Notes: a model not told the origin generated them from the sequence alone. DNA of 32,125 nucleotides from Candidatus Nitrosotalea okcheonensis (GCF_900177045.1 NZ_LT841358.1:1940461-1972585); one strand, 5' to 3'; positions 1 to 32,125 are shown, counted from the stretch's first letter. A program made the numbers and translations.

Positions 1-54
1 TACTTTTAGGTATGGTACACAAAAGACATATACTTCTAAGTACATACACAATAC

Positions 55-402
55 ATGCCTAAAACCGTATATTCTGGAAAAAAAGATTTTTTAGAAAACA
101 TGCAGGTAAGAACACTAAATATCGATATAATATCTGAAGAAGATTTAGAACAAAACAATCCTACTCTCAAAAGCATCCTAAAGGTTGAAAAACTCTTCAA
201 AGAGAATACTGAATTTAATTCTAAAAATCAGATTTTAAGAAAATTAGACGGTAGCATGAAGGCACCCGTTCTGAATATTATTTTGAAATATCTAAAAGGA
301 TTAGGGAAGATAATTGATAACGAAGATGGTTCTTGGACTTGGATATATGCGGTAGATAATGAAAAATTGAAGAAAAGCTACATAGATGCTGTCAAGTTAT
401 AG
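55..402 (+). CDS. Small winged-helix-like protein (115 aa)
   Basis: I do not recognise a specific family. The protein is 115 residues, charged and without a signal peptide, so it should be cytoplasmic. The C-terminal half, about residues 58-105, has a helix-helix pattern followed by a short beta-hairpin with Trp93 and Trp95 (DGSWTWIY), which resembles a small winged helix-turn-helix fold; this is inference from the pattern only. The start is ATG 55, with an AT-rich TATA-like stretch at 26-33. It lies just before the secretion ATPase gene in the same direction but has its own spacing of 82 nt, so it may be an independent regulator of the transfer cluster. Base composition is very A+T-rich compared with the ATPase genes. 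Confidence 0.7.
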   Translation: MPKTVYSGKKDFLENMQVRTLNIDIISEEDLEQNNPTLKSILKVEKLFKENTEFNSKNQILRKLDGSMKAPVLNIILKYLKGLGKIIDNEDGSWTWIYAVDNEKLKKSYIDAVKL

Positions 403-457
403 AATAGTAACGATAAACCAAGCAAAGATTGTAAAGATATTATTCAACCATTGTGTA

Positions 458-465
458 TTTTTATA
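458..465 (+). promoter_or_regulatory. TATA box of the VirB11/GspE-type ATPase gene
   Basis: TTTTTATA ends 19 nt before the GTG start at 485, the spacing seen for most genes here and expected for leaderless archaeal mRNA. Confidence 0.5.
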
Positions 466-484
466 GAATTCATTATTTCAAGTT

Positions 485-1969
485 GTGACTTCAAAAATCA
501 TTGCACTTGATGCAAACATAGAACAAGTGCAGGTCATTGATCATTATGCAGTAAACCAAGCTGAAGTTTTCATTACAGCTACCGGTGAATATTTGATAAA
601 AGAACCTCACTTGGAACAAAACGAGTTTCAAATTTATGAAAAGATAATGGACCATCTCATGAATTCTTTGCCATTTCTTGACAAACTAGAGACTGAGGAA
701 GAACGCATTCACCATCTGGAAAAATACATCTGGCAAGATGCTCAGGAAAAAGGAATTGTAAATCAGGTCTCAAAATTTTATGACCGTCTAAAATATTATA
801 TTGTTCGTGAAGTTTTGGGGTATGGCGTTTTCGATGTCTTGATGAATGATGATGACATAGAAGAAATTCTAATTGAAAGACACGATACAGATGTTGGAGT
901 GATACATCGAAAACATTCTGAAATGCACATACTTGATACAAATATTGTCATAGGCAAATCTAGTCTGATGGATTCTTACACTCAAAGACTTGTTCAAAAG
1001 ACTGGAAAATCTGTTACAGTGGCCAAGCCCATAATGGATGGAACAACTAGAACAAAACACAGAATCATGGTCATATATGGAAAAGAGGTCTCAGGCAACG
1101 GCTCAACCGTATCCATAAGAAAATTTCCATCAAAACCCTATACTATCACACATCTGTTACAATTTGGAACCATAAGCAAACTGATGGCGGCATATGTCTG
1201 GATGCTAATAGACGCAAAGGCATTTGGCCTTATAATTGGAGAAACTGGCTCTGGAAAGACTACGTTGATAAATTCTCTGATGACTATGGCCAATCCAAGA
1301 TGGCGAATCATAACAATAGAAGAAACGCCTGAACTTCAGATACCGCAGAAACGTACAGTGTCATTACATACAAGATCAAGCCCACTTGTCAAATCAGATA
1401 ATGATATTGGAATTATGGAACTAATCAAGGCAACACTAAGAATGAGACCTGACTTTGTCATTGTAGGAGAGGTTCGCGGAAAGGAAGCAAACGAGATGTT
1501 CCAGAGTGCTGCAACTGGACATGGGGGGCTAAGCTCTGTTCATGGCTCTGACATAAAATCAGCATTAACAAGACTTGCGGCAGAACCAATCAACATAAAA
1601 CTTTCACAGCAAATGTTGCTTTGGTTTGCAATCCATTCAACTACACTCAAAGGTACAGATGGAAAAACAATGCGAAGAATAAAGACGCTGACAGAAATTA
1701 ATCCAACAGATACGGGAATAGAAACAACAGATTTGTTTAGTTTTGATAGGAAGAACAATGACTTTGGTCTCAGCAGTATAGAGGAACTGGTTAAGAAAAG
1801 TAAAAGACTACCATACATTGCAGAACTTTTCGGTATTGATCTTGTAACTGACATAGAAAAAAGAATGACATTGCTTGATGCATGCATTGAAAAAAAGGCT
1901 TACGAGGTATCAGATGTTTTCAATATCTTGCGTCAATACTATCAATTCTATCCAACAATGAAGAATTAG
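485..1969 (+). CDS. VirB11/GspE-family secretion ATPase (494 aa)
   Basis: A hexameric ATPase of the type II/IV secretion superfamily (GspE, archaeal FlaI, TadA, VirB11), which drives pilus assembly or substrate export at the cytoplasmic face. Visible motifs in order: an N-terminal domain with the archaeal signature around residues 108-155 (GYGVFDVL, then IEEILIE); Walker A GETGSGKT at 252-259; an Asp-box-like IEETPEL at 278-284; Walker B RPDFVIVGEVRG at 321-332; and the His box GHGGLSSVHG at 345-354. All catalytic motifs are intact. The length fits archaeal family members. The start is GTG. The next gene is a VirB4-like ATPase and pilin-like genes follow, which favours a type IV secretion or pilus role. 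No TadC/FlaJ-type membrane platform gene, the usual partner, is present in the window. Confidence 0.93.
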   Translation: MTSKIIALDANIEQVQVIDHYAVNQAEVFITATGEYLIKEPHLEQNEFQIYEKIMDHLMNSLPFLDKLETEEERIHHLEKYIWQDAQEKGIVNQVSKFYDRLKYYIVREVLGYGVFDVLMNDDDIEEILIERHDTDVGVIHRKHSEMHILDTNIVIGKSSLMDSYTQRLVQKTGKSVTVAKPIMDGTTRTKHRIMVIYGKEVSGNGSTVSIRKFPSKPYTITHLLQFGTISKLMAAYVWMLIDAKAFGLIIGETGSGKTTLINSLMTMANPRWRIITIEETPELQIPQKRTVSLHTRSSPLVKSDNDIGIMELIKATLRMRPDFVIVGEVRGKEANEMFQSAATGHGGLSSVHGSDIKSALTRLAAEPINIKLSQQMLLWFAIHSTTLKGTDGKTMRRIKTLTEINPTDTGIETTDLFSFDRKNNDFGLSSIEELVKKSKRLPYIAELFGIDLVTDIEKRMTLLDACIEKKAYEVSDVFNILRQYYQFYPTMKN

Positions 1970-1987
1970 TTATTTGATTATCATTCC

Positions 1988-1995
1988 CTTAAAAA
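1988..1995 (+). promoter_or_regulatory. TATA box of the VirB4-like ATPase gene
   Basis: CTTAAAAA ends 19 nt before the GTG at 2015, so this gene probably has its own leaderless promoter despite following the first ATPase closely. Confidence 0.5.
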
Positions 1996-2014
1996 GAAAT
2001 ATTCTCTAAATTCT

Positions 2015-3817
2015 GTGCAAAGAACCAAGACAATACATAACTATGAAGTAAAGCCAACAAATTTCTTTACACTTTCTGATGAAAAGCAACGAACTGTACT
2101 ATCACATTTTTATTCACTGCTCACTTCAATCCAGGAACCACTTTGTATTACAATGATAAAAGAACCGTTAGATGCACAGATGGGAAACGAAATAAGACAT
2201 CTCCAAATCTTGAGAACTTTTATGTCAAGTGCAGAGCCCTTGGATTGGGTACTTGAAAGACAGGGTTTTGATTATTTTCTTGCAACAAATATGGTACCAT
2301 TTTCTGTAAAAAATGAATTTCTAAAACATGTAATACTTGAGAATGGCAAGTTAGCCAAATGCTTTACACTGTATTCTCTCTCTTCCACGCTCTCACCGGC
2401 ATGGATTCACTCCCTGCTTCCTGTATCTGATGCAATAATGCTCAATTTTGCTCCCATAGAGCAAGACAAGGCAGTTTCAAAATTGAGAAAAAAGATTCAC
2501 CTCATGCAAGCTACACAAAGCACCAATCCAAAAATGATACATCAAATACAGATGGCACTTGAGGCCGTATCTGCACTTGAAAAAAACAGTACAAAATTGT
2601 TCACAGTTACTGCCAATGTGATAGTCCAAGCTGACGATCTAAAATCATTAAAGGAAAAATCAAAAAAATTTGTAAAACAAACCAGGATATCTCTCTCAAG
2701 TTTTGACAACACATCTGCAAACCAGGCCAGAATGTTAACTGGATGGGGAAAAAAACTCTACGTCGAGCTTGGCTCTTGTGCAGTTTTTTATCCATTTGTA
2801 AGCGCAGACATGTTAGAAGTTCCAAATGGAATTACCATAGGTGTAAACTATAGCACTGGTGCACCTGTCATCTTCAACTATACAATGCGTGCAAACTATA
2901 ACATACTGATTTTAGCAGGCTCGGGTGCAGGCAAGTCTGTTACTGCCAAACTAATGATGAAGAGACTGATGGACAAATATCCGGATGCGTTCATCTTTGT
3001 TGTTGACCCACAGGGCGAGTATGAAAATATTGCCAAATATCTTGATGTGGAACCAATAAGAATCACAGGAGAACAAGAACTTGGCTTTGATCCATTCAAG
3101 ATGTTTGAAAAACCAAGTGATGCGGTAAACGTTTTGTGTGAGATTGCCCAAGCCCCAACACTTGTTGCAAATTCATTTTTGGCAAAATGTAATGGAATAA
3201 AAAGCCTTGATGAGTTTTATGAAAAACTCTCAGATGAAGAGAAAAAATATCTGGTAAATCTTGTTACTGGTCCAATGGCAACTCTGTTCAAGGGCCAGCC
3301 TGCAATATCTGATCGTACTATCATATCACTAAAAGGAACCTATGCTGAAGATTCTGTAGCAAAGATTAGCTTTCTTGCATTGGCTAAATTGTGGAAAAAG
3401 ATAGAGGCCGCACCAGTAGAGATTCCAAAAATACTTGTAATTGATGAAGGACATCTCATATTCCGGTTTGCCAGTGCCTCAAAATTTGTAGATTTGCTTG
3501 CACGCATGGGCAGGAAAAAGAATGTAATTTTCATGTTTATTTCACAGCGGGTAGAAGATGTAACAAAGACAGAGGCAGGACGTGCATTCTTTGATAACAG
3601 TGAGACGAAAATAATACTACGAAACAACGAGATTGCGGCTGAAGAACTTGGAAGATCATTGCAGTTATCTCCTCAGGAAAAAGACATGATTCAGACATTT
3701 GTTCCAGGAGATGCCTTGATCTTGACACGTGATTACAGGATTCGTTGTTCCATTACTCCATCAAAAGAAGAGCTTGACATGTTTGGCACATCGCCATTGA
3801 ACACAAATGCAGCTTAA
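2015..3817 (+). CDS. VirB4/HerA-type conjugation ATPase (600 aa)
   Basis: A VirB4-like ATPase of the HerA/FtsK superfamily. In conjugation and archaeal DNA-import systems it powers pilus biogenesis or DNA movement at the membrane. The first 280 residues form the less conserved VirB4 N-terminal domain. The motor domain shows Walker A GSGAGKS at 302-308, the VirB4/HerA motif DPQGEY at 331-336, Walker B ILVIDEGH at 473-480, and the ISQRVEDV segment at 509-516 with its conserved Gln and Arg. The C-terminus has the usual PGDALILTRDYRI strand pair (564-576). The start is GTG, with a TATA box about 20 nt upstream. Its stop overlaps the next gene by 11 nt, so the two are probably co-translated. CedB and TraC are other members of this family; the context of a VirB11-type ATPase and pilins supports type IV secretion. 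Confidence 0.93.
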   Translation: MQRTKTIHNYEVKPTNFFTLSDEKQRTVLSHFYSLLTSIQEPLCITMIKEPLDAQMGNEIRHLQILRTFMSSAEPLDWVLERQGFDYFLATNMVPFSVKNEFLKHVILENGKLAKCFTLYSLSSTLSPAWIHSLLPVSDAIMLNFAPIEQDKAVSKLRKKIHLMQATQSTNPKMIHQIQMALEAVSALEKNSTKLFTVTANVIVQADDLKSLKEKSKKFVKQTRISLSSFDNTSANQARMLTGWGKKLYVELGSCAVFYPFVSADMLEVPNGITIGVNYSTGAPVIFNYTMRANYNILILAGSGAGKSVTAKLMMKRLMDKYPDAFIFVVDPQGEYENIAKYLDVEPIRITGEQELGFDPFKMFEKPSDAVNVLCEIAQAPTLVANSFLAKCNGIKSLDEFYEKLSDEEKKYLVNLVTGPMATLFKGQPAISDRTIISLKGTYAEDSVAKISFLALAKLWKKIEAAPVEIPKILVIDEGHLIFRFASASKFVDLLARMGRKKNVIFMFISQRVEDVTKTEAGRAFFDNSETKIILRNNEIAAEELGRSLQLSPQEKDMIQTFVPGDALILTRDYRIRCSITPSKEELDMFGTSPLNTNAA

Positions 3818-4070
3818 GAACAAGTATTACAAATATTTCCAAGAGATGTCTGGTATCATTGGAATCTCAGAAATTGATTTAGCAGAAAAGATTGGAAATC
3901 TTCATGTCGGGGACAAATTTGAAACACAAACTCATACTATACGTGTCAAGAAGATATCAGAATCCAATGGGCAAGTGCTTTACCATGTGTGCCTTTATGA
4001 TGGTACAGGCAAGTTGATTCGAAACGATCCTATATTTCTGAGTCAGCCAAAAAGACAAAAGCACATGTGA
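3807..4070 (+). CDS. Small hypothetical protein overlapping the VirB4-like gene (87 aa)
   Basis: I do not recognise this protein. It is 87 residues, basic, without a signal peptide or membrane segment. The N-terminal 30 residues look helical. Residues 30-75 read as alternating beta-strands (VGDKFETQTHTIRVKKI, then VLYHVCLYDG), like a small beta-barrel or SH3/OB-type fold; that is inference. The ATG at 3807 lies inside the end of the VirB4-like gene (11-nt overlap in another frame), so translation is probably coupled. This suggests a small cytoplasmic partner of the ATPase. Confidence 0.75.
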   Translation: MQLKNKYYKYFQEMSGIIGISEIDLAEKIGNLHVGDKFETQTHTIRVKKISESNGQVLYHVCLYDGTGKLIRNDPIFLSQPKRQKHM

Positions 4071-4072
4071 GC

Positions 4073-4080
4073 CTTTAAAA
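4073..4080 (+). promoter_or_regulatory. TATA box of the first pilin-like gene
   Basis: CTTTAAAA ends 19 nt before the GTG at 4100. This spacing supports GTG 4100 rather than the upstream TTG 4082 as the start of the pilin. Confidence 0.55.
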
Positions 4081-4099
4081 CTTGATTTGTTTTGCATGT

Positions 4100-4525
4100 G
4101 TGAAAAGACGTGGTGTACATTCTGCATATGCAATTTCTTTGCTGGTAATCATAGCAGTAGGAATGTCTGGTATTGTCTATAATTATATGAATACATCAAA
4201 CAGCATACTCTCATCAAATGCAGAATACACAATAAACACGGCAACCCTTTCAGGAATACAGTCTGGAATTTTAACTTGGTATGACATTGTTTTACAAAAT
4301 ACAGGAAACAAACCTTTCATTCAAACAACGATATCTGTGGACATTAACGGTGTAACGTATGATCTTTCACAGAATACAACAAGCATTGGTCCTAGTCAGA
4401 CATTAGAGCAAAAAGGTATTCTAAACGTCGCAGTTGTTTATGGCAACAGCTATGCTGTAAGAGTAAGCGCAACAACAAGCGATGGTTCTACATTTGTTAC
4501 TAGCAGACAGATTAATGCAGGATAG
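4100..4525 (+). CDS. Class III signal-peptide pilin-like protein 1 (141 aa)
   Basis: A type IV pilin/archaellin-like subunit, expected to be processed by a PibD/FlaK-type peptidase and to sit in the membrane or a filament. From GTG 4100 the protein begins MKRRGVHSAYAIS, a short basic leader with a predicted cut after RRG, followed at once by a hydrophobic helix through about residue 28. The rest is a beta-rich extracellular domain with repeated N-x-S/T sites. The longer reading from TTG 4082 would add six residues (MICFAC) before the leader, which does not fit a class III leader or the TATA box at 4073. A second pilin follows 64 nt downstream with its own promoter. Alternative: a minor pilin or adhesin subunit. 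Confidence 0.82.
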   Translation: MKRRGVHSAYAISLLVIIAVGMSGIVYNYMNTSNSILSSNAEYTINTATLSGIQSGILTWYDIVLQNTGNKPFIQTTISVDINGVTYDLSQNTTSIGPSQTLEQKGILNVAVVYGNSYAVRVSATTSDGSTFVTSRQINAG

Positions 4526-4563
4526 GACAAGTTAGAAAATGAAGATAAGACTTTGATCAAGTG

Positions 4564-4570
4564 CTTTAAA
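4564..4570 (+). promoter_or_regulatory. TATA box of the second pilin-like gene
   Basis: CTTTAAA ends 19 nt before the ATG at 4590, giving a leaderless transcript for the second pilin. Confidence 0.55.
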
Positions 4571-4589
4571 TCTGCTATATCTTGTTATC

Positions 4590-5015
4590 ATGATGCAACG
4601 AAGAGGAATATCCGAGATATATTCTACAATCATGATGTTTACAGTAGCTCTTGCCATTGCAGGGATTGTAATTGCAGCATCATCTAACCAGTTTAACAAT
4701 CAACAGCAAAGTGCCTATCAGATGCTGGATTCGTCCCAAAAGAGAATGTCAGAGAGCGTATCATTTGTAACAGGAAGAGACACAGGCACGGGATCAGAGG
4801 TAGAATTAGTAAATTTTGGCCTTGCAAATATTAATTTAGACAGGGTCATGGTGGATGCAGTACGACAACAATCCTATACTATGACATTTGTTAATGGTAC
4901 ACAAACCCAATTTTTGCCAGTAAAAGAACCTGTGATAATATCAACTGGTACATCCGGCGCTAAAATGCAGATTGTTACAACATATGGTTCAATCTTTGAA
5001 TTTCCACTGCAATAA
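4590..5015 (+). CDS. Class III signal-peptide pilin-like protein 2 (141 aa)
   Basis: A second pilin/archaellin-like subunit. The N-terminus MMQRRGISEIYSTIMM shows the class III leader, with predicted processing after RRG and before ISE, then a hydrophobic helix to about residue 33 (AGIVIAAS). A Gln/Asn-rich stretch (QFNNQQQSAYQ) and a beta-rich head domain follow. The ISEI motif after the cut is typical of thaumarchaeal and euryarchaeal pilins and flagellins. It has the same length as pilin 1 but little sequence in common beyond the leader, so the two probably have different positions in one filament. Two adjacent ATGs (4590, 4593) are possible starts. Confidence 0.85.
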   Translation: MMQRRGISEIYSTIMMFTVALAIAGIVIAASSNQFNNQQQSAYQMLDSSQKRMSESVSFVTGRDTGTGSEVELVNFGLANINLDRVMVDAVRQQSYTMTFVNGTQTQFLPVKEPVIISTGTSGAKMQIVTTYGSIFEFPLQ

Positions 5016-5020
5016 TTTTG

Positions 5021-5030
5021 CTTTTTAAAA
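5021..5030 (+). promoter_or_regulatory. TATA box of the 730-residue surface protein gene
   Basis: CTTTTTAAAA ends 18 nt before the GTG at 5049. Confidence 0.5.
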
Positions 5031-5048
5031 TCACTTTTCTTAATCTGC

Positions 5049-7241
5049 GTGAAGAAAATCATTGGTCTGACACTAATTTCATTGATCTTGTTTTCTCCTT
5101 CCATGATGCCGACATCTTCTGCAGACATGCTCATTCCTGGCTGCAAAGTTTGGTTGGACATACATACAACTCCATCACAGTACAACGGATTGTCTCGCAG
5201 TAATCCTGATGGCACGTTTTATCCTGGTGATGCATTTGATTTTGCAATCACTGTTCACTGGAATTCCTGGTGTTGGTCAATCAAACCAAAATCAATAAAC
5301 GCAGACGGTCTTCAAATTAGTCAGATTCAAGTTTCACCAATATCATCAGGGGGAGGACAGTCTTTTGGATATACAGAGTCAGGACATGCAGAGATTGGAA
5401 TTGGTTCAAGTGCTGCAACTTTATCTCAAGTTGTTTTTGGGTATGGTTTAATTTGTAATTTCAATCCACAAACTGGCGGTACATGTTTTAGAGGTAGTAC
5501 TGCTGGAAGTACTTCATATTCTCCTCCGATAATCTCACCAAAAGTAACAATTGATCTAACAAAACAAAACTTGACCGATACAGATGGTTTTATGATGAGA
5601 AATCTAGACGGGACATATTATATCTGGGATGGAATCAATATTGTTTTCAATCCGCAATATCAATGGAAGAATCAAAGGGTTGGTACAATTTCAGCACATA
5701 CTACCTACTCATCAGACATATATTTACAAAAAGATTTTGAATGTCAAAAAAAATCTTGCAGTGATACACTACTATATTCCAGGGCAAAGCCTTGGACATT
5801 TTCATATGAATATGCGCAGGGCCAGACAAATTGGGTCCCAGAAACTAGTTCAGATATCAAAAAACACATTTTCACGTATAAAACAACCGTGTATAATCTT
5901 GGAAGATTGATTGGCCAAAGCCAATTTACAAAGACAGATGCGTTGGTTGTAAAATATGATCCCGTATACAATTCAAGTTATGGCTATACGGTGCTAAAAG
6001 ACGGCCAATGGTGGGGGTTTGGGAACAGGCCTGCTGTGGCTATGCATTATCTTGGGTCCAAAGGTGGTGGACAGGACGACATGGACCCGGGAGTTCATGA
6101 ATATAGACGAAGCAAGATAAACTCATTTTCTTACACTAGTTATGCATACAAGATCCTAACACCTGTACCGCTAAATGTTACCATGACATGGTCAGAGTCA
6201 CATTCTGCAAATTTCATCGATGATAATTTTGCATATCAAAGCAATTCGTTACAGTCAGGAAATAATGTAGCCATGTTTGTAAAATCGGGATATGGTGATA
6301 TAATATTTCAGCATCCCATTTTGTTTACCATATTAAAAACACGTTATGATAATTCCACGATAATCAATACATTACAATCTGTAAACTTTGCAGGACTGGA
6401 CAAGCTTGATCTTTCAAAATATTATTTTGGATATCCACATACTAGATTTAGTACTGATGTGATTGTAATTGCCTTGCACTCTGATGGTTCCATAAATCAC
6501 ATACCGCTTGATTTGAAGATGATGCCTGATTATTCCGAGAATGCAACATATGAACAGGATTTCATAAGAACCAAAGTCATCCATGACAGAGACAGGATCT
6601 TTGCCGGAATTGTACTAAATGACATGTATGGAAAAGACAATTTGGCAACAGGTACTGGAGTGATAAATTTGCGAGCACATCTTACATCGATGGTAATACC
6701 AGACGTATCGCAAGTATTTGCACAAAATCCTCTTGATCTTCCTCTCAATTTGGTGTATGAACAACCCTCGCCGTATAATGTTACAATCACTGCAGAAGGA
6801 AAACAACTCTCGTTTATAGAACATGGATTTGAGTTTGATACAAATTGGAAATATGTAGTCAACATGGACCAAAACAATATGCTCAACGGTACAAGATACC
6901 AGGGAATTGTAACCATCCATCCTGACAATAACTTTGGGCCATACTCTCAGGTTCTAGTAGATGGAAAGATGCAAAACATTACTTGCACAAAGGGATGCAC
7001 TGTCATGCTATCTGATAGAAACAAAAATTCTACAGTTGATGCATACAACATTTGGGGTGGCAAGGCATCGCAGACTTTTGATATAGACAACTCTACGCCT
7101 CAAGATACCTATGATTATAGCAAAATTGCTATCTTGGTACTACTAGTATCATTAGCTGTCATTGGCTATGGATTTGTCAGGCGTTATTGGCGCGGGTTTG
7201 CAGCAGCAATAGGTTTTGGAGACAACGACGAAGGCAAATAA
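5049..7241 (+). CDS. Secreted surface protein with C-terminal membrane anchor (730 aa)
   Basis: No named family recognised. From GTG 5049 the protein starts with a signal peptide (MKKIIGLTLISLILF, likely cleaved near residue 25, SSA/D). A long, aromatic- and Asn/Ser/Thr-rich ectodomain follows. One transmembrane segment lies at about residues 693-711 (AILVLLVSLAVIGYGF), then a short basic cytoplasmic tail (RRYWRGF). Cysteine pairs occur near residues 31/72, 134/145, 227/233 and 647/651, which suggests disulfides outside the cell. The gene lies directly after the two pilins, each with its own promoter, so it may be the cell-surface anchor or tip/adhesion component of the same apparatus. That role is inferred only from position. 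Confidence 0.8.
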   Translation: MKKIIGLTLISLILFSPSMMPTSSADMLIPGCKVWLDIHTTPSQYNGLSRSNPDGTFYPGDAFDFAITVHWNSWCWSIKPKSINADGLQISQIQVSPISSGGGQSFGYTESGHAEIGIGSSAATLSQVVFGYGLICNFNPQTGGTCFRGSTAGSTSYSPPIISPKVTIDLTKQNLTDTDGFMMRNLDGTYYIWDGINIVFNPQYQWKNQRVGTISAHTTYSSDIYLQKDFECQKKSCSDTLLYSRAKPWTFSYEYAQGQTNWVPETSSDIKKHIFTYKTTVYNLGRLIGQSQFTKTDALVVKYDPVYNSSYGYTVLKDGQWWGFGNRPAVAMHYLGSKGGGQDDMDPGVHEYRRSKINSFSYTSYAYKILTPVPLNVTMTWSESHSANFIDDNFAYQSNSLQSGNNVAMFVKSGYGDIIFQHPILFTILKTRYDNSTIINTLQSVNFAGLDKLDLSKYYFGYPHTRFSTDVIVIALHSDGSINHIPLDLKMMPDYSENATYEQDFIRTKVIHDRDRIFAGIVLNDMYGKDNLATGTGVINLRAHLTSMVIPDVSQVFAQNPLDLPLNLVYEQPSPYNVTITAEGKQLSFIEHGFEFDTNWKYVVNMDQNNMLNGTRYQGIVTIHPDNNFGPYSQVLVDGKMQNITCTKGCTVMLSDRNKNSTVDAYNIWGGKASQTFDIDNSTPQDTYDYSKIAILVLLVSLAVIGYGFVRRYWRGFAAAIGFGDNDEGK

Positions 7242-7285
7242 ATCATGAAAGGTGTAGAGAGGAATTAATATCGTATCCACCATTG

Positions 7286-8515
7286 TCATCTTTTTTTTAT
7301 ATGAATTGGAACACCACATCTTGCACAACGAACTTTGAGACTGTCACATATTGAACGATTTAGCCTGTCTTGGTCCTCTGGTGATACTTGATGCGGATCA
7401 CACTGTATAGTAATATCTGTCAGGGATAGATCTTGAGCAGGACTGTGTACAAAGGTAGGTGTTACACCAACACCAAAGTTGATTGTCTGAATGTCTTTTT
7501 CTTGTGGAAATGACAAAAAGAATGCAAGTTCTACATCCGATAAGGCAAGACTTTTTGAATGTAATTTTTGAGGTATGAAAGTATACGGATCAATTGATTT
7601 GACAGAAAACAATTCTGCAAGTTTTTGTCTGAAAGTCTTTTTTCCATGTATGAATTTGATCTTACGAGATGTAATTCTATAAGCAAAACTGTTGAGAAGA
7701 ACAGTGTTGATCATATCATCTAATGTCTTGGTTGACTGGACAATATCTGCCCTTGATCTTTCCACCTCCAATTTGAAAGCATCTTTTATTTTTTTGACAT
7801 TGTCATGATGAATCTTGTTTTGCTTCTCGTATTCATTTTCGAATTGTTCATCGATAAGATCTTTTTTTAGATTAGCGATATGATTTTCAAACAGAATTTT
7901 TTCTTGATTTATACTATTTCTTTTTTCTATATCTAACTCTGAGAATTCATGTAGAGTTGTCTCTACTCCAAATATGATAAAACAATTATACAGATTATGC
8001 CCATCAAGTTTGCTTTTTGCCCCCACAAGATCTGCCTTTATTTTACTTGAAAATACGACATTTTTCTTTGACATTCTACTCTCAAGTGAGGTCACTTTAC
8101 CGTGTATTGTGTTTGAGATTTTTTTGGTCTGGTCCTGAACAAAGCAAGCCATCATACACCTAGATGATTCCTGCCAGAATTTAGAATAGACATCACTTTT
8201 TACTATTTTGGCAAGATCTACAAGAGGAACCATAAAGTGATTTTTTAACGCAAGATATTTTGTAACCATTTGTTCAAAATGTGGCGGGTCTATACGTTCT
8301 ACTGTAAGACCATCAATTGTCCCAAAGATATTTCTGTCTTTATTTGTAGTTCGGACTATCAGCCTCATTTCAGACTTGTTCCTGAAAACAAAGAATGCAA
8401 ATTCAGTAGCATATTGGATTATCTTTAGGACTTGATTTTCTTGATCATCTTTGAATCTCTGTTGAGGCTTGATCTCAAGCCAAATAAACCCATCATCTTG
8501 TATTTCTGATGCCAT
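7286..8515 (-). CDS. N-terminal module of a TraG/VirD4-like coupling protein (409 aa)
   Basis: This looks like the non-ATPase N-terminal part of TraG/HerA-type coupling proteins, encoded alone. Family-like features are the opening FIWLEIKPQQRF (residues 10-21), the FAFFVFRNKSEMRLIVR strand pair (39-55), the LALKNHFMVPLVDLAKI segment (88-104), a central helical or coiled-coil part (about 200-270), and near the C-terminus ALSDVELAFFLSFPQ, where such proteins run into the ATPase domain. Here no Walker A follows; the protein ends with a CxxC (CARCG). The ATPase at 26279 begins almost directly at its motor domain, so the two products may form one split coupling protein. The assignment rests on remembered family patterns and needs a profile search. 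It is transcribed divergently from the gene at 8585, with TATA 8537-8544 in the shared promoter region. Confidence 0.75.
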   Translation of the reverse strand: MASEIQDDGFIWLEIKPQQRFKDDQENQVLKIIQYATEFAFFVFRNKSEMRLIVRTTNKDRNIFGTIDGLTVERIDPPHFEQMVTKYLALKNHFMVPLVDLAKIVKSDVYSKFWQESSRCMMACFVQDQTKKISNTIHGKVTSLESRMSKKNVVFSSKIKADLVGAKSKLDGHNLYNCFIIFGVETTLHEFSELDIEKRNSINQEKILFENHIANLKKDLIDEQFENEYEKQNKIHHDNVKKIKDAFKLEVERSRADIVQSTKTLDDMINTVLLNSFAYRITSRKIKFIHGKKTFRQKLAELFSVKSIDPYTFIPQKLHSKSLALSDVELAFFLSFPQEKDIQTINFGVGVTPTFVHSPAQDLSLTDITIQCDPHQVSPEDQDRLNRSICDSLKVRCARCGVPIHIKKR

Positions 8516-8536
8516 TATGTTTTAGAAAAATATAGA

Positions 8537-8564
8537 ATTTAAAGCAAGATTTTCTGTTTTTAAA
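8537..8564. promoter_or_regulatory. Divergent promoter pair between 8515 and 8585
   Basis: ATTTAAAG at 8537-8544 serves the minus-strand gene starting at 8515, and TTTTTAAA at 8557-8564 serves the plus-strand gene at 8585. Each box is 20-21 nt from its start codon, so both mRNAs are probably leaderless. Confidence 0.5.
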
Positions 8565-8584
8565 CAATTATTATTTGAAAAGAC

Positions 8585-9601
8585 ATGTTAAAGATTATTT
8601 TGGCAGTTGCAGCAATTACGATGGTATCATTTTTCTTTGTTACAGTGCATGCAATAGGATTTGACAACAGCTTGGAACGTTTGGTCATTGAGAAACAAAA
8701 GGAGTATCCATCATGGTATGTTGGAAAGGACATTTTGTCGCAGCAAAACTACACATATCACATATGCGATTATTCCATAAAGCCGACTCTGAATTATGCA
8801 ACTCCGTGTTATCAGGCAGAACTTGACTTTATTGGACTCTTGCAAGAACAGACTGGACAGACTTGGATAGTTCAAGCGATTTTTACACCCGATGATACCG
8901 GCAAGCATTGGTTTTCCATTTTGCACATATCTTCAGATTTTGCAACAATTACAACTGACGGTGCTAGCATGAATTATGCCACGTCACTTTCACATACTAT
9001 ATTTTATTTACAAAAATATGCAAACATGCACAAACCGCAATTGCTCAAGATAGGAACATCATGGGGACTAGTAGATGAATATGTATCACCAGTTCCACAG
9101 TTCACGGTAAATAGATTTACTACCATACCTATGGGAGATACCACTACATCAGCATACCAAGTTGGGTTTGAAGTAGTACAAGACAATACTTTTTACATAA
9201 AAGATAACATTCCATTTCCAATAGAGAGTACGCTTTATGATTCAAAGACTGCAAACACTGATGCGCCAGCTCTCTATCAAGTAAAACTGTTGAGCTTCTC
9301 TAATGTGACAAAAAACACTACTGCTTTACAAGCCAGCAGCAACAATTCGGAACCTCAACAGCCCATCATCCCACTTTCAAAGCAATCACAGACGCAGCCA
9401 TTACCAAATGATACAAACAATGCTTACTCAAACCAGACTATATCAAACACTGAAAACAACTTTACACAAAATACACTGCAAAACAATGCTGGAAATCTGG
9501 ATCAAAATTATACAAATGAAATTAACTTTACCACAGAAGGTCAGATACTCAAGGCATTCAAGGGACTAGGTGGAAATCTTACTCTAAATTCAACAGGGTA
9601 A
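8585..9601 (+). CDS. Secreted protein with Asn/Gln-rich tail (338 aa)
   Basis: No named family recognised. The signal peptide covers about residues 1-23 (ILAVAAITMVSFFFVTVHA). A folded domain to about residue 235 contains two cysteines (C61, C77) and many aromatic residues. From about residue 236 a low-complexity tail rich in Asn, Gln, Ser and Thr carries many N-x-S/T sites, typical of a glycosylated stalk. There is no C-terminal transmembrane segment or sorting motif, so it may be released or held by other envelope proteins. The ATG at 8585 follows a TATA box with leaderless spacing. Confidence 0.78.
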   Translation: MLKIILAVAAITMVSFFFVTVHAIGFDNSLERLVIEKQKEYPSWYVGKDILSQQNYTYHICDYSIKPTLNYATPCYQAELDFIGLLQEQTGQTWIVQAIFTPDDTGKHWFSILHISSDFATITTDGASMNYATSLSHTIFYLQKYANMHKPQLLKIGTSWGLVDEYVSPVPQFTVNRFTTIPMGDTTTSAYQVGFEVVQDNTFYIKDNIPFPIESTLYDSKTANTDAPALYQVKLLSFSNVTKNTTALQASSNNSEPQQPIIPLSKQSQTQPLPNDTNNAYSNQTISNTENNFTQNTLQNNAGNLDQNYTNEINFTTEGQILKAFKGLGGNLTLNSTG

Positions 9602-9636
9602 GACATATTCAAGATAAGGGTAATACAATATTAGTT

Positions 9637-9790
9637 TCAGGTTTTTGACTTTTTGTATGCATCGAGAAACAGATCAAGAAATATACTGTTTTGCATTCTA
9701 GGGCTGGCCTTCTTTACATCCTGTATAGTCTTTAGAAATTTCTGGAAGGTTTCAACTTTTATGGTATGGTCCCTATCCTTTTCGTGGCAA
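9637..9790 (-). pseudogene. Frameshifted ribbon-helix-helix paralogue
   Basis: On the minus strand a TTG start gives MPRKG and then a stop (TAG). Skipping one base gives RDHTIKVETFQ and continues in one open frame to SIFLDLFLDAYKKSKT and a TGA. The remade protein parallels the intact RHH gene at 9873-10028: same MPR...G opening, beta-strand, two helices, and the same 51-codon size (the span is 154 nt, three times 51 plus one). One extra base in the GGATAGGGACC stretch would explain the break. A plus-strand reading over the same DNA (9653-9865) looks like a shadow. Alternatives are a rare non-standard start downstream of the shift, or a sequencing error. Confidence 0.6.
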
Positions 9791-9872
9791 CAATTCGAGT
9801 TGTATTTGGTAGTTGGTAAATTATTTGTAGAAACTTTGGAAGACTGGGAAAATAACAGAAACTGATTGCAAT

Positions 9873-10028
9873 CTAATTTGACTTCTTTTCATACATGTCA
9901 AGCAACATCTCTAGAAAATCACTTGTGTACATCCTTTTGTTCTTCTTTTTTGCCTTGTGGACTATACTAAGAATTCTGTCATAGGTTTCTCTTCGTAGCG
10001 TGAGTGTATTGTATTCCCCCCTTGGCAA
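9873..10028 (-). CDS. Small ribbon-helix-helix DNA-binding protein (51 aa)
   Basis: A minus-strand gene of 51 codons. From a TTG start at 10028 it reads MPRGEYNTLTLRRETYDRIL, continues with a Lys-rich turn, and ends TSDFLEMLLDMYEKKSN. The pattern is that of Arc/CopG-type ribbon-helix-helix proteins: an N-terminal beta-strand with alternating contact residues (YNTLTLRRET), helix A, a basic turn and helix B. Such proteins bind DNA as dimers and often repress their own promoter. A weak TATA-like element lies about 25-33 nt upstream on the minus strand (near 10053-10061), and an 8-bp TTGTACAA palindrome at 10040-10047 sits between it and the start. It is divergent from the larger RHH gene at 10175. 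Confidence 0.72.
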   Translation of the reverse strand: MPRGEYNTLTLRRETYDRILSIVHKAKKKNKRMYTSDFLEMLLDMYEKKSN

Positions 10029-10039
10029 TAATTGAGTTT

Positions 10040-10047
10040 TTGTACAA
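10040..10047. promoter_or_regulatory. TTGTACAA palindrome in the divergent RHH promoter region
   Basis: A perfect 8-bp palindrome lies between the probable TATA element and TTG start of the 51-residue RHH gene. Its TGTAC core is shared with the stronger TGTACGGTG sites at 10144-10164. Alone it is short enough to be chance. Confidence 0.3.
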
Positions 10048-10129
10048 TCATTGATAAATTGTTGGTAGCAATTTACTAGGAATTCACTCTATAATTTCCC
10101 TGTATGTTATAGAATAATAGTGCGAATGT

Positions 10130-10137
10130 CTTAAATA
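10130..10137 (+). promoter_or_regulatory. TATA box of the 177-residue RHH gene
   Basis: CTTAAATA lies 37 nt before the TTG at 10175. This predicts transcription from about 10158 and a leader near 17 nt, unlike the leaderless genes around it. Confidence 0.45.
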
Positions 10138-10143
10138 GGAAAA

Positions 10144-10164
10144 TGTACGGTGTATTGTACGGTG
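10144..10164 (+). promoter_or_regulatory. Tandem TGTACGGTG operator-like repeats
   Basis: Two identical 9-mers TGTACGGTG lie at 10144-10152 and 10156-10164, 12 nt apart start to start. They fall just after the TATA box and over the expected transcription start of the RHH gene, where a repressor would block initiation. The same 8-mer TGTACGGT occurs on the minus strand within the palindrome at 10794-10809. Confidence 0.6.
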
Positions 10165-10174
10165 CAATGAATTC

Positions 10175-10708
10175 TTGCTTGCAAACGAGAACAGAAAAAC
10201 AATTCCGTATTCCTTTAGAGTAGATAGTGAGATTTACCCTCTGCTTGAAGGAGAGGCAAGGCATAAAGAAATCTCATTAAATATTTTGCTAAACCAAGTG
10301 GTAAAAGAGCACATCTTTAGGCAAAAATTCAAAAAGATTGGATGTGTTCTTACTCCAAAAGATGTCTTAAGGGAGGTTTTTGATGATGCCGACAAGAAGA
10401 CGCTTGTCAAGATTGCAAACAAGCTTGGTTCAAAGCATACCATGGAGTACATGCAACTATTCTATCATGATGTTACCAAGATCACTGCGATAGAGTTTCT
10501 GGAAATGTGGTTCAAGAGATTTTCAGAATCGGAACACAAGACACGTGGTTTGATACACTCTTTTTCTGTACATCATGATATTAGCGAAAAATATTCTGCC
10601 TTTGAGTGCGAGTTTGTAAGGTCATTTGCGGAATCTATATTGCATGAACCAGTAAAGATTGAATCAACTGCAAGAACAATTACCTTTTCTTTTGCGATCA
10701 ATTCATGA
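10175..10708 (+). CDS. RHH-type regulator with unknown C-terminal domain (177 aa)
   Basis: Residues about 8-48 fit a ribbon-helix-helix fold: a strand (TIPYSFRVDSEI), helix A (YPLLEGEARHKE), a turn (ISLN) and helix B (ILLNQVVKEHIF). The remaining 125 residues are a mixed alpha/beta domain I do not recognise; it may bind a ligand or partner, or mediate oligomerisation. The start is TTG 10175: there is no in-frame ATG, GTG or TTG upstream, and the first in-frame ATG is far downstream, past the RHH part. The gene is flanked by repeated DNA, with tandem TGTACGGTG over its promoter and a helically phased 10-bp repeat array right after its stop. This fits an autoregulating repressor or a plasmid-type copy/partition protein. 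Confidence 0.8.
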   Translation: MLANENRKTIPYSFRVDSEIYPLLEGEARHKEISLNILLNQVVKEHIFRQKFKKIGCVLTPKDVLREVFDDADKKTLVKIANKLGSKHTMEYMQLFYHDVTKITAIEFLEMWFKRFSESEHKTRGLIHSFSVHHDISEKYSAFECEFVRSFAESILHEPVKIESTARTITFSFAINS

Positions 10709-10713
10709 TATCA

Positions 10714-10773
10714 TGATGAGCTACTCTGAGCTAGAATAAGCTATGATGAGCTATTTTGAGCTAAAATAATCCT
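10714..10773. repeat. Phased 10-bp repeat array (NNNTGAGCTA)
   Basis: Directly after the RHH gene, successive 10-mers read TGATGAGCTA, CTCTGAGCTA, GAATAAGCTA, TGATGAGCTA, TTTTGAGCTA and a degenerate AAATAATCCT. Five copies end in AGCTA at exact 10-nt spacing, about one DNA turn. Superimposed is a 30-bp period (10713-10742 against 10743-10772). A protein binding each unit would sit on one face of the helix. The array is non-coding in the reading proposed here. Confidence 0.75.
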
Positions 10774-10793
10774 AGCATCTTATTAATGATATT

Positions 10794-10809
10794 TGTACAG
10801 TACCGTACA
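10794..10809. promoter_or_regulatory. TGTAC-type 16-bp imperfect palindrome
   Basis: TGTACAGTACCGTACA matches its own reverse complement at 14 of 16 positions and contains, on the minus strand, the TGTACGGT half-site of the RHH promoter repeats. It sits just after a possible TATA element (TTATTAAT, about 10780-10787), where it could control a transcript running into the gene at 10925. Confidence 0.55.
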
Positions 10810-10821
10810 TGCTTTACCATA

Positions 10822-10871
10822 ACCGCGATATGCCGTGTGAAACACACGGCATGGTCAATCGATCGTGCGGT
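10822..10871. other. Strong hairpin / cruciform-forming inverted repeat
   Basis: ATGCCGTGTG (10830-10839) and CACACGGCAT (10843-10852) are a perfect 10-bp inverted repeat with an AAA loop. An outer pair, ACCGCG (10822-10827) with TGCGGT (10866-10871), can form a second stem with one G-T pair. The structure lies 73 nt before the ATG at 10925. It could be a structured leader, the terminator of an upstream transcript, or a DNA structure for replication or transfer. There is no T-run directly after it. Confidence 0.65.
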
Positions 10872-10886
10872 ATGAAGATTAGGCTA

Positions 10887-10913
10887 CTTTATACACACAA
10901 AAAGCAAAAGGAG
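10887..10913 (+). promoter_or_regulatory. TATA-like element and Shine-Dalgarno before 10925
   Basis: CTTTATA (10887-10893) could be a TATA box. AAAGGAG (10907-10913) is a good Shine-Dalgarno sequence ending 11 nt before the ATG. If this TATA box is used, the transcript starts near 10915 and would lose the Shine-Dalgarno. The site makes sense only if transcription starts further upstream, for example near 10810. Confidence 0.4.
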
Positions 10914-10924
10914 AAATTGATAAA

Positions 10925-12025
10925 ATGAAAATAGAACATAATACATCACATGGACAAACAGGAACAAAATTAAAAAAAACCAATGCGCGATATATGGTAG
11001 TAGTGTCAGTATTATCAATAGTAATGGTAATGTCTAATGTAGCATATGCCTCACCTATGAAATTTCATGCACATCCAGAACTTCCATCTTATGCCCTTAC
11101 ACAACAAGAAAAAATAGATGAACAAACTGATCTTCATCCTGATTGGCTAGGTATGCTTTCATGGAACTCAACAGGTGCAAAAATAGATTATCTAGGACCA
11201 GCAAGTTCGAATCCATTTAAAATAGATCGTTCACATTGGCATCACTCACCTCCAATTAGTAATATGACAAAATCAAATATGTCGTTGTACAATACAAAAA
11301 GTACAATTTCACCATTGACTATAACCAAGCCAATAAATGTCTATGATTCAATATATTGGCATTATTATCTTGGTGGTAATTCGATCTATAAAATAGATGA
11401 GTCATATTCTGCATTAGCTTCAACTACATCTGGTACTGACTTGTATCACTGGTTAGATGCAAAAAATTCCAACACAAACTATTGGTTACAAACTGGTGCT
11501 GTCTATGACAAGGCTGATTTCTTTGGTTCATCACCACAATGGTATGTTGATTTTGATCAATGGTCAACCACAGGTTCATGCTCTGAAGTTTCTGGATTCC
11601 CATTCCAATCAACACACGCCTTCACTACGAATCAGGCTCTTGATGGCTACATTAGAGCAGATTCCTCCACTGCAGGTAAATATTACATGGGCGTATTACA
11701 GAGCGGCTCTGGGGCATCAACTACCTTTACCATATCTGGAGATACGGGACATAGCATAGATGTTGGCTTTACCTCGAGTTGTAGTAAAGATTTTCCAAGT
11801 GGTTCACAAGTTGAAGAGGAATCGAATAGTGGTAACACATTCTACTATGGAACAATGACTTATGACTACACCTTCTATGATACATCAACAAGTAGTTCAA
11901 ACACCTATGTCTATTCATACAATGGCAAAGGTGGATCTGGTGGTAATGTTACTCCATCTTCAACACCTGGAAGTTCTGCATCAATGACATATGCCTGTTA
12001 TTACAATGCACCGTATTGTCCATAG
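10925..12025 (+). CDS. Secreted beta-rich surface protein (366 aa)
   Basis: The N-terminus has a long basic region and then a hydrophobic segment (about residues 24-43, MVVVSVLSIVMVMSNVAYAS), a signal peptide probably cut after AYA. The mature protein is rich in Ser, Thr, Tyr and Trp. The stretch from about residue 185 (NYWLQTGAVYD, then PQWYVDFDQW) with a later GHSIDVGFTSSC resembles part of the 1202-residue protein at 19385 and, loosely, ConA-like/neprosin-type beta-sandwiches; this is a weak inference. Several cysteines could form disulfides. There is no C-terminal anchor. It is one of the few genes here with a real Shine-Dalgarno, and its upstream region holds the palindrome and hairpin of the control region, so it may be specially regulated. 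Confidence 0.8.
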   Translation: MKIEHNTSHGQTGTKLKKTNARYMVVVSVLSIVMVMSNVAYASPMKFHAHPELPSYALTQQEKIDEQTDLHPDWLGMLSWNSTGAKIDYLGPASSNPFKIDRSHWHHSPPISNMTKSNMSLYNTKSTISPLTITKPINVYDSIYWHYYLGGNSIYKIDESYSALASTTSGTDLYHWLDAKNSNTNYWLQTGAVYDKADFFGSSPQWYVDFDQWSTTGSCSEVSGFPFQSTHAFTTNQALDGYIRADSSTAGKYYMGVLQSGSGASTTFTISGDTGHSIDVGFTSSCSKDFPSGSQVEEESNSGNTFYYGTMTYDYTFYDTSTSSSNTYVYSYNGKGGSGGNVTPSSTPGSSASMTYACYYNAPYCP

Positions 12026-12040
12026 GCATAAACCTCTTTA

Positions 12041-12048
12041 TTTTTTTT
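12041..12048 (+). terminator. T-run after the 366-residue protein gene
   Basis: A run of eight T (CTTTATTTTTTTT) lies 16 nt after the stop codon, the usual form of an archaeal intrinsic termination signal. Confidence 0.45.
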
Positions 12049-12142
12049 AAATAATATTATCTACATGATATGTGCAAATATTTTAAACGAGAATAAATTA
12101 ACCTTCATTAATCCAATCGTTTTATTATTAATCTAGTCTGAT

Positions 12143-12394
12143 ATGAAAAAATTAGATATTGTAGGAAAATCGCTTATAGTAGTTGGTGGATTTATAATAA
12201 TAATATTTGCTGTCTATTATCTACAGGGTCTCCAAATAATGGATGACGAAAAGAAAGGAACGTATTGTACAAAACCTGGTCAAAATTGCCCCTTACCTTC
12301 TATGTCTATATTTGTATTTAATCTACAAATAGGTGTTCTTGTAACATGTGTGGGAATCGGTTTCATAGTGACTTCAAAATATTACAAGTTTTAA
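12143..12394 (+). CDS. Small two-helix membrane protein (83 aa)
   Basis: Two transmembrane segments are clear: about residues 9-30 (KSLIVVGGFIIIIFAVYYL) and 56-77 (IFVFNLQIGVLVTCVGIGFIV). A short extracytoplasmic loop between them carries two cysteines (C42, C49). No family recognised. The size and topology are like small inner-membrane subunits of secretion systems (VirB3-like), but no sequence evidence supports that beyond topology. The ATG follows an AT-rich promoter region. Confidence 0.7.
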   Translation: MKKLDIVGKSLIVVGGFIIIIFAVYYLQGLQIMDDEKKGTYCTKPGQNCPLPSMSIFVFNLQIGVLVTCVGIGFIVTSKYYKF

Positions 12395-12587
12395 TTTTTA
12401 TCATAACTATTGATGCTGAAAACTTACATCTTTCCAGTTTTAATGAAGGGAACTAAACTAGATGAACAAAATCCCTCAAGGGAACAAAAATTGTACTCAT
12501 ATTTTGACTAGATTATAATTGCCTGTAATTATTAGAATTGTTTTCTGATCTACACGACACAGTAGGAGAATATACCAATTCAAGAAA

Positions 12588-12866
12588 TTATTTTTTGTAT
12601 TGATTTATTTTTTGCGCTACCTCAGCCGCATTTTTGATATTAAATTTCATATCATATGTGGCTACTCCCTCAGTCCAGGAAATCACAAGGCTGTCTTTTT
12701 TTACTGCATTTGAAAGTATTTCACCATACGAAAGTTCTAGACACAATCCGCTGCCAGATACTTCTACTGCAATTCCGGTGTCAAGTAGGTATAGTGTTCC
12801 AAGACCCATCTTGCTCTGTACTTTTATCTTGTCAAGAATTTGTTGCCCTTTTGCAAGACCTATCAT
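12588..12866 (-). CDS. PH-like domain protein (92 aa)
   Basis: The 92-residue protein has the order of a small pleckstrin-homology-like domain: beta-strands (MGLGTLYLLDTGIAVEV, CLELSYGEILSNAV, SLVISWTEGVATYDMKFNI) closed by a C-terminal helix (NAAEVAQKINQY). Such stand-alone domains are found in archaea, often with unknown binding partners. There is no signal peptide. A TATA element (CTTTTATTTTT on the minus strand, about 12885-12894) precedes the ATG. Codon use and composition look native. The assignment is by fold pattern only. Confidence 0.7.
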   Translation of the reverse strand: MIGLAKGQQILDKIKVQSKMGLGTLYLLDTGIAVEVSGSGLCLELSYGEILSNAVKKDSLVISWTEGVATYDMKFNIKNAAEVAQKINQYKK

Positions 12867-12929
12867 ACAATCATGGAATAACGAAAAATAAAAGGAGGTA
12901 TTAAACTGCTTAAATGGTATTACAAATTA

Positions 12930-13271
12930 ATGCTTATGATACCAATAGCAATAGCTATCATGCTCATTGTCATAGTTGGAATGGGTTTGATAATGCAGCA
13001 ACAAAGCCAAAGTGTGGCAGTTACACAAAAAGAAAATACTATCAATGCTATTCATAACACCAAGGAAAAAGAAACTATCCAGGCAACACATTCTGGAAGT
13101 TCATTTAGTTTCAAAAATCCAGAAAATGTACCGGTGCATATAAAGTATTTTAGAATTGTAGACGATCAGGGAAATTTGATTTCAAGAATTCCATATGACA
13201 AGCAGATACCTGCATTTACAAACTCAAGCATTAACCTTAACGGAGTAATACCGTCACAATACCTGAAATAA
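12930..13271 (+). CDS. Membrane-anchored small protein (113 aa)
   Basis: The N-terminus is one hydrophobic helix (residues 3-22, MIPIAIAIMLIVIVGMGLIM), then a Gln-rich linker and a small beta domain (about 50-113) that should lie outside the cytoplasm. The architecture is pilin-like or signal-anchor-like, but no RRG cleavage site is seen. The start is uncertain: ATG 12930 and ATG 12936 are both in frame, and the TATA-like CTTAAATG at 12909-12916 fits either. The frame is also open upstream, and an AAAGGAGGT at 12891-12899 lies 7 nt before an in-frame CTG (12906) that would add a basic leader (LKWYYKL). Confidence 0.65.
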   Translation: MLMIPIAIAIMLIVIVGMGLIMQQQSQSVAVTQKENTINAIHNTKEKETIQATHSGSSFSFKNPENVPVHIKYFRIVDDQGNLISRIPYDKQIPAFTNSSINLNGVIPSQYLK

Positions 13272-13286
13272 TGCTGGTTGTCAACT

Positions 13287-13294
13287 GTTTAAAA
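13287..13294 (+). promoter_or_regulatory. TATA box of the 778-residue secreted protein gene
   Basis: GTTTAAAA ends 21 nt before the ATG at 13316. Confidence 0.5.
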
Positions 13295-13315
13295 ATTAGA
13301 TAATTATTTTAAATA

Positions 13316-15652
13316 ATGCAAAGAATAGCATTACTTTCTTTAGGATTATTACTGACAGCATTTGTGTTTAACAGTGCATATGCCACACAGATTCTAATCG
13401 TCACTGACAATGGCAATGTATTTCCAATCGCAAATACATCAAGTTCTTCTGCTACAGGAGCCGGTAATGGTAACGGTAATGGAACAGGTAATGGAGTCAT
13501 AGCACAGATTGTTACTACAAATCCAAAAGGTTTGGTAATTGCAGGAATAGACAGTGCTACTGGAAATTCAAGTTCGCTTAGACCCTACAACAAAGTTAAC
13601 ACTGGAACATTTGCGGCAGGATTTCAGACAAGTGATTCTGTTCAGAAAATGTACATTCCACAGATAAATGCGCCATATGTATACAGTAATGGAGTATTAC
13701 AAAGTAGCAGCACGCCGCTGCCAAACATATTGTCTCCTAGTTCAACTACTATACTTTCAGGTTCACCAAGCAGTACAACTTCATCAAGTGGGATTGGCAT
13801 TAGTGGCCCAGGCACTCTTGGAATTTTACTCAATAGTGGATTAGGCTCTACTGTTGTAACAGGATCAGGTATTACTGGTGGTGGCTCTGCATTTTTTGGA
13901 ACTTTGATAGATCATACAATATCCCCCACTGCTTATGATGGAGGTACTCATGGGTATACAATTTTTTCATCAAACATTGGAACAACCAGTGGAGGATATA
14001 CTGTAACAACTCCTGTCAACAAATATGTAAGTTCAGCAAACAATGCCTATGCGACATATACTTGGGGCTGGTCAGCTTGCAATATGAGTGCATACACAGC
14101 TTGGTCTTGGTCTTGTGGTTATGATTCTGGAACAGGTGTTGCAACAGTAAATGGATACGTATCAGGAAGTTACTACTATGTAACTTCTGTAACTTATAGT
14201 ACAACTGATCAGTATGCTGCAAATTATTATTCACACACTAGTTCTTCGTCATGTAGTGCGAAAGGAGGGTGTTCATATTTTCAGAGTGGTAGTTCGTTTG
14301 TGCCGTATATCACACTCTATGATAAATCACCATTTGTTCCGTTAACACAAACATACACAAGTGATTTTCAATCGCAAGTAAATTTCAATCCCTCATACTC
14401 GTACTGGTTGATTGTAACACCAACATCTGGGGGGACAACAATTGGTGCAACCAACTATGATCCTAGCACACAGATGTTTTTCAAAGTGACTAACTTGCCA
14501 GCTAACATACCGTTTCAGATATTACAAAACGGAGTAGTTGGTGTACAAGGTGTAACAAGCTCAAGTGGTACAATATCTTTGTCAGCCTCCCAAATAGCGG
14601 CAGGAGGTCAATCATCCATTAGTGGTGAATTGGACATTTATCCAAACTCTCCAGCATATGTCGGAACCATAGGTACGGCAGTTTATGATACAGTGAATAA
14701 TCAAATGTTCAACATACCTGCAGCATCTCAGCAGATCTATACTTCATTTGCTTATGTTCAAATTCCAATGGCTGCTAAAACAAATATACAAAACGTGGTA
14801 GACAATGCAACTTCGTTAATCAGCATACCATACTTGTCCAAGACATACAATGCAGGTTCATCTATGATGGTGCCAATCATTCCAGGACTAAAATCAATTT
14901 CATTTAGCCTCAATGGTACACAAACAGTGTTGAAAATGTCCTCCATTCCAAGCAATTTAGGAATATCAATTGTCACATCAGGTACAAACAGCAATTCGGG
15001 ATATGATACCAATGGAGCATCATTACAAATTAGTGCAGACACAGGAGGTGAAGCATCAGCTATTGCTCCAAAAGACGGAACAATGTATGCGTTAGTAAAT
15101 GCTCAAGTATCTGCAGACACATCATACACCACAAGTGCAACTTACAACTATCAACAGACGGCAACACAATACATCTACGAGGTGTACAATCCATCAATTG
15201 GTTGGTATGTAAAAGCACCATGCCCACAAGATCAATTTCAAGCCAGTGGGTGTACGGACCATTTATCATATGCATCATCGTCAGCTCATGCCGGACCACT
15301 TAGCGTATATGTAGATATTTACGTAAACGGCGTATTTTCTAATTCACAGATTATTTACTATAATCCAAATCCAATAATTCAGCAGACATCATCTGTAAAC
15401 AGTTGGTCATTCTCAGGTTCAAATGCAATGGCAATGCATTATCCTACTTCACAAGCTTCTGGAATAGTACAGATACCAGTACATGCGGGAGATTTGGTTG
15501 AATTTTACATGCGTGCACATGTGGATGCATATGGAGATCCAATATCAGTGCCAACAGGATACTATGGAGTATTTACTACTACAAATCAAGTATGCACTGG
15601 AAGTGCCACGATAAATCTTAACAGTGGCTCCATCCTGACAGGCATTAGTTAA
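13316..15652 (+). CDS. Large secreted Ser/Thr/Gly-rich surface protein (778 aa)
   Basis: The signal peptide covers residues 1-23 (IALLSLGLLLTAFVFNSAYA). A Gly/Asn repeat (GAGNGNGNGTGNG) near residue 50 and Ser/Thr/Gly-rich linkers to about residue 200 follow. A Tyr/Trp-rich region (about 240-340) includes a cysteine-bearing YTWGWSACNMSAYTAW stretch, and beta-rich domains run to the end. There is no C-terminal transmembrane helix. The composition is that of a glycosylated adhesin or S-layer-associated protein. The next gene (42 nt downstream, own promoter) encodes a 947-residue anchored protein; the two may act together at the cell surface. No catalytic motif recognised. Confidence 0.82.
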   Translation: MQRIALLSLGLLLTAFVFNSAYATQILIVTDNGNVFPIANTSSSSATGAGNGNGNGTGNGVIAQIVTTNPKGLVIAGIDSATGNSSSLRPYNKVNTGTFAAGFQTSDSVQKMYIPQINAPYVYSNGVLQSSSTPLPNILSPSSTTILSGSPSSTTSSSGIGISGPGTLGILLNSGLGSTVVTGSGITGGGSAFFGTLIDHTISPTAYDGGTHGYTIFSSNIGTTSGGYTVTTPVNKYVSSANNAYATYTWGWSACNMSAYTAWSWSCGYDSGTGVATVNGYVSGSYYYVTSVTYSTTDQYAANYYSHTSSSSCSAKGGCSYFQSGSSFVPYITLYDKSPFVPLTQTYTSDFQSQVNFNPSYSYWLIVTPTSGGTTIGATNYDPSTQMFFKVTNLPANIPFQILQNGVVGVQGVTSSSGTISLSASQIAAGGQSSISGELDIYPNSPAYVGTIGTAVYDTVNNQMFNIPAASQQIYTSFAYVQIPMAAKTNIQNVVDNATSLISIPYLSKTYNAGSSMMVPIIPGLKSISFSLNGTQTVLKMSSIPSNLGISIVTSGTNSNSGYDTNGASLQISADTGGEASAIAPKDGTMYALVNAQVSADTSYTTSATYNYQQTATQYIYEVYNPSIGWYVKAPCPQDQFQASGCTDHLSYASSSAHAGPLSVYVDIYVNGVFSNSQIIYYNPNPIIQQTSSVNSWSFSGSNAMAMHYPTSQASGIVQIPVHAGDLVEFYMRAHVDAYGDPISVPTGYYGVFTTTNQVCTGSATINLNSGSILTGIS

Positions 15653-15667
15653 CGATAAAAAATTCGT

Positions 15668-15675
15668 CTTAAATT
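15668..15675 (+). promoter_or_regulatory. TATA box of the 947-residue surface protein gene
   Basis: CTTAAATT ends 19 nt before the ATG at 15695. Confidence 0.5.
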
Positions 15676-15694
15676 ATGCATAATTTTTGGTTTT

Positions 15695-18538
15695 ATGCGA
15701 ACTGTGCTTTTTTTATTTTTTATTGGCATTATGATATCCCCACTTCAAGTGTTTGGGCAGCTTGACTCGATCCTAAATGATACCAATTCCAATTTATCAT
15801 CACAACAAGATGCGAGCAGTTTTACTATATGGATTCCAAGCAAAATGATCAGTGGCCAGGATTATGAAGGAATGGTACTTTTAGACAAGCCAGCAAACCA
15901 GCCAAGTATTTTTTACTTGTCTTCAAGTGATAAATCGACATTACAGATACCGCTTTCAATAACAGTGCCTCAGTCAGAAAATCATGGAATATTTGCAATC
16001 AAGACACTCAAAGATGGAAATGCTACGGTATTTGGTGCATTAAATGGGAACTTGGCTCAAAGTGCAACCATGGTTTACACTTCAAATTCACAACCATCTC
16101 AATTACAAATGATAATTCCAACATCTACCACCAAAGCACAAGATATGCAATCATATGTTTTTTCAGAAGACAAATTTGGATTGCCAGTACCAGTTGATGC
16201 AGATACCGAAATAACTGTAACAACATCGTCCATGATAACCGCGCCGCAAACTGTAATCATACCAAAGGGACAGTATTATACCACATTACCATTATTTACA
16301 AAAGGCAGTGGTATTATTTCGGCATCATCAGATAGCTTGGGTGTTGCAACTGCAAATGTTACAAAAATTAGTGACAATATAACAATCAAGCTAGCTATAG
16401 CTCCCGATACAGCATTGCCAAATTCACTTTCATATTATTATATATGGTTAGAAAAAAATGGATTACCATTCAAGCCCCCATACACAATTCATGCAACACT
16501 TACATCAAGTGATACAAATGTTGCAAGGTTTGGAAATAATTACGATGTCACACATTTTAACGACATACTTTATTCTACTACAATACGGGACGGAATTGCA
16601 AAAGGTTTTGTCTATACACGAAATGTTGGGAGCACGGTAATTTCCGCAAGCGTAGATGGGTTTGGTGCAGCAAGTGCTAACCTAATAGTTGGACCATCAA
16701 CGAACAATCAGGTAACAGGACAAAACATCACAAGTTATTGCAGTGTATTTGCACCATGCAAACCAAACATGGTGAAAATTTGGACATATCCAACTACATT
16801 TGATGACTCTGGATATGGCATAGTTGGACTATATCGTCAGATAAACCAATCAGGTACCAGTACAATCATTCCACTCGTTGCAGACAGCAGCACGGTCCAG
16901 TTGTCATCAAATGGACCTGATACAAATTATGACAAACAAATCAGCATGATACCCACTCGCATACCTGGAAGTAACGAGGAAACAGGGGTCGCACAAGCTG
17001 TAGAATTTGTCATTCAAGGGGGTGGAACCGGAAACTTTACCATGACTGCATCAGGCCCGGGAGAGATACCAGGAGTTGCAAATTTCGCTGTCCTGCCTAG
17101 ATATGATGACTCGTACAGCATCAAGATAACTCCGCTTCCAATCAATGCAGGAATCAATCAAGATCTTGGCATAATGTACATCGCAGACAGTACAGGTACA
17201 ATGGTGGAACCGTCAAATATTTTTGCGGAACCACCAAAAGTAGACATCAAAAGTACAATCCAAAATATGCCAAAGACACTAGATTTTACATCAACCAACA
17301 TGATACTCAGTGGGACAATCACTAAAAAATCAGAACTAGTAGCTTCAATTCAAGGAATTCCATCTTCAGCAATTTCAATTGTTCCTCTTGATGTTGCAAC
17401 AAACATAGAGTTTGAATTGCCTCCAAAAGTACACGTTGGAGAAAAATTCCCATATGTAGCATACAAAACAGATGCATTTGGCATACCGTTAGAAAGAATT
17501 GTACCAAGTGATGTATCCACAATAACCGGAGTAAACTTTGATCCTTCTGGTAGATACATGTCAGTAAATCAGGAAGGAATGGTAACAGTAGCAGTACTCT
17601 CTGACGATGGTGCAATCAAGCAGTCAATCAATTCATTTTACAATGACATGAATGTAAACACTGATGCAAACTCGACAATCTTCAAAGTAGGAAAGGACAA
17701 TATTTTCAATATAAAATCAGATATTAGTAATGTGATATACGAAGTGCAATCAATTTTTCCTGTTATCAAAAAAGGAGACGGGGAATATTCCATTACACCG
17801 TCAAGAGAACAGAATTTTGATGTGACTGTATTTGCACACAAGGATGGATTCAGACCAATATCGGAAACATTGCATCTTGTTTCAAAGAAAATAATTGACA
17901 TAACAATGATTGCAAAAGGAAATGATGGAACACAATTACACATCAGTCCAAAGTTTACTGTCAACAATTACTCCATTGCACAAAACACGCCATTTACTAC
18001 AACCGTAAATGCTGGCAATACAGACATGGAATTGCCGCCAAAAGTGATTTTACAAAACAAAAACTATGTGTTGGATAGGATAGATATTGGTGACCAGAGT
18101 TATACAGAAAATAAAGTACAAACATACCTAGAAGATGACTCGAACATAACTGCAACATATGACTTGGTCCTAAGCGTAAATGCAACAGACGCGATAGGCG
18201 GAGGATTTTACTCGTATGGAAGTACTGTTACGCTAGATGCTCCGGAGAAATGGCAAGCCTCATTCCTTGTAAGACAGGTCTTTGATCACTGGGAAGGCAG
18301 CAATCTGCCATTTGATTCCAAGGCAAACAATGTCAGTTTTACAGCAAAAGACAACGTATTTGCAACTGCAATCTACAGGCCTGATTACACATATCTGATG
18401 CTAGTAATAGCTGGGCCAATCACAGGAATATTTGCAATGAAAAAACGCAGTACCATCTCTTGGTATGCAAGAGAGATAACTGATACACTGGAAAAATTAA
18501 TTCCTAAATTATCCGTGAAGAAAAAATCAGAACTTTGA
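15695..18538 (+). CDS. Ig-like surface adhesin with InlB-like repeat and C-terminal anchor (947 aa)
   Basis: The signal peptide (residues 1-21, VLFLFFIGIMISPLQVFG) is followed by a long series of beta-sandwich-like segments. Recurring phrases such as GSGIISASSDSLGVATANV (near 205) and GSTVISASVDGFGAASANL (near 310) look like repeated bacterial Ig-like (Big_2-type) domains. Around residues 830-890 a GGGFYSYGSTVTLDA stretch followed by FDHWEGS fits a divergent InlB B-repeat. A transmembrane helix at about 900-916 (YLMLVIAGPITGIFAM) and a basic cytoplasmic tail end the protein. It is probably an extended adhesin standing out from the membrane. The InlB-like motif also occurs in the 1202-residue protein at 19385. 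Confidence 0.85.
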   Translation: MRTVLFLFFIGIMISPLQVFGQLDSILNDTNSNLSSQQDASSFTIWIPSKMISGQDYEGMVLLDKPANQPSIFYLSSSDKSTLQIPLSITVPQSENHGIFAIKTLKDGNATVFGALNGNLAQSATMVYTSNSQPSQLQMIIPTSTTKAQDMQSYVFSEDKFGLPVPVDADTEITVTTSSMITAPQTVIIPKGQYYTTLPLFTKGSGIISASSDSLGVATANVTKISDNITIKLAIAPDTALPNSLSYYYIWLEKNGLPFKPPYTIHATLTSSDTNVARFGNNYDVTHFNDILYSTTIRDGIAKGFVYTRNVGSTVISASVDGFGAASANLIVGPSTNNQVTGQNITSYCSVFAPCKPNMVKIWTYPTTFDDSGYGIVGLYRQINQSGTSTIIPLVADSSTVQLSSNGPDTNYDKQISMIPTRIPGSNEETGVAQAVEFVIQGGGTGNFTMTASGPGEIPGVANFAVLPRYDDSYSIKITPLPINAGINQDLGIMYIADSTGTMVEPSNIFAEPPKVDIKSTIQNMPKTLDFTSTNMILSGTITKKSELVASIQGIPSSAISIVPLDVATNIEFELPPKVHVGEKFPYVAYKTDAFGIPLERIVPSDVSTITGVNFDPSGRYMSVNQEGMVTVAVLSDDGAIKQSINSFYNDMNVNTDANSTIFKVGKDNIFNIKSDISNVIYEVQSIFPVIKKGDGEYSITPSREQNFDVTVFAHKDGFRPISETLHLVSKKIIDITMIAKGNDGTQLHISPKFTVNNYSIAQNTPFTTTVNAGNTDMELPPKVILQNKNYVLDRIDIGDQSYTENKVQTYLEDDSNITATYDLVLSVNATDAIGGGFYSYGSTVTLDAPEKWQASFLVRQVFDHWEGSNLPFDSKANNVSFTAKDNVFATAIYRPDYTYLMLVIAGPITGIFAMKKRSTISWYAREITDTLEKLIPKLSVKKKSEL

Positions 18539-18644
18539 ATCTGAAAATGTATCTTGGAGACATCAAATTCTATAGGTCTCACACCTAGAAAGAATGTTAA
18601 ACTGAAAATAAAAAGCAGTTAGTTAATGGTGAATGAAAAATGAT

Positions 18645-18669
18645 CTGAAATTTTTATGAGATAGTAACT
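18645..18669 (+). repeat. Direct repeat copy A flanking the 18.7-23.5 kb module
   Basis: A 24-nt stretch TGAAATTTTTATGAG followed by ATAGTAACT recurs at 23504-23527 with two mismatches (TGAAATTTTTACGAG, CTAGTAACT) in the same orientation. It lies in the otherwise featureless 230-nt gap after the 947-residue gene. Confidence 0.6.
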
Positions 18670-18770
18670 GTGTCTTACATATCTTACACTTTTGGATGCA
18701 ACATATGAGAGTAATTACTACTGGAATGAGTATTTTTGGAAAATAATTCTGTGAGAATAGAAAATAGATT

Positions 18771-19232
18771 CTAATAAAATATGCCGTGCGCAGCTCTACA
18801 AGCTTGATCTGTACAATTCGGAGGAATAACTGTTGCCGGTGTATCTGTTTTTACACTTATCACCTTTGAAACCTGCGGATCTACTGTGACATGAACTTCT
18901 CCTGCAAATGGAGATGTTGAATTTGACAACTCAAAGGTTGCAACAATATCATTCAACACAGCTGTACATGTAGAAGAGCTAGCATTCCAATTGTAATTTG
19001 TAGACAGCCACTTCACTTGATACTTTTGGTGTAGTGATTTGATATCTGTAGAATTATTAAAGATGAATCCAACTGTTTTCTTTTCTAAATCCAAAGTTGC
19101 GATCTGACTTTCTTGTTGACTGATCTGAGTTGAGCAAGTACTTGTAGCAGATGAAGAGGCATGTGAATAAGAAAGAGTGATTGGCAATAATATCAATGCA
19201 GACAAACTGATAACAAACAATACAAGTCTCAT
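18771..19232 (-). CDS. Small secreted protein (153 aa)
   Basis: The signal peptide covers about residues 1-25 (VLFVISLSALILLPITLSYSHA). A helical segment with a QQES-type pattern, a beta-rich part with N-x-S/T sites and a cysteine-bearing C-terminus (PPNCTDQACRAAHGIFY) follow. Five cysteines are visible (one near 33, one near 89, a pair near 140/145). No family recognised. It is transcribed divergently from the 1202-residue adhesin gene, and a TATA element (TATATAA) lies about 25 nt upstream of its ATG, so the pair could share regulation. Confidence 0.72.
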   Translation of the reverse strand: MRLVLFVISLSALILLPITLSYSHASSSATSTCSTQISQQESQIATLDLEKKTVGFIFNNSTDIKSLHQKYQVKWLSTNYNWNASSSTCTAVLNDIVATFELSNSTSPFAGEVHVTVDPQVSKVISVKTDTPATVIPPNCTDQACRAAHGIFY

Positions 19233-19353
19233 TTTACATTCTATCGTTATATTTTTTATATAATACTTTGGTATATTTTTGATGATACATTATTCTGTAA
19301 AAATTTTCTGAAATTGTTTTTAGAACAATCTAACAGAATTTTTCTACGCGTCT

Positions 19354-19361
19354 CTTATATT
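19354..19361 (+). promoter_or_regulatory. TATA box of the 1202-residue adhesin gene
   Basis: CTTATATT ends 23 nt before the TTG at 19385, supporting this TTG (or the in-frame ATG at 19394) as the start. Confidence 0.45.
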
Positions 19362-19384
19362 GTAAAACAATACTATGTCACTAG

Positions 19385-22300
19385 TTGCAAACAATGTATT
19401 TGATTGTGTGTTGCATGGCAGTAATTTCTTTGATGTTTATGCCGGACATTAATATGCAGAAAGCTAGTGCACTTGGTGCAAATGATACAGGCATACCAGT
19501 GCATATCGCACCACCTCCTGTACCACCAATACCATCTATATCTGATAATCAAACCATGATTTCTGCTGCGATGAATGTGCCTGAAATTAAGGCATGGTCT
19601 GACAAATGGCAATATGCCGGCATGGATTTTAATGGAACAGGAAACCCCGTGGTGTGGCAACATGCAATAGTTCTGTTATATTCTCCTCCTGATGCAAATA
19701 CGCCACTAAAGTGCGCTAACGGCTGGACTGCCCGAGTGCAAGTTGATCTAATTACAAAGAAAGCATTGCATGCATGGTATCCAGATATGCAATCTCCATG
19801 TACTGGTTATGCGGAATTAAAGAAGACGGACTCTTCAGATGGACTAGGACATGTCACTACACACAACAACGCTGCATCATTGACTCCGTCTACACATATT
19901 GGTGACTCTGAAGCTACTGAACAGGATGTAACAAGCGGGCAATGGTATGGAAATGAAGCATTCTTTCCAACTCCATCCTATTCCTCAAACATATTCAAAG
20001 ACATGAATGCGTTAGTGGGATTTACACTCAATGATAATTTCAACACTGCTAATGGTTTTACTCAAGCTGGTTGGATAATGACTGAAATTCCTGGCTGTGG
20101 AGGCTGCAACCTGTCAGCAGGAACTACCGCTTTGGCATACGTTGATGAATCAATATCGGGAGCAGGTGATGCTGCATATAATATTGGATATACGTGGGTT
20201 AATGGACAAAACGTAATTGCAGAGGTCATATGTAACACTGGTACTTCTAAATATGACATTGACATAACTTATGGAAGCACTTACGCACACCACACAAACA
20301 TCTCGTGCTCAACTTATCAAACTAATGACAGGGATAACAACTCTATTTGGTTTGAAAATCAAAATACGATACAATCATCTCTTTGGTCTGGCGACATAAC
20401 AAGCAGTATTTCCGCATCGCATGCATACAAATTTGATTATCAAGCTATAAACGCCTATTCTTGGAGTTCTTCAAATGATTATGATCGTACTGCAGGTGTT
20501 GATCAAACTTCTTCTGTAATGACCGGAAATGTAGCAAGTTTTGGTACTGCTACATGGTCAAGCCTTTCAAATGTTCCATTGTTTACAGACCCTAACACAA
20601 TCTATGTTTCATCTCAAGATACAAGCTTCAATCCACATCAGGGAATGGGCGTGGCACTTTCACCAGGTGGTTCAAGTTCAACTCCTGCATTGTTTGAGGG
20701 TCTTACTTCTGGGCAAGGTTATAATGTAACACCTCAAGATTATGGGGGATATTATTTTGATTATTGGAGATACAGTGGTGACTCTGTAGTTCCAAAATCT
20801 GTAACTGCTGGTGGTACTATACAGACACTTGTTCCAATTTATTCTACAACTGCTGTTCAGATAAACGCACAAGACCAGAATGGTAATCCCTTGAGTCTTT
20901 ACACTACATTATACAATGCAGCCGGTAATCCAATAAGAACTGGGTTTACACCTATTACATTTGGGTTGAATTATGGACAGACCTATAGTGTTACAGTAGC
21001 AGACTATAATCCGTATTATTTCAATTACTGGGATGATGATCATACCAATCAGGTAAGGCAAAGATCATTTGCAGTATACGGCGGTCTGCAGACATATACT
21101 GTAGATTTTAGCACTACCTCTGTACATATCGCTTCTACTGATACCTCTGGTAATGTCATAACCGGCCTCTATGCTCCTTTGTCAGAGAATGGTCAAGTAG
21201 TAAAACAGGGATGGACACCGGCAGATTATGGACTGGACAGCGGAGCTACTTATACAGTTAATCCTAATGATTATGGTTCAAACTACTTTAATCACTGGCA
21301 TGACAGTTATGATGCTTGGGATGGATCTAGGACAAGATCACTGACACTGACAGGACCACAAAATCCTACATTTACTGCAATTTATTATTCTAGTCCAGCA
21401 CAAGGCTTTATGGTAACAGCAACAGATTGGAATAATAATCCATTAACCGGATTTTATGTTCCAATATCACCATGTGGAGGTGATAACCAATGTTCTGCAT
21501 TTACTCCTGGATGGTTTACGTATCTGTATGGTTCAAGTTACACCGTGACACCTAATGATTATGGTAACTATGTTTTTGATCATTGGCAGGATACTGGAAG
21601 CACAATCAGAGCTCGTTCAATTGCTCCCTCAACAAGCCTACCATCATACAATTCTGTTTTCAAGTCCATAATATCTTGGCAGAATCCTGGTTATGATTAC
21701 CAAGTGACAACTGATACATCTGATCAAAGCGAATCTGCTATATCTTCCAAAGCTGATGCATCTTCACTTGTAGTTGGAAATAATGATCTAAACGGTAATA
21801 ATTGTGATATATTTCAGAGTACAAATGGAGGTACAGGTTGGAACTCAAAGGGAGTATTAACAAAAGTGAATCCTTCTGATGCATTTAGTGATCCATCTAT
21901 AGCATTAGATTATTCCGGGAAGTTTTATTACACCTGTATAGAATTCAATCCTAGTAACAGTACTGGTCTTTATGTTGTTATGCAACAATCTACTGACGGT
22001 GGAAACACATGGCCTAATTCCTATACGGTAGTGGGGCATCACTCTGATTCTGTTGACAAGCCATGGCTTGCATCTGATAGTAATAGCGGCTCATCATACA
22101 AGAATAATGTCTATGGTTGCTGGACAGACTTTTATTCAAACGGCACTTCAAAAATATTCTTCAAAAGATATGTCGATTATCCGTCCTCTACGATACCATA
22201 TGATTCAGATACTAATAAAATACAATTAGATTCTGGTGCTGTTCAGGGGTGCTCAATTGCCATAGGTCCAGGAGGTCAAGTATATGTTACTTGGGAAAAT

Positions 22301-22993
22301 GGTGGAATAGGTAGCAGCGGTACAATATTTTTGAAAAGAAATCTATCTGGTGGAGATCCTACAAAATGGGATGGACCATATACTGTTGGCACATACGATC
22401 CTGTTCCTCCACCTGAATGTCAAAGAGGTGGTAGTTATTTTGAATGTATAAATGGAATTAATGGAGCCAATTCGCCTTTTACAGTACTTCATTATCCCAG
22501 CATAGCCACTGATTCAAGCGGTGCAGTTCATGTTACATGGATGACGTATCACACAGGAACTCTAACTGATATAATGTACACTAATTCAAATTCCTGCGCT
22601 AGTGGTACTTGTCAATTTGGTACTCCTATACAAATTAACTTAGATACTGGTGCAGCAGATCAATGGGAACCTGCTATTACTGTATCTAATAGCGGAAATG
22701 TTGTGCATGTTACAGCTTATGATAGACGAGATGATTCGAACAACGAGTTCTATAGACCTTATGATTATTACTGTAGTTACGGATCTCTAATTAACTGCAT
22801 GAGTCAATCCCAATGGCTTAATGTGCAAAGTAGTAGTGCTGGCAGTTCCAATCTTGATTTAACTTCAGATCTTGATGATTATCATTCAATAACAACATCC
22901 AATGTTAAACAAGCATACACTGTGTGGACAGATTCCCGAGATATTAGCACTAACTCAAACTACAATATTTATTCGGAGCTGACAACTAGATGA
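19385..22993 (+). CDS. Giant secreted adhesin: beta-sandwich, InlB-like repeats, sialidase-type propeller (1202 aa)
   Basis: The signal peptide covers about residues 1-30. Residues about 60-350 form a beta-sandwich-like domain (QWYGNEAFF, GFTQAGWIMTE, NGQNVIAEVICN) with neprosin/ConA-like looks. Four repeats of about 90 residues follow (about 402-489, 489-578, 578-668, 672-760), each with the signature PxDYGxxYFxxW or FDHWQD plus a Y-x-V-x-P/A step, close to InlB-type B-repeats. Residues 765-1202 look like a six-bladed BNR/sialidase-type propeller with Asp-box motifs STNGGTGW (812-819) and STDGGNTW (869-876) and repeated PSIA-D-SG elements. No sialidase catalytic Arg triad was verified, so glycan binding is more likely than hydrolysis. 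There is no C-terminal anchor. The TTG start has a TATA box upstream. The 158-residue gene follows after 15 nt. Confidence 0.85.
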   Translation: MQTMYLIVCCMAVISLMFMPDINMQKASALGANDTGIPVHIAPPPVPPIPSISDNQTMISAAMNVPEIKAWSDKWQYAGMDFNGTGNPVVWQHAIVLLYSPPDANTPLKCANGWTARVQVDLITKKALHAWYPDMQSPCTGYAELKKTDSSDGLGHVTTHNNAASLTPSTHIGDSEATEQDVTSGQWYGNEAFFPTPSYSSNIFKDMNALVGFTLNDNFNTANGFTQAGWIMTEIPGCGGCNLSAGTTALAYVDESISGAGDAAYNIGYTWVNGQNVIAEVICNTGTSKYDIDITYGSTYAHHTNISCSTYQTNDRDNNSIWFENQNTIQSSLWSGDITSSISASHAYKFDYQAINAYSWSSSNDYDRTAGVDQTSSVMTGNVASFGTATWSSLSNVPLFTDPNTIYVSSQDTSFNPHQGMGVALSPGGSSSTPALFEGLTSGQGYNVTPQDYGGYYFDYWRYSGDSVVPKSVTAGGTIQTLVPIYSTTAVQINAQDQNGNPLSLYTTLYNAAGNPIRTGFTPITFGLNYGQTYSVTVADYNPYYFNYWDDDHTNQVRQRSFAVYGGLQTYTVDFSTTSVHIASTDTSGNVITGLYAPLSENGQVVKQGWTPADYGLDSGATYTVNPNDYGSNYFNHWHDSYDAWDGSRTRSLTLTGPQNPTFTAIYYSSPAQGFMVTATDWNNNPLTGFYVPISPCGGDNQCSAFTPGWFTYLYGSSYTVTPNDYGNYVFDHWQDTGSTIRARSIAPSTSLPSYNSVFKSIISWQNPGYDYQVTTDTSDQSESAISSKADASSLVVGNNDLNGNNCDIFQSTNGGTGWNSKGVLTKVNPSDAFSDPSIALDYSGKFYYTCIEFNPSNSTGLYVVMQQSTDGGNTWPNSYTVVGHHSDSVDKPWLASDSNSGSSYKNNVYGCWTDFYSNGTSKIFFKRYVDYPSSTIPYDSDTNKIQLDSGAVQGCSIAIGPGGQVYVTWENGGIGSSGTIFLKRNLSGGDPTKWDGPYTVGTYDPVPPPECQRGGSYFECINGINGANSPFTVLHYPSIATDSSGAVHVTWMTYHTGTLTDIMYTNSNSCASGTCQFGTPIQINLDTGAADQWEPAITVSNSGNVVHVTAYDRRDDSNNEFYRPYDYYCSYGSLINCMSQSQWLNVQSSSAGSSNLDLTSDLDDYHSITTSNVKQAYTVWTDSRDISTNSNYNIYSELTTR

Positions 22994-23008
22994 CTTTACA
23001 AATATGTT

Positions 23009-23485
23009 GTGAGGAGATTGAGTTTTTTGCTTAGAAACCAGAAAATAACTTTAATCGTTTTAATTGCAGTAGCGGCAATTACATTAACTTCTCTACCTTT
23101 GATATATGAAAATACTGCTATTGCTAGTACAACAGTACATTTGGCAATTAAAGAAATACCTTCAGTTGCACAAGGAACAACATTTGTATCTATAACAGAT
23201 CAACAATTATCTAATATTCCTTCATTTTCAAACGCGATAAAAGAAGCCGACAAGATATTTAACCCAGCTGTATCTAAATGCAATACGCCTTGTCAGGTTC
23301 CCGTTAGAGCTCAGACATCTCCTGATTCATATACTGTGAGTGTAGATCCTGTAGAAGCAAAACTAGCACTTTCAATAATGGGATTTCATGACATTTCTCG
23401 TCCAGGTCAGTCTGTTGTTGATATTCATGGTACAGTTATAGAATATGGCGGTAAATACTATTCAATTGTAATCATGGGAATCTAA
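23009..23485 (+). CDS. Signal-anchored or secreted small protein (158 aa)
   Basis: From GTG 23009 a basic leader (MRRLSFLLRNQK) is followed by a hydrophobic segment (about 14-33, LIVLIAVAAITLTSLPLIY), a signal peptide or membrane anchor. The mature part is a mixed alpha/beta domain with one cysteine pair (SKCNTPC, about 90-95). The last 50 residues form a beta-rich module (VEAKLALSIMGF, VVDIHGTVIEYGG). It begins 15 nt after the giant adhesin and has no clear TATA box of its own, so it is probably co-transcribed and may act with that adhesin in the envelope. No family recognised. Confidence 0.72.
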   Translation: MRRLSFLLRNQKITLIVLIAVAAITLTSLPLIYENTAIASTTVHLAIKEIPSVAQGTTFVSITDQQLSNIPSFSNAIKEADKIFNPAVSKCNTPCQVPVRAQTSPDSYTVSVDPVEAKLALSIMGFHDISRPGQSVVDIHGTVIEYGGKYYSIVIMGI

Positions 23486-23503
23486 GACTACAAAATTCAG
23501 AAT

Positions 23504-23527
23504 TTGAAATTTTTACGAGCTAGTAAC
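23504..23527 (+). repeat. Direct repeat copy B flanking the 18.7-23.5 kb module
   Basis: This is the second copy of the 24-nt element at 18646-18669, two mismatches apart and in the same direction. It lies 19 nt after the stop of the 158-residue gene. Together the copies bracket the secreted-protein module between them. Confidence 0.6.
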
Positions 23528-23606
23528 TAAATCCTATCTGACTAATCAAACGTAGGTACTGCGAAATACGGTGATTTTGTATGATGTGACAATCAATTAT
23601 TCTGGT

Positions 23607-24032
23607 TCATCTCATATTTGGAAAAATTTCTTTAATCTCGTCTTTACTGAACTTGGAAGACTGGTTTAGCACATCTACCATTTCCATATGTTTAGAATTT
23701 GAAATATCCTTTTCAAGTCGTAGAAGATAATCATGATAAATGATTTTACCAAGTGTTGTATGATTGTACATGTCATCATATTTTACCAAAAGACCAGCCT
23801 TGACGAGTTGATTTAGTCTGCAATAATACTGCTTTTTTGTTAGTCCAATCTCAGAGTGTGTGCCAATATGCGATTTTATGCCATCCTTTGCAAGAGTAAA
23901 GATCTTCAGGGCATGTAATTTTGATAAGAGTGATAACAAATCCATTGTTTTTTGTACATCTGTATCATTTTTTGTTGTGATGTATCTATTCATATCACGG
24001 CTGGAATGTCCCTTACTTTCCAAGACATTCAT
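23607..24032 (-). CDS. Winged-helix transcriptional regulator (141 aa)
   Basis: The middle of the protein fits an ArsR/MarR-like winged helix: helices LLSLLSKLHALKIFTLAKDG, then GLTKKQYYCRLNQLVKAGLL as recognition helix region, then the wing VKYDDMYNHTTLGKIIYHD. A helical C-terminus could dimerise. It should be a cytoplasmic DNA-binding regulator. I choose ATG 24032 because AATATTCATT at 24051-24060 is a TATA-like box at leaderless spacing; GTG 24047 would add five residues. It is divergent from the AbrB-like gene with an 85-nt gap, so both may read the same operator region. Confidence 0.78.
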   Translation of the reverse strand: MNVLESKGHSSRDMNRYITTKNDTDVQKTMDLLSLLSKLHALKIFTLAKDGIKSHIGTHSEIGLTKKQYYCRLNQLVKAGLLVKYDDMYNHTTLGKIIYHDYLLRLEKDISNSKHMEMVDVLNQSSKFSKDEIKEIFPNMR

Positions 24033-24117
24033 ACATTCCTTGGGCACCTTAATGAATATTCCTTTCTTTCCTTACTATCAAGGTGATAGTGTAATATCAA
24101 AGGAATCAAAGCGTGAG

Positions 24118-24264
24118 ATGCTCGGGATGAGTATGATTACCTACAAGTTTCAGGTTACCATACCAAAAAAGGTCAGAGAGAAACACAAATTCAAGGAAGG
24201 AGACACATTGGCATTTGTGGAAGAGCATGGTAGAATTTATCTTGTAAAGAGTACCGAGGTATAA
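24118..24264 (+). CDS. AbrB/SpoVT-like swapped-hairpin DNA-binding protein (48 aa)
   Basis: The protein reads MLGMSMITYKFQVTIPKKVR and ends FVEEHGRIYLVKSTEV. The YKFQVTIPKKVREKHKFKEG segment is the classic AbrB/MazE-type signature (xxQxTIPKxxRexxxlxeGD), so it binds DNA as a dimer. The frame is open upstream, but the first ATG after a TATA-like GTAATATC (24091-24098) is at 24118; ATG 24127 is another choice. It may be an antitoxin-like or general regulator. No toxin gene is recognisable beside it, and the neighbour is a winged-helix regulator. Confidence 0.8.
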   Translation: MLGMSMITYKFQVTIPKKVREKHKFKEGDTLAFVEEHGRIYLVKSTEV

Positions 24265-24278
24265 TAGATGATCTCACG

Positions 24279-24310
24279 TCTAGACGGTACTCTAGATTTT
24301 ATTTTTATTT
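24279..24310 (+). terminator. Hairpin and T-rich terminator after the AbrB-like gene
   Basis: TCTAGA (24279-24284) and TCTAGA (24291-24296) can pair around a 6-nt loop and are followed by TTTTATTTTTATTT. Confidence 0.5.
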
Positions 24311-24392
24311 GTTAAATACTATGGATAATTCCTTTAGTGAATCTTACAAGAACCAAACCCATGCTGAAAATTGGAATAATTCTACACCACTT

Positions 24393-24400
24393 TTTTAAAT
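24393..24400 (+). promoter_or_regulatory. TATA box of the three-gene envelope operon
   Basis: TTTTAAAT ends 25 nt before the ATG at 24426. The two following genes start within 4 nt of the previous stop and have no box, so they depend on this promoter. Confidence 0.5.
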
Positions 24401-24425
24401 CATGTCTGTCCAGTACGTGTAAAAT

Positions 24426-24911
24426 ATGAAAACTCTACAACTAGCAATAATTGTAATTGCTTGCATCGTTTCAGTATCTGTGATATGGTATTTCACAAGC
24501 TATGATCCTACTCCTGTTACAAAAGAAAATAATTTTGGAATCAATGCACTAGTGATTCACAGTCCGCCGTATATGGGGTGTCCCACAGTAAACTGTCAGC
24601 AGCCTAATTATTATCTTAAAATCAATTCAAAATCAAATACATTTCTTTTGGGTTACACTATCTGTGATGGAAATTCATGTGTAAAACAAGACGGATTGGC
24701 AATTTCATTATCAGTACTAGATGTTCTACACCCAGACTATCGAAAATTACCATTACCGGATAATTTACCTTGGAAAGATGGAGATTCTGTTAATATTCAA
24801 GTAAAAGTGCCAAGCTCGTTCATATTCGACAATGCTTCCACTTTTGATTCCACTCATACTCCAAAAATCTGGGTTGATCTTGGCAAGTCAGAAATAGTGA
24901 GGAGTTCATAG
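24426..24911 (+). CDS. Envelope protein, MKTL family member 1 (161 aa)
   Basis: An N-terminal hydrophobic helix (residues 5-24, QLAIIVIACIVSVSVIWYF) anchors or exports the protein. The rest is a beta-rich domain with two cysteine pairs (GCPTVNCQQ; CDGNSC). Residues about 37-155 are clearly paralogous to the C-terminal half of the 263-residue protein two genes downstream: both have FGI-ALVI, NYYLKINS or NFYLKINS, GY-IC, and LPWKDGD or LKWKDGD. Function unknown. It is first in a tight operon. Confidence 0.75.
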   Translation: MKTLQLAIIVIACIVSVSVIWYFTSYDPTPVTKENNFGINALVIHSPPYMGCPTVNCQQPNYYLKINSKSNTFLLGYTICDGNSCVKQDGLAISLSVLDVLHPDYRKLPLPDNLPWKDGDSVNIQVKVPSSFIFDNASTFDSTHTPKIWVDLGKSEIVRSS

Positions 24912-24914
24912 AAC

Positions 24915-25346
24915 ATGAAAACTCTACATTTTCAGAAACTTTCAGTTAAGGTAGTAACTATCACACTTTTTTCATTTGGAATAATCGGTGCTGTACTAAT
25001 TGGATACAATTATTTTACAATACCTCATGTCATTTCAAAACAACAATCTATTGTAATTGCTATACGTGCTGATAACTGGACACAGCAAGATCTTGAAAAC
25101 ACAACAGTTGATGCAGAATTGTTACAGGCAAAACTGAGTAACCATATGGCACTTGTAATAAACGAGACCACCTTGACAACTGATCCGTTTCCTAGAATGG
25201 CACCTCTACCACCACGTGTGTTTGAAGAGGATCAGATGTTCTGGGATGTAATAATAAAAAAGCACTTGAAAGGAATGGAGTATGAACAATGGCAGTATCT
25301 AATAGATGCAAAAAATAGTACTATGCTTGAGAAGATGGATCCATAG
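24915..25346 (+). CDS. Envelope protein, MKTL family member 2 (143 aa)
   Basis: It begins MKTLHFQKLSVK with a hydrophobic helix at about residues 13-33 (VVTITLFSFGIIGAVLIGY), then a small extracytoplasmic domain with no cysteines. The domain differs from its neighbours, but the first residues and nucleotides (ATGAAAACTCTACA) are shared with both flanking genes, and it starts 3 nt after the previous stop. Function unknown; probably a membrane-anchored partner in the same complex. Confidence 0.7.
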   Translation: MKTLHFQKLSVKVVTITLFSFGIIGAVLIGYNYFTIPHVISKQQSIVIAIRADNWTQQDLENTTVDAELLQAKLSNHMALVINETTLTTDPFPRMAPLPPRVFEEDQMFWDVIIKKHLKGMEYEQWQYLIDAKNSTMLEKMDP

Positions 25347-25348
25347 AA

Positions 25349-26140
25349 ATGAAAACTCTACATATTTTGATGATAATTGGAATAACAATAGCGGGAATAA
25401 TTGCAACAATCATAATTTTACAAACTCCTCACATTCAAATCAAAATTGAAAAAGTAAATGGCACTTATGTAGCAGGCACGCCAATAGATTTTTTTGTGAC
25501 AGCCGATGGTTATGGTGAGTTTTGTATGGGACCTGAAGTACACATACTTGATGCTACAAACCAAAGCAATGTAGTGTGGTGGGGGTCGTCTCCTGCATAT
25601 TCAGGAATGTATTGTAACCCACACCAAGTAGAATTTACTTTTCATGCTGGAGAGCAATATGTCGTCTCACTACATACTAATCGTCCGATAATTCTCAACA
25701 ATACTGGACATTACATAATAAAGGCAAGTCTTGGGAATACATTTTCTGAAAAGGAATTTTCAGTAATTCCATCTGTAAATACAAGAAATAACAATCCGTT
25801 TGGAATCACGGCTCTTGTTATTTATCATCCGTTTTTAGGCTGTCTTTCGTCTGGCTGTCCCCACAACAATTTCTATCTCAAGATAAATTCAAATTCTACT
25901 GCATACCTGACAGGCTACAACATTTGCAACAAAGATCTCTGTGCTAAAAATAACACTTTATCTGTTTTGTTACCACTCAATGCGATTCTAAAAAATCCTA
26001 ATTATGCATCAATAGAATTGCCAGAGAATCTAAAGTGGAAGGACGGGGATACAGTAACTATTCAACTTGAAGTGTCGCCTAATGCAAACAACAAAATGAC
26101 ATCATCGATAGATCTTGGAAATTCGACGATAGTTCCATAG
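25349..26140 (+). CDS. Envelope protein, MKTL family member 3 (263 aa)
   Basis: After an N-terminal hydrophobic helix (MKTLHILMIIGITIAGIIAT, anchor or signal) come two beta domains. The first (about residues 30-145; C54 and C84) looks Ig-like (YVAGTPIDFFV, then GHYIIKASLGNTFSEKEFSV), a form seen in envelope and metal-binding proteins. The second (about 150-263) is paralogous to the 161-residue protein at 24426, with the cysteines GCLSSGCP and CNKDLC conserved. It starts 2 nt after the previous stop. The gene is probably a fusion of an extra domain to a duplicated copy of member 1. Confidence 0.75.
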   Translation: MKTLHILMIIGITIAGIIATIIILQTPHIQIKIEKVNGTYVAGTPIDFFVTADGYGEFCMGPEVHILDATNQSNVVWWGSSPAYSGMYCNPHQVEFTFHAGEQYVVSLHTNRPIILNNTGHYIIKASLGNTFSEKEFSVIPSVNTRNNNPFGITALVIYHPFLGCLSSGCPHNNFYLKINSNSTAYLTGYNICNKDLCAKNNTLSVLLPLNAILKNPNYASIELPENLKWKDGDTVTIQLEVSPNANNKMTSSIDLGNSTIVP

Positions 26141-26142
26141 AA

Positions 26143-26166
26143 ATGAAACTCCTGTACCTTCAATGA
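26143..26166 (+). pseudogene. Seven-codon remnant of a fourth MKTL gene
   Basis: Directly after the third operon gene, TCCATAGAAATGAAACTCC copies the junction TCCATAGAAATGAAAACTC found between genes two and three, but the frame (MKLLYLQ) stops after seven codons. Confidence 0.45.
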
Positions 26167-26183
26167 TCTTACTATTTTAAGCC

Positions 26184-26215
26184 ACGAAAAACATGCTTTA
26201 AAAAGTCTTTTTCGT
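26184..26215 (+). terminator. Inverted repeat between the MKTL operon and the coupling ATPase
   Basis: ACGAAAAA (26184-26191) pairs with TTTTTCGT (26208-26215) around a 16-nt loop. It could end the operon transcript, or be an operator for the gene at 26279. Confidence 0.4.
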
Positions 26216-26250
26216 TTGGGCATTAAACAAATTTAACCAAACTCATCCGG

Positions 26251-26258
26251 CTTTTAAA
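26251..26258 (+). promoter_or_regulatory. TATA box of the coupling ATPase gene
   Basis: CTTTTAAA ends 20 nt before the GTG at 26279. Confidence 0.55.
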
Positions 26259-26278
26259 ATAAAATATTTCTACAAATT

Positions 26279-28726
26279 GTGAGTTCCGGCAAGTCTGACA
26301 TAACCGTTCTAGGGTTTAATGACAATGGCATGACAGCAGGAATACCGAGAAGTGAACAGATACACATGGGAATCTTTGGCGAGGTGGGTTCAGGAAAAAG
26401 TATTGTGGATACTATAATGATAAATCAGAACATAAACAGAGACGAGGGATTCATGCTTGTTGACCCGCATGGAACTTTAGCACAAGATGTTCTAAGAATG
26501 ATTCCGGAATCAAAAAAGGATCGCGTAATCTACATCAGTCTGGATACGGTGCGCTTGTGGGGAAAAATTGTAAAAATAAATCCACTTGAGGTAAAGAGTG
26601 GAGGCGACAGATATGTTGTTGCCATGAATCTTGTAAATGCATTACGAAACATATATCGCGATTCATGGGGCCCGCAACTTGAGGCCTTGCTAAGAAATGG
26701 TGCAAACGCACTTGTAGAAATAGAAGACTCGACACTTAGAGACCTGGTAAAAATAATAACAGATGATAGAATGCGTTCTATTTTTATGAATAAAGTTGCA
26801 AACCGAGATGTCAGACATTTCTGGAATGTCTTGTTTCCTCAGCAGTATCAAAAGGATGCGGGACGTTCAGCATACAACAAACTTGACAAGATCTTGTCAA
26901 CTCCACAAGTTGCAGCAATACTTGATACTGCAAAATCAACAATTGACTTTGGAGATATAATGGAATCAGACAAGTGGGTAATAGTAGATCTATCCAGTGG
27001 TGGCTCTGATGATGTGATATCATTTCTTGGGACCATTCTAATCAACATGGTCTATGTCGAAGCAAGAAAGAGATTTGGAAGGCCTGATCTTTCCACAAAA
27101 CCATTTTTCATGTATATCGATGAGGCACATCTTTTTGCCCCATTTGCGCTCAGGGAATTGCTAAACACCATGAGAAAGGCAAACATGAAGGTGACAATTG
27201 CAACCCAGACCATCAATACATTCCCAAGGGAATTTGCAAAGGAGATATCTGCCCTAGTTCGCACGCTAGTTTGCTTCAAAGTGGATATGGAGACTGCAAA
27301 CATGTTCAAGACCGTAATGCCGGTATCAGTCGAACAACTCACATCAATGACGCAGGGAAGATTTGCCTTTTATTCTCAAGGGAATCCGCCACATACTGGA
27401 TTGCTAATAGCAGTTCCAATAGTTGACAGGAAAAAAGACTGGAAGGAATTGGCAAGATATAGTGTGGAAAAGTATGGTGAACCAACATCGTTTGAAAGAT
27501 ATGTCATGCCAACAAAGTCACAACATTATTCCCCACAAGTGACACCACTTGAGGCAACAATCCTGCTCTTGCTGTATAATGAAAATAGAGATATGACAAA
27601 AGACGAGATCTACGAATTTGTTTACAAAATGTTTCCAGTAAACAAGCGAGATGTTTTTTCAAAACTTGACGATATCCTAGTTAATCAATTACATCTAGTA
27701 GAGCGTAAAAATACAACATTTAACGATGGTGATGACAAACTTGTCACTCGTTATGTTTTGTCAGGCCTTGCATACAATAGTTTTTTCTCGCAAGCCATGA
27801 TGGGAAGACGTGCAGGGTCTCCACTACACCAGACTACAATATTTCTCATAATGAACATGCAGCAAAAGACATTCAAGTTTTGTATTCCAGATCTTGGTGA
27901 CAAGGGAGAACAAAGACCAGACTTGTTGATATTTGAGCCACAAAGACGCGAGGATTCAAAAGATATAACATATGATCCTCTGTATTGGTCTGAAAAAATA
28001 ATTGCAGTTGAAGTAGAGACTGATCCTACAAAACATGAATCTCAGGTTGTTGAGAATTTCAGGAAAAACTTTGAACTTGGGTACGATGTATGGTTTATAG
28101 TTTTTTCAGACAAACACAAACAGTATGTTGTAGATGCAATGAACAAAAATAACATTGCCAAGCAGTTTTACAATATTATACTAATCCCACCTGATGCAGT
28201 AGAGCGACTTGGTAACATACAGAACAATTCTGTAACTCATCTAACTAGGGAGGAACTTGAGGTGTACAACATACTAAAGGGTGGTGGTACTGCGCAGTCT
28301 GTTGCCTACAAGGCAGAACTTTCTGCATATGACGTCATGGGGATTTTGTGGAAACTTGAACAAAAAGGTGTAGCAGAACGTGGCTATATTGAGACTAGAA
28401 ATACAAAATTTGCCTTGGAAGGAAGAAAAAACATCACCCAGACCAAAAGAGAGGAATATTTCATCCCAACAGAGGAGGGCAAGAAACTTGGAAGTTCAGA
28501 TTCACATAATTTGGAAGCAGAGCAGAAAAGTGATACGGCTGTATTATCTGATATAAAAGACAAGAAGCCTGCAGGGTTTGATTTTTCAAAACTCAGCGAT
28601 CGAGGATTAAAGGATATGGTATTAGATCCAGAAAATGGACCTCTTGCAAAGACTATACTTGAAAATCGGGGAAATTATGTTCATATCAAAAACGGCAAGG
28701 TAATGACAAGAAAAAAGCCACGATGA
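26279..28726 (+). CDS. TraG/VirD4-like coupling ATPase with nuclease-like domain (815 aa)
   Basis: A HerA/TraG-family DNA-pumping ATPase, expected to work as a membrane-associated hexamer that moves DNA into the transfer channel. The motor domain starts almost at once: Walker A GEVGSGKS (34-41), VDPHGT (61-66), Walker B FFMYIDEAH (276-284), ATQT (308-311). A winged-helix-like segment follows (about 425-495). Residues 545-620 resemble a PD-(D/E)XK nuclease core: RPDLLIF (546-552), then AVEVET (576-581), K585, Q589 and a closing DVWFIVFS strand. A TrmB-like winged helix (about 655-702) and a basic tail end the protein. The N-terminal module normally ahead of the motor is missing here and may be supplied by the gene at 7286. 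The start is GTG. Confidence 0.9.
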   Translation: MSSGKSDITVLGFNDNGMTAGIPRSEQIHMGIFGEVGSGKSIVDTIMINQNINRDEGFMLVDPHGTLAQDVLRMIPESKKDRVIYISLDTVRLWGKIVKINPLEVKSGGDRYVVAMNLVNALRNIYRDSWGPQLEALLRNGANALVEIEDSTLRDLVKIITDDRMRSIFMNKVANRDVRHFWNVLFPQQYQKDAGRSAYNKLDKILSTPQVAAILDTAKSTIDFGDIMESDKWVIVDLSSGGSDDVISFLGTILINMVYVEARKRFGRPDLSTKPFFMYIDEAHLFAPFALRELLNTMRKANMKVTIATQTINTFPREFAKEISALVRTLVCFKVDMETANMFKTVMPVSVEQLTSMTQGRFAFYSQGNPPHTGLLIAVPIVDRKKDWKELARYSVEKYGEPTSFERYVMPTKSQHYSPQVTPLEATILLLLYNENRDMTKDEIYEFVYKMFPVNKRDVFSKLDDILVNQLHLVERKNTTFNDGDDKLVTRYVLSGLAYNSFFSQAMMGRRAGSPLHQTTIFLIMNMQQKTFKFCIPDLGDKGEQRPDLLIFEPQRREDSKDITYDPLYWSEKIIAVEVETDPTKHESQVVENFRKNFELGYDVWFIVFSDKHKQYVVDAMNKNNIAKQFYNIILIPPDAVERLGNIQNNSVTHLTREELEVYNILKGGGTAQSVAYKAELSAYDVMGILWKLEQKGVAERGYIETRNTKFALEGRKNITQTKREEYFIPTEEGKKLGSSDSHNLEAEQKSDTAVLSDIKDKKPAGFDFSKLSDRGLKDMVLDPENGPLAKTILENRGNYVHIKNGKVMTRKKPR

Positions 28727-28729
28727 CAT

Positions 28730-29041
28730 CTATAGACAACTAGAGTACGACTTTGTCTTTCTGTTGTTGAGCAAATGAATCCAATGAATTGGGTTTACTG
28801 TGGACTTTCTCAGCGTGTACTTGAAACCCTTCTTGTGAGTAAAAAACAATATTGCATTCTTTACAGGTGGGCACGCAATCACTAGAAATGGTTTTTGATT
28901 TAATCGATATGATTGAAATTCAGCTATGTTGTAATCAATAATTGTTGTTGTGATCCTCAGTCTGATCCTACCTGTTTGGTAATCATGTTTGATGCCATTC
29001 TTGTACAACTGTTTAAAATGAAAATGGAAATCATATGTCAT
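28730..29041 (-). CDS. Possible small basic protein, convergent to the ATPase (103 aa)
   Basis: This minus-strand frame fills the only 310-nt gap beside the ATPase. Its translation looks protein-like: GRIRLRITTTIIDYNIAEF, then PFLVIACPPVKNAILFF and THKKGFKYTLRKS, with codon use (AGA, AGG, ACA, ATA) like its neighbours. It ends 3 nt from the ATPase stop. The start is unclear: ATG 29041 overlaps the neighbouring gene start by 2 nt, TTG 29008 is shorter, and no well-placed TATA box is visible for either. No family recognised; it may be a chance frame. Confidence 0.4.
   Translation of the reverse strand: MTYDFHFHFKQLYKNGIKHDYQTGRIRLRITTTIIDYNIAEFQSYRLNQKPFLVIACPPVKNAILFFTHKKGFKYTLRKSTVNPIHWIHLLNNRKTKSYSSCL
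29011..29018 (+). promoter_or_regulatory. TATA box of the 72-residue protein gene
   Basis: GTTTAAAA ends 21 nt before the ATG at 29040. Confidence 0.5.
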
Positions 29042-29258
29042 GAGCGAAATGATCGCAGTACCAAAAGATCTATCGGAGAAGATTGAAGGGAGACTGAGTC
29101 TTGTAGATCTGAAGGATTTGGCCAGGAAGTTGCTGCCAGCCAACAGCGTACTGAGGATACTGATACTCTCAGAATCTGACAAGTTATTAGGTAAAGAAGG
29201 AATTGCAAAACTGGAAATTTTTCTTAAACTGCTTTATCAAGAATTAGAGCACAAGTGA
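29040..29258 (+). CDS. Small helical protein (72 aa)
   Basis: An almost fully helical, charged 72-residue protein (KDLSEKIEGRLSLVDLKDLA, then ILILSESDKLLGKEGIAKLE) with no signal peptide. No family recognised. The pattern resembles small cytoplasmic helical-bundle or antitoxin-like proteins, without specific evidence. The ATG at 29040 has a TATA box at leaderless spacing. Confidence 0.65.
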   Translation: MSEMIAVPKDLSEKIEGRLSLVDLKDLARKLLPANSVLRILILSESDKLLGKEGIAKLEIFLKLLYQELEHK

Positions 29259-29297
29259 TTTTTGCCAGGATCTCATTGTATACTCACAGTTATCCAT

Positions 29298-29777
29298 TTA
29301 CATGATGATTTCAAAACAAGTATCTTTTGTAACAACGCCTAGATCAATTGGTTTTACCGATATTATTTTGTAGACTAATTTCTCATTAAAAAAAGGCAAA
29401 ATTATCACATTTCCCTTCATGATAGGCTGTTCCTCTAGGCAATCTTTTAGATATTGTTCAGTCCCAGATGGAATCTGTTTCACGGGTGATACTACAACTG
29501 TATTGGCGTTAACAAGATTAATCGACTGTATAGTTACAGAGTCACCAATTCCCACATCCATATTCTTTCTAGATGTGGAATCAACTCTCAAAATATTCAA
29601 ATTTGCGTCAGAAACTCGTAGCGGAAGACATTTTGCTACGGTCTTTTTCTTTCCACCTATCTCGATCATGTCACCTGTAGTGACATGTAATTCATCCATG
29701 GCCTCAAAACTTAGTCTAGCAAAACCTCGCCCAATATCCGTAGAATATGCTTTTTGAACAGGTAAGGAAATCTGCAT
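29298..29777 (-). CDS. Stand-alone Cdc48/VAT N-terminal-domain protein (159 aa)
   Basis: The opening (QKAYSTDIGRGFARLSFEAM, then GDMIEIGGKKKTVAKCLPL) is the double-psi beta-barrel signature of the Cdc48/p97/VAT N-domain (VAT-Nn), and the second half (residues about 90-159) fits the smaller VAT-Nc barrel. Full-length Cdc48 proteins continue into two AAA ATPase modules; here the protein ends after the N-domain, with no Walker motifs. The N-domain recruits substrates and adaptors, so a free copy could compete for, or act as an adaptor to, the host proteasome-linked ATPase. That role is inferred. The ATG is at 29777 on the minus strand, upstream of an AT-rich region. Confidence 0.85.
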   Translation of the reverse strand: MQISLPVQKAYSTDIGRGFARLSFEAMDELHVTTGDMIEIGGKKKTVAKCLPLRVSDANLNILRVDSTSRKNMDVGIGDSVTIQSINLVNANTVVVSPVKQIPSGTEQYLKDCLEEQPIMKGNVIILPFFNEKLVYKIISVKPIDLGVVTKDTCFEIIM

Positions 29778-29836
29778 CAGAGTAGGAATTTTATATTTTA
29801 TATTACTTCTAAGAAGATGTTAATTTTTACATAATG

Positions 29837-30580
29837 CTAAGAATATTTTTGTTTACTACTAAAATGGTTATTCACTTCATCAAAAAACCACTTTTTGGAT
29901 TCATCAAATTCTTTATTGGATATTCTTGCTCCTGTCGGGTGTAGCATAGAAAATACTAGTACTCCATTCCAATCTGCAACACATGCAATCCTCCGCCTTC
30001 CAGATCTTTTTATTTCAATTTCTTTGGCATTAATTATTCCCTCTTTCTTTAATGTATCATATGTATGGAGTCCATATACTAACAGAATTTGTGGTCGTAT
30101 TATTCGTAAAATTTCAGATACTTTATCGTAACAAAATTTTTTCATTTCCTTTCTTTTGTTAAGGGCATACTGACTACCGATCTTATTGGCTTTTTTACTT
30201 CGAAAAAATATTAGAGGAAAGGCTACACTATTTTTGAGTAGAGTCTCATTACCTTTAAAAAACTGAATTACTTTTTCAGAAAAATGGTGTTCTGGCGTTC
30301 TTTGATAAAAGTTGTCCTTTTCTAATGAGAAATTTCTTTTATCAAATTCCATTCTATTTTCTTTAATGAAATCTTCCTCATCTCCTCCTGGATTATAAGA
30401 CACTATGACAATCTCGGGATTTTGACGAACTGGAGTATAAAATACTTTGAAACCTGAATCCAAGTCATTGTATTTAGACTTCCATTCGTCGTAGACTTTC
30501 CTAGTTAATTCTTCTGCCCATTTATTGATGTTCAATTCTTCAAATGTTCTATAGTGCCAGTCATTTTTGAGTTGTTCCAT
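29837..30580 (-). CDS. Uracil-DNA-glycosylase-superfamily protein (247 aa)
   Basis: Motifs of the UDG superfamily are visible: a motif-A-like IVSYNPGGDE (59-68; compare G-x-N-P-G) and a motif-B-like SMLHPTGAR (211-219; compare HPS/HPT), with the hydrophobic strand ILLVYG (165-170) between. The family removes uracil or related bases from DNA, or acts as a catalytically altered relative. The active-site assignment cannot be settled by eye: Asn63 replaces the motif-A Asp of family 1 enzymes, as in some other families. The gene is A+T-rich compared with its neighbours. It lies near the integrase, so it may be accessory cargo for repair or anti-host purposes. Confidence 0.72.
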   Translation of the reverse strand: MEQLKNDWHYRTFEELNINKWAEELTRKVYDEWKSKYNDLDSGFKVFYTPVRQNPEIVIVSYNPGGDEEDFIKENRMEFDKRNFSLEKDNFYQRTPEHHFSEKVIQFFKGNETLLKNSVAFPLIFFRSKKANKIGSQYALNKRKEMKKFCYDKVSEILRIIRPQILLVYGLHTYDTLKKEGIINAKEIEIKRSGRRRIACVADWNGVLVFSMLHPTGARISNKEFDESKKWFFDEVNNHFSSKQKYS

Positions 30581-30709
30581 GACTTTTTGTTTGTGGTTTA
30601 TCCACTTGGAATGTGTAAATGACTTGAAGGATAGACTCAGAAAAGCAGTAAAGAAATAGATTTTAGAAAAAGGAACAGGTTAGTAAGATTGACATCTAAT
30701 CCGAATTAT

Positions 30710-32017
30710 CTAGTTCAAAACAGGCAACCTAATTATGACTTCATTATCAGGCAATGTAGATACAAACTCCCATCCTTTCATTATCCAATTCTTGCATTCT
30801 GCTATGCTGACTACCTTCTGACTATTCCCGTTCAATCCAAGCGTCTCCATGGATTTCTTTTTGATTAGTTGTTGCATCTGTTCTACACCAAGTTTTGAGA
30901 GGTTTCCTAACTTGTCAATCTCGTCCTTTGTATGACCTGCAATGGTCAGAAACTGGAGGTTGAAAGTTTCAAGTATCTTGTCCTGACTTGTTTCCTCTTT
31001 TCCTGTCGTAACCAAATGATTGGATCCTCTTGCATATGCCTGGCGCATCTTTTCAATGATATCTTCAGGGAGCCCTTTGTTTACAGTATAGACATGTTCA
31101 ATGTCTCCCGTGTGGCCCATCCAAAAAACGCGCCAATCCCTTATTACAAGTCCCTCGCTTTCAGCAACCATTAACCTAGTGTCAAAATATCTTCTAAGGA
31201 TATACGGTCTCCACTGAAAGCCTGCTGCTCTCATCGCTTTTCTCATCAAATCCCCCACATTGTTTGATCCTATGTGATGACCTACCTTCCATGGGTTGTA
31301 AGCAAGAGCAGTTATGATTGGAGATGCTAGAGTTATCATCTCGCCATTTCTGATTCTTAATTCCAAATATTGCTTGAGATATTCACATGCTTGTTTGGGA
31401 AGAAATGATGTAAATTGATGTCCTGCTTTGGACAAGCATTTTCTTACTGTTACAATTGTGGGAATTTTCTTGAATTCGACTGTACCGTTTTCTATGGTAA
31501 GTTCTGGCAAGTCTGCTACCTTGAGGCCATCTTGTCCAAGATAATCGCCTAAAACCTCAATCCTGAATCCACAAAATCCGACAAGAGTTAGCGCTATTTT
31601 TGCCCTAATGTTTGCAACATCGAGAACTTTTTGGAGTTCTGCTGGAGTTGGGACTCGCTCGTTCTCGTATTTCGAATAATCATTGGAGCCGCTTATCCTG
31701 ATTTTCTTTCTTACTTCTATATCGTTGAAACCCCACCAGCTCTTCAATGCTCTGACATATCCCTTGATGTTGGTGCCTGCACTTTTCTTGTTTTCAAAAT
31801 GTGATATGACCTGGAGCAGAAAGTTGCCGGCAGCTTTGTCATTTAATCTTGCAAGCTTTTGTGTGGTTGTATCAAATGTCTTGCATACGTGTCCTATTCG
31901 TCTAAAGTATTCTGCAGCTGTTATCACACTTCCTCTTTCAAGATTCTCTACCCAAAGTTTGAACTGGTTATTTTTTAGAAGATCCTTGTAGGGTGAGTTT
32001 TTGAGCGATAGCTTCAT
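30710..32017 (-). CDS. Tyrosine recombinase / integrase (435 aa)
   Basis: A phage-integrase-family (tyrosine) site-specific recombinase. An N-terminal DNA-binding SAM-like region runs to about residue 110. The catalytic core shows the first Arg (GFR152, in the phrase LVGFCGFRIEVLG), the box II phrase PYILRRYFDTRL (271-282) in which Tyr272 replaces the usual His of H-x-x-R (R275), the third box GH302 (MGHTGDIEH) and the nucleophile Tyr310. The C-terminal 120 residues extend beyond the core. The gene ends on the inner side and starts 64 nt from the 3' end of a tRNA-Gly on the same strand, the usual position of an element integrase beside its attachment site. It is uninterrupted, unlike SSV-type split integrases. 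Confidence 0.9.
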   Translation of the reverse strand: MKLSLKNSPYKDLLKNNQFKLWVENLERGSVITAAEYFRRIGHVCKTFDTTTQKLARLNDKAAGNFLLQVISHFENKKSAGTNIKGYVRALKSWWGFNDIEVRKKIRISGSNDYSKYENERVPTPAELQKVLDVANIRAKIALTLVGFCGFRIEVLGDYLGQDGLKVADLPELTIENGTVEFKKIPTIVTVRKCLSKAGHQFTSFLPKQACEYLKQYLELRIRNGEMITLASPIITALAYNPWKVGHHIGSNNVGDLMRKAMRAAGFQWRPYILRRYFDTRLMVAESEGLVIRDWRVFWMGHTGDIEHVYTVNKGLPEDIIEKMRQAYARGSNHLVTTGKEETSQDKILETFNLQFLTIAGHTKDEIDKLGNLSKLGVEQMQQLIKKKSMETLGLNGNSQKVVSIAECKNWIMKGWEFVSTLPDNEVIIRLPVLN

Positions 32018-32063
32018 TTTTTTGACTCCATTTTAAAAGAAAATTGAGTAAAAAAGGCCAATC

Positions 32064-32104
32064 TTGGACCCGATTTGAAATGCGGTTGCCGGGATTTGGA
32101 CCCG
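32064..32104. other. Probable attachment region at the tRNA 3' end
   Basis: The tRNA 3' end (32081 onward) is the expected attB-derived site. The 9-mer TTGGACCCG occurs twice here, at 32064-32072 next to the tRNA and at 32096-32104 inside its T-arm, 32 nt apart. No further copy of the T-arm sequence was seen elsewhere in the window, so the partner att site would lie beyond the left edge. Confidence 0.4.
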
Positions 32105-32125
32105 GGTCGCAGAATTGGCAATCCC
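32081..32125 (-). tRNA. tRNA-Gly(GCC), 3' half, cut by the window edge
   Basis: Read on the minus strand the edge sequence ends with the T-arm CCGGG-TCCAAAT-CCCGG, acceptor strand CAACCGC and discriminator A (32081). The last visible bases give GGGATTGCCAATTCT, an anticodon loop TTGCCAA with anticodon GCC (Gly) and partial stems. The 5' half lies outside the window. CCA is not encoded. Confidence 0.8.

Follow-up and report, generated by a model that had tools for sequence, protein, structure and literature searches.

Probable co-encoding of an Ups-like mating pilus and a VirB2/3/4/6-type channel by an integrative conjugative element of Candidatus Nitrosotalea okcheonensis CS

How archaea conjugate is largely unknown. 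The Ups pilus of Sulfolobales (UpsA/B/E/F) is associated with DNA exchange. In these organisms, Ups pili aggregate cells and work together with Ced, which moves the DNA (PMC9905601, PMC11868833). According to Beltran et al. (2023, PMC9905601), conjugative plasmids of archaea have neither a recognisable relaxase nor a recognisable pilus protein. Integrative conjugative elements (ICEs) of thaumarchaea are described by Krupovic et al. (2019, PMC6563490), in whose main text they carry VirB4, VirD4, VirB6, VirB3, TadC, FlaI, PilT, a prepilin peptidase and pilins. These ICEs have TFIIB upstream of ParB, no relaxase, and a median length of 64 kb; one of them, NitNCS1-E3, is named in strain CS and has a UvrD-like helicase.

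The 32,125-nucleotide stretch of DNA that we analysed (the window) spans positions 1940461-1972585 of the 1.97-Mb single-contig genome of Ca. N. okcheonensis, a soil ammonia-oxidising archaeon, and makes up the right-hand half of an ICE of 64.7 kb at tRNA-Gly (Table 1). The element has the hallmarks of an ICE: its integrase is of the tyrosine type, and its attachment sites are direct repeats at a tRNA gene. The site is empty in four relatives (G040, G064, G115 and G128), where the same host gene directly abuts tRNA-Gly; here, ~72 kb lies between the two, consisting of the 64.7-kb element and a 7-kb remnant. By GC content (37.0%, compared to 36.9-37.4% for the host), the element cannot be told apart from its host. 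The remnant, which lies to the left of attL (genome C1:1900816-1907785, L005) and stems from an earlier integration at the same tRNA, contains a truncated integrase 90% identical to that of the window, as well as a short piece of a coupling protein. The contig ends (window 32067-32125) with the same 59 bases with which it begins (genome C1:1-59), and this untrimmed overlap falls within the attachment site and tRNA-Gly; the genome is therefore circular.

Table 1. Features of the element. Positions are those of the window unless marked as genome positions, and gene identities hold at the level given in the first and last columns.
Feature	Position	Strand	Evidence or remark
Left attachment site	genome 1907785		Second copy of the 26-bp direct repeat
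TFIIB-like gene	genome 1924768	+	Pfam TFIIB E 0.084 (weak)
ParB-like gene	genome 1925597	+	Called from resemblance and position
VirB6-like polytopic protein, 573 aa	genome 1933917-1935638	same as TadC
Prepilin peptidase	genome 1935793-1936461	same as TadC	A24 1.8e-7
TadC/FlaJ (UpsF-like) platform	genome 1936483-1938363	opposite to 145-aa pilin, VirB3-like, VirB2-like and 84-aa genes	T2SSF 2.4e-10
Third class III pilin, 145 aa	genome 1938444		Leader KRKA
VirB3/PrgI-like protein, 218 aa	genome 1938919
Candidate VirB2-like pilin, 104 aa	genome 1939599		Two helices
84-aa membrane protein	genome 1939991
115-aa protein	55-402	+	First window gene of the operon
FlaI/GspE2 (UpsE/BasE-like) pilus-assembly ATPase, 494 aa	485-1969	+	Pfam T2SSE E 7.8e-33
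VirB4/TraC-like conjugation ATPase, 600 aa	2015-3817	+	TraG P-loop 7.9e-10, DUF87/HerA 1.8e-9
Small 87-aa protein	3807-4070	+	Overlaps the VirB4 ORF by 11 bases; conserved in 9 loci
Class III (UpsA-like) pilin	4082-4525	+	Leader KRRG, then VHSAYAISLL; KRRG followed by VHSAYAISLLVII passes the class III leader scan
Class III pilin	4590-5015	+	Leader QRRG, then ISEIYSTIMMF, passes the class III leader scan; relatives found
730-aa secreted protein	5049-7241	+	C-terminal membrane anchor; recurs in relatives
409-aa protein	7286-8515	-	Conserved with the VirB4 core
338-aa secreted protein	8585-9601	+	Family recurs in related elements
VirD4/TraG-like coupling protein	26279-28726	+	Pfam TrwB_AAD_bind 1.5e-5, TraG-D_C 4.9e-4
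Tyrosine integrase	30710-32017	-	Phage_integrase 8.5e-4, below the Pfam cut-off; adjoins the attachment site
Right attachment site	32067-32092 (genome 1972527)		26-bp direct repeat GACCCGATTTGAAATGCGGTTGCCGG, reaches into the 3' end of tRNA-Gly(gcc)

Similar to the ICEs in the main text of Krupovic et al. (2019), the element combines a VirB4 and VirD4/TraG pair with VirB6, VirB3, TadC, FlaI, a peptidase and pilins, the membership of VirB3 and VirB6 being based on family-level or structural evidence. The likeness extends to TFIIB upstream of ParB, a UvrD-like helicase, the lack of a recognised relaxase, a length of ~64 kb, and the strain itself. The PilT ATPase listed for those ICEs, however, was not found in the element, and the genome has a distant P-loop match outside it (genome 695780). 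Judging by strain, helicase and class of element, rather than by a comparison of coordinates, our element is very probably NitNCS1-E3. Because the element fits these ICEs, its mixture of conjugation and pilus genes is already known, having been published in 2019 (PMC6563490); a VirB2-like candidate and the likeness to Ups are absent from the main text of that paper.

The TFIIB-like gene stands immediately upstream of, and overlaps, the ParB-like gene, an arrangement shared by most of the related loci in which a TFIIB was recognised. The UvrD-like helicase is fused to a PD-(D/E)XK nuclease domain, and the element also encodes an actin-like gene, an ArdC-like gene and DNA methyltransferases. Among the ICE proteins scanned (part of the ORFs) no relaxase family was found, apart from one weak NikA-like ribbon-helix-helix match (E 0.039), and VirB8, VirB9 or VirB10 were not recognised in the element. 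We also noted two minus-strand genes near the right end: a stand-alone CDC48 N-terminal region (CDC48_N and CDC48_2, window 29298-29777) without the ATPase domains, and, adjoining the integrase, a distant uracil-DNA-glycosylase-superfamily protein just under the Pfam cut-off (window 29837-30580).

An initial annotation, made from the window, had described a VirB4/HerA-type ATPase, a small protein overlapping it, two pilins with archaellin-like leaders, and an anchored surface protein, and all of these were borne out (Table 1). The 600-aa ATPase matches VirB4 in the PDB (4ag5, 2e-11). Both pilin ORFs have a class III leader (KRRG and QRRG) followed by a long hydrophobic stretch, and the first of them matches UpsA of NCBIfam at 36.7 bits (E 4.1e-9), below the cut-off of 130. 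In profile searches of relatives, 29 loci had the FlaI-type ATPase and 18 had the surface protein; the 409-aa and 87-aa proteins were recovered from 12 and nine loci, respectively. The 115-aa protein was found only in the two copies in this genome and in one close relative. Since the ORFs at window 485-8515 all recur in relatives, they are real genes. The surface protein is also retained in related elements that have no pilus cassette. The coupling-protein module, which the initial annotation had placed beside this cluster, belongs to the same element but is 18 kb away; the coupling protein, in which no N-terminal membrane span was seen, recurs beside VirB4 in relatives. Between the two (window 13316-22993) lie the genes of three secreted proteins without Pfam domains, all of them very long (778, 947 and 1202 aa), of which the 778-aa and 947-aa proteins are retained in a second copy of the ICE.

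The 494-aa ATPase had been called GspE/VirB11-type. It is indeed a T2SSE-family ATPase, but the VirB11 label did not hold. NCBIfam scores (BasE 301 bits, FlaI 276 bits, and VirB11 118 bits against a VirB11 cut-off of 250) ruled out a VirB11 identity, and the PDB ranking (afGspE best with 232 bits, FlaI 186, VirB11 62) agrees. Judged by these scores, the protein is FlaI/GspE2/BasE-like rather than VirB11-like. The VirB4-linked FlaI-type ATPases group in a single clade (SH-aLRT 100), distinct from the FlaI of the host archaellum and from other pilus ATPases; six rows coded as not linked also fall within this clade, and for at least one of these a VirB4 lies 18 kb away. The archaellum of the host is encoded by a full operon of its own (genome ~503-510 kb) with a FlaI of a different clade, and this separate operon, together with the separation in the tree, ruled out that the ATPase is borrowed from the host archaellum.

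The initial annotation had remarked that neither a TadC/FlaJ nor a VirB6-like platform was visible. This is true of the window, but it is a window-edge artefact: inspection of the flanking DNA, which the same annotation had recommended, revealed TadC, a VirB6-like protein and a prepilin peptidase 2.1-6.5 kb past the left edge. TadC is closest to UpsF in NCBIfam (261 bits, below the equivalog cut-off of 400). In the family of the 218-aa protein, 13 of 23 members match PrgI (best 3.2e-6), and this VirB3/PrgI-like gene is directly upstream of VirB4 in five loci. The 573-aa protein has no Pfam match of its own, and two of the 28 members of its family match TrbL/VirB6 (PF04610). The top PDB matches of its AlphaFold model (pLDDT 70) are R388 VirB6/TrwI (Foldseek probability 0.99; Z 9.1, 8.7 and 8.7), followed by DotA (Z 7.9) and by unrelated rows at 6.9 or less, a ranking to be read with caution as helical proteins readily give middling Z. 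The model thus provides good but not conclusive evidence that this protein is VirB6-like.

Between the VirB3-like gene and the ATPases stands a gene for a 104-aa protein. Seven of the 18 members of its family match T4SS_pilin (PF18895; best 1.6e-8), and the copy in this element reaches 25.4 bits against a cut-off of 26.6. Its model has two long helices (pLDDT 69), and a PDB fold search with this low-confidence model returned no match. PDB sequence searches with the VirB2-like and VirB6-like profiles yielded nothing useful. The sequence matches weakly suggest a VirB2-like pilin.

We compared the locus across relatives. VirB4 has named relatives in Ca. Nitrosotalea. Relatives of VirB4 are present in 61 of 300 Nitrososphaeria genomes; none was found in the viral contigs searched. 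Maps of 51 VirB4 loci revealed a shared core (VirB4, the VirB3-like, VirB6-like and 84-aa/VirB2-like proteins, the coupling protein and, often, the 730-aa surface protein), with the pilus cassette present or absent. Of the 33 loci on contigs longer than 40 kb, 18 have a FlaI-type ATPase no more than 25 kb from VirB4 (1.9 expected) and 16 have TadC at such a distance (1.7 expected). The expectations assume random placement and, the loci being related, overstate the significance. This linkage ruled out that the ATPases belong to unrelated neighbouring operons. Together with the gene set and order kept in the second copy, it supports the initial view that the ATPases and pilins belong together, as a transfer module of a conjugative element whose genes are inherited jointly. 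Presence or absence of the FlaI-type ATPase changes at least seven times on the VirB4 tree, a quick tree with some long branches. Four genomes (G119, G219, G243 and G292) have a VirB4 locus and no FlaI-type or T2SSF match anywhere in the genome. Collectively, the pilus half is a distinct and separable cassette in related VirB4 loci, a finding that is new in this analysis.

The initial annotation had further proposed a conjugation apparatus built on a type IV-pilus-like filament. In such a composite machine, the class III pilins would form the conjugative filament, and the FlaI-type ATPase would take the place of a third ATPase, similar to VirB11. In keeping with this idea, the genes of the FlaI-type ATPase and VirB4 are immediate neighbours in 15 loci (seven on the same strand and eight on the opposite strand), and the FlaI-type ATPase is sometimes retained without TadC nearby (L027, G218 contig 95) or without any T2SSF match in the genome (G132). 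However, the ATPase has its own TadC platform and prepilin peptidase encoded next to it, it resembles FlaI/GspE and not VirB11, many VirB4 cores (L034-L040 and L044-L048) have neither a FlaI-type ATPase nor a class III pilin close by, and a separate VirB2-like candidate is present. The composite machine is therefore unlikely. We also noted that L027 and L028 retain the prepilin peptidase without the TadC-pilin pair.

We favour instead two co-encoded machines, and consider it probable that the ICE of Ca. N. okcheonensis CS specifies both a mating pilus similar to Ups and a channel of VirB2/3/4/6 type, because the VirB core occurs without the cassette, and motor, platform and peptidase are all encoded within the cassette. 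Together, the two would make up a transfer module of archaeal style that looks complete. The first machine would be a type IV secretion core of VirB4, the VirD4/TraG-like protein, the VirB6-like protein, the VirB3/PrgI-like protein and the candidate VirB2-like pilin, which would pump the DNA of the excised element through a membrane channel or thin pilus. The second would be an Ups-like cassette of the FlaI/UpsE-type ATPase, the TadC/UpsF platform, the prepilin peptidase and three class III pilins, whose pilus would keep donor and recipient together (mating-pair formation), a role modelled on Ups pili serving Ced in Sulfolobales. This division of labour, the direction of transfer, and the activity of both machines are what we infer from these genes. 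In bacteria, VirB11 works with the secretion core. By analogy, at loci with a FlaI-type ATPase but no TadC, the ATPase may sometimes serve the secretion core or VirB4 directly, since several VirB4-linked copies (G218 contig 95, G132) are without TadC. More broadly, and tentatively, thaumarchaeal ICEs could carry an exchangeable Ups-like mating-pair cassette that has been repeatedly gained and lost beside a VirB2/3/4/6-VirD4 core.

Of the annotated families, those of the Sulfolobales Ups pilus are closest to TadC (UpsF) and to one pilin (UpsA), but all scores here are below the equivalog cut-offs, and Ups of Sulfolobales is chromosomal rather than mobile. With Ced and Ted, the locus shares a VirB6-like channel, a VirB4/HerA-class ATPase and a candidate two-helix VirB2-like pilin. 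Unlike Ced/Ted, it has a VirB4 of the conjugal VirB4/TraC kind (~125 bits for VirB4-like conjugal ATPases of NCBIfam versus 21.9 bits for CedB, cut-off 700), and it also encodes a coupling protein and a VirB3/PrgI-like protein. Homologues of VirB3, VirB4, VirB6 and VirD4 and a candidate VirB2 recall bacterial VirB/VirD4 type IV secretion, from which the locus differs in the absence of a recognised relaxase and VirB8/9/10, and in having a FlaI-type ATPase with its own TadC platform in place of VirB11. If the broader reading of an exchangeable cassette is true, the division of labour between Ups and Ced, encoded on the chromosomes of Sulfolobales, would here travel as a single mobile unit. The VirB2-like pilin would then count among the earliest conjugative pilins of this kind to be recognised in a mobile element of archaea. 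The element supplies a candidate VirB2-like pilin, VirB3/PrgI-like and VirB6-like proteins and a separable pilus cassette; with two of these, the cassette and the pilin candidate, archaeal conjugation becomes easier to test. Strain CS was obtained in enrichment culture, hence excision and transfer are open to testing.

A second copy of the module is present at genome ~798-864 kb, with gene set and order kept at 83-97% nucleotide identity. It is broken up by insertions and has a stop in the coupling protein; neither an integrase nor direct repeats of at least 20 bases around the copy were found. Such decay could suggest an ordinary host-type adhesion pilus that stands by chance beside a decaying conjugation locus, with no joint function, and TadC, the FlaI-type ATPase, the prepilin peptidase and the pilins do amount to a full type IV pilus set. 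This alternative is nevertheless very unlikely given the strong and recurrent linkage to VirB4, the repeated gain and loss, the interleaving of pilus genes with the VirB3-like and VirB2-like genes in one run, and an ATPase clade apart from those of the host archaellum and other pili.

A tRNA-Asp gene lies inside the second copy (genome C1:846658-846730, L012). The genome has two amoA genes, ~402 kb apart and 95.1% identical. The extra, isolated amoA (genome C1:795135-795683, L123) and the second ICE copy are separated by ~3 kb, and a mobile element may have carried or duplicated this gene. Further along (L120:7831-13536, genome ~878-884 kb), we noted a casposon of Family 2 that encodes Cas1 and a PolB divided between two ORFs, adjoining tRNA-Pro. 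Both a pair of amoA genes and a casposon with a divided PolB by tRNA-Pro have been reported for Ca. N. okcheonensis CS (PMC5767755; PMC6563490). These two traits are unusual and identify the host as this strain, and the casposon of this genome matches the published NitNCS1-C1.
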